From NCBI GenBank assembly GCA_035573895.1, contig DATLZR010000040.1:1-64000 (forward strand): a stretch of DNA of 64,000 nt, written 5' to 3'. The notes beneath the pieces were generated by a model, which was not told the origin of the DNA, did not search any database, and worked only from the letters and a program-made list of their open reading frames with translations. Numbering within the stretch: position 1 is the first letter of the stretch; the number at the start of each line of letters is the position of its first letter. The translations under genes and the position numbers were made by a program. Positions 1 to 64,000 of the stretch are shown piece after piece. The stretch comes from Blastocatellia bacterium (GTDB taxonomy: Bacteria > Acidobacteriota > Blastocatellia > HR10).

Positions 1-350
1 TCCTTGGGATTGACGCGCACGCCTCCCTTCGCCCCGCCATAGGGAAGATTGACGGTGGCGCACTTCCAGGTCATCCAGGCGGCGAGCGCCTTCACCTCGT
101 CCAGCGTGACATCGGGGTGATAACGAATCCCCCCTTTGCCGGGACCGCGGGCGATGTTGTGCTGCACCCGATACCCTTCAAAGACACGCAGCGATCCATC
201 GTCCATCTTGACGGGAATCGAGACGATCATCTGGCGCTTGGGCGACTTCAGCAGCGCCTGCATCCCCTCATCCAGGTTGAGATACCGAGCGGCTCGGTCA
301 AACTGAATCTGCGTGATCTCAAACGGATTGAGATTCTCTTCGACCTGCAT
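1..350 (-). CDS. gdhA: Glutamate dehydrogenase, N-terminal part (cut by window edge)
   Basis: About 116 codons of a Glu/Leu/Phe/Val dehydrogenase, which interconverts glutamate and 2-oxoglutarate with NAD(P) in the cytoplasm. The translation contains the family's dimerisation/substrate-domain motifs [13 protein letters not shown] and [14 protein letters not shown], the latter carrying the substrate-binding and catalytic lysine region. The ATG at 350 is preceded by GGGAGGAGAAAGGA, a clear ribosome site. The gene lies 50 bases downstream of the FtsB-like gene on the same strand and may be cotranscribed with it. The NAD-binding half lies outside the window, so cofactor preference cannot be judged. 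Confidence 0.93.
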
Positions 351-400
351 GGCGTCCTTTCTCCTCCCCTCATGAAGGTAAGTATGATGCCCGATGAAAC

Positions 401-742
401 TCACTTCTTCCGCGATGGAGGAAAGGAGAGCACCATTTCATCCGGTCGAATCATGTGCAATTCTTCTCGGGCGATCCGTTCGATCACCTGCGGATCGTTC
501 TTGAGGGCGTGGATTTCCTCCCGAAGCCGCTCGTTTTCTCTTTGCAGCCGTTTCACCTCGGCTTCGATCTGTTCGTACTCGGCGCGGGCCTCCCGATATT
601 CCGCCCGCGTGCGCAGGATGGCCGTGCCACACAGACCCACGACCAGGACGATGATGAGAGCCCAGCCCAGTGTATGCAACCATGATGATGAGGACCGTTT
701 CCGTGCGGGCTTAATCGAGCGCGAATGTCCGACCGTGTTCAA
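401..742 (-). CDS. Septum formation initiator (FtsB/DivIC-like) protein
   Basis: Predicted 113-residue bitopic membrane protein: a basic N-terminus, one transmembrane helix (about residues 22-43, rich in I/V/L/G) and a heptad-rich coiled coil with an ERLREEI-type core, ending in the family-like segment [13 protein letters not shown]. This layout and size match the FtsB/DivIC divisome proteins that link FtsL and FtsQ at the septum. I choose the TTG at 742 because GGAGG lies six bases upstream. An ATG at 781 in the same frame would overlap the mutase gene further and has no such site. The gene overlaps the end of the phosphohexomutase gene by about 30 bases, suggesting translational coupling. 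The family is clear; the exact paralogue is not. Confidence 0.8.
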
Positions 743-2120
743 GGAGCACCTCCAGATCCGCTTCTGATGTCGCTTCCGCATAGCAACGAGCCACCGGCTC
801 GGTGCCTGAGATCCTGAGCAGCAACCACGACTCGTCCTCGAAAACGAACTTGACCCCGTCGGTCCGATCAATTTTCACCACGCGCCGTCCGAAGACGTCT
901 TCCGGTAAATCCCCCGATAGCTTCTTTCTCAATCGGCGTTTTGCTTCTTCATCCAGTTCAATCTCGATGCGTCGGCTGACCAGCCGTCCATCGGTGCGGT
1001 AGAGACGCTCGAGTAAGGAAGTGAGACTCATCCCGGTTCGCGCCACCGCCTCGACGGCCAGCAGACAGGCGAGGATGCCATCTTTCTCGGGGTAATGTCC
1101 GTGGATTGACAATCCGGCGCTTTCTTCGCCGCCGAGGATGATTTTCCCCTGCCGGAGAAGTTCTCCAATGTACTTGAACCCCACCGGCGTTTCATACACG
1201 GGACGCTGGCGGCGACGGGCCACCCGATCTACTTGATGAGATGTCGCCACGCTGCGGGCGACGCCCCCGGTCCAGGGTCGCGTCTCGCACAGGTAGTCAA
1301 ACAGCAGGGCGATAAGTTGATTGGGCGAGATGAATTCACCCTGATGATCCACGATGCCGAATCGGTCGGCATCGCCATCGGTCGCCACACCGAGATGGCA
1401 CCGATTGTCCCGAACGCAAGAGGCCAGCTCGCTGAGTCTTTCTTCAGATGGCTCCGGAGCCCGGCCTCCGAACAGAACGTCACGGGAGTCGTGAAGAACG
1501 ATGACCTCCGCGCCAGCCTCGCGCAAAGCCTGATCCAGGTAATGGCGAGCCGTTCCCCACAACGGATCCACCGCGACCCGCAACTGCGCCCCGGCGATGG
1601 CGGTATAATCAATCTTCGCGGCGAGATCTCGCAGATACCCCTGGCGCGGGCTGTACTCGGTGATCCGACCTCCCGATCTCGATGGCGGGGATGATTCGCC
1701 CGCTTCCAACCGTTCAACCTCTTGTTCGATCTGGCGGGTCACCTCCGGCAGAGCCGGAGCGCCCGTCGCCGTCGAGAACTTGATCCCCTGATATTCCGGC
1801 GGATTATGGCTGGCGGTGATGTTCACCGCCCCGAGTGCGCGTTCGGCCAAAATCGCATAGGCCACTGCCGGCGTGGGAACCGGCTCCGTACAGAGAAGGA
1901 CCTCAAACCCCGCGTCGGCCAGCACGCGGGCGGCGTGCGCGGCAAAGTCTTCGGCGAGAAATCGCGTGTCATAGCCGACGATCACTTTTCCCCTGCCCTC
2001 TTGCCGCTGGAGATAAACGGCGATAGCCTGGACGACCCGCGCGACGCGATCAAATGTAAAATCCTCCGCGATGATCGCGCGCCAGCCCGAGGTCCCGAAT
2101 GCAATGCGGCTCCGGCTCAC
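711..2120 (-). CDS. Phosphoglucomutase/phosphomannomutase (alpha-D-phosphohexomutase)
   Basis: A 469-residue four-domain phosphohexomutase that moves phosphate between C1 and C6 of hexoses, feeding nucleotide-sugar and envelope synthesis. All signature loops are visible: the phosphoserine loop ITASHNPPEY with Ser104, the metal-binding loop TDGDADR (Asp248, Asp250, Asp252), the sugar-specificity loop GGEESAGLS near Glu332, and the C-terminal phosphate loop RISGTEP. The start is a GTG with GGGAGGAG nine bases upstream. GEESAG fits either glucose or mannose phosphates, so the substrate is left open. It heads the short minus-strand group with the FtsB-like gene and gdhA. Confidence 0.93.
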   Translation of the reverse strand: MSRSRIAFGTSGWRAIIAEDFTFDRVARVVQAIAVYLQRQEGRGKVIVGYDTRFLAEDFAAHAARVLADAGFEVLLCTEPVPTPAVAYAILAERALGAVNITASHNPPEYQGIKFSTATGAPALPEVTRQIEQEVERLEAGESSPPSRSGGRITEYSPRQGYLRDLAAKIDYTAIAGAQLRVAVDPLWGTARHYLDQALREAGAEVIVLHDSRDVLFGGRAPEPSEERLSELASCVRDNRCHLGVATDGDADRFGIVDHQGEFISPNQLIALLFDYLCETRPWTGGVARSVATSHQVDRVARRRQRPVYETPVGFKYIGELLRQGKIILGGEESAGLSIHGHYPEKDGILACLLAVEAVARTGMSLTSLLERLYRTDGRLVSRRIEIELDEEAKRRLRKKLSGDLPEDVFGRRVVKIDRTDGVKFVFEDESWLLLRISGTEPVARCYAEATSEADLEVLLEHGRTFALD

Positions 2121-2224
2121 CGCGTCTCCTCCCTCAACAGATTGCCCTTACGGGGCCCTATGCCCCACACCGTAGGCCTCCTCGATGACCGTCATGAATC
2201 GCCGACTGATGATATGTCCTCATC

Positions 2225-3082
2225 TTACGGTCGGAAGCCGGGAATATCAAACGAGACGCCGAAGACGATGCCCGCGGTCGGGCTGAAGGACGTCAGTCCT
2301 TTGACGCCGGCAACGTCCCAGCGAAGTCCTCCGGCGCGGAGTCGAAGGCCGAGTCGCGCCTGTCCCTGCGATTCGGTGCCGAGCGGAGCGCGCTGTCGCG
2401 TGTTGGCGCGACCGTTGACTTCGCCGACCAGATCAACTCGATTCGTTACGGGATAGAGGCCGGCCAGACCGTAGACCAGCACGTCGTTTTGTTGAAATCG
2501 TTCCAGCGGCGCCGAGAGAATGCCCACGCCCAGATTCCCCCATATTTTCCCGCGACCCATTTGCTTCCCCACTAACAGGGCCGCGATCACATTGGTTTGA
2601 TTCGTCCCGATGCCTCGGGATTGATCGGTGGTGGGCAGCTCCACACCGGCGCGAATGCCCAGAGCCGGCACGCGCGCCGTCTCGCGCCGGAGCAAAATTT
2701 TCGTCCAGAAGCTGAAATCACCGACATCATTCGTGCTTCCGGGTGAAGGGAGCCGCAGGGGAATAGCTGACGGACGGAATGACTCCTCGATGCCGAGAAA
2801 GTTCTGAATCGTTCCCTGAAGCTCAACTTCGACGTTGGATGAGAGTCCCCAATTGAGAGCAATCACGCCCAGTGCCGAGAGGTCTCCGCGCAATCCTGAG
2901 AGAGAGAACCGCTGATTCTGGAGAAAGTCAAAGCCGAGATCGAGGCGAATTCTCCCCGCCGGAACGATCTCGACATCTTCGGTGAGAAGCGGACGTTGCT
3001 GGGCACCGGCCGCACGAACCCCGCTCAGGAGCACGCCGATGAGGAGACCGAGAAGCCGACGTTGTCTGACGGGCTGCCTCAT
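2225..3082 (-). CDS. Predicted outer-membrane beta-barrel protein
   Basis: 285 residues with a signal peptide (basic start, leucine-rich core, cleavage near AGAQQ at about residue 28). The rest alternates hydrophobic and polar residues in beta-strand fashion, with many Gly and aromatic residues and the closing segment VFGVSFDIPGF ending in Phe-x-Pro, as in barrel proteins. It resembles the broad group annotated as transporter/MetA-pathway outer-membrane proteins. No catalytic motif is visible, so the cargo is unknown. It lies about 100 bases from lepB on the same strand. No convincing ribosome site precedes the ATG, so the exact start is less certain than the reading frame. Confidence 0.65.
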   Translation of the reverse strand: MRQPVRQRRLLGLLIGVLLSGVRAAGAQQRPLLTEDVEIVPAGRIRLDLGFDFLQNQRFSLSGLRGDLSALGVIALNWGLSSNVEVELQGTIQNFLGIEESFRPSAIPLRLPSPGSTNDVGDFSFWTKILLRRETARVPALGIRAGVELPTTDQSRGIGTNQTNVIAALLVGKQMGRGKIWGNLGVGILSAPLERFQQNDVLVYGLAGLYPVTNRVDLVGEVNGRANTRQRAPLGTESQGQARLGLRLRAGGLRWDVAGVKGLTSFSPTAGIVFGVSFDIPGFRP

Positions 3083-3188
3083 AGAGTTGCGTCCGCACCG
3101 TCCACCCGCACATCAGATCGAGCTCTCGCCTTCGAGCCCGTCGCGCCGTTGACCCTCATCACGGCGGCGGGATTCTACGCCACTTCGG

Positions 3189-4028
3189 TCAGCGAATCAA
3201 GGTTCCCGTTCGTCGCCAGCGGACGTGACGAAGTATGCTACTGAGGGGATTGCGGGAAAGCGCTGCCATGCGCTCGTCATAAGACCAATAGACGACCAAG
3301 GCTCGACCGACCACATTCTCTCGCGGAACCGTTCCCCAGAAGCGGCTGTCCTCGCTGTCATCGCGATTATCTCCCATGACGAAGAAGGAACCGTCAGGGA
3401 CCGTGAACGGTTGCGTCACCGCATAGGTTCCACTCTCGTGAGCGCCGGACGCAAGATCGCCCGTCTCCAGCCGATAGGCGTCCCAGTAGACGCGGTACGT
3501 CGCCCCCGGTGGAGGCGGTTCATCCTTGACCAGCATCAAAGCGGAATCGGTCGCATCAATCCCGGGATTGCGGGCGAACACGCGATGTTCCGGCAGCTCC
3601 TGTCCGTTAATGTAGACGCGAGCGTTCCGCACCAACACCGTGTCCCCCGGCAATCCGATGACCCGCTTGACATAGTTGACTTCCGGGTTCTGGGGATATT
3701 TGAAGACGATCACGTCGCCCCGTCGCACTTCGCGGTAGGGGAGGATTTTGCCCCAAATGCCATGGGGCGCACCGGCAAAGATAAATTTGTTGACGAGCAG
3801 ATGGTCCCCGATGAGGATGTTATTCTGCATCGAACCGGTGGGAACTTTTACCGCCTGAACGATGAAAGTCATGCCGAACAGAGCCATGATCACGGTGACG
3901 ACCGCCGATTCGAAGTATTCTCGAAGAGTGGATTTCGACGGTTCGACCGAGGGAGGGGCTTCGGGAAGTGGCGGGGGCGTGTCGGGAGGAGTCTCAGATC
4001 GAGGGTCAACGATGCTCTCTTCGGTCAT
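3189..4028 (-). CDS. lepB: Signal peptidase I
   Basis: A 279-residue membrane serine protease (family S26) that removes Sec signal peptides. A proline-rich cytoplasmic N-terminus is followed by one membrane helix (about residues 42-60). The catalytic Ser66 is in PTGSMQN and the general-base Lys121 in NYVKRVIGLPGD; the late box GDNRDDSEDSRFWG is also present. I choose the ATG at 4028 because AGGAAGGA lies just upstream; a GTG at 4055 in frame has no such site. It follows rnc by 27 bases, the common rnc-lepB neighbourhood. Confidence 0.95.
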   Translation of the reverse strand: MTEESIVDPRSETPPDTPPPLPEAPPSVEPSKSTLREYFESAVVTVIMALFGMTFIVQAVKVPTGSMQNNILIGDHLLVNKFIFAGAPHGIWGKILPYREVRRGDVIVFKYPQNPEVNYVKRVIGLPGDTVLVRNARVYINGQELPEHRVFARNPGIDATDSALMLVKDEPPPPGATYRVYWDAYRLETGDLASGAHESGTYAVTQPFTVPDGSFFVMGDNRDDSEDSRFWGTVPRENVVGRALVVYWSYDERMAALSRNPLSSILRHVRWRRTGTLIR

Positions 4029-4055
4029 AGCGCGATTCCTTCCTCTTGTTTCCAC

Positions 4056-4880
4056 TCAACATCTCGGTCGTTCGACGTCCGTGTCAGATGCGGGGACAGA
4101 GAGCGATGAAGGGAGCAACTCCTCGGTTACCACTTCGGGAGCGGCTGTCACCTGACCCTGAATCAACCATTGCTCGATCTTCTCCAGTTGGGCGAATGCC
4201 AGGCGGGCCGCCTGCTGATGAGCGACCTTCAGTGAGCGCCCTCGTCCGTAGGCGATCACCCGATTCCCCACGCTCAGGCTGATGTGAAACGTGCGGGCAT
4301 GAGCCGGACCTTCGACGGAGAGGACCTCATAGGCCGGAGGCGGCAAACCCCGCGCTTGCAGCTCTTCCTGCAAGGCCGTCTTGTAATCCAGCCGCTCCGT
4401 ATCTTCAGGACGGAGGCTCAACATGACCTCCTGAAACTGCTCGCGCAGGAATCGCTCCGCTGCTTCGATCCCTCCATCCAGATAGATCGCGGCGATCAAT
4501 GCCTCATAAGCATCCACCAGCAAGGTGCGCTTGCGCCGCCCGCCGGTTTTTTCCTCGCCCCGGTTCAACCGCAGATAGTCGCCCAGATGAATGCGCTCGG
4601 CATGAACGTGAAGGTTGTCGGCGCTGACGAGGAAAGCTTTCGCCTTCGACAGCCGGCCTTCGGATAAGGTGGGGAAAAGTTCCAGCAACCAGGCACTAAC
4701 GAGGAACCCCAGAATTGCGTCTCCGAGAAATTCCAGGGCTTCATTATCGGCGAGCGCCGTCTGTCCCATCTCATGGGCGTAGGACCGATGGGTCAACGCC
4801 CGCTCCAAATACGTGCGATTCTTGAACCGATAGCCGATGATGTTCTCCAGCTCGCCGAGGTCTGGTCGCTCACCCGTCAT
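4056..4880 (-). CDS. rnc: Ribonuclease III
   Basis: About 274 residues. The N-terminal endonuclease domain has the signature NEALEFLGDAIL (usual ERLEFLGDAVL) and the second acidic cluster DAYEALIAAIYLDGG. A C-terminal double-stranded-RNA binding domain (about residues 165-235) ends in the typical AHQQAARLAFAQL helix, followed by a roughly 35-residue low-similarity tail. It processes rRNA precursors and other duplex RNAs. The start could be the ATG at 4880 or a GTG two codons upstream at 4886; neither has a strong ribosome site. The order TPR gene, rnc, lepB on one strand looks like lepB is cotranscribed with rnc. Confidence 0.94.
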   Translation of the reverse strand: MTGERPDLGELENIIGYRFKNRTYLERALTHRSYAHEMGQTALADNEALEFLGDAILGFLVSAWLLELFPTLSEGRLSKAKAFLVSADNLHVHAERIHLGDYLRLNRGEEKTGGRRKRTLLVDAYEALIAAIYLDGGIEAAERFLREQFQEVMLSLRPEDTERLDYKTALQEELQARGLPPPAYEVLSVEGPAHARTFHISLSVGNRVIAYGRGRSLKVAHQQAARLAFAQLEKIEQWLIQGQVTAAPEVVTEELLPSSLSVPASDTDVERPRC

Positions 4881-4918
4881 GATCACTCACACGGAGAGGG
4901 AATACGACAACGCCGGCC

Positions 4919-5833
4919 CTATGTCGTTGGCTTGTACTTCTTGATCAAATCCTCAAGACCATCAGTGGTGTTATTGTGCCGATACTTGTAGAACCCTTCG
5001 AGCGTCGCCCGGGCCACCTGCCCGAGGGCTTGAAACCGTGCATCGCTCTCGGAGAGGGCCACGACACGGGCATAGATCTCAATCATCTTGTCCACGACCT
5101 GATCCACTTCCTCCAGGAGTTTCTTCCCCGCCTCGGCTACTTTCTCCTCTGCCGTGAGCTTGTCGTAGCTTTCCTGGAGCCTTTTATATTGTCCCAGCTT
5201 ATACGATTCGGCGATAAGGAACGGCGTCACCGGATCCTTCGGATCAAGTTCAGCAGCTTTGGTCAACGACTCGATGGCTGCCTCATACTCCCCCTTGTTA
5301 TGCTGGAAAAGACCGAGCCCCTGATAGAGCAGGCCGAGGACTTTGGGTTTTTCTTGCTCCCATCGAGCCGGGTCAACACCGGGAGGCGCGGAACCGCCTT
5401 TGACTACATCGAGCGCTTTCTGAGCGTACAGAAGCCCCTGTTCATCGTACTTTTTGTTCCCCCCTTTAGAAGCCTCCGCTGCGGTCACGGCCAGATAGTA
5501 GGTGACACCGAAGTTATTGGGATCCGCCTTCAGAACGTCAGCGCCGATCTCAAAGGCTTTATCCAGATTGTTCGTCTGGATATACCAGAAGACCAGTTGC
5601 TGCTTGGCCCGCGGAGCCAGGACGCTGTTGGGATACTTGGCGAGAAATTCCTCAGCAATGCGAATGGCTTCGGCCAACTTCCCTTCGCCTGCCGGACGGA
5701 ACATCGCGTTGAAGGCCTCGGCTTCCTCTCGTGTATAGGCGGGCTGCTGGCCACTCACACTACCGACCAGGAGCCCAACAAGGAGTAGACTCGTGACCAC
5801 TGCCAGCCAAGGGTGTTGTCCCCATCGCTTCAT
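4919..5833 (-). CDS. Secreted tetratricopeptide-repeat protein
   Basis: 304 residues with a Sec signal peptide (membrane-spanning core at about 10-27, likely cleavage after VSG-QQ). The mature part is a helical repeat protein; the clearest TPR unit is the segment beginning KGEYEAAIESL, with the following AAELDPKDP turn. It probably acts as a periplasmic scaffold; no enzymatic motif is present. The ATG at 5833 is preceded by AGGAGGACTGTCTA, a near-ideal ribosome site, while the longer open frame to 5911 lacks one. It ends about 35 bases before rnc, so the two may share a transcript. The specific partner is unknown. Confidence 0.8.
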   Translation of the reverse strand: MKRWGQHPWLAVVTSLLLVGLLVGSVSGQQPAYTREEAEAFNAMFRPAGEGKLAEAIRIAEEFLAKYPNSVLAPRAKQQLVFWYIQTNNLDKAFEIGADVLKADPNNFGVTYYLAVTAAEASKGGNKKYDEQGLLYAQKALDVVKGGSAPPGVDPARWEQEKPKVLGLLYQGLGLFQHNKGEYEAAIESLTKAAELDPKDPVTPFLIAESYKLGQYKRLQESYDKLTAEEKVAEAGKKLLEEVDQVVDKMIEIYARVVALSESDARFQALGQVARATLEGFYKYRHNNTTDGLEDLIKKYKPTT

Positions 5834-6193
5834 TAGACAGTCCTCCTGCTGGTTAGGATTGGTGCAACTCTCAATGCTGTTTTTGATCAAACGCTCCCAA
5901 GCGAATGCCATTGATTCAATCGGCGGTCGGAATCAGGCACTTCATGGACCCTCTTCTGACCAACCCGGCCTGATTTTAAGACAAACCTCCAGCGAGCACA
6001 AGGGTAAGGCCGCAACCGCTCGAAGGCAGCAAATCCTGGGTAGGAATGGCCCGAGAGCGCGACAGGAACAGGCGGCAGTTTGTGTTCGCCTCCATCGGTC
6101 ATCCCTCCTGCCTCTCCTGGCACAGGTCACCAAGGAAAGCCGGTACAGACCTTTCTCTCGCATACCCCTCTCACTCCACAAGATAAAAAAGCA
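5834..6193. other. Gene-free stretch, 360 bases
   Basis: Between the permease stop and the start of the TPR gene, both on the minus strand. I see no open frame with a plausible ribosome site and no strong hairpin. It should carry the promoter of the TPR-rnc-lepB group, but no convincing -35/-10 pair stands out. Confidence 0.5.
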
Positions 6194-7933
6194 TCAGGTC
6201 TCCGCTCTGCTCCGATGCAAAACAATCGCGGTAACGACAAGCAGCAGCCCCAGGATGACTCCGGCTTCAAACCCCATATCGGTCAGGGTGAGCATCGAAC
6301 GGGCGTATTGAATTTGACCCGTTGCCCCGCTGGTGGTCGCTCGTGCAAGTGCTTCCTGATAGTGGTGACTCGCGGCCAAACTGACAAAACCGAGGATGAT
6401 TGTGGAAACGCCGCTCAAGACCATTCGCAAGGTTCCTCGGCGCTTCTGCGCCTCCAGCAGACGGCTGTGGCTCAGGCCATACCAGGCGTAGATCAACAAT
6501 CCGACGGCGAGCCATACCCCGAATCGCACCCAGGTGATGCGGGGGAGGCTGATCATCAGATAGAGGCAACTGAAAATTCCCAGAAGCGGCACCGCGGGCA
6601 CCAGAGGAGCCTTGAACGGGCGCGGCCGCTCAGGATCGGTGTGGCGAAGGATAATGACACCCGCACAAACGAGCACAAAGGCGAAGAGTGTTCCAATATT
6701 GGTCAGTTCCGCGGCATCGCCGATGTCCACGAACGCTGCCGGGACTGCGACGAAGATTCCCGTCAGGATGGTCGTCAGGTACGGCGTTTTGAATCGTGGG
6801 TGAACCGAAGCAAATCGCGCGGGCAACAATCCGTCACGGGACATGGAAAAGAAGATGCGCGGCTGACCCATCTGGAAGACGAGCAAAACTGACGTCGTCG
6901 CCATCACCGCCCCAAACGCCACAATCCCCGCAGCCCAGTTCAAATCCAGCGTCCGCAGCGCCAGCGCGAGAGGCTCGGCAACCCCAAGTTCCTTGTAGGA
7001 GATCAACCCGGTAAGAACGGCGGCGGTGACGACATAGAGAATCGTGCAAATGGCCAGCGACCCGATCATCCCCAGCGGCAAATCTCGCTGGGGATTTTTC
7101 GTCTCCTCGGCCGTGGTCGAGACGGCATCGAAACCGATGTAGGCGAAAAAGACGAGCGCTGCCCCCGTCATGATCCCCTCCCAGCCATTCGGAGCAAATG
7201 GCCGCCAGTTCTCCGGCTTGACGTAGACAAAGCCCACGATGATGAAAAACACAAGAACGAGCAGCTTCACTCCCACCATGATGGCATTGAAGCGAGCGCT
7301 CTCCTTGACTCCGATGACCAGGATCACGGTGAGCAGGGCGACGATGCCAAATGCGGGCAGATTCACAATGAGCGGCACTCCGAAAAGCTTCGGCGCATGA
7401 GCGACGATCTCCGGCCGATGGATGCCGACATTGTAACTGACCGTGAGCCACTGCCAGTTGGGGGGGATCTCCAGACCCAATCCCCGCAGAAGCTCGATGA
7501 AATACCCCGACCAGCTCACGGCGACAGCAATATTGCCGACGGCATATTCGAGAATGAGATCCCAGCCGATGATCCAGGCGACCAGCTCGCCGAGCGTCGC
7601 GTAGGCATAGGTGTAGGCGCTCCCCGAAATAGGGATGAGCGAAGCGAATTCAGCATAACACAGCGCACAAAAGCCGCAGGCGATTCCCGTGAGAATGAAA
7701 GAGACGATCAATCCCGGACCGGCTCCCGGTCGGAGGACTTCGCCCGTCACAGGATCAACCGTCCCGGCAGCCGCCGTGCCCGTCAGGGCAAAAATTCCCG
7801 CTCCGATGATGGCTCCCACGCCCAGCGCCGTCAGATCAACAGCCGTCAGCGCCCGTTTGAGCGAATACTCCGGCTTCTCGCTCTCGCGGAGGATCGAATC
7901 AACGCTCTTGACGCGAAAAAGCTCCTTGAACAT
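6194..7933 (-). CDS. APC-family amino acid permease (cationic amino acid transporter type)
   Basis: 579 residues with a dozen or more hydrophobic helices. The start of the transport domain shows the APC signature LKRALTAVDLTALGVGAIIGAGIFALTG (given here as family landmark), and the loop GFDAVSTTAEETKNPQRDLP is the hallmark of the CAT/YfnA branch, which carries basic or neutral amino acids with protons. The start at 7933 (MFKELFR) is preceded by GGAGG; a longer frame to 7969 has no better site. The gene stands alone between two gene-free regions. Its size, with extra C-terminal helices, fits the CAT branch; the actual substrate cannot be read from sequence. Confidence 0.88.
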   Translation of the reverse strand: MFKELFRVKSVDSILRESEKPEYSLKRALTAVDLTALGVGAIIGAGIFALTGTAAAGTVDPVTGEVLRPGAGPGLIVSFILTGIACGFCALCYAEFASLIPISGSAYTYAYATLGELVAWIIGWDLILEYAVGNIAVAVSWSGYFIELLRGLGLEIPPNWQWLTVSYNVGIHRPEIVAHAPKLFGVPLIVNLPAFGIVALLTVILVIGVKESARFNAIMVGVKLLVLVFFIIVGFVYVKPENWRPFAPNGWEGIMTGAALVFFAYIGFDAVSTTAEETKNPQRDLPLGMIGSLAICTILYVVTAAVLTGLISYKELGVAEPLALALRTLDLNWAAGIVAFGAVMATTSVLLVFQMGQPRIFFSMSRDGLLPARFASVHPRFKTPYLTTILTGIFVAVPAAFVDIGDAAELTNIGTLFAFVLVCAGVIILRHTDPERPRPFKAPLVPAVPLLGIFSCLYLMISLPRITWVRFGVWLAVGLLIYAWYGLSHSRLLEAQKRRGTLRMVLSGVSTIILGFVSLAASHHYQEALARATTSGATGQIQYARSMLTLTDMGFEAGVILGLLLVVTAIVLHRSRAET

Positions 7934-9125
7934 GCATCCTCCAAGAGTGTGCCGCAGGCCGTCCAGCATCGCGCCGCCACGGCGAGCTGGAAAGTCTGCG
8001 CCCTCGTTTTACTGCTCCCGGACATGCCTGCACACCACGCGATGGGGCGAAAAGGAACGCTCCTCAAGACGAGTTATCGCGCTCCTCATCGCTTCCCCTC
8101 CGTCGGGACAGCGAGACGATAGCCGAGTCCATGCCACGAAGTCAAACATCCTTCCACCACTCCGTGAACACCCCCGCCTCATCCCCTGGACGGGCTGATT
8201 TCTTGTAACCAGCGCTTCCCCACGTCAGGCGCTCAACCCGATGGTGCCCCGACGCCCCTCGGGCAAAGGGAGTATTACCGGTGGCGTGCAATTCGTATCG
8301 GCTTCCCCCGCATGAGAAGGCGCGAGAATTTTTCAAACTCACGCTCGATGGAGTGTGTCTCAAATGGTGACGAGTTGCTTAGAACGAGGGGGGCGGGCCA
8401 TAAGATCGGGACGATGCATGTCGGCGTTTATTCTGAGCGACCTTTCAGAGTGGGGTTTGCAGCCTGCTGACACACGCCTTCCCGTAGCATCGCCCTTCGG
8501 CCATGCGAGGGATCAGCAGCAGGGCGGACGGACATGCTCAGAAGCATGAGCTACATTTTCGGGGGTGACGATGAAAGGCCTCATTAAGCGCGACGCTGCA
8601 ACACGGAAGGTCGGCTCCGGGATACTTTTTCTGTTCCTCATCGAGAGCCCGCTGGGTGGAGAGACCTTGCTGCCTCCGGGAGATGCATACGCCTTCGGCG
8701 AGACCACGGTCAACCGGCAGGGCATTTCAACGATTCATCGAGCAGAATATCGGATCTGGGCGAGCAGTATCCGGAGCGGCTGCAACCAAAGAAAGAGTCC
8801 CCCCGCCCATGAAAAGCGCCCACTGATGATTGATCGGTGGGATCCCTTCATCCCGCGTCAATTTTCTGAAGAGTTGGTCATGGTGCCGAGCAATACCAAG
8901 AAACGATTGAAAAATTCGGGAGCGCGCATTTACAGCGGGTCCGGCTTTCTCTCCCGCCGAGCACGGGAGACGTCCGCTACCGGGATATTTCTTGAGGAAT
9001 CGCCCATATGCTCATGCGCGCTGCGAAGAAGGAAAAGGCGTTTACTAACGGATGAAAAGGCCAGCCGAAGAATGATCCATTGAACCCTTTCATCCGCTGG
9101 AGATGATTCCCAAGGGAGGACATTT
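7934..9125. other. Gene-poor stretch, about 1.2 kb
   Basis: No frame here has both protein-like composition and a usable ribosome site. The longest (8565-9083, plus) is rich in Arg/Ser/Pro and has no recognisable segment. The 3' part contains repeat material: ATGAAAA-type half elements near 8810-8870 and an imperfect palindrome at 9046-9100. The promoter for the downstream glycan island must lie here, but I could not identify it. Confidence 0.5.
9046..9100. repeat. Dispersed palindrome, family A, copy 1
   Basis: Left arm TAACGGATGAAAAGG (9046-9060) faces right arm CCCTTTCATCCGCTGG (9085-9100), an imperfect inverted repeat about 25 bases apart. It ends 26 bases before the start of the 1,356-residue protein, so it lies in that gene's leader. 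Related copies occur at 49606, 55464 and 58474. Confidence 0.6.
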
Positions 9126-12100
9126 ATGAACACCCTCATGCGAATCGGTTGTCTCACGGCAACGGTCTTGTTGGGAGTACAAGCTCCGATTGTCAGCACG
9201 CGTGAAACGGGTCGCGCCGAACCCGTCTTACTTTTCGGCATCGGGATGCACATCGAGCCGCTGGGTCGAACGGCTCAAGGCTACGGCAGCGGCGGAGCCG
9301 ATTATCGCCAGGGGTCGCTCTTTGAGCGCCACGTGCAAGACATTCTCACCGTAGCGAGGATGATCGAAGCCCACGGCGGGCGCATGACCGTTCAGGCGCA
9401 ATCGCCGTTCACCCAGGTTGCGACCGAACGAGGCAACACCATTCTCGCCGATCTTGAGGCCCGGGGCCACGAGATCGGTCTGCACTTTCACGAGGATGCC
9501 CATCTCGGAAGGAACCCGGAGCAGCTTGCCGTCGAGACCTGGTGCGCCGTGATGCAACAGGAGATCGGACTCATTCATCAAGCGGGCGTGAAGAATCGCA
9601 TTCGCTACTGGAGCGGGGGCAATCTCTATCCGGGACTGCTGGGAGCGGCATCTTGCGCCGGACTTGAAGTCAACAGCGACTGGAAGAATCCGAGAACTCA
9701 ACGTACAGACCCTTCGCTTTTGGGAGTGAATCCCTGGCGTCCGACGGGCGGCCCGAGCGAGAACGACCTCTCGGCCTTTGCCACGCACAATCCCAACGGG
9801 AAGATCGTCTTCTTGCCCGAGGGCATGTATGACCCGGAGGAGTTCGCGCGCAAGCGCGAGATCATCGCTCAGGGAGGAGATCAGGCGTGGTTCGAGGTGC
9901 TGCGCGAGGCATTAGAAAGCTCGCTCGCATCAGCGAGAGCCGATCGAGTCAACGTCTTTCACTTCACGGTCCATCCGGGAGAATTTCGCGGTGATTCCAA
10001 TCGTCCCTTTGGCGCCATCGAGGATTTTCTCACCCGCGTCGTAGACCCGCTCGTCGAGCAGGGACGTGTGCGCTGGGCGACGTTTTCGCAGATGACCGAT
10101 GAGTTCATCGAGTGGGAAGAGACGCATCCGGGCGTTGACCCACGCTCTTCATCAGCAGCGATGGCCGCCACCGTATCCACAACCACGAACATACGGGCCA
10201 CCCCCCGTGCTGTTCAGAAACAAGCCTCACCCTCACCGGCAGGCTACATAACGTTTGCCATCAACGTGCATGACTGGCGGAACATTGACGAGAGCGCCAA
10301 CACGTTGCTGCGATTGATCAGCATCTTTGAAAAATACGGCGTGCGTGGGGATTTCTATCTGACCGAACCGATGGTCTACGCCTATGCTGAACGTCGTCCC
10401 GAGGTCATCACCCGGCTCAAAGAGAGTGGCATGACCATTAGCTATCACGTCCGCCCGCCGCACGCGCTTTACGTGGGGTTCGATCAGGCGTTGCGTGGGC
10501 TGAGCGGGCAGGCGTTGACCGAAGCCCTGCGAGAGTATGAGACGTACAGGCTCGATCTGGCCACCGGCGGATTACTGCGCGACCAGCCCGGCGGCTACAG
10601 TTTCGTGGCGCAAACGTTCGGTCGCCCACCGGTGGTCGTGGGCGCGCCCAACAACAATCCCACCATCAAGACGGCGGCCTTGCGAGTTTACAAAGAGCTG
10701 GGCGCGCAGATGGCCGTGATTTATCACGAATGCTGCGCTGATCCCGATCAACCGTTTGAATATCGGGACGGATTGCTTGTGCGACCGAGCGATTTCAGCA
10801 TCACGCGCTGGTCGGTGTCAGGTGGGCCACAAGAGGCCTTCTGGTGGAACATGCTCCAGAGCCGCTATGCAGCCGAGTACAATCCGACGAACTATTTGAA
10901 GAAGAAGCTGAGTGAATGGAGCGGGTCGCGTCCCCCATTTATCACCGCGCTCATTCACGAGAATAATTTCTCGCGGCAAGGCCCGGAAAGCTGGACGCTC
11001 GTCTACTACGCGGATCGAGAGCGAACCCGGCCGCTCATCCCCCCGTTTGATTTGAATGCGCCGGACCTGTCTCGCCCCCGATCGCCCGAGGAACAAGAAG
11101 CAATCTGGGCGGCATACGAGCAACTGGTCGCCTATGCTGCAGCCAACCTGCGCGTGGTCACTTCGGAAGATATCGTAGCGATGGCCGATGAAAGTATGGT
11201 CAACGAGAATACGAGCAACGAGCAGGCGTTGAGCGCCCCTGCCCCTGCAAACAACGCCGCGACCGCCTCATCGAGCCAGACTCAAGCGGGCCGCGTTGAT
11301 CGAGATGTCACCTATTGCACCGTGGGCGATGTGGCCTTGAAGATGGACATTTACTATCCTGCGGCCAGTCGTGGTCCGGCGCCGGTTGCCGTCTACGTCC
11401 ACGGCGGCGGCTGGACGACCGGCGACAAAGCCCGCGGCGAGGGCGTGCGAGACATCCCCGAGCTTGTTGCTCGCGGTTATCTTGTGGCCGCCGTCAACTA
11501 TCGCCTGGCGCCGCGCTACAAGTTCCCGGCGATGATTCAAGATGTCAAGTGCGCTGTGCGATTCTTGAGAGCGAATGCCAGGCGATACAACATCAACCCC
11601 GACAGGATCGGGGCGTGGGGTGGCAGCGCCGGTGGGCACCTGGTTGCGCTCCTGGGAACCGCCGACGAAACGGCAGGCTGGGATGTCGGGCAATATCTTG
11701 ACTACTCCAGCCGGATACAAGCCGTCGTTGATATGTTCGGCCCAACAGACCTGACGGCGATTTTCGACGGAGCGAACCCGCGTCTGCTGGAGCAGGTCTT
11801 CGGCACAACGGACCGCACTTCTGAGGCGGTCCGACGCGCCAGCCCCGTGACGTGGGTTTCTCGGGACGATCCGCCCTTTCTCATCTTACACGGCGAGCGT
11901 GATCCGCTGGTGCCGCCCAGCCAGTCACAGATCTTTTACGACAAGCTTGTCCAGACGGGTGTGCCCGCCACGCTAGTCATGGTGAAGAACGCCGGCCACG
12001 GGTTCGTCCCGATGGGCGGGCCCATCAGCCCGACTCGCGATGAGCTGACCAGGATGATCGCCGACTTCTTCGATCGGTATCTGAAGAAAATGCCAGCCAG

Positions 12101-13196
12101 CAACGATCGGTACGGCGTCAGTCAGGGAGCCCATCGCGATAGCGTTCTCATGCCGCGCTCATTCGAGCTGGCGGCTCAGGCGGGTATCGGCTGGGTGCGC
12201 TTTGGCATCTGGTACAGCCTTGTCAATCCTAGCCCCGGCGTCTTTCGCTACGAGGAGTCGGGGTTCGATGCTCAGGTAGCAGGGGTTCGACAACGGGGCC
12301 TTCAGATTCTGGGTCAGCTCGGTTTCGCGGCTCCCTGGAATACAACGGCTCCATCCGGTTTGCCTCCAGGCGCTGACCCGCTTCACTTCCCGCCCCGCGA
12401 TCTGCGAGCCTGGGCCGATTATGTCAGTCAAACCGTCTCGCGCTACAAGGACGAGATTCAATACTGGGAGGTCTGGAACGAGCCGGACCTGCGCGGATTC
12501 TGGGCGGGCACAGCAGCTCAGTACGCAGAACTCCTGGCCGTGACCTACGATGCCATCAAACGGGCCAATCCCGATGCCAAAGTGGTCCTGGGAGGGCTCG
12601 CTCTCGGTGGACCACCTCAACAGCTCAATCGAAATTTCCTGACCGAAATCCTCAACGACGCTCGGTATCCGGCTGCCCGATACTTTGACATCATGAATTT
12701 CCACCACTACGGGTCGCGGGAGGAAGCGCGACAGAGGATGGACGATGTGCGCGCGGCCCTGCGTCAGGCAGGCGCTTCAAACAAGCCCATCTGGATCACG
12801 GAGACGGGCTATTCGAGCGATCCCTCCCAACAGAACGATCCCAACTATCGGGGATTAGAGGGACAGGCTGAATGGCTTCGTGACATGATTCCCTATTTGC
12901 TTGAACTCGGGGCCGAGAAGGTCTTCTGGTATCGGCTCTACGATTACCCTGCCGACTTCAACCAGGATGTCGGCGCGCGCTACCACGGGCTGATTGACAA
13001 CCAGGGGAATCCTAAGCCGGCCTACTTCGCCTACAAGGAGTTGATTCAAGCTACTACCTCGGTAACCGATTCAACAGAATCACCGCCTGGCGAGCGTCCA
13101 GGCGTTCATAATGTTGAGGGCTTACTCAGTGGAGAGGATTTTCGACTGCAGGCTGGAAGGCTGTCCAACAAAGGAAAAAGGAGGTGGAAAAAATGA
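9126..13196 (+). CDS. Secreted four-domain glycan-degrading protein: two deacetylase-like domains, esterase, GH-A-like glycosidase
   Basis: 1,356 residues. A signal peptide (about 1-30) is followed by a polysaccharide-deacetylase-like barrel (about 35-345, with HEIGLHFHED), a second deacetylase-like barrel (about 375-700, with YGVRGDFYLTEP and SYHVRPPH), an alpha/beta-hydrolase esterase (about 729-985) and a clan GH-A-like glycosidase (about 990-1305). The esterase has the oxyanion loop HGGGWTTGDKA near 759, nucleophile motif GGSAGG near 833, and late Asp (HGERDPLVPP) and His (NAGHGF). The glycosidase has acid/base Glu1119 in WNEPD and nucleophile Glu1226 in WITETGY. GGGAGGACATTT precedes the ATG. 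The stop overlaps the next start as ATGA, so the two genes are coupled. Likely strips acyl groups and cleaves an acetylated extracellular glycan; the substrate is not known. Confidence 0.8.
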   Translation: MNTLMRIGCLTATVLLGVQAPIVSTRETGRAEPVLLFGIGMHIEPLGRTAQGYGSGGADYRQGSLFERHVQDILTVARMIEAHGGRMTVQAQSPFTQVATERGNTILADLEARGHEIGLHFHEDAHLGRNPEQLAVETWCAVMQQEIGLIHQAGVKNRIRYWSGGNLYPGLLGAASCAGLEVNSDWKNPRTQRTDPSLLGVNPWRPTGGPSENDLSAFATHNPNGKIVFLPEGMYDPEEFARKREIIAQGGDQAWFEVLREALESSLASARADRVNVFHFTVHPGEFRGDSNRPFGAIEDFLTRVVDPLVEQGRVRWATFSQMTDEFIEWEETHPGVDPRSSSAAMAATVSTTTNIRATPRAVQKQASPSPAGYITFAINVHDWRNIDESANTLLRLISIFEKYGVRGDFYLTEPMVYAYAERRPEVITRLKESGMTISYHVRPPHALYVGFDQALRGLSGQALTEALREYETYRLDLATGGLLRDQPGGYSFVAQTFGRPPVVVGAPNNNPTIKTAALRVYKELGAQMAVIYHECCADPDQPFEYRDGLLVRPSDFSITRWSVSGGPQEAFWWNMLQSRYAAEYNPTNYLKKKLSEWSGSRPPFITALIHENNFSRQGPESWTLVYYADRERTRPLIPPFDLNAPDLSRPRSPEEQEAIWAAYEQLVAYAAANLRVVTSEDIVAMADESMVNENTSNEQALSAPAPANNAATASSSQTQAGRVDRDVTYCTVGDVALKMDIYYPAASRGPAPVAVYVHGGGWTTGDKARGEGVRDIPELVARGYLVAAVNYRLAPRYKFPAMIQDVKCAVRFLRANARRYNINPDRIGAWGGSAGGHLVALLGTADETAGWDVGQYLDYSSRIQAVVDMFGPTDLTAIFDGANPRLLEQVFGTTDRTSEAVRRASPVTWVSRDDPPFLILHGERDPLVPPSQSQIFYDKLVQTGVPATLVMVKNAGHGFVPMGGPISPTRDELTRMIADFFDRYLKKMPASNDRYGVSQGAHRDSVLMPRSFELAAQAGIGWVRFGIWYSLVNPSPGVFRYEESGFDAQVAGVRQRGLQILGQLGFAAPWNTTAPSGLPPGADPLHFPPRDLRAWADYVSQTVSRYKDEIQYWEVWNEPDLRGFWAGTAAQYAELLAVTYDAIKRANPDAKVVLGGLALGGPPQQLNRNFLTEILNDARYPAARYFDIMNFHHYGSREEARQRMDDVRAALRQAGASNKPIWITETGYSSDPSQQNDPNYRGLEGQAEWLRDMIPYLLELGAEKVFWYRLYDYPADFNQDVGARYHGLIDNQGNPKPAYFAYKELIQATTSVTDSTESPPGERPGVHNVEGLLSGEDFRLQAGRLSNKGKRRWKK

Positions 13197-15295
13197 GGCG
13201 GTTATTTTTTATCACGGTTGCGTTCCTTGCTACAGGGATGGTGGCAGGGTTTGCTGGCCGTGATGGATTTGCAGGCAGTGAACTGGTGCAGAGTCCCTCC
13301 TTTGCGGCCGATCGCTTTGCCATCCACCCCTTCATTCACGTGAGCTATCCGAGAGAGGCCAAAGTGTATCTCTTTGATGCGGCGCAGCGCACAGGCAAGC
13401 GGCTGATGCGGCAGGATTTTGCCCTGTATGATATTGAGCCAGAGGAAGGTCACTTCCAGTGGCGTAATCAGGATGAAAACGTGCAGATGGCCACAGAGCG
13501 AGGGCTCGAACTTCTGGGCACGTTGGGCTATGCCGCACCCTGGATTGCCGATCCGCGCAGTCCCAATCGCTACCACGCGCCCATTGATCCCGCCAAGCTT
13601 GAGGCTTTTGCCACCTACGTCCGGGAAACGGTGAAGCACTACCCGCAGGTGCGCTACTGGGAGATTTGGAATGAACCCAACCAGGAGCGCTACTACCGGA
13701 GCACACCCCAAGACTATGCCAAACTCCTCAAAGTCGCCTACCAGGCAGTCAAACAAGCCAACCCGAATGCCAAGGTGCTCTTCGGAGGTGCCTACGGGCT
13801 TGAGGTGGGAGGCCCGGACTGGGTGCGGCGGGTGCTGACCGATCCGGAAAACCCCGGACGAGAAAACTACGACATCGCCAATTTTCACCTGCGCGGTTCT
13901 TTGCAAAAAGTGGAGGCGGAACTCAACGCCATCTTGACCGTCTATCGAACCTATGGGAAGCCAAACGCCCCACTGTGGATCACGGAGTTCGGCTACCCGG
14001 CTTCCCCTCGTCATCAACAAGACCCGCAATACCGGGGGACGGACCTAGAGAGCGGCGAGCAGGCGCAAGCCGAATACTACAAGGTGGCCTTGCCCATGCT
14101 TCTTGAAAACGGCGTGGAAAAGGTCTTTGTCACCCTGCGGGATTTTGAAGCCGATGGCAACACTGTGTGCAGCATGGGCGATGTCAGTCCGTTTTGCAGT
14201 GAGGGCCTGGTGACGTTTTCGCTGCAAAGCGCTTCGGGGCGAGACCGCCCAGCCATGGCCGTCTATCAATCCTTCGGTCGAGCAAGCGAGGAGAGCAGCC
14301 CTTACGGTGTCAGTCTCGGAGCCGTGCGGGACAGTGTTATCATGCCCCAGGCGATCCGACTTGGTGCCCAGGCTGGTATCGGCTGGTTGCGCATGGGCAT
14401 CTGGTACGCCTTGCTCAAACCCACGGTTGACTCGCCCTACCGATTTGAAGAAGCTGGCTACGACGCGCAAATTGCCGGGACGCGGTCTGCGGGTCTCGAG
14501 ATCCTGGCCACCCTGGCTTTTCCGCCTCCCTGGAACAGCACCGCACCGCCCGATCCTCCGCCAGGCGTGGATCCTACACATTTTCCACCCCGGAACCTGC
14601 GAGCCTGGGCCGATTACGTCTTCCAAACGGTCTCGCGCTACAAAGACCAAATCCATTACTGGGAAGTCTGGAACGAGCCCGACCTCCAAGGATTTTGGCA
14701 CGGCACCCCAGAGCAGTATGCGGAGCTTCTGGCTGTGTCCTATGATGCCATCAAGCGGGCAGATCCACAGGCTAAGGTCCTGCTCGGTGGGATCGCCATG
14801 AGTGAGACGGAAACTGAACCTTTCCTTACGGGGATCTTAAGTGACCCCCGCTATCCGGCAGCCCGATACTTCGACATCATGAACGTGCACAGCTACTCTC
14901 CCAAGGAGATCGCCAAGCAGAAGTTGGAAGCTGTACGTCGAATCCTGGCTGAGCACGGTGCCGCCGACAAGCCCCTGTGGATGACTGAAACGGGCTATTC
15001 GAGCGATCCGTCCTTGCAAAAGGACCCACGCTATCAAGGGCCGGAAGGTCAGGCCCAGTGGCTGCGCGATATGATTCCTTTTGCACTCAACGAACTGGGG
15101 GCTCAAAAGGTCTTCTGGTTCCAGCTCTTTGACTATCCCGATGATTTCACCGGTGACTTCCAGTTCCGCCACCACGGCCTGATTGACAACCGGGGCAATC
15201 CGAAGCCAGCGTACTTCGCCTACAAGGAGCTGATCACTGCGGGCACCGGCACGCAATCTCACAGAGAAGAGCACCATGGACGAGAGCGACGATGA
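13193..15295 (+). CDS. Secreted protein with two tandem GH-A-like glycosidase modules
   Basis: 700 residues: signal peptide (about 1-25, cleavage near VAGFAG), module 1 (about 35-365) and module 2 (about 371-690). Both have a TIM-barrel glycosidase layout resembling the GH5/GH39 side of clan GH-A. Module 1 carries Glu161 in WNEPNQ and Glu265 in WITEFGY; module 2 carries Glu495 in WNEPDL and Glu599 in WMTETGY, so both pairs look complete. Module 2 is close to the C-terminal modules of the flanking genes (shared GIGWLRMGIWY, RAWADYVFQTVSRYKD and PAYFAYKEL stretches), while module 1 is more divergent. AAGGAGGTGGAAAAA precedes the ATG at 13193, which overlaps the previous stop by 4 bases. An extracellular hydrolase is likely; the linkage is unknown. 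Confidence 0.8.
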   Translation: MRRLFFITVAFLATGMVAGFAGRDGFAGSELVQSPSFAADRFAIHPFIHVSYPREAKVYLFDAAQRTGKRLMRQDFALYDIEPEEGHFQWRNQDENVQMATERGLELLGTLGYAAPWIADPRSPNRYHAPIDPAKLEAFATYVRETVKHYPQVRYWEIWNEPNQERYYRSTPQDYAKLLKVAYQAVKQANPNAKVLFGGAYGLEVGGPDWVRRVLTDPENPGRENYDIANFHLRGSLQKVEAELNAILTVYRTYGKPNAPLWITEFGYPASPRHQQDPQYRGTDLESGEQAQAEYYKVALPMLLENGVEKVFVTLRDFEADGNTVCSMGDVSPFCSEGLVTFSLQSASGRDRPAMAVYQSFGRASEESSPYGVSLGAVRDSVIMPQAIRLGAQAGIGWLRMGIWYALLKPTVDSPYRFEEAGYDAQIAGTRSAGLEILATLAFPPPWNSTAPPDPPPGVDPTHFPPRNLRAWADYVFQTVSRYKDQIHYWEVWNEPDLQGFWHGTPEQYAELLAVSYDAIKRADPQAKVLLGGIAMSETETEPFLTGILSDPRYPAARYFDIMNVHSYSPKEIAKQKLEAVRRILAEHGAADKPLWMTETGYSSDPSLQKDPRYQGPEGQAQWLRDMIPFALNELGAQKVFWFQLFDYPDDFTGDFQFRHHGLIDNRGNPKPAYFAYKELITAGTGTQSHREEHHGRERR

Positions 15296-15431
15296 AGAGA
15301 CATGACGATGGCACGTGTCGCCAGCACTTGTCCCGTCCAGGTTGCGGCAACTGCTAGCACAGAGACTTTGGGAAGAAACGTCCTGCAAGTTAAAGGCTGT
15401 GCCACATCAATTGCAGACGAGGAGGTGCAAG

Positions 15432-17714
15432 ATGATGACAAGCATGATGAAAAAGTTTCTCAATCGCATCATCCTGGTGGCGATGGTCACAACGGGAGCG
15501 TTTGGCGGGGTGCCGCAGACTTTATCCCAGTCTTCGGAACCCATCACGCCTCCGCCATACACCTACACGACCAGCCAGATTAAGCTCGAACGCACTGTCT
15601 CTGCCAATGGCTACGTCCTCGAGTGGTATCGCAACATGGCCTACACCTGTTCGCGCCGGGGCTATTACACCTTTGTGATTGCTTATCGGCAAGGAGTTCC
15701 CCCTTCGATGCCACAGGCGCTATGGGTTCGGCTGCACGGCGGCGGGCTGGGGGCCTATGGCCCTGGCGGCACGTACTTGCCAACGGCGTACTGCGCCGGA
15801 CCCGGCACACCCTGCTACCTCGACGAAGAGAACCTGGAAAGCCTGGCTAGTCACCTGCAAGAACGGGGCCTCATGAAGAACGTGGCCGCGCATGGAGGCT
15901 TCCGCTTCTTAGTCCCCTCGATGTGCGATCACGACATGTACATGGGCATAGGAGATGTCGAAGAGCCGTACAATCCCAACACCGACGCCAACGGACAGCG
16001 CCCGCGAGCCGATGGCTTTCTCGCATTGCGCTCGGCGCTGGAGTACACGCGACAAAAATATGCGACGACGCACATATTCGTGCACGGGACGAGCGCCGGA
16101 TCGGTGGGCGCGCTCAACCTCGCCAGTATGCTCGCCGCCGCCGAGCATCAAGCGATCAGCGGCGTGATCGCCGACAGCGGTGCAGTCAGCGATCTCTCGG
16201 ACCTCTTGGCGCAAGCCGGATGTGGCGACAAATACGATCCCCAGGTGCTGGAGCTGTTCCGGGCCAAAATGGGAGCAGTTTCTGAGGCGATGATCACCCC
16301 GGATCGAGTGATCAACGCCGGGATGATGCGGACGCCCATCTATGCCTTTTTCAATACGCACGATCAGGTCTACGACTGCCCTCCCGATGATCAGGTGACG
16401 ATCACCGATGCCCAGGGGCGGACCTACACGGGCAGCGGGGCGCAGCTCACCTACAGGAGACTCACTGATGCGATCAAAGGAGCCTCCACCGAGTACAAAG
16501 CAGTGGCGCGGGTGCATGAGGTCTGTGCGGGTCAAGATCGCGAGTCGTCGCTGCCGTGCAGCGTGCACATCCCGACCTTCTTCGCTAGCTCTGAGCTTGG
16601 GGGCGACCGCTATAAGAACGGCGAAGACTACAATGCCGTGATCATGCGGTGGGTAGAAGAGCGACTCCAGGATCCCATCCCGGCCAGCAACGATCGGTAT
16701 GGCGTGAAGCTAGGGGCGTCGCGCGATGCTATCGTCCTGCCCCGTGCGATCCAGCTCGCAGGGCAGGCGGGCATTGGCTGGATTCACTTTGAAATCCACT
16801 ACTCCCATGTGAATCCTGCGCCCGGCGTGTTTCGCTACGAAGAGTCGGGCTACGATGCCCAGGTAAGGAAGGTTCGTGAGCAGGGTTTGCAGATACTGGC
16901 AATGCTCGGTTTTTCCGCTGACTGGAACACAACCGCGCCGGATAACCCACCACCGGGCTTGGACCGCTGGGACTACCCACCGCGGGATTATCGGGCCTTT
17001 GCTGAGTATGTTTTTCAGACCGTCTCGCGCTACAAAAACGATATCAAGTACTGGGAGGTGTGGAACGAGCCTGACCTCCCCGGTTTTTGGGCGGGCACCC
17101 CAGCCCAGTACGCGGAGCTTTTGGCGGTCACTTACGATGCTGTTAAACGCGCTGATCCTCAGGCCAAGGTTTGCTTGGGGGGATTGAGCCTCGGTGGTTC
17201 TCGCGTTGACCCTGATTTCCTCACCAAGATTCTTTCGGATCCCCGTTACCCGGCTGCTCGGTACTTCGATGTCATCAGCTTTCACGTTTTCGGTTCGCCT
17301 GACTTTCGTGAGGAAGCATCCAGGAGGATGAACTACATCCGCAATGCCCTCGCCCAGGCGGGAGCTGCCGACAAGCCCATCTGGATCACGTCAGCGGGCT
17401 ACTCCAGCGACCCTTCCGAGCAGAAAGATCCCAACTACCAGGGGCTGGAGGGACAGGCTCAGTGGCTTCGTGACCAGATTCCTTACCTGTTAGGCCTGGG
17501 GGCGGAAAAGGTGCTCTGGTTCAATCTTTACGACAGGCCGGACATGGAGGGTTTCCGTTACTACGGTCTCATGGACAACCAGGGCAATCCCAAGCCCGCC
17601 TACTTCGCCTACAAGGAATTGATTCAGTCAGTCTCGTTGGCGCGACCGCCCGCCGTCACAAAGCAGCAAATGTCCTTCGGAAACGATGAGACTGTGAAGT
17701 TCACCAGCGGATGA
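15432..17714 (+). CDS. Secreted esterase fused to a GH-A-like module with a substituted nucleophile
   Basis: 760 residues. A signal peptide (about 1-30) precedes an alpha/beta-hydrolase (about 35-415), reminiscent of pectin-acetylesterase-type enzymes: oxyanion loop RLHGGGLGAYGPGG, nucleophile motif HGTSAGSVG, Asp in NTHDQVYD, and several cysteines that could form disulphides. A C-terminal glycosidase module (about 418-735) follows. The module keeps acid/base Glu546 in WNEPDLPGF, but the nucleophile position reads WITSAGYSS, with Ser654 where its sisters have Glu. The esterase half looks intact. I choose the ATG at 15432 because GAGGAGGTGCAAG precedes it; the frame is open further upstream. 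It follows the two-module gene after 136 bases and is presumably in the same operon. Confidence 0.78.
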   Translation: MMTSMMKKFLNRIILVAMVTTGAFGGVPQTLSQSSEPITPPPYTYTTSQIKLERTVSANGYVLEWYRNMAYTCSRRGYYTFVIAYRQGVPPSMPQALWVRLHGGGLGAYGPGGTYLPTAYCAGPGTPCYLDEENLESLASHLQERGLMKNVAAHGGFRFLVPSMCDHDMYMGIGDVEEPYNPNTDANGQRPRADGFLALRSALEYTRQKYATTHIFVHGTSAGSVGALNLASMLAAAEHQAISGVIADSGAVSDLSDLLAQAGCGDKYDPQVLELFRAKMGAVSEAMITPDRVINAGMMRTPIYAFFNTHDQVYDCPPDDQVTITDAQGRTYTGSGAQLTYRRLTDAIKGASTEYKAVARVHEVCAGQDRESSLPCSVHIPTFFASSELGGDRYKNGEDYNAVIMRWVEERLQDPIPASNDRYGVKLGASRDAIVLPRAIQLAGQAGIGWIHFEIHYSHVNPAPGVFRYEESGYDAQVRKVREQGLQILAMLGFSADWNTTAPDNPPPGLDRWDYPPRDYRAFAEYVFQTVSRYKNDIKYWEVWNEPDLPGFWAGTPAQYAELLAVTYDAVKRADPQAKVCLGGLSLGGSRVDPDFLTKILSDPRYPAARYFDVISFHVFGSPDFREEASRRMNYIRNALAQAGAADKPIWITSAGYSSDPSEQKDPNYQGLEGQAQWLRDQIPYLLGLGAEKVLWFNLYDRPDMEGFRYYGLMDNQGNPKPAYFAYKELIQSVSLARPPAVTKQQMSFGNDETVKFTSG

Positions 17715-17827
17715 AAAGTGCCGACGGATGCTTTCGATGAAAACACGGGAGCGCCCGCCTCCGGCGGGCCTGGCCTTTGCGCCGACAAGCACGCCCAGGC
17801 GGCGCTCTTCCAGAGGGACATGAAGTC

Positions 17828-18127
17828 ATGAAGCTGAGAATGAGAGTCACGACCCTCAGGCCCCTGGTGTTTGCCCTCGCGCTCAGCGTGGGCATCGCTC
17901 GCATGCTGAGGGGGACAGCAGTGGCTGATTTCCCTACAATCACCGTGGGACTTCGGCCCAGCGCGGAGAATGATTCCGCAACGCACATTGCGCTCGGCTC
18001 ACAGCAGCCGGACAAGGATCTCAGTCAAGACCTTGAGTTCAAACGACCGCCTCTGACGGACCAGGGAGATTTTGTCAGACGCTTTTTGAAGAGGCATCGG
18101 CGGCAGACCACGGGTGATAAAGTCTAA
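17828..18127 (+). CDS. Possible small secreted protein
   Basis: A 99-codon frame with a signal-peptide-like start (basic residues, then LRPLVFALALSVGIA) and a polar, charged remainder ending in RRFLKRHRRQTTGDKV. A GAGGGA about ten bases before the ATG could serve as ribosome site. It sits between two secreted glycan-island genes on the same strand. I recognise no family. It could be a genuine small secreted protein, the remnant of a larger gene, or spurious. Confidence 0.4.
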   Translation: MKLRMRVTTLRPLVFALALSVGIARMLRGTAVADFPTITVGLRPSAENDSATHIALGSQQPDKDLSQDLEFKRPPLTDQGDFVRRFLKRHRRQTTGDKV

Positions 18128-18175
18128 TCTTCGTTGAAGAGGTGAGACTGCGAGACAGGAAGAAGACAAGACGAC

Positions 18176-19504
18176 ATGAGGTACGCGATCAAATCATTCA
18201 GTCTTAGCCTGATGCTGCTCAACGTTGCTTTGGGCGGATGCATCAGTAGCCCTGTGGTAGGTGGAAATAACAGAGAGAGCGGAGACAGTAGCGTCTTTCC
18301 TAACCCGGCCAGGCTCTACACGAAATGGAACTCGTGGAAGGATTCGGTGGAGTGGTCTCAGGAAGACAAAGAGAATGCCGTCCGCTATACGGAAGTGATC
18401 TTTGCCGTCCCCCTCGGCGAGATCGAGCACATGCGCCAGCTCAAGCACGCCCTCAATCCAAATGTAAAACTCCTCCGCTACATCAACATCTGGCCCCGGG
18501 GCGCAGAAAAGTTAGCCGATTACACAGACCGGATGCTGATCCACCGCGATTGGCCCAATCAGAACGGCGTTATCCTTAGATTCCGAAGCCTTGAAGATGA
18601 GTGCGGTCGTGACATTGTGGATGTCTCGCGCCGGGAAACACGGGAGGAAATGGCACGAGTGATCGAGATTTTGCTCGATCCCCAGGGCGAATACCGCTAC
18701 GACGGCATCTTCTTTGATCTGTCTGCTTGGGAAGCACTGTGGTATGAGGTCTCAGCTTTGGACGTGACCTTGCCCGGTGACCCGGAGTGCAAACCGATCC
18801 GCAGAAGCGACAAGAACGCTCCTTTTGTCACAAACGATTACTACCATAAGTCAGCCGATTTCCTGGTGGCGTATCACAAATTCCTCAGAGAGCGCGCCAT
18901 CGGGGAGAAGATGCACATCTTCAACGGGATGCCCAATGAGCCTGACGATTGGGCTTTCGCTCCGCCAGGCTTTCAAAACAGCGACTTTTATCTGAGCCAG
19001 TATCTGGACACCGCCCGAGTGGACGGCGGGCAGATGGATACAACCTTTGTTCATGGGCAAGGTAAGGCAACGGAAGAGAGATGGCTGTTTCAGTTGGAGA
19101 TGATGCGGAGATTTATCACGCACGACCCGCCGAAATACTTTCTGGCGAAGGTGCACAGTGAAGACGATGACAAGCTGGAGTATGGCTTTGCCTCGTATCT
19201 GCTCGGAACAGACGGTCGCCATGCGCTGTTTGGGGCAATGGGAAGGGCGGATTGGGACACCAACCCAATTATGAGAGCGCCCCTGGGAAATTTCGTGGGA
19301 GACTATCAGCCGATAGCAGGGCTTTCGTATGTGTTTCAGCGGCAGTTTGAAAACGGGATCGTCATCGTGAATGCCCATTCGAGTCTGGAGCAGATGGTCG
19401 TATTGCCGATAGGTCGGTATCAGGATGTGCGTCGAGGGACAATCCATCAGAGCGCCATCTCCATTCCCGCGCAGTCGGGGCGAATTCTGATAAAAATACA
19501 GTGA
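18176..19504 (+). CDS. Lipoprotein, putative glycoside hydrolase (GHL15-like)
   Basis: 442 residues with a lipoprotein signal: hydrophobic core, then ALGGC with Cys22 as the probable lipidation site. The body reads like the hypothetical glycosidase families related to GH114/GHL15: an early strand VKLLRYINIWPRG and the strand-end acid YDGIFFDLSAW, typical of TIM-barrel glycosidases, then NGMPNEPDDW and FASYLLGTDGRHALFG. The catalytic acids cannot be assigned with confidence. Being a lipoprotein, it would stay membrane-anchored while its neighbours are released. The next gene starts 13 bases after its stop, supporting one operon. Confidence 0.65.
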   Translation: MRYAIKSFSLSLMLLNVALGGCISSPVVGGNNRESGDSSVFPNPARLYTKWNSWKDSVEWSQEDKENAVRYTEVIFAVPLGEIEHMRQLKHALNPNVKLLRYINIWPRGAEKLADYTDRMLIHRDWPNQNGVILRFRSLEDECGRDIVDVSRRETREEMARVIEILLDPQGEYRYDGIFFDLSAWEALWYEVSALDVTLPGDPECKPIRRSDKNAPFVTNDYYHKSADFLVAYHKFLRERAIGEKMHIFNGMPNEPDDWAFAPPGFQNSDFYLSQYLDTARVDGGQMDTTFVHGQGKATEERWLFQLEMMRRFITHDPPKYFLAKVHSEDDDKLEYGFASYLLGTDGRHALFGAMGRADWDTNPIMRAPLGNFVGDYQPIAGLSYVFQRQFENGIVIVNAHSSLEQMVVLPIGRYQDVRRGTIHQSAISIPAQSGRILIKIQ

Positions 19505-19517
19505 GAGGTGAACGAAG

Positions 19518-20831
19518 ATGAATCGCAAGCTACCTATCTTTTTAATCACGCTGATCACTGTGGCCGTGAGTTGCGCCGTGCTAACAGTCTCGGGGTCTTC
19601 ATCGGCAGCTCAGGCCACCGATGACTTCACTCCCTGCACTGGCTACGGCACTCCACCGCGCGGTGCAGCGGGCCAACTCGGCCCGTGGGCTAACCGACTC
19701 ATGATTGCCTATTCCGACGACGGGCTCACTTGGACCCGCGCCAACCGCATCCTGTCGGACCAGGCCGACGTGCCCGACGCCATCGTGGACGACGACGGTG
19801 TGCTGCGGGTGTACTACGTCACCTGGTGTCCCCAGGAGGTCCACAACAAGACTGTGGTGGCCCTCTCGTCGGACGGCGGCCAGACCTGGAGATACCGCCG
19901 GGTGAGGATCAACGGGCTGGCTCCAGGCCAGCCTGACGCTGTGGACCCGGACATCGTCCGCACGCCTGATGGAAAGTGGCGGCTCTATTTCACCAGCGCG
20001 CCACCCGGCCCGGGCGGCGGCCCCCCACGCACCTACTCTGCCCTCTCCGACGACGGCTTCACCTTTCAACTCGAAGCAGGCTATCGCCTCTCCGTGGAGA
20101 GTAGGGGTGTCCTCGACCCGTCTGCGCTTTTGATCGGCGACACGTGGCACCTGTTTGCCGGGGGGCAGGTCACCACGCCCGGTGCCAACTGGCACGCTAC
20201 TTCCACCGACGGCCTCAACTTCACTCGTCAGGCCGACTTCTCCACCGGCAATATGACGATGGCCAATGGTCTGGCCGTAGAGGGCGGCTACCGCTTTTAC
20301 GGCTTCCGCTTGGCCGCTAACCCGCCGCCTCCACCACCAGCGATCCCACCGATGGCCATCTACTCAATATTTACCACCGATGGGGTAACGTGGAAGGTGG
20401 ACTCCGAGGCGCGCTTGTCGCCGGACCCATCGGCCAGCTTGGAGGCCCTGGGCGTCAAGGACCCGGCTGTGGCCCGCTTGCGCAATGGCCGCTATATCAT
20501 GATCTACGTCACCACCATCCCGGAGTACCTGGCTAACAGGTCCGCCCAAACTCAATCGTCAACATCCAATATCCAGTCTCCCTCCTTTCTCTCCCTCCAC
20601 GCCTGCAACACGGTAACGACCGACGCCGCTGACCCTCGCAATCACCAGCCCTATCTAGCCCGATTGGAGGGTAGGACGAACTGGAGCCTGGTGCCTGGCC
20701 AGACGCCTTACCGCAGTAGCGTACCTGACTTTATCCGCCGGGGCAGCACAACCTACGCTTACACCCCGGGTCAGGATCCGGCCGGTTGCGCCCAGCCGAG
20801 ACCACCTGTCAGACTGATTGAACAAAGGTGA
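19518..20831 (+). CDS. Secreted five-Asp-box beta-propeller protein (sialidase/GH43-like fold)
   Basis: 437 residues with a signal peptide (about 1-33). The mature part contains five Asp-box-type turns: YSDDGLTWTR, SSDGGQTWRY, LSDDGFTFQ, STDGLNFTR and TTDGVTWKV. Regular spacing of such S-x-D-x-G-x-T-W turns marks a beta-propeller as in sialidases and related glycosidases. A proline run (NPPPPPPAIPP) interrupts one blade and a Ser/Gln/Asn-rich stretch interrupts a later one. No arginine triad is certain, so it could be a hydrolase or a binding protein. GTGAGAGGTGAACGAAG precedes the ATG. Its proline/glycine-rich, GC-rich style differs a little from neighbours, a weak hint of separate origin. 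Confidence 0.7.
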   Translation: MNRKLPIFLITLITVAVSCAVLTVSGSSSAAQATDDFTPCTGYGTPPRGAAGQLGPWANRLMIAYSDDGLTWTRANRILSDQADVPDAIVDDDGVLRVYYVTWCPQEVHNKTVVALSSDGGQTWRYRRVRINGLAPGQPDAVDPDIVRTPDGKWRLYFTSAPPGPGGGPPRTYSALSDDGFTFQLEAGYRLSVESRGVLDPSALLIGDTWHLFAGGQVTTPGANWHATSTDGLNFTRQADFSTGNMTMANGLAVEGGYRFYGFRLAANPPPPPPAIPPMAIYSIFTTDGVTWKVDSEARLSPDPSASLEALGVKDPAVARLRNGRYIMIYVTTIPEYLANRSAQTQSSTSNIQSPSFLSLHACNTVTTDAADPRNHQPYLARLEGRTNWSLVPGQTPYRSSVPDFIRRGSTTYAYTPGQDPAGCAQPRPPVRLIEQR

Positions 20832-20870
20832 AGAGTGTGATCCCGATAGCATTTCGTGGGAGGTGAGACG

Positions 20871-22466
20871 ATGAGACGACTGCGTAGAACTCTCAGCATC
20901 GGTCTGGTGCTGCTTGCTGTGGTTTTGAACGGGGGCGGCGGGAACACAGCAAGCCAAACGGCAGGCGCGGATCGCCCGAACATCATTTTCATTCTCACCG
21001 ACGATCTGGACGCCCACTCCATCGCGTTCATGCCCAAATTAAAAGCCCTGCTCATAGATCAGGGCGTGTCGTTCTCGAACTTCTTCGTCAGTTTCTCCCT
21101 CTGTTGCCCGTCGCGGGCGACGATCCTGCGCGGCCAATACGCCCACAACACGCAAATATTGGCCAATCGCCCACCCGATGGAGGCTTTGAAAAATTCCAT
21201 TCCTTGGGTGAGGAGAACTCGACGGTCGCCACCTGGTTGCAGGCCGCCGGGTACAGGACGATGTACGTCGGCAAGTATCTGAACGGCTATCCTCAAGGTG
21301 TTGCGCTCACATATGTCCCGCCGGGCTGGACTGAGTGGTACAGCCCCGTAAAAGGCAATCCGTACAGCGAGTACAACTACACGCTCAACGAAAACGGCAA
21401 GCTCGTCACCTACGGCAACAAACCCGAAGACTACGGCACCGACGTCTATGCCCGCAAATCTGTTGATTTCATCCAGCGCATGGCCAAAGAAGGAAAGCCG
21501 TTCTTTATTCATTTGTCCGTCTATGCTCCCCACGGTCCGGCCACGCCCGCGCCCCGACACGAAAATATGTTCCCTGATGTCAGGGCACCGCGCACGCCCA
21601 ACTTCAACGAAGAGGAGGTCAGCGACAAGCCCGCGTATATCCGCGACCGGGCACCTTTACCTTCGAGCGCAATCGCTTTGATTGATGAGCAGTATCGCAA
21701 GCGGCTGCAATCGCTACAGGCCGTGGATGACGCCCTTGCATCGGTTATTGATGCGCTCAAAGCCACCAACCAACTCGACAAAACCTACATTTTCTTCTCC
21801 TCAGATAACGGCTTTCACCTGGGTAACCATCGCTTGGCGATGGGCAAGGTAGCACCCTACGAAGAAGACATTCGCGTGCCGCTGATCGTCCGCGGGCCGG
21901 GCGTTCCTGCTGGTCGAACGATAGACCATCTGGTGGGCAACGTGGATCTGGCGCCGACCTGGGCGGAGCTGGCGGGAGCGAAAGTCCCCGATTTCGTTGA
22001 CGGGCGCTCGCTCGTACCCTTGCTCGGCAAGACTCCGCCGCCAATAGAAAGCTGGCGCCAGGCTTTGTTGCTGGAGAATGGTCCCGTGAATCCTCAAAGA
22101 AGAAGGCTTCGACGGGGCAATTTCCGCACTGCGCTGAACGGTGTGCTGGAGCCGGAGGATTCGCTACCCGGTCGTCCACAGCAAAGACCACGAGGAGCAA
22201 TCCCTGCCTATCGGGGCATCCGCACGCGCGATCATCTCTATGTCGAGTATGTGACGGGAGAGCGTGAGCTTTATGATCTGAGGCGTGATCCCTACCAGCT
22301 CCAGAATCTCTATTCCACGACCGATCCCCAGGTGCGGGCTCAGTTCTCGGAGTGGCTAGCAGCGCTCAGTCAATGCCGTGGAGAGGATTGTCGCACCGTG
22401 GACAGAGTGCCTCCCGGCATCCGCTCGACCGGTCGGCGTTTGCCAATCGCTCGGGAAGAGAGATAG
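20871..22466 (+). CDS. Secreted sulfatase, formylglycine-dependent (N-acetylglucosamine-6-sulfatase-like)
   Basis: 531 residues with a signal peptide (about 1-30). Typical sulfatase landmarks: metal-binding TDDLD after RPNIIFI (Asp44/Asp45), the formylglycine motif C78-C-P-S-R with Cys78 as modification site, the conserved VGKYLNGY segment, and late metal ligands in SSDNGFHLGNH. The overall sequence is closest in feel to GlcNAc-6-sulfatases. It hydrolyses sulfate esters on a glycan outside the cytoplasm and needs a formylglycine-generating or anaerobic maturase, which is not in this window. I choose the ATG at 20871 because GGGAGGTGAGACG precedes it; an in-frame GTG at 20856 lies within that site. 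Confidence 0.9.
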   Translation: MRRLRRTLSIGLVLLAVVLNGGGGNTASQTAGADRPNIIFILTDDLDAHSIAFMPKLKALLIDQGVSFSNFFVSFSLCCPSRATILRGQYAHNTQILANRPPDGGFEKFHSLGEENSTVATWLQAAGYRTMYVGKYLNGYPQGVALTYVPPGWTEWYSPVKGNPYSEYNYTLNENGKLVTYGNKPEDYGTDVYARKSVDFIQRMAKEGKPFFIHLSVYAPHGPATPAPRHENMFPDVRAPRTPNFNEEEVSDKPAYIRDRAPLPSSAIALIDEQYRKRLQSLQAVDDALASVIDALKATNQLDKTYIFFSSDNGFHLGNHRLAMGKVAPYEEDIRVPLIVRGPGVPAGRTIDHLVGNVDLAPTWAELAGAKVPDFVDGRSLVPLLGKTPPPIESWRQALLLENGPVNPQRRRLRRGNFRTALNGVLEPEDSLPGRPQQRPRGAIPAYRGIRTRDHLYVEYVTGERELYDLRRDPYQLQNLYSTTDPQVRAQFSEWLAALSQCRGEDCRTVDRVPPGIRSTGRRLPIAREER

Positions 22467-22794
22467 TCGGAGTGAGCGGACAGAAGACGCAGATTCCAGG
22501 CTCATCCTCCGCCCGGCCATAAGAAGAAGTGTCGCCGATTGTCGTGCCGTCTTTTCATGGGGGATGGTGAAGACCGCGGAGCGCTCGCTTTGAGCGCGCC
22601 TCTTGATCAAAAGCAGCAAAGGGCACGCAATGTGCATGCGCTCCCCAAGGAATTTCGGAGGAGTCTTTCATTGGCGCCGGATGGCATCCGGAACCCATAA
22701 AAATTTCACCGCCAATGGACACGGATGGACACTGACGGGTATCCTCAACCGTGCTGATCCGTGTTCACAATGGTGATTTTCGGAAGGGTTTACG
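22467..22794. other. Spacer of 328 bases carrying a family-B repeat
   Basis: Between the sulfatase and the last glycosidase-like gene. No gene is visible. The 3' half is occupied by an inverted repeat (see 22706-22776), which places repeat DNA in the leader of the next gene. Confidence 0.6.
22706..22776. repeat. Dispersed palindrome, family B, copy 1
   Basis: Left arm TCACCGCCAATGGACACGGA (from 22706) and right arm ATCCGTGTTCACAATGGTGA (22757-22776) form an imperfect inverted repeat about 30 bases apart. The wording (GGACACGGAT...ATCCGTGTTC) recurs in degenerate form near 30124 and 55557. Confidence 0.55.
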
Positions 22795-24024
22795 ATGAGG
22801 AGATCGTGTGTTGCTCTCATAATGCTGCTGTCGCTGGGAGTGCCGCGAGCCGCTTTCGCAGAGCCTCCGAGCGAATACGCTGACCTGTATGCCCTCTTAG
22901 ATCAACGACTAACAGCAGCAGATCGGGTGCTGTCCTCACGCTGGAACGGCGAGAGGTTTCCAGTAGTGTTCGCCGCCGAACTTCTCGCCGCCAATGGCAA
23001 TCAGGGCGAGCGCCTTCTGACGGAGGAAACCTGGCAGGGAGTTCTGGTAAGCCTTGATCGGCTACAACTTTTAGGGGTGCGGGGAGTCAAACTGGCCATC
23101 GTTTATCCCATTCTCCTGCCCGGTTTCCCGCGGTCGGCGGAGTATCTGGCGTTCTACAAACGACTGGCCGAGGAGTTGCGCCGACGGGGATTGAAAATCC
23201 TCGTGGGAATGGGGCCGGCGTTTAAGCCATCGGCACTCGGAGCGCTTCCGGTGCAATCCTATTATGCCTCTCTCACATTTCAACGCTACAAGCGCGAGAA
23301 GCGTCAGATGGCCGAAACGATCATCCGCGAGATCCGACCCGATTTCCTCACTATCGAGAACGAACCTCACACGGCCTGGGAGAACACGGGCTTGCCATTC
23401 ACCGTTGCCAACTTCACCGATGTCGTGCGCACGGTGCTCGATGGGCTGGATCGTTCGGGCGTGCTCGTGGGAGCCGGTGCGGGCACCTGGGACGCGCTGG
23501 CCTATTTTGAGTCGCTGGCCCGGTCAACCACGGTAGATTATCTCGACCTGCATCTCTATCCCATCAATTTCGATTTCCTGCTCGATCGCCCCTTTCGGAT
23601 TGCTGAACTGGCCGAGCGTTACGGAAAACGACTGATTTTAGGGGAAGCCTGGCTCTATAAGGCGCGGGACTGGGAGCTGCTCGTCCCCGCCCTCGTCACG
23701 GCGACGGAGCTTTTCTCCCGCGATGTCTTCAGTTTCTGGGAGCCGCTTGACGTGCGCTTTGTCGAAGTGGTGGGAAAGCTCGCTCACGTGCTTCGTTTAG
23801 AACTGGCCTCATTTTTCTGGATGCGCTACTTCTTCGGGTACATCGAGTATAATGCCGCGACCAAGGGGTTGTCGGCGAGCGAGCTGTTCTCGCTGGCGAA
23901 TCGAGCGGCAGCGCAAAACATGCTCCAGGATCCACCTCGGTTGACCCGCACGGGAGAAGCCTTTCACCGGCTCGCCACCGAGGCGAATGCAGCCAGGGGT
24001 CGTGCCCTCTCCAGGGCCGAGTAG
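22795..24024 (+). CDS. Secreted clan GH-A-like glycoside hydrolase
   Basis: 409 residues with a signal peptide ending near AAFAEP (about residue 23). The rest looks like a TIM barrel with acid/base Glu190 in LTIENEPHTAW and nucleophile Glu284 in RLILGEAWLY, the clan GH-A spacing. It is not an obvious copy of the repeated modules upstream and may belong to another family. GGAAGGGTTTACG precedes the ATG. Its 3' end overlaps the convergent HxlR-type gene by about 60 bases. It is the last gene of the plus-strand island and probably acts on the same glycan. Confidence 0.7.
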   Translation: MRRSCVALIMLLSLGVPRAAFAEPPSEYADLYALLDQRLTAADRVLSSRWNGERFPVVFAAELLAANGNQGERLLTEETWQGVLVSLDRLQLLGVRGVKLAIVYPILLPGFPRSAEYLAFYKRLAEELRRRGLKILVGMGPAFKPSALGALPVQSYYASLTFQRYKREKRQMAETIIREIRPDFLTIENEPHTAWENTGLPFTVANFTDVVRTVLDGLDRSGVLVGAGAGTWDALAYFESLARSTTVDYLDLHLYPINFDFLLDRPFRIAELAERYGKRLILGEAWLYKARDWELLVPALVTATELFSRDVFSFWEPLDVRFVEVVGKLAHVLRLELASFFWMRYFFGYIEYNAATKGLSASELFSLANRAAAQNMLQDPPRLTRTGEAFHRLATEANAARGRALSRAE

Positions 24025-24569
24025 ACGACGCGCACGGGACGCTCGGCCGAGACCGTGCGTGTGATGAGTCCCAGGGCTTCCAATCGGCGGAGCCGTTCCG
24101 AGAGAACTTTGCTGCTGATTCCCGGTAGCGCCCGTTTCAGTTCACTCGTGCGATGAGGTCGTTGTAAAAGAAGTCCGAGAATCCTACGCATCCACTTGCA
24201 GTGTAAAACCACGACCACCGTCTCCGGCGCGATCCCGTTCTGCAGAAGGTGATCAAGCAGGGGGCTGAGGCGGCGGCCGTCGGGCGTCAGCCGATATTCC
24301 ACATGACGGGGATAGCCGCCCCGCTCCCAGCGGGACACGAGACCGGCCCGTTGAAGCTCATCCAGTCGCGCGTGAAGGACTTTTGCCCGAAGTCCCGGCA
24401 GCGCCCGGAGCAACTCCGCCGTTCGACGAGGCCGCGCCCGCAACTCGCTCAGAATGTGCAGCGTCCACTTGCACTTGAAAAGCTCCAGCCACTCTCCCTC
24501 ATATTGAGACGGAGCCGTCGCTACCGACGACCATCCGAACAACGATGATTCCTTCACCTCCGCTGCCAT
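23964..24569 (-). CDS. HxlR-type transcriptional regulator with two tandem winged-helix domains
   Basis: About 201 residues made of two homologous halves. The first, about residues 20-100, has CKWTLHILSELRARPRRTAEL then RALPGLRAKVLHARL. The second, about 110-190, has CKWMRRILGLLLQRPHRTSEL then RALPGISSKVLSERL. Each is an HxlR/MarR-like winged helix with the family Cys-Lys-Trp. Most HxlR proteins have one such domain and dimerise, so this may act as a covalent pseudo-dimer. The start is ATG 24569 or ATG 24590; neither has a clear ribosome site. It faces the glycan island tail to tail and is a candidate regulator of it or of the polyamine genes. Possible effectors are unknown. Confidence 0.8.
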   Translation of the reverse strand: MAAEVKESSLFGWSSVATAPSQYEGEWLELFKCKWTLHILSELRARPRRTAELLRALPGLRAKVLHARLDELQRAGLVSRWERGGYPRHVEYRLTPDGRRLSPLLDHLLQNGIAPETVVVVLHCKWMRRILGLLLQRPHRTSELKRALPGISSKVLSERLRRLEALGLITRTVSAERPVRVVYSALERARPLAAFASVASR

Positions 24570-24956
24570 AGGGACGTAATTTACACACATCCGGTTGAAT
24601 CGGCAATGCCCTCCACAATTGTACGATCTTAAAAAGCCCGAGCAGGCTGGCGCGACGTTCGACAAATTCAGAAGCTGCTTCTGCTCTCCGTCCGCGCGAG
24701 TTCGTGACCGGTGACGGCGTTCACCGGGACTCCTCGTATTTTGCGCGGCAAGATTTCTGGAGCGTGGCGTCAGGACAAGGGAACGGGTCTTCATCCGCTG
24801 CTCAAGTCGGTGAGAATGAAGCTCCTGCATGACTCTGGGGAATCACTGCCGGGAAGAAACGTCAAAAAGCCCGGGTTCCAGAAGACGCAGGGGCGGGCCG
24901 GAGTCTCGGCCATCATCGAACTACGGCTTTGAGAGAGAAGCTCACCCAGTCTTTGC
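24570..24956. other. Spacer of 387 bases upstream of the HxlR-type gene
   Basis: No gene seen. Just before the regulator start are two small perfect or near-perfect palindromes, GTAATTTAC (24576-24584) and ACAATTGT (24615-24622), that could be operator half-sites for autoregulation. The second overlaps a minus-strand TACAAT hexamer usable as a -10 box, without a good -35. A family-A half element (TTCATCCGCTG) lies near 24790. Confidence 0.35.
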
Positions 24957-25880
24957 TCAAAGGCTCGTCGTGCCATCGCGAGGAAGATCGCTGGCGAAGA
25001 CGTAACCGAGACATTTGTAGATGAGTTTGGCCGTCGTGAAGCTGGAGGCCGTGGGACCAGCCAGGGGGCACAACTCGGTCACGTCCATTCCCACAATTGT
25101 CCTTCTCTCGGCCACCTGGCGAACGAGAGTGAGCGTCTCATACCAGGACAATCCCCCTGGTTCCGGCGTCCCCGTCGCAGGGATGAGCGACGGGTCGAGG
25201 CCATCCACATCAATCGTCAGGTAAACGTGCGAGCTTAAGCGGGCGATGACCGCTTCGATCCAATCGCGTCGGCCCACGATGTCCTTGGCGAAGAAGATCG
25301 TCACGGGCAGATGTGGCAAAGCGCGGGCTTCCTCGCGGCTGAGCGACCGCACGCCGACTTGAACGACCGGGCAGTGCTCGACCATGCGCGCCGCCACGCA
25401 CGCATGATTATAGGGCGTGCCCTCGTAGGACGACCGCAAATCCGCATGCGCGTCAATCTGCAAGACGGTGAGGTCGGGATAGTGCTGGGCGAAGGCGGCG
25501 ACAATGGGGGCGGAGATGGAATGTTCGCCGCCAAGCGTGCAGAGAAATTTCCCGGAAGCGAGCCATCGGCGAGATTGCTCATAGAGGCGATTCATCACTT
25601 CCTCAATCGGACCGGTCACGCACGCGGGAGGCAACGTGTGAATACCAAGCCGATAGACCTCGCCCCCCAGCTCTTCGTCATAGAGTTCGAGATGATGGGA
25701 GGCCTCGATGATGGCGCGCGGTCCCTGGGCGGTCCCCTTCAGGTACGTGGTAGTTGCTTCAAACGGGACGGGCCAGATGAGAATTCGAGCGCGGTCATAA
25801 TCGGTACACTCGCCGTCAACCCCTCCGAAGTTGAAACTCAATGACGATTCGCTCATAGGGGATGCGACCCGCTGACTCAC
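24957..25880 (-). CDS. speB: Agmatinase / ureohydrolase
   Basis: 307 residues of the arginase fold, hydrolysing agmatine to putrescine and urea with a di-manganese centre. Metal ligands are visible in GGEHSIS, QIDAHADLRSSYEG and LTIDVDGLDPSLIPATGTPEPGG. The last loop, with glycine after the TGTPEP box, fits the agmatinase rather than arginase side of the family. The start is a GTG preceded by GGAG nine bases upstream. It is third in the order speA, DHS-like gene, speB, which supports the agmatine route: arginine decarboxylase makes the agmatine used here. Confidence 0.92.
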   Translation of the reverse strand: MSQRVASPMSESSLSFNFGGVDGECTDYDRARILIWPVPFEATTTYLKGTAQGPRAIIEASHHLELYDEELGGEVYRLGIHTLPPACVTGPIEEVMNRLYEQSRRWLASGKFLCTLGGEHSISAPIVAAFAQHYPDLTVLQIDAHADLRSSYEGTPYNHACVAARMVEHCPVVQVGVRSLSREEARALPHLPVTIFFAKDIVGRRDWIEAVIARLSSHVYLTIDVDGLDPSLIPATGTPEPGGLSWYETLTLVRQVAERRTIVGMDVTELCPLAGPTASSFTTAKLIYKCLGYVFASDLPRDGTTSL

Positions 25881-25908
25881 GACACCAACTCCAGGTGCCG
25901 GGCCGTGA

Positions 25909-26961
25909 TCAATAGCTGACCTTCAGCTCACGTCCCATCGTGAAGACGGGACGACGGCGAATCTTCGCTTCCCTCATGGCGCTCTGCGTCAAGGCCGTGA
26001 CCAGAAGCGGCATGGCGATCGTCGCATCGCAGTAGACCGTGACCTTTTGCGCTCCTTTAGCAATCCCTCCCCAGCTCTGGGCTTCTTCCAGCGTTGCTCC
26101 GGATAGCGAGCCGTAGTGAGGGGGTTCGGTGATGACCTGGATGGCATACTGGTGGCCTCGCACATTCGCTTTGAGCATGGCCGCCGTCGCCTGCGCTTGC
26201 AGGAGGAAATTCTTGGGGCTGCCCCCGCCAAAGCAAATGATGCCCGTCTTGGGGGCCTGCGCGACGATGTGAGCGATCTCGATGACATCCTGGATGACGT
26301 CGAACTGAAGAATGGTCTTGCGCTCCACCCGACTGACGGCCAGGCCGACTCCGATAGAGGAATCGGCAATCGCCGGACAGAAGATGGGAATCTTCGATTT
26401 GTAGGCCGAGGTGAGGATGCCATCTTCGGAAGCGATCTCGGCCAGCTCGCGCCCGAGCAGATAGAGGAATTCCCGGGGCGAATAGGGGCGACTGAGGTCC
26501 AGTTGTGCGATGAAGTTCCCGATCCATTCATCGGCTTCGCGGAATTCGATCTCGCTGGCCAGCGTGTCATAGAGGCGATCCACCATCGCCTCCTGCAATT
26601 CCACATCGTTGAGATCGGTGCTGCCGATGTAATGGTATCGGCCGAGCGTCTCGTGCAGATCGTGGAAGAGATTGGCTCCGGTCGTGACGAGCACATCAAT
26701 GAACCGGTTCTTGATCAGATAGGTGACCAGACGACGCATCCCCGCCGGCACGATCATCCCGGCCAGGCCGAGGAAGATCGTGGCACTGTCGCCCAGCATT
26801 CGCTTCCAGAGATTGCGAGCGATGGCCATGTTGCGCCCCTGAAAGGAAATGCCCTCCATCTTGTCCAGCAGTCCCGCCACCGATCGGTCCCGGTCAATCT
26901 GTAACGGGCGCGTTGGCGTCGTCAAGAATTTCGTGCTTTTGGTTTTCCGTATGACCATCAT
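25909..26961 (-). CDS. Deoxyhypusine-synthase-like protein without the usual catalytic lysine
   Basis: 350 residues over the full length of the DHS fold. Landmarks include LGLAGMIVPAGMRRL, DVLVTTGANLFHDLHE and TEPPHYGSLSGAT. In eukaryotic enzymes the active-site lysine follows in SWGK; here the segment is AQSWGGIAKG, so position 299 is glycine and the nearest lysine is three residues on. DHS moves an aminobutyl group from spermidine to eIF5A, a protein bacteria lack; related enzymes make homospermidine. Seven bases from speA and about 30 from speB, it is clearly part of polyamine metabolism. The lost lysine suggests altered chemistry or a regulatory role. Family certain, reaction open. Confidence 0.85.
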   Translation of the reverse strand: MMVIRKTKSTKFLTTPTRPLQIDRDRSVAGLLDKMEGISFQGRNMAIARNLWKRMLGDSATIFLGLAGMIVPAGMRRLVTYLIKNRFIDVLVTTGANLFHDLHETLGRYHYIGSTDLNDVELQEAMVDRLYDTLASEIEFREADEWIGNFIAQLDLSRPYSPREFLYLLGRELAEIASEDGILTSAYKSKIPIFCPAIADSSIGVGLAVSRVERKTILQFDVIQDVIEIAHIVAQAPKTGIICFGGGSPKNFLLQAQATAAMLKANVRGHQYAIQVITEPPHYGSLSGATLEEAQSWGGIAKGAQKVTVYCDATIAMPLLVTALTQSAMREAKIRRRPVFTMGRELKVSY

Positions 26962-26967
26962 AGCGGC

Positions 26968-28869
26968 TTAATCCAGATAGGTGTATTTGTTGACCGTTGC
27001 TTCATAGTACTGCCGCAACAGTACACTCTCGTCCTCGCTCAAGCGGTCTCGTTTGACCGCCATGGCCAGATTTCGCTCGAAGCCCTCCAGTAAGAAGGTT
27101 CGGTCATAGCGCGCCAGCGTCAGAACATCGCCCAGCGAATGGCCAGGAATGATCTTCTGCACATGGAAATCGCCATCCGTATCAATGATGATGTGCGCTT
27201 CGTTGAGGGCTCCGAAGAGGTTGTGATAATTGCCCATGGCTTCCTGGTATGCCCCTACAAGCAAAATGGCCAGATAGTACGGCTCGCGGCTGAAGGGATG
27301 GACTTCCAGCACCTCTTTGACATCCTTGAGGTCAACGAACTTATCAATGACGCCATCCGAATCGCAGGTCAGATCAACGAGCGTGGCGAACTCCGTGGGA
27401 GGTTCGTCGAGTTTATGGATAGGCATGATGGGGAAAAGATGATCGAGCGCCCAGGCATCGGGAGCGCTGCGAAAGACCGAGAAATTACAGAGATACTTCG
27501 CCGCCAGGAGCTTGCGCAGGTCGTCGAACTCCTCGTGGAAGAATTTCGACTGACGGGCGAATTGTTCGACCTTTTCGATGATCTGCCAGAAGAGGACCTC
27601 CCCCTTGGCCCGATCCTCCAGGTCAATGTATCCCAGGCTGAAAAGGGTCACCAGTTCTTCTTTGTGTTCGAGGGCATCGTGGTAATATTCGCGATAATTT
27701 TTCGAGGTGATGTTGTCGCGCAAGTCTCTCAACTCCAGGACGACCTGAGGATCGTCCTCATCCACCTCGCCCGGAGCAATCTCGTCAATGACGGTTTCGA
27801 TCTCGTCCTGCACGTTGACGACCACCATCGCATGATAGGCCGTGAGAATGCGACCCGATTCGGTGACGATGATCGGCTCGGGGACATTTTCGTCGGCGCA
27901 AATGCTGGAGATCGTATAGACGACATCATTAGCGAATTCCTGCATGGTGTAGTTGGCCGAGGATTCAAAGGAGGTCTTACTTCCGTCGTAATCCACGCTC
28001 ATACCCCCGCCCACATTGAGGTATTCGATCTCCACGCCGAGCTTGCGCATCTTGGCGTAGACACGGGCGGCTTCCTTAATGGCGTTCTTGATCCGCTTGA
28101 TGTCGGTGATCTGGGAGCCAATGTGGCAGTGAAGCATCTTGAGCGAGTCTATCAGCCGATGCTGCTTGACCAGCTTGATGACCTCCAGCGTCTCGGTAGT
28201 CGTCAGGCCGAATTTGGCGGTCTCGCCACCCGATTTCTCCCATCGGCCGCTGCCCCGCGAATAGAGCTTCACCCGCACGCCCAAATATGGTTTATAGCGC
28301 GCGGTCTCAGCCAATCGCAGGAAGGTGTACAGCTCATTGAGCTTCTCAACGACCACGAAAACGTTCTTGCCCAAGGCCGCCGCCGCAAACGCCATCTCGA
28401 TGAAGGTCTCGTCCTTGAAGCCATTGCACACGAGTAGCGAATCCGACGTTTGCTCGAAGGCCAGAGCCGCATACAACTCGGCTTTGCTTCCGACCTCCAG
28501 TCCGTAGCCGTACTTGCGTCCCTCTTGAAGGAACGCTTCGACCACATCGCGTCGCGGATTCACCTTCAGCGGATAGACGGCCAGATGGGCTCCGCGATAG
28601 TCAAACTCCCGAATCGCCGAGGAAAACGACAGATACAGCTCGCGAATTTGACTGGCTATGATCTGAGGGAAACGAAGAAGCACCGGAAGCTTGAGTCGTT
28701 GGCGGGAGATCAGGTGATCAACAATCAACTTGACATCGGCCGACCGGACATCGTTTTTGGTCGGTCGGACGATGAGATTGCCATATTTGTTGATACCGAA
28801 GTATCCCGCACCCCAATGTTCCACTCCGTAGGTTTGAACCGCCTGCTCCAGCGATGAAATTTTGCTCAA
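26968..28869 (-). CDS. speA: Biosynthetic arginine decarboxylase
   Basis: 633 residues, the usual length of SpeA, a PLP enzyme converting arginine to agmatine. The Schiff-base lysine is in AVYPLKVNPRRDVV, the glycine-rich phosphate loop is GGGMSVDYDGS, and the second active-site cysteine is in LLVCNGFKDE. The start is a TTG at 28869 preceded by GAGGAC. A sigma-70-like promoter lies at 28914-28943. It is first gene of the operon with the DHS-like gene and speB, which gives putrescine. No aminopropyltransferase follows here. Confidence 0.95.
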   Translation of the reverse strand: MSKISSLEQAVQTYGVEHWGAGYFGINKYGNLIVRPTKNDVRSADVKLIVDHLISRQRLKLPVLLRFPQIIASQIRELYLSFSSAIREFDYRGAHLAVYPLKVNPRRDVVEAFLQEGRKYGYGLEVGSKAELYAALAFEQTSDSLLVCNGFKDETFIEMAFAAAALGKNVFVVVEKLNELYTFLRLAETARYKPYLGVRVKLYSRGSGRWEKSGGETAKFGLTTTETLEVIKLVKQHRLIDSLKMLHCHIGSQITDIKRIKNAIKEAARVYAKMRKLGVEIEYLNVGGGMSVDYDGSKTSFESSANYTMQEFANDVVYTISSICADENVPEPIIVTESGRILTAYHAMVVVNVQDEIETVIDEIAPGEVDEDDPQVVLELRDLRDNITSKNYREYYHDALEHKEELVTLFSLGYIDLEDRAKGEVLFWQIIEKVEQFARQSKFFHEEFDDLRKLLAAKYLCNFSVFRSAPDAWALDHLFPIMPIHKLDEPPTEFATLVDLTCDSDGVIDKFVDLKDVKEVLEVHPFSREPYYLAILLVGAYQEAMGNYHNLFGALNEAHIIIDTDGDFHVQKIIPGHSLGDVLTLARYDRTFLLEGFERNLAMAVKRDRLSEDESVLLRQYYEATVNKYTYLD

Positions 28870-29173
28870 TTCGCTCTGTCCTCGCCCGTGTGATCTGGTT
28901 TTTCAAGCAACGTAATGTAGCAGAGAAAGTTAGCCTCTGTCAAAAACTTTTTTTCGGGAGCCCCTCGCACGAGGCCCCTTCCGCATGAGTTTTCCGCATA
29001 ACCCCTTCGTCTTGAAAAACTTGCACAGCAAAGGCGGGAGAAAGGCTGTTACGAGCGACCCTTTGCGCCCCGAGCCGGGGGCGAAGACCACCGGCGGGCC
29101 TTCGCTAAGAGGAGGGTTGCCATCCTGTTGGCAGAATGGTTTTCTCCCTCAGGACCAACTATACTGTTAGCCG
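28870..29173. other. Divergent spacer of 304 bases
   Basis: Separates speA (minus) from the MNT gene (plus). Apart from the speA promoter I see a GC-rich stretch and no gene. No convincing plus-strand promoter for the toxin-antitoxin-like pair was found. Confidence 0.45.
28914..28943 (-). promoter_or_regulatory. Probable sigma-70 promoter for the speA operon
   Basis: On the minus strand TTGACA (28943-28938), an 18-base spacer and TACATT (28919-28914). The -35 is perfect and the -10 matches four of six. It ends 45 bases before the TTG start of speA. Confidence 0.5.
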
Positions 29174-29536
29174 ATGGCATCGCTGGAATCCTTCCGGGAT
29201 GGATTTCGCCGCCGCGCCAAGCGGTTGTGGGAGGAGCGGGAGCGCCTGCGCCAGCACACGCTCGCTTCCGTCGCTTGCGCGCTGCGGGAGATCGGACGGC
29301 GACACGCTGCCACTGTCTTGCGGTTTTTTGTTTTTGGTTCCCTGACCCGACCCGGATGGTTCACCTCTCGGTCGGACATTGACATAGCAGGTGAGTGGCG
29401 CGAGCGGGGAGATTACTTCGGGCTCTGGCGGGAGATCGAAGAGGCACTGGGCCGGGAGGTTGATTTCCGTGAGCTCGGTGAGGATTCCTTCTCCGAGCGC
29501 GTTCGCCAGCATGGGGTGGTCGTCTATGACGCGTGA
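29174..29536 (+). CDS. MNT-type nucleotidyltransferase (MntA-like antitoxin)
   Basis: 120 residues of the minimal nucleotidyltransferase fold. The active-site motif is FVFGSLTRPG followed by SRSDIDIAG, i.e. Gly-Ser, a short loop and Asp-x-Asp, with the third acidic residue likely in REVDFREL. In HepT/MntA (type VII) systems such proteins transfer AMP onto the HEPN RNase toxin and silence it. It overlaps the following HEPN frame by 11 bases, the usual coupled arrangement. No strong ribosome site precedes the ATG. The fold is clear; antitoxin activity is inferred from the partner. Confidence 0.8.
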   Translation: MASLESFRDGFRRRAKRLWEERERLRQHTLASVACALREIGRRHAATVLRFFVFGSLTRPGWFTSRSDIDIAGEWRERGDYFGLWREIEEALGREVDFRELGEDSFSERVRQHGVVVYDA

Positions 29537-30018
29537 AGCGATCAAAACCCTTCAAGCTGAGATTTGCGCTGATCTGGAGAGTGTCGAGCGAATCTTCCGC
29601 GAACTGGACGGAATTCGCCAGGAGCTACCTCCGGATCGCCCTCCTTCTCTTCGGGACAAGGCAGTCATGGGCTATCTGCTCCACAATTTGTACTGCGCTT
29701 TCGAAAATAAAAAACATTGCAGCCCTGTTCGGCAATGCACCGGCTGATCCCGAATCCTGGCACGCTTATCTGCTCAAACGGATGACCCTTACGATTGAAT
29801 CGGTCCGCCCGTCTGTGATCGGATCGGAGTCTTACGAAGCCCTCGGCGAACTGCGGCGATGTGGCCACCTCTTCCGTCATGCCTATACGATGGACCTGGA
29901 CTGGGAACGGATGAGCCTGGTCCTGCGCAAGGTGGATCTGCTTCTGCGGAACCGGTATCGGCAGGAACTGGCTGAGTTCATCGCATTCCTAGACGACCTG
30001 AGCGCGTCCCTGCCCTGA
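29526..30018 (+). pseudogene. HEPN-domain (HepT-like) RNase toxin gene, frameshifted
   Basis: The first frame starts at ATG 29526 (MTREAIKTLQAEI) and is HEPN-like through LLHNLYCAFEN; the family-like sequence then continues in the +1 frame as KNIAALFGNAPADPESW and on to the stop at 30018. The switch falls in a six-adenine run near 29709-29714; with five adenines the text would read CAFENKNIAALFGN without interruption. The C-terminal part has the HEPN Arg-x4-6-His type motif in the RRCGHLFRHAYTMDLDWER region. One extra base therefore breaks a toxin of about 163 residues. It may be a real inactivating mutation, an assembly error or a slippage site. The upstream MNT partner is intact. Confidence 0.7.
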
Positions 30019-30123
30019 AACTATGAAAATTCTTTCGCGTCCTCTGGCATGCTTTGCGGGCTTGTTTGGAGGACTTGATCATGGAGTGCGAGAGGGACGC
30101 TCTGAAACGATGGGAACCTCACT

Positions 30124-30185
30124 GCAGATGAACACCGATGGAGGCAAAGGGGTAGGATGATCCGTCTTGATCCGCCCGCATCTAC
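30124..30185. repeat. Degenerate family-B repeat, copy 2
   Basis: GATGAACACCGATGG near 30126 and, further on, ATGATCCGTCTTGATCCG resemble the arms of the 22706 element in order and orientation, but pair poorly. It lies in the convergent spacer after the HEPN gene. Confidence 0.35.
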
Positions 30186-30254
30186 GATGAATTTGGGAGG
30201 AGATTTTTCCCGGTCAAAGATCGGGCGAGAGCGTTCGGCAGGATCCACTCCCTT

Positions 30255-31655
30255 TCACTGCTGCATGTGGGCAAGGAGCTGGCGGGCAGCAGCGAGGGCC
30301 TCATCCAGCGTGGCCACGCGACCATCCAGTTGAAGTTCGTAAACGGCCTTGAGAATCCGACCCATCTGCGGACCCGGCTCAACACCGAGACCAAGCAAAT
30401 GCCGTCCCAAAAGGATGGGCTTGGGCGGTTCGTGCTGGACGCCGAGCTGACGCGCGCGCTCGATGAACCACTCTTCGGCTGCGGATTCGGACGCCGGCCC
30501 TCGCGCCAGCGCATCTGCCTTAGCCACAAGGTAGAGAAGTTCCAGATCGCACTTAGCCGCCAGACGACGAAACGCCCCGTCGCTCACGCGCTCACGATCT
30601 TTGTAAAACTGTGCCGGTTTGAGATGATGAGCCACCAGGGCCAGCACCTGAGCACGCACATCATAGCCATGAAGCGTGTGGATGTTGAGCCGGTCGAGCA
30701 CGCGCCGGGCAGGAGCAATCCCGGCCTCTTCGTGACCGGGCGTGCGGATGCGCCCGTTTTCGTAGACGAGCGTGAGCGGCTTACCGATGTCATGAAGGAG
30801 CACAGCCAGCATCACCGTGATCTTTTTCTCCAGCGACAACTCCGTGGTGAGTTCCACGGCCTTATCAACAGCGAGCAACGTATGCACCCAGACATCGCCT
30901 TCGGGATGCCATTCGGGATCCTGGGGACAGCCCACCAGCCGTTCCATGTCGGGCAGCAGTTTCTCAATGATGCGTAACCGGAGGGCAGCATCCAGCCCCA
31001 GCGACGGTCGGCGGGCCCGCACAAGCAGCTTCTCAAATTCGCCCCAGATGCGCTCGGCGGGCAAATCGCTAAGATCAATTTGACGACACAGTTCTCTGGT
31101 CTCGGGCTCAATCTCCAGCTCAAAGCGGGCCACCAGTTGCATGGCGCGGAGGACCCGTAAGCTGTCTTCGGCAAATGTCCTTGGGTCCACTACCCGCAGC
31201 AACCGCCGCTGGAGATCGGTCCGCCCACCAAACGGATCAATAATTTCGTCATCGAGGGGATCGTAGAGAATGGCATTGATGGTGAAGTCGCGCCGCCGCG
31301 TCGCCTCCTCAATCGGGAGAAAGGGATCGGCGGTGACGAGAAATCCTCGATGTCCCCGCCCCTGTTTCGACTCTCGTCGCGGCAGGCTGACATCAATGTC
31401 GAGCTTCTCACGGGCAGATAGCCGCAGCGCGAGCTTGTAGACGGTGAAACTCTCGCCCACCGTGTTGACCTCGCCGAACGACTCAAGCAGCCGCCGCAGT
31501 TCCTCCACCCGAATACCGTAGACTTCCAGGTCCAGATCCTTCCACGGCTGACCGAGCAGGAAGTCCCGCACGCAACCGCCGACGAGCAGAGCCCTTCCGC
31601 CCGCCTGCCTGATAGCGCGACATACGGCGAGGACCTCTGATGGGAGTGCCTCCAT
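30255..31655 (-). CDS. cca: tRNA nucleotidyltransferase / poly(A) polymerase family with HD domain
   Basis: 466 residues. The N-terminal class II nucleotidyltransferase head has LLVGGCVRDFLLG, the metal-binding DLDLEVYG, and the base-recognition region RRDFTINAILYDP followed by DPFGGRTDLQRRLLRVV. An HD phosphohydrolase domain (VLLHDIGKPLTL) follows at about residues 255-400. This layout fits a CCA-adding enzyme with an HD domain, which matures or repairs tRNA 3' ends and may also remove 2',3'-phosphates; A-adding or poly(A) activity cannot be excluded. AGGA lies about nine bases before the ATG. It is 23 bases downstream of glyS on the same strand. Confidence 0.88.
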   Translation of the reverse strand: MEALPSEVLAVCRAIRQAGGRALLVGGCVRDFLLGQPWKDLDLEVYGIRVEELRRLLESFGEVNTVGESFTVYKLALRLSAREKLDIDVSLPRRESKQGRGHRGFLVTADPFLPIEEATRRRDFTINAILYDPLDDEIIDPFGGRTDLQRRLLRVVDPRTFAEDSLRVLRAMQLVARFELEIEPETRELCRQIDLSDLPAERIWGEFEKLLVRARRPSLGLDAALRLRIIEKLLPDMERLVGCPQDPEWHPEGDVWVHTLLAVDKAVELTTELSLEKKITVMLAVLLHDIGKPLTLVYENGRIRTPGHEEAGIAPARRVLDRLNIHTLHGYDVRAQVLALVAHHLKPAQFYKDRERVSDGAFRRLAAKCDLELLYLVAKADALARGPASESAAEEWFIERARQLGVQHEPPKPILLGRHLLGLGVEPGPQMGRILKAVYELQLDGRVATLDEALAAARQLLAHMQQ

Positions 31656-31678
31656 GAATGTAAATCCTCAAACAGTCA

Positions 31679-33481
31679 TCAGGAGCCGGCGGCCCCACGG
31701 AACTCCGCCAGGAGGTATTCCTTGAGTCGTTCGATGGGAATGCGCACCTGTTGCATGGTATCGCGATCCCGCACCGTCACCTGCTTGTCTTCGAGCGATT
31801 GCACATCCACCGTCACGCAATAGGGGGTGCCGATCTCATCCTGCCGCCGATAGAGCCTCCCAATCGAACCCGTATCGTCGTAGACGGTGCGCAGCGTCCC
31901 CTGAAGATCGCGTTTGATCTTACGGGCCAGCTCCACGATCTCCGATCGGTTCCTGAGCAGCGGCAGCACGGCCACCTTGATCGGAGCCAGCTCCTTGTGG
32001 AGCCTGAGGACGACGCGCTTTTCGCCGCGCACGATCTCCTCGTCGTAGGCATCCACGAGAAACGCCAAAAGCGACCGATCCACACCCGCCGACGGTTCAA
32101 TGACATACGGTGTCAGGTGCTCGTTTGTCTCCGGATCGAAATAGACCAGATCAGCCGTCGAATGTGCATTTTCGGGGTTAGATTTGCTATGCGCCCGAAG
32201 ATCGAAATCCGTGCGATTGGCGATCCCTTCGATCTCTCCCCAGCCCATCGGGAAACGATACTCGATGTCCACAGTCCGCTTGGCATAATGGGCGAGCTCA
32301 CTTTTATCCTGCTCCCGGAGGCGGAGATTTTCCCGCCGGATGCCCAGCCGCAGATACCACTGGAAGCGCTCCGTGACCCAGTGCTCGAACCACTCCTCGT
32401 CGGTTCCCGGACGAACGAAATATTCGATCTCCATCTGCTCGAACTCCCGGGTGCGAAAAGTGAAATAACGGGGCGTGATCTCGTTGCGGAAAGCCTTACC
32501 GATCTGCGCGATCCCAAACGGCAGCTTCCGTCGTGCCGTCGTGAGCACGTTGGAGAAGTTGACAAATATCCCTTGCGCCGTTTCCGGTCGAAGATAGAGG
32601 AGCGCAGCCTCCTCTTCCACTGGTCCGAGAAACGTTTTGAACATGAGATTGAACCGGCGCGGGGGAGTGAACAACCCAACGGCCCCACAGTGAGGACAGC
32701 GAACCGCCTTCTTCTCGTTCAAGAGGACGAAAAGCTCGTTCCACGAGGCCCGCACCACTTCGGTCGTCCAGGGTCGGTAGGCTACGATCGCCTGCTGAAG
32801 GAGCTGACTGTCGGACTCATAAGTCCGCCCGAAACTCGCCTCGATGATCCGGATTGCGGCTAGCCGCTCGTGAAGGCGCGGCCGGATCTGTTCAAGCGCT
32901 TCTATCCACGCCCTCATCGGACCGGAATCCATCACCGGGAGTCGTGTCGAGAATTCCTGGCCTCGACGCCGAAGCTGCTCCTGAATCTCAGGGCGCTGCA
33001 GCGCTTCGGCGACTAACGTCCATCGGTTCGGATAGACGCGCCCGCGTTCCCTCTCCTGGCGCTCAAGCTCATCGAGGAACGCCCCGATCTCTTCGCCAAA
33101 GCGCGAGAACTCCTTGACAGCATCGGCCATCGTTTGCTCCACGGCGCGGTTGAGGGATTCCTCCAGGAGAGCGTCGGCGCGGAAGCGACGCTTGCACTCC
33201 TGGCAATCCACCAGCGGATCGGAGAATGTCTCCTCGTGACCGGAGTACTTCCACACCAGCCGGTTCATCAAAACTCCCGCATCCAGACCCTCGATGTCGT
33301 CCCGCTCGTAGACGACGGCTCGCCACCAGGCCCGCTTGATGTTGTTTTTCAGCTCCACGCCGAGCGGTCCGTAATCCCACACACCCTCCACTCCTCCATA
33401 AATCTCCGACGACGGAAAGATGAATCCCCGTCGCTTGCATAACGATCTGATAGTTTCCATGTCCGCGGCCATAGTGTTCAA
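31679..33481 (-). CDS. glyS: Glycyl-tRNA synthetase, single-chain (alpha2) type
   Basis: About 600 residues, class II synthetase. Motif-like segments: [13 protein letters not shown] with GVWDYGPLG near the start, [13 protein letters not shown] (family signature), FRNEITPR and EYFVRPG, then the anticodon-binding domain beginning near [10 protein letters not shown]. Cys-x2-Cys pairs at DCQECKRRF and CPHCGAVG may bind zinc. The most convincing start is TTG 33481, six bases after GAGGAG; ATG 33472 in the same frame is the alternative, and an upstream frame to 33535 lacks a site. It is followed by cca on the same strand. Confidence 0.94.
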
Positions 33482-33915
33482 CTTCTTCTCCTCAGCGATT
33501 GTCACCTGCGTGAACCCGATATGATAGCAGACCAAAGGAGAAACTTCACCGCTCAGCTCGTCATCGGTGATGTGACGAAGAGCTTCAGCCTCAGTCGCAT
33601 CCGTGCCCTCCCCTCACGATGCCGGGATCAAAATTTTTGTCGCCGAAGGTGATTCGGCCAGAGCGGGGATGGCGCACGACCTAAATTCTAGGGATGCCGG
33701 AAGACGATCAACCGGTGGTCAACTCCGGAAGGGGTGACAGAGGTGGTCTGCTAGAAAGGCGGACCGTATGGCCCTGGCCTCAGGCAGCGGCAGCTGGCCG
33801 GCCCTCGGGGCTGAGCCTGACGCTCCTTGTCTGCACCCCCTAATCCTGTGATGTCCTTGACAGTTTTTCGTCGAGCACGCTACCATCGCCCGTCCGCAGT
33901 AAAGGAGGGCAAGCA
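33482..33915. other. Divergent spacer of 434 bases
   Basis: Between glyS (minus) and the P1 peptidase (plus). It should contain promoters for both, but I could not pick a convincing -35/-10 pair. No gene or strong hairpin seen. Confidence 0.45.
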
Positions 33916-34992
33916 ATGATGCAACTTACGCGCCGTTCGTTCACGGCTCATCTTTTATCGGCGGGAGCCCTGTCGCTCTGTCGGCATCGGGAAATCAGGG
34001 CGGGTTCGATGGTTCCCCAGACCGGCCTCGGTGGACTGACCGATGTCGCCGGGATCAAAGTCGGTCACTTCACTCATCCCAAGCGACCGACCGGGTGCAC
34101 CGTCATTCTGGTCGAAGAAGGAGCGGTCGCGGGCGTTGATGTGCGAGGATCGGCTCCCGGCACCCATGAGACGGATCTGCTGAACCCGATCAACACGGTT
34201 CAGATGGTTCATGCCATCGTGTTATCGGGAGGCAGCGCCTTTGGCCTGGAGGCGGTGGCCGGCGTCATGCAGTATCTCGAAGAGAAGCGCATTGGATTTG
34301 ATGCAGGCGTCGCGCGGGTGCCCATCGTTCCGGCAGCCATCCTGTTCGATCTCGGTCTGGGTGATGCCCGCATCCGCCCGGATAAAGAAGCGGGGTATCG
34401 AGCCTGTCAGGCCGCCTCCACCGGCCCCGTCGCCGAAGGTAATGTCGGCGCGGGCGCCGGCGCAACCGTGGGAAAGATGTTCGGCCTCTCCCGCGCCATG
34501 AAAGGAGGACTCGGCACGGCCAGCCTCCGCGTGGGGGATGTCGTAGTGGCCGCCCTCGTGGCCGTCAACGCGGTCGGCGATGTGATTGATCCCAGGACGG
34601 GGACGATTCTGGCCGGAGCGCGCGGAGCCGACGGAAAACGGCTGGTCAACACAATGGACGTCCTCAAACGCGGCATCGAACCCTCACCCGGTCGAGCCGG
34701 AGAGAACACGACGATCGGAGTCGTAGCAACGAACGCGGCATTCGATAAAGCCGGGGTGACCAAGATCGCTCAGATGAGTCATGATGGACTGGCCCGCACG
34801 ATCAATCCCGTCCACACACCGTTTGACGGAGACACCCTGTTTGCTCTTTCGACCGGGCGCGTGAAAAACGCGAATGTGGGCGTCGTTGGCGCGCTCGCCG
34901 CAGAGGTCGTCGCCGAGGCCGTCGTCCGCGCCATCAAGATGGCCGAGGGATTGCCGGGACTTCCCGCCTACCGGGACCTCCAGTCACAGTAA
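33916..34992 (+). CDS. P1 family peptidase (DmpA/BapA-like, S58), exported
   Basis: 358 residues. The N-terminus has a twin-arginine-like stretch, TRRSFTAHLLSAG, so export as a folded protein is possible. The body matches the P1/DmpA family of self-processing N-terminal-nucleophile aminopeptidases: GLTDVAGIKVGHFTH, the GVDVRGSAPGTHETDLL block, LSGGSAFGLEA, EGNVGAGAGATVGK and the processing region MKGGLGTASL. Such enzymes cleave short or D-/beta-amino-acid peptides. GGAGGGCAAGCA precedes the start. The symporter gene begins nine bases after its stop, suggesting that peptide hydrolysis and uptake are linked. Confidence 0.88.
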   Translation: MMQLTRRSFTAHLLSAGALSLCRHREIRAGSMVPQTGLGGLTDVAGIKVGHFTHPKRPTGCTVILVEEGAVAGVDVRGSAPGTHETDLLNPINTVQMVHAIVLSGGSAFGLEAVAGVMQYLEEKRIGFDAGVARVPIVPAAILFDLGLGDARIRPDKEAGYRACQAASTGPVAEGNVGAGAGATVGKMFGLSRAMKGGLGTASLRVGDVVVAALVAVNAVGDVIDPRTGTILAGARGADGKRLVNTMDVLKRGIEPSPGRAGENTTIGVVATNAAFDKAGVTKIAQMSHDGLARTINPVHTPFDGDTLFALSTGRVKNANVGVVGALAAEVVAEAVVRAIKMAEGLPGLPAYRDLQSQ

Positions 34993-35001
34993 TCGCCTGC
35001 C

Positions 35002-36414
35002 ATGAACGGCTACGTACTGGTGCTCATCGCCTATTCCCTGCTTCTTGTCGCTGTTGGGTTTGTGGCCTCGCGGTCGGTGCGAACGGCATCGGATTTCTTT
35101 GTCGCTCGCAGACGCCTGACGACGGGACTGCTGTTTGCCACCCTGCTGGCAGCCAATATCGGCGCGGGCTCGACCGTCGGTGCTGCCGGTCTCGGTTATG
35201 AGCTTGGGTTGTCAGGATGGTGGTGGGTCGGATCGGCCGGCATCGGCAGCATCATCCTCGCTTTCATCGTGGGACCGAAGCTCTGGCGGCTGGCCGCGCA
35301 ATACAACCTCTACACCGCTGGCGATTACCTGCAAGCACGCTATAGTCGCCGGGTGCGGGGGCTTGTCGCCGGGCTTCTGTGGTTGGGGACGCTGGCCATC
35401 CTCGCCGGTCAATTGATCGCCATCGCCTGGATTCTCAACGTCGTGGCCGGTTTGTCGAAACCTCTGGGGTGCATCCTGGGCGGCATCGTCACCATGAGTT
35501 ATTTCACGGCCGGAGGGTTGGTCTCGGCGGCCTGGGTCAATTCCCTTCAGGTGATCGTGAAACTCAGCGGCTTCCTCCTGGCTTTGCCCGTCGCGCTCGA
35601 TCGCGTTGGAGGCTGGGACGGACTCAGTCTTCACATCAGCCGGCAGGTGCCCCACGCCGATCAATTTCTGAGCCTCACGGGAATCGGGTTGAGTCGCATA
35701 CTGGCCTTCCTCACGCTGCTGGCCCCCTCGTTTATCGTCTCTCCGGGATTGATTCAAAAGGTCTACGGAGCGAAAGATGTCACAGCAGTACGGGTCGGAG
35801 TCGGGCTGAACGCCTGCGCCCTGCTCGGTTTCGCGTTTGTTCCGGTTCTTCTCGGAATGGCAGCAGCAGCGGTTCATCCGGGACTTCCCAATCGGGAACT
35901 GGCGTTGCCTACGGTGATGGTGACGATGCTGCCCTTCTGGCTGGGAGCGCTGGCTCTGGCAGCCGTCTTTTCGGCGGAAGTGAGCACGGCTGATGCGCTG
36001 CTCTTTATGCTGGCGACCTCACTCAGTAAAGACCTCTATCAGACTTTCCTTCGCCCCGATGCCACAGAGAAAGATCTCCTGCGGGTGGGACGCTGGGCCG
36101 CTCTCGCTGGAGGCACGGCAGCGGTGGGGTTGGCCATCGGGCTTCCCTCGATCATCGCCGCTTTGAGTATCTTCTATAGTCTCGTCTCCGTCGCCCTCTT
36201 TGTCCCCATTCTGATGGGGCTGCTTTCTCGCCGGTCGCTCGCCAACACCGCCTTCACTGCGATTGTCGTATCGGTGGCGGCGACGGCCTTCGTTCACCTT
36301 GGGACATCGGGCGCAGGATTTGCCGGAATTTCACCGGTGGCTTTGGGGATTCTGATCTCACTGGTGATCATGATTGCGGGATTGATCATCGAAGGCCGAT
36401 CCAATCGAAAGTGA
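35002..36414 (+). CDS. Sodium:solute symporter (SSS family)
   Basis: 470 residues, about 13 predicted transmembrane helices. The start is family-like (ASRSVRTASDFFVARRRLTTG, then LLAANIGAGSTVGAAGLGYE, the sodium-site region), with AGDYLQARYSRRVRG and the middle segment VKLSGFLLALPVAL. It imports a solute, often an amino acid, sugar or carboxylate, driven by sodium; the substrate cannot be told. It lies nine bases after the P1 peptidase, so a peptidase product is a reasonable guess. Confidence 0.88.
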   Translation: MNGYVLVLIAYSLLLVAVGFVASRSVRTASDFFVARRRLTTGLLFATLLAANIGAGSTVGAAGLGYELGLSGWWWVGSAGIGSIILAFIVGPKLWRLAAQYNLYTAGDYLQARYSRRVRGLVAGLLWLGTLAILAGQLIAIAWILNVVAGLSKPLGCILGGIVTMSYFTAGGLVSAAWVNSLQVIVKLSGFLLALPVALDRVGGWDGLSLHISRQVPHADQFLSLTGIGLSRILAFLTLLAPSFIVSPGLIQKVYGAKDVTAVRVGVGLNACALLGFAFVPVLLGMAAAAVHPGLPNRELALPTVMVTMLPFWLGALALAAVFSAEVSTADALLFMLATSLSKDLYQTFLRPDATEKDLLRVGRWAALAGGTAAVGLAIGLPSIIAALSIFYSLVSVALFVPILMGLLSRRSLANTAFTAIVVSVAATAFVHLGTSGAGFAGISPVALGILISLVIMIAGLIIEGRSNRK

Positions 36415-36476
36415 TTCTTCCGGCGGACCAAAGACGGCAGGCCCGAAGACCTCCTGGACCTTCGTTAAAGGGGAGA

Positions 36477-36552
36477 TGGTGGACCGCATCGGATTCGAAC
36501 CGACGACCTCCGCGTTGCGAACGCGGCGCTCTCCCAACTGAGCTAGCGGCCC
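36477..36552 (-). tRNA. tRNA-Ala (anticodon CGC), CCA encoded
   Basis: A complete cloverleaf on the minus strand: 7-bp acceptor GGGCCGC/GCGGTCC containing the G3-U70 wobble pair that identifies alanine tRNAs, D arm AGCTCAGTTGGGAGAGC, anticodon stem CCGCG/CGCGG with loop TTCGCAA (anticodon CGC, reading GCG), and T arm with GGTTCGAATCC. The discriminator is A, and CCA is genomically encoded at 36479-36477. Confidence 0.97.
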
Positions 36553-36913
36553 ACACCCGAGAAAGCGACTCGATCATAGCCAAGCGGTCCCGGAACTGTC
36601 AAGCACATCGAAATCCCCGATCCTCTCAAAAAGACGGCGTATTTCTGCCCTGGCAACGTCCAGCTCCAAGGCTGAATTCCATCAAGCAGCAAAAGGGAGT
36701 CAGAGCCTCTCGAATCAATTACATCCGAGGTCTCGTCCGGAGCACCATGGCCATAGAGCAACGTGAGTCCTGCAAAAGGACGGGGAGACTCCCCCGTCGT
36801 TCCCTTCAGGAGCGTGCTCCCGGCCAGGAAACACGCGCTCAGTCCGAATCATCGCGTTATGGAACCAGGCGCGTGAAAAGAGACTCGGGATCGCAAGTGA
36901 GGCATCGAGCCGG
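36553..36913. other. Spacer of 361 bases
   Basis: Between the tRNA 5' end and the stop of the Lys/Ala-rich protein gene. It must contain the tRNA promoter; I see no clear boxes, and no gene. An open frame on the plus strand runs through here and the tRNA but is not credible. Confidence 0.5.
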
Positions 36914-37354
36914 TCAAAAGAGTTTCTTAACCGCTTTACCGGCGGAGGTCACGCCTTTGGCCGTACCTTTTGCGGCAGCGGTTGCTCCCTTGGCCGCCCC
37001 TTTCCCTGCTGCAGTGGCACCTGTCGCGGTTGCCTTGGCAGCCGTGGTCGCTCCTTCTGCTGTGGTTTCACCTACCTTCTCTGATGCCCCGGCGGTGGCT
37101 TTGCCCGCCGTGGTTGCGCCCTTAGCCGTGGCTTTGGCCGCCGCCGTGCCGGCTTTTGCCGTCGCTTTCCCGACCGTAGTGATGGCTCTGGTCAGCAGTC
37201 CGCGACGCTTCTTTTTCTCGACCTTGACTTCCTGGCTTTCCGAACTCTGGCCTTCTGACCAGACCGCAGATGCGGCGACGAAGGTCACCGGTGACAGAGC
37301 AAGCGTCACAATGCCCGCGACAATCAGAGACTGCCTTATTCGGTTGCCCATCAT
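36914..37354 (-). CDS. Secreted Lys/Ala/Gly/Thr-rich repeat protein (histone H1- or LEA-like composition)
   Basis: 146 residues with a signal peptide (about 1-29, core LIVAGIVTLALSPV), a short acidic/basic linker (SQEVKVEKKKRRG), then about 90 residues built from degenerate units such as TAAKATAKGATTAGKA. The spacing is roughly eleven residues, giving a basic amphipathic pattern as in LEA-type or H1-like proteins. The export signal argues against a nucleoid role; binding to polyanions or envelope stabilisation is possible but unproven. GAGG lies seven bases before the ATG. It is divergent from the VWA gene, with 55 bases between. Confidence 0.65.
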   Translation of the reverse strand: MMGNRIRQSLIVAGIVTLALSPVTFVAASAVWSEGQSSESQEVKVEKKKRRGLLTRAITTVGKATAKAGTAAAKATAKGATTAGKATAGASEKVGETTAEGATTAAKATATGATAAGKGAAKGATAAAKGTAKGVTSAGKAVKKLF

Positions 37355-37409
37355 CGTTTACCTCGCGTCATCGTTATGCCAGAATGAACAGGGACAGTAA
37401 CTGTAGCCC

Positions 37410-38519
37410 ATGGCGTGGACGAATTCAAATCGCTGGCAGGGGGTAGGCGAAAAGCTGGTGGGGCTGGCTCTCGTGGTCGTTCTGACAGCCAACGGCCGCG
37501 CGCACCCGCTCCAGCAAACGTCCCGCACGCAGGAGCAACGGGGTGATGTCATCGAGTTGCGCTCGGATCTGGTCTCCTTCACCGTCTCGGTCGTTGGCCC
37601 TCGCGGAGAGAGCCTCACCACACTCACGCCGGAGAATTTCACCGTCTACGAAAACGGCGAGCGACAGCAGATCTCTCACTTCGCCACGGTTGATGCCCCG
37701 GTGGATGTCGTGCTCGCCATTGACGTCAGTGGGAGCATGCGAGGTGATCTGGAGACGGTGCGAAAGGCGGCCATCGGTTTCATCGAACGCCTCCGACCAC
37801 AGGATCGTGTTGCGGTAGTCGAGTTCAGCCGGGATGTGAGTTTGCTCCAGGATTTCACCCGCGACCGCAAGAAAGCCAAAGAGGCCATCAAACGTCTGGC
37901 GCCGGGAACGGCGACGTCTTTTTACGATGCCCTCTACGTCACTGCCGATGAACTCCTCAGGGACGCTTCTGCGCGCAAAGCCATCATCGTTCTCAGCGAC
38001 GGCGTTGACTCCGCCAGTTTTTACGATTTCCCTCAAGCCGGCGGCAAACTCGAGCGGGCCGGCGTGGCCGCTTACTTCATCGAAATTGACACCGAAGAGT
38101 ATACCGTCAGTAGAGTACGGCGCGGGCAGCTCACTCTTTCGCCCGAACAGTTAGAGCGTTATCGTCGGATCTATCGTCCCGGAGATCTGCCCGTGCGTTA
38201 TCGCAATCCCTATTTCTTCACCGAAGAGGAGCTGGCTGAGATCACGCGCGCTCTCTACCGTTTGGCCCGAGAGGAGATTCGCCAACTGGCCGAGCGAACC
38301 GGGGGACGGGTCTATCCGTTGCGGACACTGGCTGACCTCAACGCCATCTACGCCCGAATCGCCGCCGAACTGGGAACCCTCTACAGCATCGGATACTACC
38401 CGACCAATCAAGAACATGATGGAACCTGGCGCTCGCTTCGCGTCGAGGTCAATATCCCCGGAGCCCATGTGACCGCCCGCTCCGGCTACTGGGCACCCAG
38501 CAGAAAACCGAGAGGTTAA
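37410..38519 (+). CDS. Secreted von Willebrand factor A protein, acidobacterial VWFA-related type
   Basis: 369 residues with a hydrophobic export segment (about 17-30). An N-terminal beta region (VSFTVSVVGPRGE, then LTPENFTVYENGERQQI) is typical of the VWFA-related acidobacterial domain family. It is followed by a VWA domain with the metal site DVSGSMRG, the threonine region PGTATSFYDAL and the aspartate region VLSDGVDSAS. The C-terminus closes with a beta strand SGYWAP. Proteins of this type are thought to bind ligands at the cell surface; the ligand is unknown. Four bases separate it from the PhoD-like gene, indicating cotranscription. This is the clearest taxonomic marker here. Confidence 0.85.
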   Translation: MAWTNSNRWQGVGEKLVGLALVVVLTANGRAHPLQQTSRTQEQRGDVIELRSDLVSFTVSVVGPRGESLTTLTPENFTVYENGERQQISHFATVDAPVDVVLAIDVSGSMRGDLETVRKAAIGFIERLRPQDRVAVVEFSRDVSLLQDFTRDRKKAKEAIKRLAPGTATSFYDALYVTADELLRDASARKAIIVLSDGVDSASFYDFPQAGGKLERAGVAAYFIEIDTEEYTVSRVRRGQLTLSPEQLERYRRIYRPGDLPVRYRNPYFFTEEELAEITRALYRLAREEIRQLAERTGGRVYPLRTLADLNAIYARIAAELGTLYSIGYYPTNQEHDGTWRSLRVEVNIPGAHVTARSGYWAPSRKPRG

Positions 38520-38522
38520 CGC

Positions 38523-39869
38523 ATGAGAGAAAACCATTCGCGTTCAGCCGCCACCGGTCGGCGCTCCCGACTGACGCTCATCGGTTTGATCGCCATCCTG
38601 AACGTTCTCGGTACGAGTCCACTCGTTCGACCTCAAACGGAGCCGCCGCGCCTGACACATGGTCAGGGGAGCGGAGATGTCACAGCGACGACCGCCATCA
38701 TCTGGGGACGGGCGGATAAAGCCGCCCTCATGCAGGTCGAATATGCGACCACGGCGGATTTCGCCGATTCACGTCGAAGCGAGACGCTCATCCTGAAGGC
38801 CAGCGATGACTTTACCGGCAAGATCACTCTCGGTGATCTCACTCCTCGGACGCGCTATTTCTATCGCATCCGGCTGGCCGACGTTGGCGATCCTTCTCTG
38901 GAATCGGTAGGCGGGACCGGAACCTTCGTGACCGCTCCGGCTGAGGATGATAGGGCCGATGTGACATTTGCCTACAGCGGTGATTCGGGCGAGCAGTACC
39001 AACCATTCCGCGTCTTCGAGGCGATGGCCGAGATGCGCCCCGATTTCTTCCTCTATCTCGGCGACACGATCTATTCGGACCAGGGACCGGCTCCGGCCCG
39101 CACCGTCGAAGAGTACCGGGCCAGATACCAGGGCAATCGCCGCGATGCGGCACTGCGGAGATTGCTCTCACTGACGTCAACCTACGTCATCTGGGATGAT
39201 CACGAGGTGGCCAATGATTTCAATCGCACGCATCCCCGAATTCCCATCGGTCGGCAGGCATTTCGTGAATACTGGCCGATCACCGAGTATCCACAGGATC
39301 CGACGCGCCTCTATCGCTCGTTTCGCTGGGGGACATTGGCCGAACTCTTCATCCTCGACTGTCGTCAGTATCGCAGCCCGCAGTCGGCGCGAGACGATGC
39401 CACCAAGACCATGCTCGGCGACGAGCAGAATGCCTGGCTGAAGCAAGCACTCCGATCTTCACCAGCCATTTTCAAGTTCATCGCCACGACAGTCCCTCTG
39501 CGCTATCACACGAACGATACATGGGAAGGGTATCGTACCGAGCGTCGTGAGCTGTTCGATTTCATCCTTCAGAATGGCGTGAGGACGGTCATCTTCCTCT
39601 CGGCCGATGTGCATTATCCGGCGGTGATCAATCATCCCGAAGGGTTCAAAGAGGTGATCGTCGGTCCCATCGCTCAGTTTGCCTCGCCCGTTGCATTCGC
39701 TCGGCTTTTAGGCGGGACAAGGGTGGAGTTTGCCGCCACCAATGTCTTCAATTACGGCCTGGTACGGGTGCTGGGCGATCCCACGCCGCGCGTGGAAATT
39801 TCCCTCTTCGATCAGCGGAATCGGCTGCTGCATACCACCGTTGTCGAGGGAGAGGAAAGGTCACATTAA
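38523..39869 (+). CDS. PhoD-like alkaline phosphatase / metallophosphatase, exported
   Basis: 448 residues. A hydrophobic export segment is followed by an N-terminal fibronectin-like domain (SGDVTATTAIIWGRAD to TRYFYRIRL) and the PhoD metallophosphatase core: FAYSGDSGE, FFLYLGDTIYSD, YVIWDDHEVANDF and the late histidine pair in FLSADVHYP. Such enzymes are iron/calcium phosphodiesterase-phosphomonoesterases that scavenge phosphate outside the cytoplasm. It follows the VWA gene after three bases. Confidence 0.9.
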   Translation: MRENHSRSAATGRRSRLTLIGLIAILNVLGTSPLVRPQTEPPRLTHGQGSGDVTATTAIIWGRADKAALMQVEYATTADFADSRRSETLILKASDDFTGKITLGDLTPRTRYFYRIRLADVGDPSLESVGGTGTFVTAPAEDDRADVTFAYSGDSGEQYQPFRVFEAMAEMRPDFFLYLGDTIYSDQGPAPARTVEEYRARYQGNRRDAALRRLLSLTSTYVIWDDHEVANDFNRTHPRIPIGRQAFREYWPITEYPQDPTRLYRSFRWGTLAELFILDCRQYRSPQSARDDATKTMLGDEQNAWLKQALRSSPAIFKFIATTVPLRYHTNDTWEGYRTERRELFDFILQNGVRTVIFLSADVHYPAVINHPEGFKEVIVGPIAQFASPVAFARLLGGTRVEFAATNVFNYGLVRVLGDPTPRVEISLFDQRNRLLHTTVVEGEERSH

Positions 39870-41026
39870 GGAAACTTGAGCGAGCAAGCGACACCCGCTC
39901 GAAGTCGGGTCGTCGTGGATGAAAAGGGCGTAGACCGCTCGATCTCCGCCGGTAGGCCCATATTTCCACGCTTAAGGGGACCAGGCAAGGCTAACGGGAG
40001 TTTCGAGCACCGCCGCAGACGATTATCAGGGAAAATTTCCCTGCATTCCCTGCTCCGGAGGACCCCGCCGATGGCGCCTGCCGGTGCAACGGGTTGAGAA
40101 AGGAAAGGTTAGCACGGAGGGCCGATGCGGCACGTCGGTTGCTACTAGTTTTTCGGAAACGAGAGGGCTGGCAGCAACCAGCATCTCGATTCCAACCAGG
40201 CCAGGTGGCCTTGGGCCGTGATCAGTCGTTTGACAATCGAACAATCTGGAGTAGCAGAGCCAAGCCGACGGAGGCAAGAAGCTGAACGCAGCTTCTTGCC
40301 TTCCGCTCTCACCGCAACTGCTCGCTTATGAACCGGGCCACGAAAGTGGACAGCGAGGGAGCGTGTGGGGTCTTTGGCGCGCGCAGATTTCTGGCTACCG
40401 ACCGGTGACATGCGTCTGAGTCACAGGCACATCGGAATCTCCTCCTTTGGCAAGAGACAGTCCCTCATGCTCTGGTCATCCCCCTCGAGGGAGAGCCGAT
40501 TCCGACCGCCTTTTCTTGCTGACACCGAAGAAGGAACCACCCATGTGAGTCGGCTCTCCCGCTTGTTCCAGGATCCTGCTCGACGGGGCTCACATCCGGC
40601 CAGCATCTCAGCGGTCCACCCTCGGCAAGAGTTCGTATTATCAACCAGCCTCCTCACCAGCGGAGAGTTGAGGGGACATCGCCATTTTTGTCACCCGTGG
40701 TCAATGGCCCGGCTCGTGGCAACAATGGAGCCTCCCATCGGCTAAAACGCCCATCCTCCTCAAAACCACCCTTTCCCCTCAACTCTCCGGAATCCTCTAT
40801 ACCTCTCACAGCCAGCCGACCAGGCACGCGGGCGGGGAATGCTTCCTCCTCGAATGAAAGTCTCGCCGCAAGCAATGGAGCAAATTTTTCTGCTCAAGCG
40901 GGTGCGGGGAATGCGCTGGCTTTTCCTCCGGGTTGACTTTTTGTCGTGCGTCTGCCAATCTATCCGCCTTTTGTCGCGCTCTGTTTGAGCGCGTCACCAC
41001 ACGACACAGAAAGGAGGAGGCAAAAA
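39870..41026. other. Gene-poor stretch, about 1.15 kb
   Basis: No convincing gene. Several short frames exist on both strands but lack protein-like character. The stretch contains a perfect 13-bp hairpin (40272-40301) and ends in the leader of the small zinc-knuckle gene, where TTGACT at 40933 could be a -35 box with only a poor -10 partner. Confidence 0.45.
40272..40301. other. Perfect 13-bp hairpin with four-base loop
   Basis: AGGCAAGAAGCTG, loop AACG, then CAGCTTCTTGCCT. The stem is perfect but no T-run follows on either strand, so a classical terminator is unlikely. It may be the core of a structured RNA or a protein-binding site. It lies 400 bases from the nearest gene end. Confidence 0.6.
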
Positions 41027-41242
41027 ATGGCGAGATTGTCGGCCAAGCCGGTACGACTCATCTGTCCCAAATGTATGGCTGCTTTCACTATCGTAGCGTT
41101 CATCTCCAAAGGCATCGACAAGGAAGCTTACTACAGGGAGCGTGCGGCCGAGCATGATTGCGCCGCCCACGCACAAAGACAGAAAAGCAACGGCTTCAAA
41201 GATCCCCTGAAGGCGTCCAAACAAAAAGCCCGCGAGCGCTGA
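41027..41242 (+). CDS. Small zinc-knuckle-like protein
   Basis: 71 residues, very basic. A CPKC pair near residue 14 and a later HDCAAH could form a CCHC/CCCH metal site; the C-terminus is Lys/Arg-rich (KASKQKARER). AAAGGAGGAGGCAAAAA before the ATG is one of the strongest ribosome sites in the window, which is why I trust this short frame. Function unknown; RNA or DNA binding would fit the charge. It stands alone between a gene-poor region and the convergent subtilase gene. Confidence 0.65.
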   Translation: MARLSAKPVRLICPKCMAAFTIVAFISKGIDKEAYYRERAAEHDCAAHAQRQKSNGFKDPLKASKQKARER

Positions 41243-41458
41243 TTCCCCGGAGCGACCCTTTCCGAAAATAGTGGGAGACTGAATGGGGACCCCACCAGAA
41301 GCGGGGTTACTGGTGGATTCACTCCCGGGCTGCGGGAAACTGACCGCCGGCTGAGACTCGTGTTCCTGACGCTGTCAGGTTTGTAACAGAGATCGCGTCT
41401 GAAAGGGGTTGTGCCTCAGCTCGGTTTTCCCGCGCATGCGCCCGTGTCGGGCAGCGGA

Positions 41459-43318
41459 CTAATTTTTGGCTGTCTTCTGAACGGCTTGCAGAACGTCAAT
41501 GCGGCCGCTGCCAAGCTTCCCCCAGTATTTGGGGGGATTGATCGAATCAATCGGCGCTGTGGCCGCTTTAATAATAGGGATGACCCGGCGGCGCGCACTC
41601 GTACTCCGTTGCACCGCTGGCGGAAGAGCCGATAAAATCAAGGCGGCTTCACCACTGACCAGTGCTGTGGCAAACGAGGTGCCGCTCCACCAGGCAAATT
41701 TGCCGCCGGGATAGGCGCTGTAGAGGCCCACGCCCGGAGCCGATACGTCAATGTGTCCCCCGTAGTTGGAGAAGCTGGCCTTCACATCAGAAGCATCGGT
41801 TGCTGCTACAGCAACGACATCGGGATCGTTGGCCGGATACTGAGACAGTTGCAGTCCCTCATTGCCCGCCGCTGCCACTCCGGTGACGCCGAAAAACTCA
41901 GCGTAGCTCAGCGCTCGATCCAGAACAATAGAGCGAGTATCCATGCCGAAACTCATGTTGATGACGCGAGCTCCGTTATTCGTGGCAAAGACGATGGCCT
42001 TGGCGATGTCAAACGTCGTTCCTTCACCGGAGGCATTGAAGGCACGCAGGGCCATGATCTTGGCCCGCGGCGCGACCAGGGCGATGAGGCCCGCGACAAA
42101 CGTCCCATGACCGAAGCCGAGGCCCCGACCGGTCTCCGAGGGATCCGGGTCATTGTCAACGAAGTCGTAAAGGGTTTGGCTTAACCGCCCCTGGAAGGCC
42201 GGGTGTCTGAGATCAATTCCGGTGTCAATGACGGCCACTGTGACGCCTTCTCCTCGAGCCGCTCGCTGAGCCTGTTTCAGGTTGATGCGGTCCAGCGCCG
42301 ACTGATCGAAGTAGTTCGGCGGCGACGATCCGTCCACAAATGCAGCTCCCTTCTGATCCACGAAGGCAGCTCCTTTCTGTTCGACTTCAGGCATCTGCAA
42401 GATAAAGTTCGGTTCGCTATCGGCAATGTCAGGATCGGATCGCAACTGGGCGAGGACCTTATCCACCGTCGTTCCTGCCGGAATCTTGACTCGATAGAAG
42501 TTGGTGTTCTCGATGCGGTCGAGAACCTGCAACTGGTAGCGACTGGCGATGCTGGCAATCGGCACCGGGCCGGCGATCTCGATGATGACTTCCTCGTCAT
42601 GGGATCGTCGTCGAGGAGTGGTTTCCACAGCCTCTTCGAGCAAGTCCTCAGCATCGTCAGCTAAATCCTCGGCCCGATGCGCAAGGTTCCGGGCAGCGGT
42701 AAAGTCGCCGGCGGCAAAGGCCGCTTTGGCTCGGCTGAGGACCGCTATCGCCTCATTGAGTGTCGCCTGAGCCGCTTGAACGTTGATCCCCTCCGACTGG
42801 AAGCGGGTGATCTTGGCTTGCACCTCCTCAATGGCGTGCTGAGCATCAGCGATAGCCTCTTCCGCTTCCTGGCGACTGCGGCTGGTGTCACTAATGGCCT
42901 CCTCGGCCAGCACGGCGGCCTCCTCGGCTAATTCCTCGGCCTCTTGAGCCAGTCGTTCTGCCGCCGCGTACTCGCGCAGGAGAAAAGCTGCTCGAGCCTC
43001 CGTCAACTTGCTCTGTGCCTGATTGAGTCTGGCCGAAGCAGCCGAGACATCAGCTCCCACGGCAAGCGCTTCGTTAATGGCTTCCTGCGCTTCCTCGATG
43101 GCCTCGGCGGCCTCCTTCAACGCTTGCTCCGCTTGTTCAGCGGACTCGTTCAGAGACTTCAGGACGCCTGCCTGTCCAGGAGGTCCCTGATGCGTTCCCG
43201 GAATGCCCTCTTGGGGCAGAATCGCGAGCAATCCGATGACACCCACGCACGCGCCGCAGACAAACCGACGGAGAGTCGAGCGCATTGGTCGGCGACGCCT
43301 TTCATCTGCCTTCCTCAT
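41459..43318 (-). CDS. Subtilisin-like serine protease (S8) with N-terminal coiled-coil repeats
   Basis: 619 residues. A signal/anchor segment (about residues 20-38) is followed by two Ala/Glu-rich helical repeats (about 60-215; e.g. ARAAFLLREYAAAERLAQEA and KAAFAAGDFTAARNLAHRA), an I9-like propeptide region (about 230-320) and the S8 catalytic domain. The triad is Asp365 in AVIDTGID, His404 in GHGTFVAG and Ser548 in GTSFATA, with oxyanion Asn in AAGNEG. A short duplication, QKGAAFVDQKGAAFVD, sits at the prodomain/catalytic border. I choose ATG 43318, preceded by AAAGGGGGGCTT; a GTG at 43348 touches the CHAT stop. It is the last gene of the sigma/CHAT operon and is probably exported, acting outside the cytoplasm unlike the CHAT protein. 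Confidence 0.88.
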   Translation of the reverse strand: MRKADERRRRPMRSTLRRFVCGACVGVIGLLAILPQEGIPGTHQGPPGQAGVLKSLNESAEQAEQALKEAAEAIEEAQEAINEALAVGADVSAASARLNQAQSKLTEARAAFLLREYAAAERLAQEAEELAEEAAVLAEEAISDTSRSRQEAEEAIADAQHAIEEVQAKITRFQSEGINVQAAQATLNEAIAVLSRAKAAFAAGDFTAARNLAHRAEDLADDAEDLLEEAVETTPRRRSHDEEVIIEIAGPVPIASIASRYQLQVLDRIENTNFYRVKIPAGTTVDKVLAQLRSDPDIADSEPNFILQMPEVEQKGAAFVDQKGAAFVDGSSPPNYFDQSALDRINLKQAQRAARGEGVTVAVIDTGIDLRHPAFQGRLSQTLYDFVDNDPDPSETGRGLGFGHGTFVAGLIALVAPRAKIMALRAFNASGEGTTFDIAKAIVFATNNGARVINMSFGMDTRSIVLDRALSYAEFFGVTGVAAAGNEGLQLSQYPANDPDVVAVAATDASDVKASFSNYGGHIDVSAPGVGLYSAYPGGKFAWWSGTSFATALVSGEAALILSALPPAVQRSTSARRRVIPIIKAATAPIDSINPPKYWGKLGSGRIDVLQAVQKTAKN

Positions 43319-43344
43319 AAGCCCCCCTTTGCCCGATGACTCTT

Positions 43345-46266
43345 TCACTCAGGGCTCCCCATGATCACGAAGGGCGCCCAGTAGTAAGGATGTGCGTACG
43401 CCTCGCGCGTCTTCAGTTGCGCTTCGCGCAGAGCCTGCCTCTTCGACCGTCCCTGGCGCAGTTTATCATAAAACTCGCGCATGAGCAGGGTCGTCGAAGC
43501 GTCATTGACAGCCCACAAACTGACCACCAGTGAGGGAACCCCAGCATAGAGGAATCCCCGCATCAAGCCGATCAATTCGTCGCCCGGGCAAATCTTATTC
43601 ACCCCGGTCTGGCAGGCGCTCAACGTGAGCAGGCGGGCTTTCAAGCCCAAGTTCCAGATGTCGTAGAAATTGAGCCAGGAGTTTTGCAGCCGGAGCGAGG
43701 AGAAGATGGGATTGTCGTGACGAAAGACCGCATGACAGGCCAGATGAATAAGCGAGGATTCTTTGGCGTAGGTTGTGACGTTGTGACTGGTGGCATCCTC
43801 GCCAAGTAACACACGAGCATTGGTGAGCAACTCTCTCACGGCCTGAACTTCTTGCTCGATGGCAGGCGCCGAGCGATCCGGCACACCCACGATGAGAGGG
43901 CGTGCCGCGCGATCCCGGGCATCGTACGTGCGACGACGGCTTCGTTCGAGGCACAGACGATAGACGGTGGCGCTCGGACAATACGACACCTCGTATTCGT
44001 CAATCAGGCAGCGCTCGCCATCGGTGAGAGCATGAAAGGGAATGTAATGGAGGAAGCCGTGAGGAATGATGATGAGTTTGCGCCGTCTGAGGAGAAATGG
44101 GCGCACAGGAGCGACGAGTTCCCTGTAAAGCGCCTTGAGATATTGTTCCGTGCAGTGGGCGAGCGCCTGCCACCGCGTGCGAACATAATCGCCGTTGAAA
44201 ACCTGCTTATCCAGATGAAATCGGAGATGCCGCAACAACGGATGCGCACGGGAAACATCGGACAGGGCGCGTACGGCCCTGACCCCGTCACGGTCCAGGA
44301 TGAAGGCCGCGATCTCCCCCTGTGCCATGTAGTATTCCACCACGGCTTCATCCTCGGCGAGTTCTCCGGCCAGTTCCTCCGGCAGAACTTGGGGCACACC
44401 TACCGGAGAGACGCCTCCTTCTTGATGCCACTGGATGGTGCGAAGCAGCTTGTTGAGTTCGGACTCGCGGATGCGAATCTCACCCTGAATCTGCAGGGCC
44501 AGGTCACGGCGGGTGGCCCCTTCTTTCTGCTCCAGATGATTGAGCGTGCTGTAGTACCAGTCGAGTTCCTCACGGAGTCGTTTCCATCGTTCGAGCAACT
44601 CAGGGTCGAGAGAGGCCGTCGTGTCGGATTCGATCCCGAGGGCCGCCCCGAGCAGGTCAGCCAGGGCCCGTGATTTCGCCGCTTCGGTATAAGCGAAGGC
44701 TTGCCGGATCTTTTCCGGTGAGCCCTCGGCCAGGCAGAGGGCGACCATCCGTTCGTAGGCTTTCAGCTTGTCCGAAAGGAAGCTGGCCTTCATTTCATCC
44801 ACGCGGATGCGGCTGCGCAGGGATTCGATCAGTTCGATGGCGCGGGCATACTGGTCGGCGGCGGCTTTTGTATCTCCCGATCTCTCCAGAAGTGTTCCAA
44901 GCAGGTAGTTGCATTGATACTTCAACCAGGGTGCGTCCACCGACTCGATGCGGCCGAGAGCCCGCAGGAGGCGCCGTTTCGCTCGATTGGTCTGTCCCCG
45001 GGCGGCGGCCACGCGAGCCACCAGCAGTTCAGCAAATGCTTCCTTCGTCTCCAGCCGGCACTGACGGAAGAGGCAAGCGGCCTGCTCGGCTCTCCGGCCG
45101 GCGTCGCGCCATTTTTTCTTCTGAGCCAGAAGCTCGGCCAGGTAGAGGTCGCACAACGCCGTTGCCACCCGATTCTTTTGACGTCGAAAGGTACGTCGAG
45201 CCTGCCGCAAATCTGCGGCCGCATGATCCCACGCCCCCAGATGCAGGCGGGCGACGCCGCTGAGCATCTGCGCCCGGGCCTGCTCGGTCCTCATCCGCAA
45301 CCGGGCAAAACCACGACGGGCAGCTTCGGCGGCCTCCAGCACATCCTCGTAGGCATTCAACTGAAGGTACAGCTCGGCCATGTCGAGATCGCAGAGGACC
45401 TCAAGCGACTCCTCCCCAACAGCGCGAGCGGCGGCTTTCACGGCTGTGAATAAGCGAATCGCTTCGTCGAATTTTCCTCGCAGGAATTCGAGATAAGCCA
45501 GATTGTATTCGGTTTGAATGACCATCAGCGACAGGCCGAGGGCCTGGAACATCTCGCGCGCCTGTTCGAACAGCCGGGCCGATCGGTGATAGTCGCCCAG
45601 GCAGGACCACACCATCGCCAGATTCATCAGGACATGGGCCAGCGCTCGTGAGTCGCCGCCCGGCTGGAGAAGCGCCTGAGCCTGCTCGAAGAAGCGACGG
45701 GCCTTGTGGTATTCATCCAGGTGGTGATAGATCAAACCGACATTGGATTTGAGTTCCGCCAGCAGGTGCGTTTGCTTGTGGGCTTCAAAGATTGTGCTGA
45801 GGCGGTCGGCCAGTTCAAGGGCTTCCTCGTACCGATTGAGATACATGAGAGCGACGATCTTGGCCCGCCCGACGCGTGCCGCTTCCAAGACTTCGCCCTG
45901 CTCGGCATAGAGGATCTCGGCGCGATCAAAGAGTCGTAATGCTTCCTGGTTGCGCCCCAGGCGGTAGGCCACCATCGCCCGTGCATGAGAGGCCAGAGCC
46001 CGGCAGATCGGATCCCGCGTCTGCCGGGCGACGACGCGACACACGTCGGCCAGACGCGACGCCAAGGCCACATCTGCATGAAGCGCCTGGGAAACGCGAT
46101 TCTTCAGTTCCAGACAGAGAGCCCGCCCGATTTCACCCTTTTGGGACTTCAGCAAGGATTTCGCGCGATCCGGAGCTGTGGACGCCGCCAGTTGCTCGAC
46201 CAGCCGTCGCACGTGGTCGGAGATATCCCAGGCTCCCCCCTTAGTCTGTAAGCGCCCTGACTTCAA
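43345..46266 (-). CDS. TPR-CHAT protease
   Basis: 973 residues, no signal peptide. The first ~560 residues are tetratricopeptide helices (units such as GRNQEALRLFDRAEILYAEQ and GDYHRSARLFEQAREMF). A linker with a coiled coil leads to a C-terminal CHAT domain, a caspase/separase-like cysteine protease: His845 in HLACHAVF and Cys885 in LSACQTG, plus LMRGFLYAGVPSLVVSLW and the terminal YYWAPFVIMG, all typical of the family. The TTG start at 46266 lies within the zinc-finger gene's end (overlap 26 bases); another start a few codons in is possible. Predicted cytoplasmic. By position, the anti-sigma-like protein encoded next door is the natural candidate substrate, but that is inference. Confidence 0.88.
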   Translation of the reverse strand: MKSGRLQTKGGAWDISDHVRRLVEQLAASTAPDRAKSLLKSQKGEIGRALCLELKNRVSQALHADVALASRLADVCRVVARQTRDPICRALASHARAMVAYRLGRNQEALRLFDRAEILYAEQGEVLEAARVGRAKIVALMYLNRYEEALELADRLSTIFEAHKQTHLLAELKSNVGLIYHHLDEYHKARRFFEQAQALLQPGGDSRALAHVLMNLAMVWSCLGDYHRSARLFEQAREMFQALGLSLMVIQTEYNLAYLEFLRGKFDEAIRLFTAVKAAARAVGEESLEVLCDLDMAELYLQLNAYEDVLEAAEAARRGFARLRMRTEQARAQMLSGVARLHLGAWDHAAADLRQARRTFRRQKNRVATALCDLYLAELLAQKKKWRDAGRRAEQAACLFRQCRLETKEAFAELLVARVAAARGQTNRAKRRLLRALGRIESVDAPWLKYQCNYLLGTLLERSGDTKAAADQYARAIELIESLRSRIRVDEMKASFLSDKLKAYERMVALCLAEGSPEKIRQAFAYTEAAKSRALADLLGAALGIESDTTASLDPELLERWKRLREELDWYYSTLNHLEQKEGATRRDLALQIQGEIRIRESELNKLLRTIQWHQEGGVSPVGVPQVLPEELAGELAEDEAVVEYYMAQGEIAAFILDRDGVRAVRALSDVSRAHPLLRHLRFHLDKQVFNGDYVRTRWQALAHCTEQYLKALYRELVAPVRPFLLRRRKLIIIPHGFLHYIPFHALTDGERCLIDEYEVSYCPSATVYRLCLERSRRRTYDARDRAARPLIVGVPDRSAPAIEQEVQAVRELLTNARVLLGEDATSHNVTTYAKESSLIHLACHAVFRHDNPIFSSLRLQNSWLNFYDIWNLGLKARLLTLSACQTGVNKICPGDELIGLMRGFLYAGVPSLVVSLWAVNDASTTLLMREFYDKLRQGRSKRQALREAQLKTREAYAHPYYWAPFVIMGSPE

Positions 46267-46864
46267 GCGGCGTAATCCATGCCTCCTTTCCCTGGAGTTC
46301 GATTTTCAGCTCATATACCCCAACAGCAATGCGCTCGAAGGTGAATTCGCCGAGATGGTTCGTCACCGTCTGCGCGACTACTTCTTCTCCCCGTCGCAAT
46401 TGAACCGGCACACCGCTCACTTCCTGGAAACTATCCGAGGGTCCGAGGATTTGACCGGTCAGGGTGACCCGGTCCGTTCCATTGGCCGGTTCAAATGACA
46501 GATCAATATCGTAGCCTTCCCACCGGTAGAGGCACTGTCGCGTCGCCACGCCGAGCGAGCGCACCCCGACAAGTCCTGGCTGGACCGCCGTATCGAACAC
46601 AAGCGTCGCGATAATCCGCGACACCATGCCCGGCCGCGGCGACGGGCCATACCGGGCAAACAGATCAACAGCCTGCTGGATGACCCAGGAGGGCGGATCA
46701 ACCGAATCATCCGTCGTCATCAACGGGATGACCGTTTCCAGCCACTTTAATTCCCTTTGGCATCGTCGGCAGCGACCGAGATGATTGCGGATAGCGTGCG
46801 CCTCTTTGTCGGCGCATAACTCCTGATAAAACTGGAGGAGTTTTTCCAGACTGTAGCACGTCAT
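46241..46864 (-). CDS. Soluble zinc-finger (zf-HC2) anti-sigma-like protein with C-terminal beta domain
   Basis: 207 residues. The N-terminal HLGRCRRC, after a Cys-containing helix, is the His-x3-Cys-x2-Cys zinc signature of anti-sigma factors. There is no transmembrane helix, so unlike most such proteins it is cytosolic. The C-terminal region (about 150-197: VPVQLRRGEEVVAQTV, LGEFTFERIAVGVYELKI) resembles the carboxypeptidase-regulatory/Ig-like beta sandwich. It probably binds the ECF sigma factor encoded upstream. GAGGAGGCTCGATC precedes the ATG. Its stop overlaps the TPR-CHAT start. Confidence 0.82.
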   Translation of the reverse strand: MTCYSLEKLLQFYQELCADKEAHAIRNHLGRCRRCQRELKWLETVIPLMTTDDSVDPPSWVIQQAVDLFARYGPSPRPGMVSRIIATLVFDTAVQPGLVGVRSLGVATRQCLYRWEGYDIDLSFEPANGTDRVTLTGQILGPSDSFQEVSGVPVQLRRGEEVVAQTVTNHLGEFTFERIAVGVYELKIELQGKEAWITPLEVRALTD

Positions 46865-47159
46865 GATCGAGCCTCCTCATAGACCCTGTCGAATTCCCCA
46901 CGGACGACGGAAAAGACCGGGATGAAGCATGGCCAGCCGGCACGGCCATCGAGGAATCATCCCCCGGTCCTCCCATCGTTTATCCCCCTGCACGAGGCGG
47001 CTTCTGGGTCAGAGCCCGGCTAAGGATTGCGCCAGCCGTCGTGGCCTCTCCCCGGTCGCCTCCTCTCGGTATTATCTTCCGCCACTATTGTGGAGCCCTC
47101 CGATTGCGGAAAAATACATGTCTGCGCCTGTGACCGACGGCTCTTCCCTTCTCCGGGGA
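46865..47159. other. 295-base spacer between sigma factor and zinc-finger genes
   Basis: Unusually long for genes of the same strand with coupled neighbours on either side. No protein-coding frame is credible. It may hold a second promoter, possibly recognised by the ECF factor itself, or a leader RNA. I see a GATAAT-like box on the minus strand within CGGAAGATAATACC but no defined partner. Confidence 0.35.
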
Positions 47160-47738
47160 TCACTCCCGGAAGCCTAACTCTTCCAGAATCTTCCTGAGTT
47201 TTTGCAGGCAGCGGCCGCGGGTCGGACCGATGCTGGCTACCGGCATGCCCAGTTCGCGCGAGATCTGTTCGTAGCTCCACTCGTCCTGCTCGTAGAAAAG
47301 CATCTGGAGCAATCGCCGACAGCGGTCGGGAAGCCGTTCCATTCCCAGGCGGATCAGATGCTGCTTCTCCCATCGTTCGACCAGTTCATCGAGCGGCGGG
47401 CTCTCATCAGGAAGATCCACGGGATGTCCTTCCTCATCCTCTAACGGCGTTGTTTCCACAGGATCCCGCCGCCGAAGTTTCCAGCATTCGCGGAGCGTCG
47501 TCGTGATCAGCCAGGAACTGAGCTTGCTGTGATCCTTCAAGCCGTCAAGCCCCTTGAGCATGATGAGGCACACCGACTGAAAGACATCCGCCGCTTCATC
47601 GGGCGTGAACTGATACCTTCGCGGGATGGAAAAAATCAGCCGTTTATAGCGATGAATGAGCGCCTCCCAGGCGCGGCTGTCCCCTTTCAAACAGCACGCC
47701 ACAAGCTCGGCATCCGTCATTCGGGCGTAGGTCTTCAT
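47160..47738 (-). CDS. ECF-type RNA polymerase sigma factor
   Basis: 192 residues. Region 2 is visible as WEALIHRYKRLIFSIPRRY with DEAADVFQSVCLIML and the DNA-melting part LSSWLITTTLRECW; region 4 as LPDRCRRLLQMLFYEQDEWSYEQISRELGMPVASIGPTRGRCLQKL, a helix-turn-helix. The chosen ATG at 47738 overlaps the stop of the peptide-binding lipoprotein gene as ATGA, so translation is coupled. Downstream lie an anti-sigma-like zinc-finger protein, a TPR-CHAT protease and a subtilase, presumably its regulators or targets. Confidence 0.92.
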   Translation of the reverse strand: MKTYARMTDAELVACCLKGDSRAWEALIHRYKRLIFSIPRRYQFTPDEAADVFQSVCLIMLKGLDGLKDHSKLSSWLITTTLRECWKLRRRDPVETTPLEDEEGHPVDLPDESPPLDELVERWEKQHLIRLGMERLPDRCRRLLQMLFYEQDEWSYEQISRELGMPVASIGPTRGRCLQKLRKILEELGFRE

Positions 47739-49447
47739 TCCAGATAAAGTTCCTCCGCATTCCACAGCAGTGGATCCTGGAGCAGGCCGGGTTTGAGGTT
47801 TCTCACCGTCGGTTTGGCGGCGACGATGAGGTCACGGGCCACCAGGTAGATGAACGGGACCTGCTCGCTCAAAATCATCTGCACCTCATCGAACAAGGCC
47901 TTTCGTCGCTTCTGGTCAGCCGCGGTCAGAAACTCGTTGAGCAGCTCGTCCACCCGCTTCTCCCAATCAGTGGCGGGCCGGGGTTGCTGAGGATTCCACC
48001 AGTGATTGGCCCCGCTGCTGAGCAAAAAATTCCTGAGCGACGAAGGATCGGTATCGCCCGCCGCAATCGCCAGCAACCCCGCTTCGTAATCCGTTCCCCG
48101 CGCGATCCGTTCGAGCATCGTCTTCGTTTCGATGGGCGCGAAAGTGACGCCGATGCCTACTTTTTTCAGGTCCTCCTGGATCATCAAGCCCATCCGTTCC
48201 CGAATGGCATTTCCGGCATTGGTCATCAACGTGAAGGTCACCCGGTTCCCCTGCCGATCCTCCAGGATGCCATCGCCGTTGCGGTCGCTAAATCCCGCTT
48301 CCGCCAGCAGTGCCTTCGCGCGATCGGGATCATACGGATAGGTTTTCACCTGAGGATTAAACCACCGACTCGTTGCCGGGACCGGTCCCCATACGGGCGC
48401 AGCCTTTCCGGCGAACACCACGTCAATGAGGGCTTGACGGTTGATCGCATAGGAGACGGCTTGACGAAATCTTGTGTCCTGGAACCAGGCGAGCTTGGTC
48501 GGGCTCAGTGAGCGCGCGCGAGGATTCAAATTAAACCACATCACTTCCGAGATGAGGCTGGGACCGAGATCGTAAATGCGAATCCGATTCGTCGCCACCT
48601 GGGGTTGAAGCGTCGCCACTTCGTCAGGGGTCAGCGGTGAGAGCATGTCGAGTTCCCCCTGCTGGAACTTCAGTACTCGCGTGCTCCGATCCGGCACAAT
48701 GAGCAAAATGATCTCATCCAGATAGGGAAGAGGTTGACCACTGGGGTCTCGCTTCCAGTAATGGGGATTGCGCACGAGAATGGTCCTTTCGCCGGGCACA
48801 TATTCCTTGAGCCGAAACGGTCCCACCCCAACGATCTGATCCGGCGGTGTTGAAAGATCCCAGAGCGAAGCAAATCGCCCTGCGCGGTAATCGGCCTCCA
48901 GCCGATGGCGGGGCAAAATGTGAATCGAATCGAGCAACCGCTCGCTCGCCGCTACCGGTCGGGGAAAAGTAAGAGTCACCGTGTAGGGATCGCGTTTCTC
49001 GACGACGATCTTTTTCCCGTCCACATCCAGTAAATCGCGGAGGGAACTCCTCAGCGCCGGATCGTATATCACCTCAAACGTGAACAGAACGTCATCCGCC
49101 GTCAACGGATGGCCGTCAGAAAAGGTAACCCCCTTACGCAATCGAATCGTCAGGACCGTGTGGTCCGGCGAATAGCTCAGAGATTCCGCCAGTTCGGGTT
49201 CGGCCTCCCCCGTCTGCCGGTTGATGCGCACGAGCACCGACATGATGCAGTTGAGGATGGCGAGCGTATCCGTATCGGTCGCAAACAGGGGATTGAACGT
49301 TTTTGGCCCCGAGGACTGAGAGACAACCAGTCGGCCTCCCCGCGCCGGGGCTGACGGAGCCGTCGAGCGGCGCTCGCAGCCCGCCGTCCCCGCAAGAAGC
49401 GACAAAAAAAGCCACAGGCCGATACCCAACCGGACCCGGTGCTTCAT
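47735..49447 (-). CDS. ABC transporter substrate-binding lipoprotein (peptide/nickel family 5)
   Basis: 570 residues. The lipoprotein signal ends LLAGTAGC with Cys24 as lipidation site. The body is family-5 solute-binding: FNPLFATDTDT near the start, LAESLSYSPDHTVLTIRLRKGVTFSDGHPLTADDV, and later TRFRQAVSYAINRQALID. It captures oligopeptides or similar solutes for the divergent DppB/DppC-like permeases. AAGGAGGT lies before the ATG and a TATAAT promoter at 49485-49512. Its stop overlaps the start of the sigma-factor gene, which makes it first gene of that operon, an odd partnership. Confidence 0.92.
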   Translation of the reverse strand: MKHRVRLGIGLWLFLSLLAGTAGCERRSTAPSAPARGGRLVVSQSSGPKTFNPLFATDTDTLAILNCIMSVLVRINRQTGEAEPELAESLSYSPDHTVLTIRLRKGVTFSDGHPLTADDVLFTFEVIYDPALRSSLRDLLDVDGKKIVVEKRDPYTVTLTFPRPVAASERLLDSIHILPRHRLEADYRAGRFASLWDLSTPPDQIVGVGPFRLKEYVPGERTILVRNPHYWKRDPSGQPLPYLDEIILLIVPDRSTRVLKFQQGELDMLSPLTPDEVATLQPQVATNRIRIYDLGPSLISEVMWFNLNPRARSLSPTKLAWFQDTRFRQAVSYAINRQALIDVVFAGKAAPVWGPVPATSRWFNPQVKTYPYDPDRAKALLAEAGFSDRNGDGILEDRQGNRVTFTLMTNAGNAIRERMGLMIQEDLKKVGIGVTFAPIETKTMLERIARGTDYEAGLLAIAAGDTDPSSLRNFLLSSGANHWWNPQQPRPATDWEKRVDELLNEFLTAADQKRRKALFDEVQMILSEQVPFIYLVARDLIVAAKPTVRNLKPGLLQDPLLWNAEELYLE

Positions 49448-49484
49448 CGCCGTAAGACCTCCTTGCCAACGAAGATGGTGTTAG

Positions 49485-49512
49485 ATTATAAGCTATGACT
49501 CTTTGGACTCAA
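49485..49512 (-). promoter_or_regulatory. Probable sigma-70 promoter of the lipoprotein / sigma / CHAT operon
   Basis: On the minus strand TTGAGT (49512-49507), a 16-base spacer and a perfect TATAAT (49490-49485), 37 bases before the ATG at 49447. Confidence 0.55.
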
Positions 49513-49605
49513 GGTGATTTCGTCTGTGACTGAAGCGACAGTTCGTTCATTGCACCGGGAGCTGCTCATGGAACCCTGGCTTCTCCCCGGGTACCGGTGA
49601 AAAAT

Positions 49606-49647
49606 GCCTGCGGATGAGTGATCCGCGGGAGCCTTTCATCCGCAGGC
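49606..49647. repeat. Dispersed palindrome, family A, copy 2
   Basis: Perfect 12-bp inverted repeat GCCTGCGGATGA (49606-49617) / TCATCCGCAGGC (49636-49647), 18-base loop GTGATCCGCGGGAGCCTT. The best-preserved copy. Confidence 0.7.
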
Positions 49648-49802
49648 AGGATTTTCCGAGGCGTTGTTCGTGGGACGGGAGCCCCGCCGAGAAACGATGA
49701 AAAGTAGCGCGGACTTTTCCATCGGCGAAAACGCCACAGGCTAGACGACCTGCGCTATTCGAGGCCTAGGCGGGGAAGACGGCGCCGCATGTTCTGAGGC
49801 CG

Positions 49803-50771
49803 ATGGTTCGCCTTTTTATTCGACGACTGGCCCAAGCCGTACCACTTGTGCTCGCCATCTCGATGGTGACGTTTGTGGCCGTCCATCTGGCTCCCGGCGA
49901 TCCCCTGACGGGGCTCCTGGAGAATCCCCATATCTCCCCGGAGACGGTAGAGGCAATTCGTCACCGGCTCGGACTGGATTTGCCCCTGTCAAGGCGCTAC
50001 CTTCGCTGGCTGTCTCACGCCCTCCAGGGGGACTTCGGTTACTCGATTGAATATCTGACGCCGATTTCCGCCCTGCTGCCAACACGAATACTCAACACGC
50101 TGATCCTGTCCCTCACGGCCAGCGGCATCGCCTGGGCAGTGGGAGTCCCCCTGGGGATCATCGCCGCCGTCGGACAGAACCGGTGGATAGGACGCGCTCA
50201 CACCCTCTTTGTCACGCTGGCGCTGGCGACGCCGCGAATCTTTCTGGCGCTTCTGGCGCTCGGGCTGGCCGCCACAACCGGCTGGTTCCCCATCGGCGGC
50301 ATGCGTGCGGTCGCCGGCGAGGCCGCTGACTGGATGTCCCGGACAGCCGACCTTCTCCACCATCTTGTTCTTCCCGCGCTGGTGCTGAGTCTCTCACCCA
50401 TGGCGATGATTTCCGGTCATCTACGGGCGGCGCTATCTGAGGTCGTGTCCCTTGACTTCATCCGCACGGCTCGAGCCAAGGGGCTCCCCCGGCGCGTCAT
50501 CCTCAGGAATCATGCTCTGCGAAATGCGCTCGGCCCACTCCTGATGCTCCTGGGCTATTCGATCGGGAATTTGCTCAGCGGGTCGGCCGTCGTGGAAACG
50601 GTGATGGCATGGCCAGGGATAGGTCGCCTGACGGTTGAAGCCGTTTTCGCCCGTGATAGCGATTTGATCCTGGCGACGGTTGTGCTCGCGTCGGTGCTGC
50701 TGATTGTGGGAAATTTGATCGCCGATGTGGTGCTATTGACCGTGGATCCGCGCGTGCGCATTCGCGCCTGA
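49803..50771 (+). CDS. ABC transporter permease, DppB type
   Basis: 322 residues, about six membrane helices. The start RLAQAVPLVLAISMVTF is typical, as are PGDPLTGLLENPHIS and GLDLPLSRRYLRWL; the EAA-like loop is RTARAKGLPRRVILRNHALRNAL. It forms the channel of a peptide-type ABC importer with DppC encoded next. GAGG lies five bases before the ATG. It is divergent from the substrate-binding lipoprotein gene. Confidence 0.92.
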   Translation: MVRLFIRRLAQAVPLVLAISMVTFVAVHLAPGDPLTGLLENPHISPETVEAIRHRLGLDLPLSRRYLRWLSHALQGDFGYSIEYLTPISALLPTRILNTLILSLTASGIAWAVGVPLGIIAAVGQNRWIGRAHTLFVTLALATPRIFLALLALGLAATTGWFPIGGMRAVAGEAADWMSRTADLLHHLVLPALVLSLSPMAMISGHLRAALSEVVSLDFIRTARAKGLPRRVILRNHALRNALGPLLMLLGYSIGNLLSGSAVVETVMAWPGIGRLTVEAVFARDSDLILATVVLASVLLIVGNLIADVVLLTVDPRVRIRA

Positions 50772-50816
50772 TGATGCCGGGCGCACTCGTTTCTGACTAT
50801 GCCGACGAGGACGACA

Positions 50817-52031
50817 ATGTCATCCGCTCTCACCAACCCGGTCCGGTCAACCCCACGGCCAACGCACGTCGGGCGCATCTGGTCCGACAAGCCTCTCCGA
50901 TGGCTCTTCGGCGCGATCGCGGCACTTTCTCTTGTGGCTCTCCTGGCAGGGTTCATCGCCCCTTACGATCATCGCAGCCAGGATCGCACGGCCATTAAAG
51001 CTCCACCGACTCGCTTGCACTTCATTGATGCCGAAGGCCGATTCCATCTGCGCCCGTTTATCTATCGGTCCCGGCTGGTGGATCGAACCACCTGGCGTTA
51101 TGAGGAGGATACTCGATGGCGCTATCCGCTGGTTTTCTTCGTTCGAGGGGATCGCGTTGAGCTATTTCCGGGAGTGACGACCTCGCTACACCTGTTCGGC
51201 GTCGGCGAAGCAGAGCCCCTCACGTCGGCTCAACGAGAAATTCACCCACTCCAGATGCCGACGGGATCCAGAGGTGAGAGCCCGCTGGCCACGCCGGAGC
51301 ATCCCCCTTTGCCGCCGCGACTCTACCTGCTGGGTGCTGACCACCTTGGTCGAGACGTTTTCTCACGCCTGCTTTTTGGTTGCCGACCGTCTCTTATCAT
51401 TGCTCTGGCCAGCGGATTGGGAGCATTGATCATCGGGTTGGTGCTGGGGTGCCTGGCCGGGTATTACGGAGGAGTGGTGGATGCTCTCTTGATGCGTCTG
51501 AATGAGCTGATCGAGTCCATCCCGGTGATTTTCTTCATCTTTGCCCTGCGGTCAGCTCTTCCTCTGGAACTGTCGCCGGACACGGCCCTGGGCATGCTCG
51601 TCGTCATCTTCGTTGCCATCAGTTGGACGACTGTCGCTCGCATCACGCGTGGGGCAGTCCTGTCGCTCGCCGGCCAGGAATTCCTTCTGGCAGCGCGTGC
51701 CGTAGGCGCCAGTGAAGGGCGCATTCTCCGTTGCTACATCCTGCCCCATGCCCTGACCCCCGCACTCACTCAAGCGACATTGACGGTTCCGGCCTTTCTT
51801 CTGGCCGAAGCCACTCTGTCCTTTCTGGGCGTGGGCATCTCAGAACCCGAACCGAGTTGGGGAAACATGCTAGCGGCGGCACGCGATCTGTCGGTGCTGA
51901 CGGCTCAGCCGTGGATGCTCAGTTCCGGTCTCGCCCTTGCGGCAACCGTCGCTTTGTTCATCGTCACGGGACATGCGCTCCGTCGCGCCCTTGATCCCCA
52001 GCGCCAGACGTCAGCTCCCGAATGGCTGTAA
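50817..52031 (+). CDS. ABC transporter permease, DppC type, with an extended periplasmic insert
   Basis: 404 residues. The first membrane helix (about 28-50) is followed by a periplasmic insert of roughly 100 residues, rich in charged and aromatic residues (LHFIDAEGRF, RLVDRTTWRYEED), before YLLGADHLGRDVFSRLLFG, where DppC proteins normally begin their channel part. The later EAA loop is ARAVGASEGRILRCYILPHAL. I choose ATG 50817 because GAGGACGACA precedes it; ATG 50799 lacks a site. No ATP-binding subunit gene lies in the window, so the ATPases must be shared or encoded elsewhere. Confidence 0.88.
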   Translation: MSSALTNPVRSTPRPTHVGRIWSDKPLRWLFGAIAALSLVALLAGFIAPYDHRSQDRTAIKAPPTRLHFIDAEGRFHLRPFIYRSRLVDRTTWRYEEDTRWRYPLVFFVRGDRVELFPGVTTSLHLFGVGEAEPLTSAQREIHPLQMPTGSRGESPLATPEHPPLPPRLYLLGADHLGRDVFSRLLFGCRPSLIIALASGLGALIIGLVLGCLAGYYGGVVDALLMRLNELIESIPVIFFIFALRSALPLELSPDTALGMLVVIFVAISWTTVARITRGAVLSLAGQEFLLAARAVGASEGRILRCYILPHALTPALTQATLTVPAFLLAEATLSFLGVGISEPEPSWGNMLAAARDLSVLTAQPWMLSSGLALAATVALFIVTGHALRRALDPQRQTSAPEWL

Positions 52032-52210
52032 GACGCAGCCAGCACATCCGCACCAAGCTCATAATCACCTGCCGAAGTAACAGGTCCCTCCTCAACAGGA
52101 GATCGTCACGGAGGCGGTTCGCTCTTGCAGGACCGCCGGATGAAAATACTCCCTTCGCCGGATGAATCAAAAGCCAGAGGCCGACGCTCTATTGTGGTGG
52201 GAGCAGGTGT

Positions 52211-53419
52211 ATGGCTCAGGCTGACCAAAAGAGGACGCGGCGTGATCGAGGAAGCATTCTCGTCCTCGTCACCGCCGGAGTTGTCGTCTTTATCGGTGCC
52301 ACTGCCCTCGCCGTTGACGTGGGTTATCTCTACGTTGTGCGGAATCAGTTGCAGAATGCTGTTGATGCAGCAGCCCTGGCTGGAGCGCAAGGACTTCTGG
52401 TTGATCCGACAAACCACACACCCGACGGCCAGGCCACGCGCTGGGCCATCGAATATGCGGCGAGGAATCGAGCCGACGGCGTCCCCGTTCAACTCTCGCC
52501 GGAAGAGATCACATTTCCCCGGGCCAATGTCATCCGGGTGCAAAAGGTTCAGCTCGTGAGAACATTTTTCGCCACGATCTTTGGTCTCCGCCGCGTCCCT
52601 GTGAGCGTGCAGTCGGCAGCCGTCGCCACTCCGGCCAGCGGAGGCAGCGGGGGATGGAGGCCCTTTGCGCCACCCGATCAGTTCGCCCATGGGAGTCAGT
52701 GTGTAACGCCGACGGATGAGGATCACGGGCCATACAATCCTGACATCCACACATGGAACGGCATTCCGGCACGAGATTACTATAAGTCACCCTACGACCC
52801 CGAGTTCGAGAACTGGGATCTCAGCGGATTCCGCGATTGTTCTCTGGGCAATCCCACGGGATTCATCACTCCCCGGGATGAGGATGGACGAATGATCGAA
52901 CTCAAGACGGATCGGCCGGCGTTCCCCGGCAACTTCTACCCGGTCAGTCTTGGGGCGAGAGGAGCCGACACTTATCGGCATAACATCGCCTATGGCTGGA
53001 ATGGGATGCTGCGGGTGGGAGACGTCATTGATACCGAACCCGGGAATATGGCCGGTCCGACGATTCAAGGAGTCACTCAGCTTATCGCTCAGGACCCGAC
53101 GGCGCATCTGGTGAGAGTAAACGGGAACTGGGTTGTCAAAAGCACTCAGTACGCCGATAACGAAAGCCCGCGCATCGTCCCCATTCCGCTCATAAGTCCG
53201 GTTGAGGCCGGTGCCGGTCGGACATCGTTTCGCATCGTCAACATCGGTTCATTTTTCATCATCGGCACACGGGGGAAATCGGTCATCGGCTATTTCATTC
53301 ATCGGCGATTGCCGCAAGCGACTGCCGCATCTCCCCCGCAGTACGGTCGAGGAGAACCCAGTGGCGCCAGCGGGCGATTTCTTGGAACGGTTCAATTGAC
53401 TGACCCAGCCCAATACTGA
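52211..53419 (+). CDS. TadG-like protein (Flp pilus-assembly TadE/G-like N-terminus)
   Basis: 402 residues. The N-terminal RRDRGSILVLVTAGVVVFIGATALAVDVGYLYVVRNQLQNAVDAAALAGA (landmark: RGSILVL, then AVDVGYLYVVRNQLQ) is the TadE/G-like helix, a membrane anchor with the A-D-G-Y/Asp box. It is followed by a VWA-type linker and then a long Cys- and Trp-containing region without known motif. Normally such proteins are minor pilins or secretion partners of a tad cluster, but no other tad gene is here. The start is ATG 52211 with a weak ribosome site. A strong terminator follows the stop. Confidence 0.75.
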   Translation: MAQADQKRTRRDRGSILVLVTAGVVVFIGATALAVDVGYLYVVRNQLQNAVDAAALAGAQGLLVDPTNHTPDGQATRWAIEYAARNRADGVPVQLSPEEITFPRANVIRVQKVQLVRTFFATIFGLRRVPVSVQSAAVATPASGGSGGWRPFAPPDQFAHGSQCVTPTDEDHGPYNPDIHTWNGIPARDYYKSPYDPEFENWDLSGFRDCSLGNPTGFITPRDEDGRMIELKTDRPAFPGNFYPVSLGARGADTYRHNIAYGWNGMLRVGDVIDTEPGNMAGPTIQGVTQLIAQDPTAHLVRVNGNWVVKSTQYADNESPRIVPIPLISPVEAGAGRTSFRIVNIGSFFIIGTRGKSVIGYFIHRRLPQATAASPPQYGRGEPSGASGRFLGTVQLTDPAQY

Positions 53420-53443
53420 CCCATAACCCGGCACAACCCCCCT

Positions 53444-53489
53444 GGGAGAGCGGATCCTCCCACCACCAGGTCCGCTCTCCCCCCCTTTT
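53444..53489 (+). terminator. Rho-independent terminator after the TadG-like gene
   Basis: Perfect 11-bp stem GGGAGAGCGGA (53444-53454) / TCCGCTCTCCC (53471-53481), with extra inner pairing CCT/AGG, followed by CCCC and TTTT. It lies 25 bases after the stop; converging transcription from the amidohydrolase gene could also end here. Confidence 0.75.
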
Positions 53490-53651
53490 CCAGACATGAT
53501 CCGCTACTCCTTGCATGTCCAGGAGACTATTTTTGCTCCCCCCGACAGAGCGACTCGGGCTGGGTTTGCGGCCTCGTACCGGGAATTATCAGGAGTAAGG
53601 CCAGGGGCCACACCATTTATCGGAGACGCGACGCATTCACCCGCAGGTGTG

Positions 53652-55301
53652 TCAAGCGCTCGCCTCATCTGAGTAAACGATCTTTCCCCCGACAATGGTG
53701 AAAATGACCTTCGCCGTCCGAAGTTCCTCCGGAGGGAGAGCGAAAATATCTCTGGAGAGAACGACGAGATCGGCCAGTTTCCCCGCTTCGATGGAGCCTT
53801 TCTCGGCTTCGGCAAATTCGGCGAAAGCATTCGCCAGGGTGTAGGCGTGGACCGCTTGCTCGACGGTGATCTTTTCCTCCGGGATCCAGCCCTCGGGATT
53901 TTTGCCATCGGCCGTTTGCCGGGTCACCGCCGCAAAGATGCCGAACAGAGGATCGAGCGGGGCGACCGTCCAATCCGAACCGAACGTGACCCTCACACCG
54001 GCCTCTAGGAGTGACCGGAACGCATAGGTCGTGCGCGCGCGCAGTCGCCCGATGCGCTTTTCGGCCCAGCAGCCGTCATCCACCAGATGTGCCGGCTGGA
54101 CCGACGCGATCACACCGAGTCGAGCCATCCGATGAATGTCTTCGGGTCGAAGATGCTGCGCGTGCTCGATGCGGAAGCGGCGGTCGCGGCAGCCATTCTC
54201 GGTGACCACCTTTTCGAGAATGTCGAGGATGAGGGCATTGGCTTTGTCCCCAATAGCGTGAATCGAGCATTGAAGACCGGCGCGGTCCGCCGCAACGATG
54301 CGCTCGCTCATGATCCCTTCGGGAAACATCTGATCGTGCAGCAGGCCGCAGGTGTGAGGAGCATCCGAATAGGGCTCAACAAAAAGGGCCGTGGCCGATC
54401 CGAGCGATCCATCCACGAATCCCTTCACTCCCCCCAGTCTCAACCAGGCATCTCCCGCACCTTCGCGGGCGATCCAATCACGCTGTTTCTCCCACTCGGT
54501 GATAGGCGTACGAGCATAAATCCTCACGGTCAGTTCGCCACGTTGATGGCAGCGCCGATAGACCTCCCAGTGTTCCCACAACGTAATGTCGTGGACGGAG
54601 GTGATGCCGACGCGGGCCAGCTCCCGCAGGGCGGCGTGCAGGGCTTCCTCTTCATCCCGTGGCGACGGCGGAGGGATAAGACGTTCGACAAGTGCAACGG
54701 CAGCATCTTTGAGAATGCCGGTGGGCTCGCCGGTGGCCGGGTCGCGCACAATCTCGCCGCCGGGCGGATCGGGCGTCTCCCGCGTAATCGCGGCGCGTTG
54801 GAGCGCAAGACTGTTGACCAGAACCGAATGCATATCCACCCGGCGAAGAAAGACCGGCGTCGTCGCTGTGACGGGATCAATCATCTCCTTGCGTGGAAGG
54901 CGGGCCTCGGGCCATCGTTCATGATTCCAGCCTCCCCCCACTACCCACTGGCCGGGAGAGAGCCGCGCCGCCTGCTCGGCCACGCGCCGAATCAATTCCC
55001 GTTCGTCGCCCACATCGCTCAGAGACAAACCCCGCAGTTGAAATCCCCCCGTCATCAGATGAACGTGGTTATCAATGAAGCCGGGAAGCACCAGACAGCC
55101 TGTGCAATCGAGAACACAGGTGCGAGGACCGATCATCCTCCGGATGTTTGCCTCAGGCCCCACAGCAGCAATTCGATCGGCGACGATCGCTACGGCTTCG
55201 GCCCAGGGCTCAAGCGAACTCCCGGTCCACACCCTCCCACCACGCAGAACGAGATCGGCTTCGCCTTTGGAGTGCGGTGTCTTGTCCGATGATGGCCACA
55301 T
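53652..55301 (-). CDS. Amidohydrolase, YtcJ type (family 3)
   Basis: 549 residues of the metal-dependent amidohydrolase superfamily. The N-terminal beta sandwich (DLVLRGGRVWTG) leads to the metal-site motif PGFIDNHVHL, and the later RIEHAQHL and GSDWTVAPLDP complete the ligand pattern of the YtcJ branch. These enzymes hydrolyse amide-like or exocyclic C-N bonds of poorly known substrates. Cytoplasmic, no signal peptide. The ATG at 55301 follows CGGAGGGAACA; a longer frame to 55487 has no site. Confidence 0.88.
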   Translation of the reverse strand: MWPSSDKTPHSKGEADLVLRGGRVWTGSSLEPWAEAVAIVADRIAAVGPEANIRRMIGPRTCVLDCTGCLVLPGFIDNHVHLMTGGFQLRGLSLSDVGDERELIRRVAEQAARLSPGQWVVGGGWNHERWPEARLPRKEMIDPVTATTPVFLRRVDMHSVLVNSLALQRAAITRETPDPPGGEIVRDPATGEPTGILKDAAVALVERLIPPPSPRDEEEALHAALRELARVGITSVHDITLWEHWEVYRRCHQRGELTVRIYARTPITEWEKQRDWIAREGAGDAWLRLGGVKGFVDGSLGSATALFVEPYSDAPHTCGLLHDQMFPEGIMSERIVAADRAGLQCSIHAIGDKANALILDILEKVVTENGCRDRRFRIEHAQHLRPEDIHRMARLGVIASVQPAHLVDDGCWAEKRIGRLRARTTYAFRSLLEAGVRVTFGSDWTVAPLDPLFGIFAAVTRQTADGKNPEGWIPEEKITVEQAVHAYTLANAFAEFAEAEKGSIEAGKLADLVVLSRDIFALPPEELRTAKVIFTIVGGKIVYSDEASA

Positions 55302-55463
55302 TGTTCCCTCCGAAAATGCTGCGGGAGCGCCCCCAGCCAGCGGTCCCCGACACGACGGAAGCGGGCGCTCCGAGTTTCGTCTTCTCACGGTGGGAACTAC
55401 CACCGCATGAAGGAACTCCTCCGGAAATCCCCTGCGAAACACGCGAAATGACGCGAAAATCTC

Positions 55464-55524
55464 CGCCCATGGATGAGAGGTCCGCACGCATCACTCATCT
55501 CCGACCATTTTTCATCCATGGGCG
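55464..55524. repeat. Dispersed palindrome, family A, copy 3
   Basis: Perfect 13-bp inverted repeat CGCCCATGGATGA (55464-55476) / TCATCCATGGGCG (55512-55524) with a 35-base loop. The GGATGA core is shared with the other copies, the outer arm differs. Confidence 0.65.
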
Positions 55525-55556
55525 ATCTTCTCCTTTTCTCCGAGATCTCACCATCT

Positions 55557-55612
55557 GATGGACACCGATGAATACGGATCATCTGCCCACGTCCGGATCA
55601 TCCGTGGTGAGA
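55557..55612. repeat. Degenerate family-B repeat, copy 3
   Basis: GATGGACACCGATGAATACGG, followed by CGGATCATCCGTGG, repeats the wording of the 22706 element (GGACACGGATG ... ATCCGTG) in weakened form. Confidence 0.35.
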
Positions 55613-55636
55613 TGTCGTCCGCACCCATCGAGGAGG

Positions 55637-58444
55637 CTACTTCTTCGCCTCGGATTTTGCCGCTTTGGCGAAATCGCCTGCCTTCACGATGGAGATCCTG
55701 GACGGATCAATATGACGACGCAAGGCAGCCACGATCTCTTCCGGCGTCAGCGCCTGAATCTTCTTCTCCAGCTCGGCATCCCAGGCCAGCGTGCGATTGA
55801 GGAACAAGTACATAGCCAGTCGTCCCACGAGTTCCCGCTCCTGAGCGCGACTCACCTCTTGTGCCTGCAGCCAGCCTGTCTTGGCGGCCTTGATTTCATC
55901 GGGGGTAAAACCCTCACGAAGCGCCCGTTCGATCTCCTCCTTGAAGGCGGTTTCGAGCCTGGCCACATTCTGCGGCGCGTAGATGGCGTAGCCGAGGAAG
56001 ATACCTGCTTTGTCTAACGGATCAGCCTGCAATTCTGAACCAGCACCATAGCTCAATCCCTCCTTCTGTCGCAGGCGCACCGCCAGGCGCGAGTTGAGGA
56101 ATCCTCCTCCGAGCAGGTAGTTCCCCAGCACGAGTGCCGGATAATCGGGATCATCCTGACGCACGTTGAGGTTCATCCCCGCGAAGAAAAAGGCGTTGGC
56201 TTTGTCGGGCGTCTCAAAGGACTGATTGATCGCCGGGACATCTCGATAAACGCTGACGATCCGGCTAAAGGGGCGAGGATTCTTCCACCTGCCGAACAGC
56301 TCGCCGAGCAGCGTCGCGATCTCTCTGTCATCGAAGTCGCCGACGACGGCGATCTCACCGTACTGTCCTCCGTAGAAGTCGGCGTAAAACTTCTTCACCT
56401 CGTCGAGGGTTACCGCTTTCAGCTCCTCGATCTCCTCGTCAAGCGTGGAGACATAACGCACATCCCCTCTGGGATAGGGGCTGAGATGTCGCCGAAGTGC
56501 ACGGACAGCAACGGCTCCCGGCTCGCTCCGTTGCTGTTCCAGACCTGCCAGTAGCTCTTGTTTGAGCAGGTCGAATTCCGCCGCCGGGAAAGAAGGCTCC
56601 CGCAGAATCTCGGCCACCAGTCGAAGGACGGCCGGAAGATTCTCACGGATGGTTTCCACCGACGCGCGCACGATTGTCGGGCCGCCAAAGATGGAGATGC
56701 GCGCTTTCAGCCGATCGAATTCATCCTGGATCTGCTGGCGCGTACGTCGAGTCGTTCCGCGCATGAGCATCTGAGCGGTCAGCTCGCCGGCCAGCCGCCG
56801 ATTCATCAAACTTTTTTCGTCGCCGAGGTGGAAGACGAGCGTGGCGAATACGGCATTGCCTCGGGTCTTCTTCGGCAGCATAGCGAGCTTCGCTCCGCCC
56901 GGCAAAGTCGTTCGGATCGTTCGAGCCTCAATATTGGCCGGCGAAGGATCAAAAGCTTCTCCGGCAGTGACAGCCTCACCTCCTTTGTAATCCTTGAGCA
57001 AAGCGGCAATGTCGGGTGTGGCCGGAATCTCGGCGCGATCGGGCGCGGGCGTGGGATAGAACAGACCCAGCGTTCGATTGGATGGCTTGAGATAAGCCGC
57101 TGCCACCCGTTGAACGTCCTCCGGCCTGACCCGACGCAATCGGTCCCGATGGAGAAAGAGCAAGCGCCAATCGCCCATCGCCGCCCACTCGCTCAGTTCG
57201 ATTCCTACCCGATCCGGCGAATTGAGGTTCAGCTCGATCTGCTTGAGGAGCTGGGTTCGGGCGCGCTCGACCTCTTCCGCCGTCGGTGGTGTTTTGGCGA
57301 ACTCCTCAATCGTTTGGAGAAGGGCGTCGCGGGCGGCGTCTAACGAAGCATCCTGCCGCACCTCGGCTCCCAGCAAAACCACTCCCGGCTCCCGCAACTG
57401 AAAGGCGAAGCCATAGACGCGGGTCGCTTTTTTCGTCTCCACAAGCGCCTTGTAGAGCCGGCCCGAGGGCGTGTCGCTGAGAATTTGCGTGAGGATATCC
57501 AAGGCGGCTGAATCCGGATGCGCTCCCGCCGGGATGTGATAACATGCTCCCACAAGCTGGACATCACCCACGCGCCGCAGCGTCACCAGCCGCTCGCCGT
57601 CCTGCGTCGGCTCTATGGTGTAAAACGTCGGCAGCGTCCGCGTGGGTCGGGGAATCGGGCCAAAATATCTGGCGATGAGTTCCAGCGTGCGGGCTTCGTC
57701 AATCTTTCCCGCGACGAGTAAGATGGCGTTGTCCGGCTGATAGTAGGTGCGGTAAAAGGCCTGCAATCGCTCGATGGGAACGTTCTCGATGTCCGAACGA
57801 GCCCCAATCGTGGATTTGCCGTAGTTGTGCCAGAGATAGGCGGTCGAGAGCATTCGCTCCAGCAGGACGTTAAACGGATCATTCTCCCCGGCCTCGAATT
57901 CATTGCGCACGACGGTCATCTCACTGTCGAGGTCCTTCTTGGCGATGAACGAGTTCACCATGCGGTCGGCTTCCAGTTCCAGCGCCCACTGGAGATTGGC
58001 GTCACTCGCCGGAAACGTGATGAAGTAATTGGTGCGGTCGAACCAGGTCGTCCCATTGGCGCGTCCACCGCGCTCGGTCAGCTCCTGATAAATGTTGGGA
58101 TGTTTCGGCGTACCCTTGAACAAAAGATGTTCGAGCAAGTGCGCCATCCCCGTCTCGCCGTAATTCTCATGCTTGGAACCGACGAGATAGGTGATGTTGA
58201 CGGTGATCGTCGGCTTCGACGGGTCAGGGAACAGAAGGACTCGCAATCCGTTGGACAACCGATACTCGGTGATTCCCTCCACCGACGTGATCCGCTGAAC
58301 GCCCTGGGGCAGCGGCGGTTGAGCAAAGACACCCTCGACGGCCACCCCCTTCCAGTCGGGCGAGGCTGCCCGGCTCGCAGGGCCCGCCATCACCAGCGTG
58401 AGAGTAAGAACAAACAGCACCGTGATGATGTTTCGTCGCATCAT
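55637..58444 (-). CDS. M16 family zinc metallopeptidase, exported, with two M16 domains
   Basis: 935 residues with a signal peptide (about 1-28). The active N-terminal M16 domain carries the inverted zinc motif His102-x2-Glu105-His106 (AHLLEHLLFKGT) and the downstream EFEAGEND region. A second, M16-like half (from about 490) has no HxxEH, as in pitrilysin-type proteins where it only shapes the chamber. It probably degrades short peptides in the periplasm. AAGGAGGAATCACC precedes the ATG; a family-A palindrome lies 30 bases further upstream. Confidence 0.9.
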   Translation of the reverse strand: MMRRNIITVLFVLTLTLVMAGPASRAASPDWKGVAVEGVFAQPPLPQGVQRITSVEGITEYRLSNGLRVLLFPDPSKPTITVNITYLVGSKHENYGETGMAHLLEHLLFKGTPKHPNIYQELTERGGRANGTTWFDRTNYFITFPASDANLQWALELEADRMVNSFIAKKDLDSEMTVVRNEFEAGENDPFNVLLERMLSTAYLWHNYGKSTIGARSDIENVPIERLQAFYRTYYQPDNAILLVAGKIDEARTLELIARYFGPIPRPTRTLPTFYTIEPTQDGERLVTLRRVGDVQLVGACYHIPAGAHPDSAALDILTQILSDTPSGRLYKALVETKKATRVYGFAFQLREPGVVLLGAEVRQDASLDAARDALLQTIEEFAKTPPTAEEVERARTQLLKQIELNLNSPDRVGIELSEWAAMGDWRLLFLHRDRLRRVRPEDVQRVAAAYLKPSNRTLGLFYPTPAPDRAEIPATPDIAALLKDYKGGEAVTAGEAFDPSPANIEARTIRTTLPGGAKLAMLPKKTRGNAVFATLVFHLGDEKSLMNRRLAGELTAQMLMRGTTRRTRQQIQDEFDRLKARISIFGGPTIVRASVETIRENLPAVLRLVAEILREPSFPAAEFDLLKQELLAGLEQQRSEPGAVAVRALRRHLSPYPRGDVRYVSTLDEEIEELKAVTLDEVKKFYADFYGGQYGEIAVVGDFDDREIATLLGELFGRWKNPRPFSRIVSVYRDVPAINQSFETPDKANAFFFAGMNLNVRQDDPDYPALVLGNYLLGGGFLNSRLAVRLRQKEGLSYGAGSELQADPLDKAGIFLGYAIYAPQNVARLETAFKEEIERALREGFTPDEIKAAKTGWLQAQEVSRAQERELVGRLAMYLFLNRTLAWDAELEKKIQALTPEEIVAALRRHIDPSRISIVKAGDFAKAAKSEAKK

Positions 58445-59235
58445 GGTGATTCCTCCTTATCTCAAGCTCTCCACCAGCGGGTGAAATGAGCTGACGCTTT
58501 TCATCCGTTGGTAAACACCGTTTGTTGCATCAGGGCGGAACACCCACCCCACCGATAGCGTCTCACCGGACAAGACATGCACATTCTCTCAGGCCTCCAT
58601 CAAAAGTGCAAGCTTCATGGGAGGGCGGGATCCTTACTTCCCCGTCGCCCTCTTGTGCGAGGATTTCCGTTGCCCGCCTCATTGCTCCCCTCTTTACGAG
58701 AGAACACTTCTTCCGGTTCCACACTTCACCACCTGAGGCTCAGATTGTGAGAGTTCAATTCCCCTTCGATTGATCGTGCCCGGGGTGGGACCCTGTCAAA
58801 AGAGCGAGGGGAAGGACGGGGGCGCATGTGACACCGCTGCACCAACGGTCCTCGCCACAGGTCAAAACGAGCGAGCATGAGTAATCACCCCAGAGGGGCA
58901 CCTCGCACGTCCGCGATTTTCGAGGAGCTACTGGTGGATTCCGGCTTTGCCCAGAAACAATGAAAATCCGGGAGCCTTTCTTGAGCCTGGGCCTGACAGT
59001 CAGAGTCAATAAGCCCGTCAGAGGCGTGCGCCCCTGGCTATTTTTCGGAGAGATCGCTCCTACCCCCCAGCGACGCGACGGCTTTCGCATGACGAGAGAA
59101 CAGCGTTCGCTCACAGTCGCGCGTTTTTGCCGCTCCTTCCGTTTTGTGTTATGCTAAGGGCTGATATTGTGTGGATGGGGCCAGCACAACGAGGCCGGGA
59201 CGACCGGAAGGTGACGACAAAGGAGGTATCGGGAG
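58445..59235. other. Divergent gene-free stretch, about 790 bases
   Basis: Separates the M16 gene (minus) from the FHA cluster (plus). The first part has the family-A palindrome; around 58930-58990 lies ATGAAAA/GGGAGCCTTTC wording like that near 49600. No gene. The plus-strand promoter of the signalling cluster must be near the 3' end, but no convincing boxes stand out. Confidence 0.5.
58474..58511. repeat. Dispersed palindrome, family A, copy 4
   Basis: CCAGCGGGTGAAA (58474-58486) and TTTCATCCGTTGG (58499-58511) form an imperfect inverted repeat with a 12-base loop in the leader of the M16 gene. Confidence 0.6.
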
Positions 59236-59889
59236 ATGATCCGCTGCGACACGTGTGGAACTGATAATCTGGCCGGATCCGAATACTGCGATGAATGTGG
59301 GGCCAGGCTCGGTCCGGCCACCCCTGCGGTTGAGCGCAGCGGGAATGCTCGGTCCGCCACCCCGTCCAGCATTCCCTCACCCGCGCCCGGAACACCGCCG
59401 GAGGAGAGATTCAGTCGCGTTGGCCGTAACTCCTCACCGGCGCCCGACCACGAGGATGATCGGCTGCGCACGTTGGAGGTGAGCAGACAAAAGCCCACGT
59501 CGGTCGTGCCGCGCTCGGTTGCGGCATCAGCGCAGCAGCGGCAGCCGATGGCCAAGCTCGTCATCACGCGGGGCGGACGCATCGGACGCGAGTTTCCCAT
59601 CACTGAGCGCGAGGCACTCATTGGCCGATGGGATGCCGATCGGGGAATCTTCCCCGATGTGGACCTGGACGAAGAGGATCCCGATGCCAAAGTCTCCCGC
59701 CGTCACGCGCGCATCGTCTATCAGGACGGCCAGTTCCTCATCGAAGATCTGGGGAGCACCAACGGAACGTTCATCAATCGTGGGAGCCGGCTTGTTCCCG
59801 GTCAGCTTTATCCCCTCCACCATGACGATGAGATTATCGTGGGAAAAACTTTTTTGCGATTTTACATCGAGGAGCCGCGAGCAACCTAA
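59236..59889 (+). CDS. Zinc-ribbon FHA-domain protein
   Basis: 217 residues. The N-terminal double-Cys ribbon (CDTCGTDNLAGSEYCDECG) is followed by a Pro/Ser-rich linker (about 30-105) and a C-terminal FHA domain (about 108-215) with LIGRWDAD, the conserved KVSRRHARIVYQ and STNGTFINRG. FHA domains read phosphothreonine, here most likely on the kinase encoded next. GGAGGTATCGGGAG precedes the ATG. Its FHA domain is closely similar to the one in that kinase, so the two probably arose by duplication. Confidence 0.88.
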   Translation: MIRCDTCGTDNLAGSEYCDECGARLGPATPAVERSGNARSATPSSIPSPAPGTPPEERFSRVGRNSSPAPDHEDDRLRTLEVSRQKPTSVVPRSVAASAQQRQPMAKLVITRGGRIGREFPITEREALIGRWDADRGIFPDVDLDEEDPDAKVSRRHARIVYQDGQFLIEDLGSTNGTFINRGSRLVPGQLYPLHHDDEIIVGKTFLRFYIEEPRAT

Positions 59890-59902
59890 TCAGTGACAGG
59901 CT

Positions 59903-61408
59903 ATGAGATTTTGTGTTCGATGTGGGGCCCCTCTCGAACCCGAAGATCTCTTCTGCGGAGAATGCGGCACCCGTCAGCCCGGTGGGATCGGTCGGTCGCG
60001 TCCTCCCGTTGCCGGTCCTGAGCCGGTCGCTGCATCCATGGCCCAATTACCTCCCGGCACGCTGCTTCAGAACCGCTACGAAATCATCCGACGCATTGGC
60101 GGCGGGGGCATGGGCAACGTCTATCAAGCCTACGACCGCAATCTCGGTGATGCTCTGCGCGCCGTCAAAGAGATGATGGAGATGTTCTCCGATCCGGCGC
60201 TACGGGAAAAGAGCATCGAGGACTTTCGCCGGGAGGCCACGCTGCTGGCCAGTCTCAAGCACCCCTCCATTCCCATCATCTACGATCACTTTGTCGAGGG
60301 CGGGCGGTACTACCTCGTCATGGAGTATATCTCGGGCGGCGATCTGGCCACGCGACAGAAACTCGTGGGCGGAAAGTTTGATGAGGTGACCGTCACCATG
60401 TGGGCGATTCAGATCTGCGATGTGCTCGACTACCTGCATCATCGCCAGCCGCCCATCATTTACCGCGATCTCAAACCGGCCAACCTGATGATTGATCCCG
60501 AGTCCAATCGCGTCATGCTCATTGATTTTGGCATCGCGCGACGGGTCGGACCGCAGCAGAAAGGCGTGACGGCGGTGGGAACGATGGGTTACGCGCCGCC
60601 CGAACTTTTCTCCGGTCAGGTTGAGCCCCGGTCGGACCTCTATTCGCTGGGCGCGACGATGTTCCATTTTCTCACGGGAGTGGATCCTCGGGATAAGCCG
60701 CTTTTGATCTTCGACTTCACTAAGAATCCGACGCCGCGCCAGCTCAATCCCGACATCACGCCGCAGATGGAGCAGATTCTCATGCGGGCCGTCGAATATT
60801 CGCCCGCCAATCGCTTTGCGTCGGCGCAGGAGATGAAACGCGCCCTGGAGGACCATCTGCGCTTCCTTCAGCAGGCGCGAGGCGAGCGATTCGAGGCCGC
60901 CCGTCAGGAAGCCTTCGGCGACCTGGTGCGCATCGGTGGCGGGGAAATGGGTCATACGAGTCATCGGACGGAGAAGGTCTTTTGCAGTCAGTGTGGCGTG
61001 CCGATCGGCTTCGACGATCTCTATTGCGCCTCCTGCGGGGCCCGACAGCCGCTGGAGATCGAACCCCTTCGATCCACCGCCGCGCTGCTCGTACTCAGTC
61101 CCGATGGCAGCGAGGTGCGCGACCGCTACACGCTCAGCAAAGAATCGAATCTCATCGGTCGGACCGATCCGATCAGCGGCGTCTTCCCCGAGGTGGATCT
61201 CTCTCGTCATGATCCTCAGGCGAAAGTCTCGCGCCGTCATGCCCGCATCTGGCGGGAAAACGATCGCTATCTCGTCGAGGACTTGAGAAGCGTCAACGGA
61301 ACGCTGCTCAACGAGACGATTCTCCTCACACCGCAGACGCCCTATCCGCTGCGGGACGGAGACCTGCTGCGCCTGGGTGAGGTCCGGCTGCTGTTCCGGG
61401 CCGGGTGA
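59903..61408 (+). CDS. Ser/Thr protein kinase with two zinc ribbons and C-terminal FHA domain
   Basis: 501 residues. Order: N-terminal zinc ribbon (CVRCGAPLEPEDLFCGECG); Hanks-type kinase domain (about 55-325), with glycine loop IGGGGMGNVY, lysine in RAVKEM, catalytic loop YRDLKPANL, and DFG in LIDFGIARR; then a second ribbon (CSQCGVPIGFDDLYCASCG, near 359); and an FHA domain (about 395-495) with LIGRTDP and KVSRRHARIW. No transmembrane helix is apparent, unlike many PknB-type kinases. It follows the FHA gene after 13 bases and precedes the RDD gene by four bases. The phosphatase two genes on is the natural counterpart. Confidence 0.93.
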   Translation: MRFCVRCGAPLEPEDLFCGECGTRQPGGIGRSRPPVAGPEPVAASMAQLPPGTLLQNRYEIIRRIGGGGMGNVYQAYDRNLGDALRAVKEMMEMFSDPALREKSIEDFRREATLLASLKHPSIPIIYDHFVEGGRYYLVMEYISGGDLATRQKLVGGKFDEVTVTMWAIQICDVLDYLHHRQPPIIYRDLKPANLMIDPESNRVMLIDFGIARRVGPQQKGVTAVGTMGYAPPELFSGQVEPRSDLYSLGATMFHFLTGVDPRDKPLLIFDFTKNPTPRQLNPDITPQMEQILMRAVEYSPANRFASAQEMKRALEDHLRFLQQARGERFEAARQEAFGDLVRIGGGEMGHTSHRTEKVFCSQCGVPIGFDDLYCASCGARQPLEIEPLRSTAALLVLSPDGSEVRDRYTLSKESNLIGRTDPISGVFPEVDLSRHDPQAKVSRRHARIWRENDRYLVEDLRSVNGTLLNETILLTPQTPYPLRDGDLLRLGEVRLLFRAG

Positions 61409-61412
61409 AGAT

Positions 61413-62195
61413 ATGGAACGACGGTGTCCCCGCTGTCAAACGCCCCAGCGGCCGACGGCCAAGTATTGTCGCGCCTGTGGGGCGCGGCTGGAACCGTTCC
61501 CCACGGAAGAGCCCGCACCACACCATGTCTCGGACTCCGCCTCGCCTCTGCCGGCAAAAGCTGTCTCGTCCCCAATGAACTCTCTAGCCCCGGCACCAGC
61601 CGCCACAGAGGATTCTTCCGTTTCGAGTGCCTCCTCGGAAGAGTCGCCCGCGAAGGATCACCGCGTGATTGTCGCTCAGCAGGTCATCACCATCCCCTGG
61701 GCGGAGACCGTTGAAGAGGGCGAAGAAGAGATCGAGGAAATCGCCGACGGGCTCTGGCGCGTGGAAGCCGCCCTGCTTGATGCGCTCCTGTCGCTCGGCG
61801 TCGCTTTTGCGGCTCTGGTGCTGACGACGGTCATCAAAGAGACGCCCACGATCAACCAGCTCGGGACGGTAGCCGGGCTCGCTCTGGCCGCCGCGTTTGT
61901 CCTCAACGAGTATGTCCTGATCCCACTCCGGGGGCAGTCGGCGGGGATGAAGCTGGTGGGGATTCGGCTCGTGCGGGACACGGGCGAGGCGGCCCGTCCG
62001 GCCCGCTGCCTCCTCCGCAACACAGCGGGCTATGTGCTCTCGGCCCTCCCGCTGGGATTGGGCTTTTTCTGGATTTTCATTGATCCCCTTCATCAAGGAT
62101 GGCATGATAAAATCGCTCGAACGGTGGTGGTGAAAGTGAGGCGCCATGGTCAAGCTGCTTATCAAAACGCCGGGCAAGCAACCGTACACGGTTGA
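61413..62195 (+). CDS. RDD family membrane protein with N-terminal zinc ribbon
   Basis: 260 residues. The start is CPRCQTPQRPTAKYCRACG, a zinc ribbon, followed by a disordered Ser/Ala/Pro-rich linker (about 30-85), an acidic helix (VEEGEEEIEEIADGLWRVE), and an RDD domain with three or four membrane helices (about 130-235) closing in DPLHQGWHDKIARTVVV. RDD proteins are mostly of unknown function, sometimes transporters. The ribbon ties it to the neighbouring kinase and FHA proteins. The ATG lies four bases after the kinase stop; the end overlaps the phosphatase gene by 50 bases. Confidence 0.82.
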   Translation: MERRCPRCQTPQRPTAKYCRACGARLEPFPTEEPAPHHVSDSASPLPAKAVSSPMNSLAPAPAATEDSSVSSASSEESPAKDHRVIVAQQVITIPWAETVEEGEEEIEEIADGLWRVEAALLDALLSLGVAFAALVLTTVIKETPTINQLGTVAGLALAAAFVLNEYVLIPLRGQSAGMKLVGIRLVRDTGEAARPARCLLRNTAGYVLSALPLGLGFFWIFIDPLHQGWHDKIARTVVVKVRRHGQAAYQNAGQATVHG

Positions 62196-63867
62196 CGTCA
62201 CCAAGTTGCGCGTGACGCTGGGACGGTCGGTGCGCAATGACGTATGCCTGGAGGACCCCTTTGCTTCTCGCGTGCATGCCGAGATTCGCTGCGAGGGGAA
62301 GGCCTGCTGGCTGACCGATCTCGGCAGTGCCAACGGAACTTTCGTCAACGGCGTGCGCATCAGCGGCACGGTCCAGATCTTTCCCGGCGATCGGTTGCAC
62401 ATCGGCGAGACGCTCATCGAGATTCATCCGATGGCCGCTACTCCTCTGGCCACGTCGCAGACGGTGGCCGGGGAGAAAGTCTCGACGACCGAAATCATCG
62501 CCACGCCGGAGACTCTGGTATCCTCCGCCGAACGGCCGGTCACGCCAGCGCCGGAGTTGCTGTCGGTGATCGAAACCGTACGCACCGCCGGGGGGAAAGA
62601 GATCTCGCCGGAGGTCGCCCGGAGCAAAGAACTCCTCGCCGTCATCAGCCAGGTGGGACTGGCGCTGCTATCGCAGGTCTCTCTGGACGAAGTGCTCAAA
62701 CAGATTGTCGGGCTCGTGCTCGACGCCATTCCGGCGGATCGCGCCTTCCTCTTTCTCCGCGAGACCGGTCAGGGTGATCTCATCTGCAAGGTCGCCTGCT
62801 ACCGGGGCCGGGAACCCGCGGAGGTGGAGAGCGTGGTGACCATCAGCCGCTCGATCACCGAAGAAGTCGTCGGACGCGGACGTTCCGTCCTCACCTCCGA
62901 TGCGCTGGCCGACGAGCGGTTTCGCCAGCGCGAGTCCATCTTGCTCAGCGGGATTCGCTCGATCATGGCCGTTCCGCTGTCGGTCAACAATCAGGTCATC
63001 GGCATGATCTACGTTGACAGTCCCATGAACGTCAACTGCTTCAGCGACGAGGACCTGCAGCTCCTGACGACGATCGGGTCGGTGGCCGCCATCAAGATCG
63101 AGAACGCCCTGCTGCTCGAACAGCGCATCGAAAGCGAACGCATCAAACAGCAACTGAACAATGCCCGCGATATTCAGTTTCGACTCCTACCGGTGACCCC
63201 GCCGACAGTCGAGAACTACGATCTGACGGGGATCAGCTTCCCCTGCTATGAAGTCGGCGGCGATTACTTCGATTTCATCCCGCTCGCCGGCGGTCGTCTC
63301 GGGATCGGTCTGGGCGATGTGGCGGGCAAAGGCATGGATGCGGCTCTGCTCATGTCGAGTTTGCACGCCAGCGTGCGGGCCCAGGCTCTCACGTCCTCTT
63401 CCATTGCCGAAAAGATCGGAGCGGTGAACCGCTATATCTGCGAAAACACGCCGATGAATAAATTCGTGACGCTCTTTTACGGAGAACTCGATCCGCGCGA
63501 GCACGTTTTGCGGTACACCAATGCCGGGCACAATCCGCCGTTGCTCGTGTGCGCCGACGGGCGTCTGGAGACGCTCGACATCGGAGGCATTCCGGTGGGG
63601 ATCAGCGAAGCGATCAGTTACGAGGAAGGACTCGTTCGGTTTGATCCCGGCGATGTGCTTTTGCTCTTCAGCGATGGCATCAGCGAGAGCGTCAACGAAC
63701 GCGGTGAGGAATTCGGCGTCACCCGATTGGTGGAGGTCGTGACACGGCATCGTCATCTCCGTCCGGCGCAACTGCGCGATCGCATTGACGAAGCCTTGAG
63801 CCAGTTCGTCGGCAAAGCGCGCCCGGCCGACGATATGACGCTCGTGATCGTCAAGCGCGTGCAGTGA
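62146..63867 (+). CDS. FHA-GAF-PP2C (SpoIIE-like) protein phosphatase
   Basis: 573 residues. The N-terminal FHA domain (about 1-100: VTLGRSVRNDVCLED, SRVHAEIRC, GSANGTFVNG) is followed by a linker, a GAF sensor domain (about 165-325, GLALLSQVSLDEVLKQIVGL then FLFLRETGQGDL) and a PP2C/SpoIIE phosphatase domain (about 365-570). The latter has the metal sites YEVGGDYFDF and GLGDVAGKGMDAAL, then SDGISESVNERGEEFG. It dephosphorylates Ser/Thr proteins in response to a GAF ligand; a likely opponent of the adjacent kinase. The ATG overlaps the RDD gene, indicating coupling. Confidence 0.92.
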   Translation: MVKLLIKTPGKQPYTVDVTKLRVTLGRSVRNDVCLEDPFASRVHAEIRCEGKACWLTDLGSANGTFVNGVRISGTVQIFPGDRLHIGETLIEIHPMAATPLATSQTVAGEKVSTTEIIATPETLVSSAERPVTPAPELLSVIETVRTAGGKEISPEVARSKELLAVISQVGLALLSQVSLDEVLKQIVGLVLDAIPADRAFLFLRETGQGDLICKVACYRGREPAEVESVVTISRSITEEVVGRGRSVLTSDALADERFRQRESILLSGIRSIMAVPLSVNNQVIGMIYVDSPMNVNCFSDEDLQLLTTIGSVAAIKIENALLLEQRIESERIKQQLNNARDIQFRLLPVTPPTVENYDLTGISFPCYEVGGDYFDFIPLAGGRLGIGLGDVAGKGMDAALLMSSLHASVRAQALTSSSIAEKIGAVNRYICENTPMNKFVTLFYGELDPREHVLRYTNAGHNPPLLVCADGRLETLDIGGIPVGISEAISYEEGLVRFDPGDVLLLFSDGISESVNERGEEFGVTRLVEVVTRHRHLRPAQLRDRIDEALSQFVGKARPADDMTLVIVKRVQ

Positions 63868-63907
63868 GGGAGGTGATGACTCTCCCCTCACGGAGAGTGA
63901 ACGGGGT

Positions 63908-64000
63908 ATGAAGACACTCGCACTCTCGGTCCTGCCGTGCGCGATCTGGCTCGCCTGGTTCTGGTTTCAGGATTGGTACGACCGCGAGCCGTGGCGCACG
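63908..64000 (+). CDS. PrsW-like intramembrane protease, N-terminal fragment (cut by window edge)
   Basis: 31 codons remain: a hydrophobic helix (LALSVLPCAIWLAWFWF) followed by the loop QDWYDREPWRT. The D-x-x-EP-type loop right after the first helix is characteristic of PrsW family proteases, which cleave membrane anti-sigma factors. Only the first helix is present, so the call is tentative. It begins 40 bases after the phosphatase stop. Confidence 0.5.
   Translation, partial: MKTLALSVLPCAIWLAWFWFQDWYDREPWRT

Follow-up and report, generated by a model that had tools for sequence, protein, structure and literature searches.

A recurring gene set for an ECF sigma factor, a soluble anti-sigma factor, a TPR-CHAT protease and a subtilase suggests a peptide-controlled switch for gene expression

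The window, i.e. the whole 64,000-nt stretch of a Blastocatellia contig that was analysed, carries on its minus strand, in order, genes for an ECF sigma factor, a zinc-finger protein, a TPR-CHAT cysteine protease and a subtilase (Table 1). All four ORFs were found as an earlier, sequence-only reading (hereafter the initial annotation) had stated. The sigma gene starts with the ATG at 47738 and overlaps by 4 nt (ATGA) with an SBP_bac_5 gene, one of three genes of this type in the genome; this gene and the tandem octapeptide within the subtilase had both been overlooked. The remark that no CRISPR array lies nearby was borne out by a scan from 30000 to 64000, which found no CRISPR-like array, and no Cas genes (Cas7-11/gRAMP) occurred among the operon neighbours examined.

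Table 1. Features of the locus (positions refer to the window).
Feature	Position	Strand	Remarks
Exported subtilase, 629 aa from GTG	41459..43348	-	Pfam Peptidase_S8 E=1.9e-43, Fervidolysin_NPro
Exact tandem octapeptide QKGAAFVD x2, residues 324-339	42332..42379	-	prodomain/catalytic domain junction
TPR-CHAT cysteine protease, 973 aa	43345..46266	-	about 11 TPRs (residues 48-484), then CHAT domain
Soluble anti-sigma factor, 207 aa	46241..46864	-	zf-HC2/RsiW-like N-terminus, Arg102 loop, TTR-like C-terminal sandwich
Candidate cleavage loop, residues 92-108	46541..46591	-	invariant Arg102 (codon 46559-46561)
Anti-sigma domain, residues 1-72	46649..46864	-	zinc ligands C3, H28, C32, C35
ECF sigma factor, 192 aa	47160..47738	-	Sigma70_r2/r4; TIGR02937 E=1.6e-21; conserved neighbour
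SBP_bac_5 oligopeptide-binding protein	47735..49447	-	Pfam 5.1e-93; stop overlaps sigma start
Oligopeptide ABC permease, DppB/OppB type, divergent	49803..50771	+	BPD_transp_1 and _N
Oligopeptide ABC permease, DppC/OppC type	50799..52031	+	BPD_transp_1, weak OppC_N

The four-gene order recurs in Acidobacteriota, Chloroflexota and Rubrobacter. Operon neighbours were clustered with overlap filtering (antisense shadow ORFs otherwise dominated). Among 64 zinc-finger loci inspected with 5-kb flanks, some of them found via a search with a CHAT alignment, a CHAT gene was present in 62, a sigma gene in 57 and the complete set in 51. Lack of a conserved order in related genomes had been named beforehand as the result that would speak against the proposed switch; what emerged was strong conservation. 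This wide recurrence, together with a second full copy of the four genes in the same genome (G000:C158, L040), indicates that the order is not due to chance. Partial correlations of distances, uncorrected for phylogeny, form a chain from sigma factor through zinc-finger protein (ZF) and CHAT to subtilase (S8), with r values of 0.34 for ZF-sigma, 0.28 for ZF-CHAT, 0.52 for CHAT-S8 and 0.01 for ZF-S8. A single-sequence scan of genome contigs with the 207-aa protein gave no match, and nothing matched in plasmids searched with a Rubrobacter anti-sigma protein.

An RsiW-like domain supports the earlier reading of the 207-aa protein as anti-sigma-like. By itself, its zf-HC2 domain falls below the Pfam threshold (13.3 vs. 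22.2 bits); the family profile matched the anti-sigma domain of RsiW (PDB 5wuq) over residues 1-77 with E=1.9e-7. The zinc motif of the ASD fold (C-x..-H-x3-C-x2-C) is present, some relatives being without the ligands, and the AF2 model (pLDDT 88.8) opens with four helices. In agreement with the initial annotation, no membrane helix was detected in the protein, nor in 29 relatives. What that annotation had missed is a C-terminal CarboxypepD_reg/TTR-like domain recognised by Pfam; as judged from these matches, the ‘carboxypeptidase’ beside the sigma factor is the C-terminal domain of a soluble RsiW-like anti-sigma factor. A loop without secondary structure in the AF2 model joins the predicted sigma-binding part to the beta-sandwich and harbors Arg102, the most conserved residue of the family (115 of 115), within the consensus A-G-V-R-[S/G]; the R102-R109 spacing varies from 5 to 15. 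This loop is a candidate site of cleavage by the CHAT protease.

The TPR-CHAT protein matched Pfam CHAT with E=1.8e-68, and the His845/Cys885 dyad that had been assigned to it is kept in 107 of 107 aligned operon CHATs. A Foldseek search with the CHAT model (pLDDT 89.2 for the AF2 model of TPR-CHAT) returned Csx29 bound to Csx30 as the top match, with separase and the anti-sigma factor DdvA also close. The parallel to Csx29 drawn in the initial annotation thus holds at the level of the fold, the protein scoring 60 with the Csx29 model (cut-off 300), but fails for the inhibitor: a Csx30-like fold of the anti-sigma protein was rejected, no Csx30 being among its PDB fold or sequence matches. In separase, the Asp reading a P1 Arg is D2151 (PMC9729208). 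The equivalent position here is Thr926, so that a separase-type S1 Asp was rejected as the basis of Arg cleavage and this position does not account for an Arg specificity; D922, considered as an S1 Asp, was rejected on alignment with K670 of Sb-CHAT.

The subtilase combines an N-terminal hydrophobic segment, a coiled region, a fervidolysin-type prodomain and an S8 catalytic domain. Its Asp/His/Ser triad had been recognised correctly, with numbers (365/404/548) that count from Met11; from the GTG start the residues are D375/H414/S558, invariant in 42 of 42. QKGAAFVD occurs twice in the whole genome, both times in this subtilase, the copies differing at 4 nt, all synonymous, and in three Acidobacteriota genomes the octapeptide was essentially confined to module subtilases. 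Module subtilases elsewhere also contain exact repeats of a 6-8-residue peptide. Exact tandem units were present in 57 of 106 module subtilases, as against 2 of 29 subtilases that are of another kind and unlinked; in about 40% of those from the module no exact repeat occurs. For 45 units, 6 of 361 copy pairs were identical in DNA, and a scan that selected on DNA similarity counted 175 synonymous vs. 18 nonsynonymous codon changes. Judged from these codon changes, the peptide copies are held identical by selection. The unit itself varies from operon to operon, as in the paralogous operons of this genome (QKGAAFVD vs. QRSVAFVD), while in two-subtilase loci with repeat units the sister proteins share theirs in 6 of 6 cases, at 49-66% protein identity. 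Mimicry of anti-sigma factor, sigma factor or CHAT by the octapeptide was considered and rejected, as same-locus scores equalled those of shuffled pairs.

Some members of the family have an oligopeptide importer linked to the module: of the 79 operons that could be scored, 27 carry a substrate-binding protein gene of the oligopeptide type directly upstream of the sigma gene, 26 of these on the same strand. Because of this linkage and the repeated, operon-specific peptide, the subtilase looks like an input, and its earlier description as an effector or output is probably wrong or incomplete.

The recurring gene set is suggestive of a hitherto unrecognised means of turning genes on under the control of a peptide. 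In the model that we tentatively favor, the RsiW-like N-terminal domain of the soluble anti-sigma factor would keep the ECF sigma factor bound. The exported subtilase would serve as signal source, its maturation or action freeing the operon-specific peptide outside the cell, and the linked oligopeptide ABC importer would bring the peptide back in, where the CHAT protein might read it with its long superhelix of TPRs. Once activated, TPR-CHAT would cut the anti-sigma loop after Arg102 (AGVR|S/G), parting the sigma-binding portion from the C-terminal beta-sandwich, so that inhibition would be lost and the sigma factor released. Against this model stand the module subtilases that have no exact repeat and the operons that have no linked importer. 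Autoregulation of the operon may be a further element; a search of regions upstream of the sigma gene for a common ECF promoter motif gave no enrichment over shuffles. More doubtful is an unrecognised form of peptide signaling proper, with the subtilase as a repeat-bearing precursor, re-entry by way of an oligopeptide importer and TPR-CHAT, a caspase-like protease, as a receptor that cuts the anti-sigma factor at the invariant Arg and thereby releases the sigma factor. Paralogous operons with different peptides (QKGAAFVD, QRSVAFVD) could then conceivably represent insulated channels.

A rather unlikely alternative retains the anti-sigma/CHAT switch and has TPR-CHAT bind the peptide inside the cell, on the unexported subtilase precursor, as a monitor of secretion or precursor build-up. 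The peptide does belong to an operon protein that is exported, and its position there can shift, as for a docking tag; Foldseek relatives of the TPR part include LGN, for which structures with linear peptide partners exist. A linked importer is, moreover, absent from most Chloroflexota, Rubrobacter and several Blastocatellia operons. Many other operons, however, are linked to a complete oligopeptide importer, and repeats of up to 15 copies better suit a released peptide.

The location of the unit bears on a further reading, which we consider unlikely, namely that the subtilase processes itself at the repeats or meets them as a pseudo-substrate, without any signaling, and is an output of the sigma switch. 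In Blastocatellia-type subtilases the unit always precedes the catalytic core by 47 residues, which places it at the junction with the prodomain, where subtilases mature; other subtilases have a single-copy unit at the equivalent place. In Terriglobia-type subtilases, by contrast, it sits within an insertion between the catalytic Asp and His. Processing sites would also leave unaccounted for that all eight positions are identical among copies and sister subtilases, yet variable between operons, and that peptide distance tracks the N-terminal TPR region (partial r 0.30) above the subtilase (0.17), albeit weakly.

CHAT proteases are defense effectors elsewhere (Craspase, PMC10028731), and DdvS/DdvA controls a CBASS-CRISPR island; sigma factor and anti-sigma factor might respond to another signal, sensed by the latter, with CHAT and subtilase as toxic or defensive outputs. 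This appears improbable, as PADLOC returned no match for sigma factor, anti-sigma factor or CHAT and, for the subtilase, one generic subtilase and one weak IetS, as the tightest linkage in the module is that of zinc-finger protein and CHAT (62 of 64 loci), and as the importer linkage would be left unexplained. A direct attack of the proteases on the sigma factor, with no anti-sigma factor involved, as PMC8999054 proposes for group ECF54, is highly improbable given the RsiW-like domain encoded beside the sigma gene in most operons.

Should the peptide-controlled switch hold true, TPR-CHAT control of sigma factors would be a general chromosomal signaling design rather than a CRISPR curiosity, spanning at least Acidobacteriota, Chloroflexota and Actinomycetota. 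If the operon-specific peptides are signals, they would mean that phyla of soils and hot springs communicate by peptides, of which little is known in these groups. The repeated peptide is a concrete ligand, and the activator of stand-alone TPR-CHAT proteases is therefore directly testable with synthetic peptides.

The neighborhood as such is not new. According to PMC8999054 (de Dios 2022, relaying Casas-Pastor 2021 and Huang 2015), ECF54 genes adjoin those for carboxypeptidase(-like) proteins, subtilases and CHAT proteins, as the present sigma gene does with its CarboxypepD-type, subtilase and CHAT neighbors. The same review describes ECF54 as being ‘without an anti-sigma factor’ and gives an account that holds neither peptide repeats nor an importer, whereas the present locus has both, as well as an RsiW-like domain in the neighboring protein. 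The annotation gap would thereby be repaired, in that what had been reported as a ‘carboxypeptidase’ next to such sigma factors is, on sequence grounds, an anti-sigma factor. Soluble zinc anti-sigma factors accompany the sigma groups ECF270/ECF271.

With DdvA/DdvS of Myxococcus xanthus (PDB 8ROT, 8RW5, 8RLZ), the module shares a zinc-finger anti-sigma domain and a CHAT fold that regulate one ECF sigma factor, a role proposed for them here; DdvA, however, is one transmembrane chain, while the present operon encodes the anti-sigma factor and CHAT as two soluble proteins and contains a subtilase gene as well. Type III-E Craspase, composed of Csx29, Csx30 and CASP-sigma/RpoE (PMC10028731, PMC9729208), offers the TPR-CHAT of closest fold, a soluble sigma inhibitor and an ECF-type sigma factor; Cas7-11, the CRISPR array and the Csx30 fold are all absent from the present locus, and Craspase cut sites are not conserved among orthologues (PMC11106740), in contrast to the invariant Arg102. 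Regulated proteolysis of RseA/RsiW has in common an RsiW-type anti-sigma domain and proteolytic release, the latter proposed here, but involves membrane proteins cut by site-1/site-2 proteases rather than a cytosolic anti-sigma factor with a CHAT protease. RRNPP signaling (Rap, NprR) relies on an exported short-peptide precursor, Opp import and a TPR receptor. The present module is reminiscent of it in having an exported protein with a short peptide, an oligopeptide importer (in about one third of scorable operons) and a TPR protein, the sequence kinship of the latter being generic TPR at most; it differs in that the proposed receptor would be a protease with an anti-sigma factor as its substrate, and in that a subtilase with repeats would be the precursor.

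The four-gene order of ECF sigma factor, 207-aa zinc-finger (ZF) protein, TPR-CHAT protease and subtilase (S8), proposed as one operon in the initial annotation, recurs across genomes, with 51 of 64 ZF loci carrying all four genes. Used as sole query against 58 relatives, the 207-aa protein matched 26 genomes, and flanks fetched around the matches revealed sigma, CHAT and subtilase genes repeatedly adjoining its homologues. The set then grew to include other classes of Acidobacteriota, Rubrobacter and MAGs of Chloroflexota, through a profile search run on 297 genomes of the phylum and a scan of named genomes that started from CHAT. Overall the genes follow one of two orders, sigma-ZF-CHAT-S8 or sigma-CHAT-ZF-S8. 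Among ZF loci with 5 kb on either side, same-strand neighbours included CHAT (62/64, inflated by loci that came via the CHAT scan; those from the 58-relative and 297-genome searches did not) and sigma (57/64), and a subtilase was present in 55/64. The window's genome contains a second full operon (L040, G000:C158:17230-32506; 3706-9323, minus strand), upstream of which lies a large TonB-receptor-like ORF.

Coordinates of the module and its neighbours in the window
Feature	Position	Strand	Remark
ECF sigma factor	start ATG 47738	minus	
207-aa protein, predicted soluble anti-sigma factor	46864..46241	minus	
TPR-CHAT protein, 973 aa	46266..43345	minus	
Subtilase	43348..41459	minus	GTG start
Tandem octapeptide QKGAAFVD x2	42332-42379		in subtilase
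SBP_bac_5 gene	47735..49447		upstream of sigma; sigma ORF overlaps its stop by 4 nt (ATGA)
Two permeases	49803-52031		divergent from SBP_bac_5 gene

In the window, a 295-bp gap separates the sigma and 207-aa genes, and the CHAT ORF shares 4 nt with that of the subtilase. The annotated CHAT dyad, His845/Cys885, was recovered at the same positions; the subtilase triad is likewise present, its numbering being D375/H414/S558 from the GTG rather than 365/404/548. As previously noted, no CRISPR array lies nearby (nothing CRISPR-like within 30000-64000). Other CHAT genes of this genome (G000:C119, G000:C30; L001, L006, L008) look broken, one by an in-frame TGA and one by being split across overlapping frames. 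Elsewhere, one CHAT gene (L069, G008:C105) is flanked by two anti-sigma homologues with no recognisable module sigma or subtilase nearby, and an HD-domain (HD_5) gene sits directly 3′ of the subtilase in L146 (11135-11821, plus strand), with ~11 similar Terriglobia-type loci.

Judging from sequence matches, the 207-aa protein very probably functions as a soluble anti-sigma factor. Over residues 1-77, the profile of its family matched RsiW, the anti-sigma-W factor (PDB 5wuq; E=1.9e-7); the profile also matched the N-terminus of DdvA, and the absence of a membrane helix held for every relative tested. The AlphaFold2 model (pLDDT 88.8) has four helices within the first 72 residues, then a linker of low prediction confidence, a strand (87-91), a loop without secondary structure (92-108) and, from 109, a beta-sandwich corresponding to the CarboxypepD_reg/TTR-like match. 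Zinc ligands C3, H28, C32 and C35 are mostly kept across the family and lost in some members. Five homologues without them (L079, L080, L081, L197, L198) retain the following helix and Arg102, and still adjoin sigma, CHAT and S8. Two divergent members gave no Pfam match whatever, which may explain why the anti-sigma factor of such loci went unrecognised.

Catalytic His and Cys are invariant in all 107 operon CHATs with coverage. The AlphaFold2 model of TPR-CHAT (pLDDT 89.2) shows ~11 TPRs and a CHAT domain; its top Foldseek matches were Csx30-bound Csx29, human separase, the CHATs of Craspases and DdvA, a transmembrane anti-sigma factor. According to references in PMC12288465, DdvA regulates the ECF sigma factor DdvS and, via DdvS, a Myxococcus CBASS-CRISPR island; there is thus precedent for an anti-sigma protein that combines zinc finger and CHAT in a single chain. 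We slightly favour the proposal that CHAT cleaves the anti-sigma factor. Arg102, conserved in 115/115 members where aligned (of 116) and more strongly than the zinc ligands, is the family's most conserved residue; it lies in the 92-108 loop in an A-G-V-R-[S/G]-small-small context, 5 to 15 residues before the next conserved Arg. As an invariant residue within a variable-length loop, it is a tentative candidate for the cut site, a structural or binding role being a possible alternative reading. Separase reads a P1 Arg through D2151, whose equivalent in Sb-CHAT is K670 (PMC9729208); here alignment places Thr926 at this position, which counts against easy Arg recognition. Craspase cut sites are non-conserved (PMC11106740) whereas Arg102 is invariant, which would set the two systems apart on this point.

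The window subtilase carries QKGAAFVD twice in tandem, in the stretch linking its prodomain to its catalytic domain, and its sister on C158 has QRSVAFVD twice. Exact tandem units of 6-8 residues occurred in 57/106 module subtilases (including a few low-complexity units outside the pattern, e.g. NDNGDT x8, PHTPVGS) vs. 2/29 unlinked ones, where the repeats were C-terminal and of a different kind. Examples are QRSLAFID, PRTIVFID, GHSWAI, GQSWSV (x4) and QSTGAILD, the last in 15 exact copies within one subtilase, nearly all of them encoded by different synonymous codons (L112, G246:C43; subtilase 8543-10474, plus strand). Terriglobia-type subtilases have the units in an insertion that separates the catalytic Asp from the His, and some of these proteins bear a further copy at the prodomain junction. 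Only 6/361 copy pairs were DNA-identical (mean 4.35 synonymous differences), and codon changes were 175 synonymous vs. 18 nonsynonymous in a scan selected on DNA similarity, not protein identity. Although 45 distinct units occur, wherever a locus encodes two repeat-bearing subtilases both share the same unit (6/6), despite only 49-66% protein identity. QKGAAFVD was found nowhere else in the window's genome, and in three other genomes the unit was essentially absent outside module subtilases. A unit fixed within loci, variable between them, and flexible in position and copy number is better accounted for by a cognate, locus-encoded partner that recognises it than by a structural role; that the peptide is a ligand of TPR-CHAT, imported or on the precursor, we consider an even bet. 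Separately, a signal-peptide protein at 36914-37354 (minus strand) consists nearly entirely of Lys/Ala/Thr/Gly-rich KATAKGATTAGKA-like repeats.

SBP_bac_5, of which the window's genome has only three genes, lies directly upstream of sigma in 27/79 scorable operons (26 same-strand), and in Terriglobia-type loci is the last gene of a complete oligopeptide-type importer (oligo_HPY, OppC_N), made up of two ATPases, two permeases and the binding protein. Repeats occurred in 25/28 operons with the importer vs. 26/57 without (Fisher p=1e-4, confounded by phylogeny). Partial correlations of pairwise distances across 71 operons (ZF-sigma 0.34, ZF-CHAT 0.28, ZF-S8 0.01, CHAT-S8 0.52) are consistent with a chain sigma-ZF-CHAT-S8, and peptide distance tracks the N-terminal TPR region best (partial correlation 0.30 vs. 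0.17 for the subtilase); uncorrected for phylogeny, both are hints only.

In the proposed mechanism, the anti-sigma factor would hold sigma until TPR-CHAT, once activated, cuts the Arg102 loop and frees it. The subtilase would be the source of an operon-specific peptide that the TPR domain reads on the precursor or after import, the latter route appearing rather unlikely. For ECF54, a review (PMC8999054) describes carboxypeptidase, subtilase and CHAT domains as conserved context and proposes that proteolysis exerts control with no anti-sigma factor involved. Our loci resemble ECF54 in their neighbouring genes and appear to encode such a factor. Four points are new relative to that account: the 'carboxypeptidase' neighbour is a predicted anti-sigma factor, its loop holds an invariant Arg, an importer is linked to part of the operons, and many of the subtilases bear a repeated peptide.
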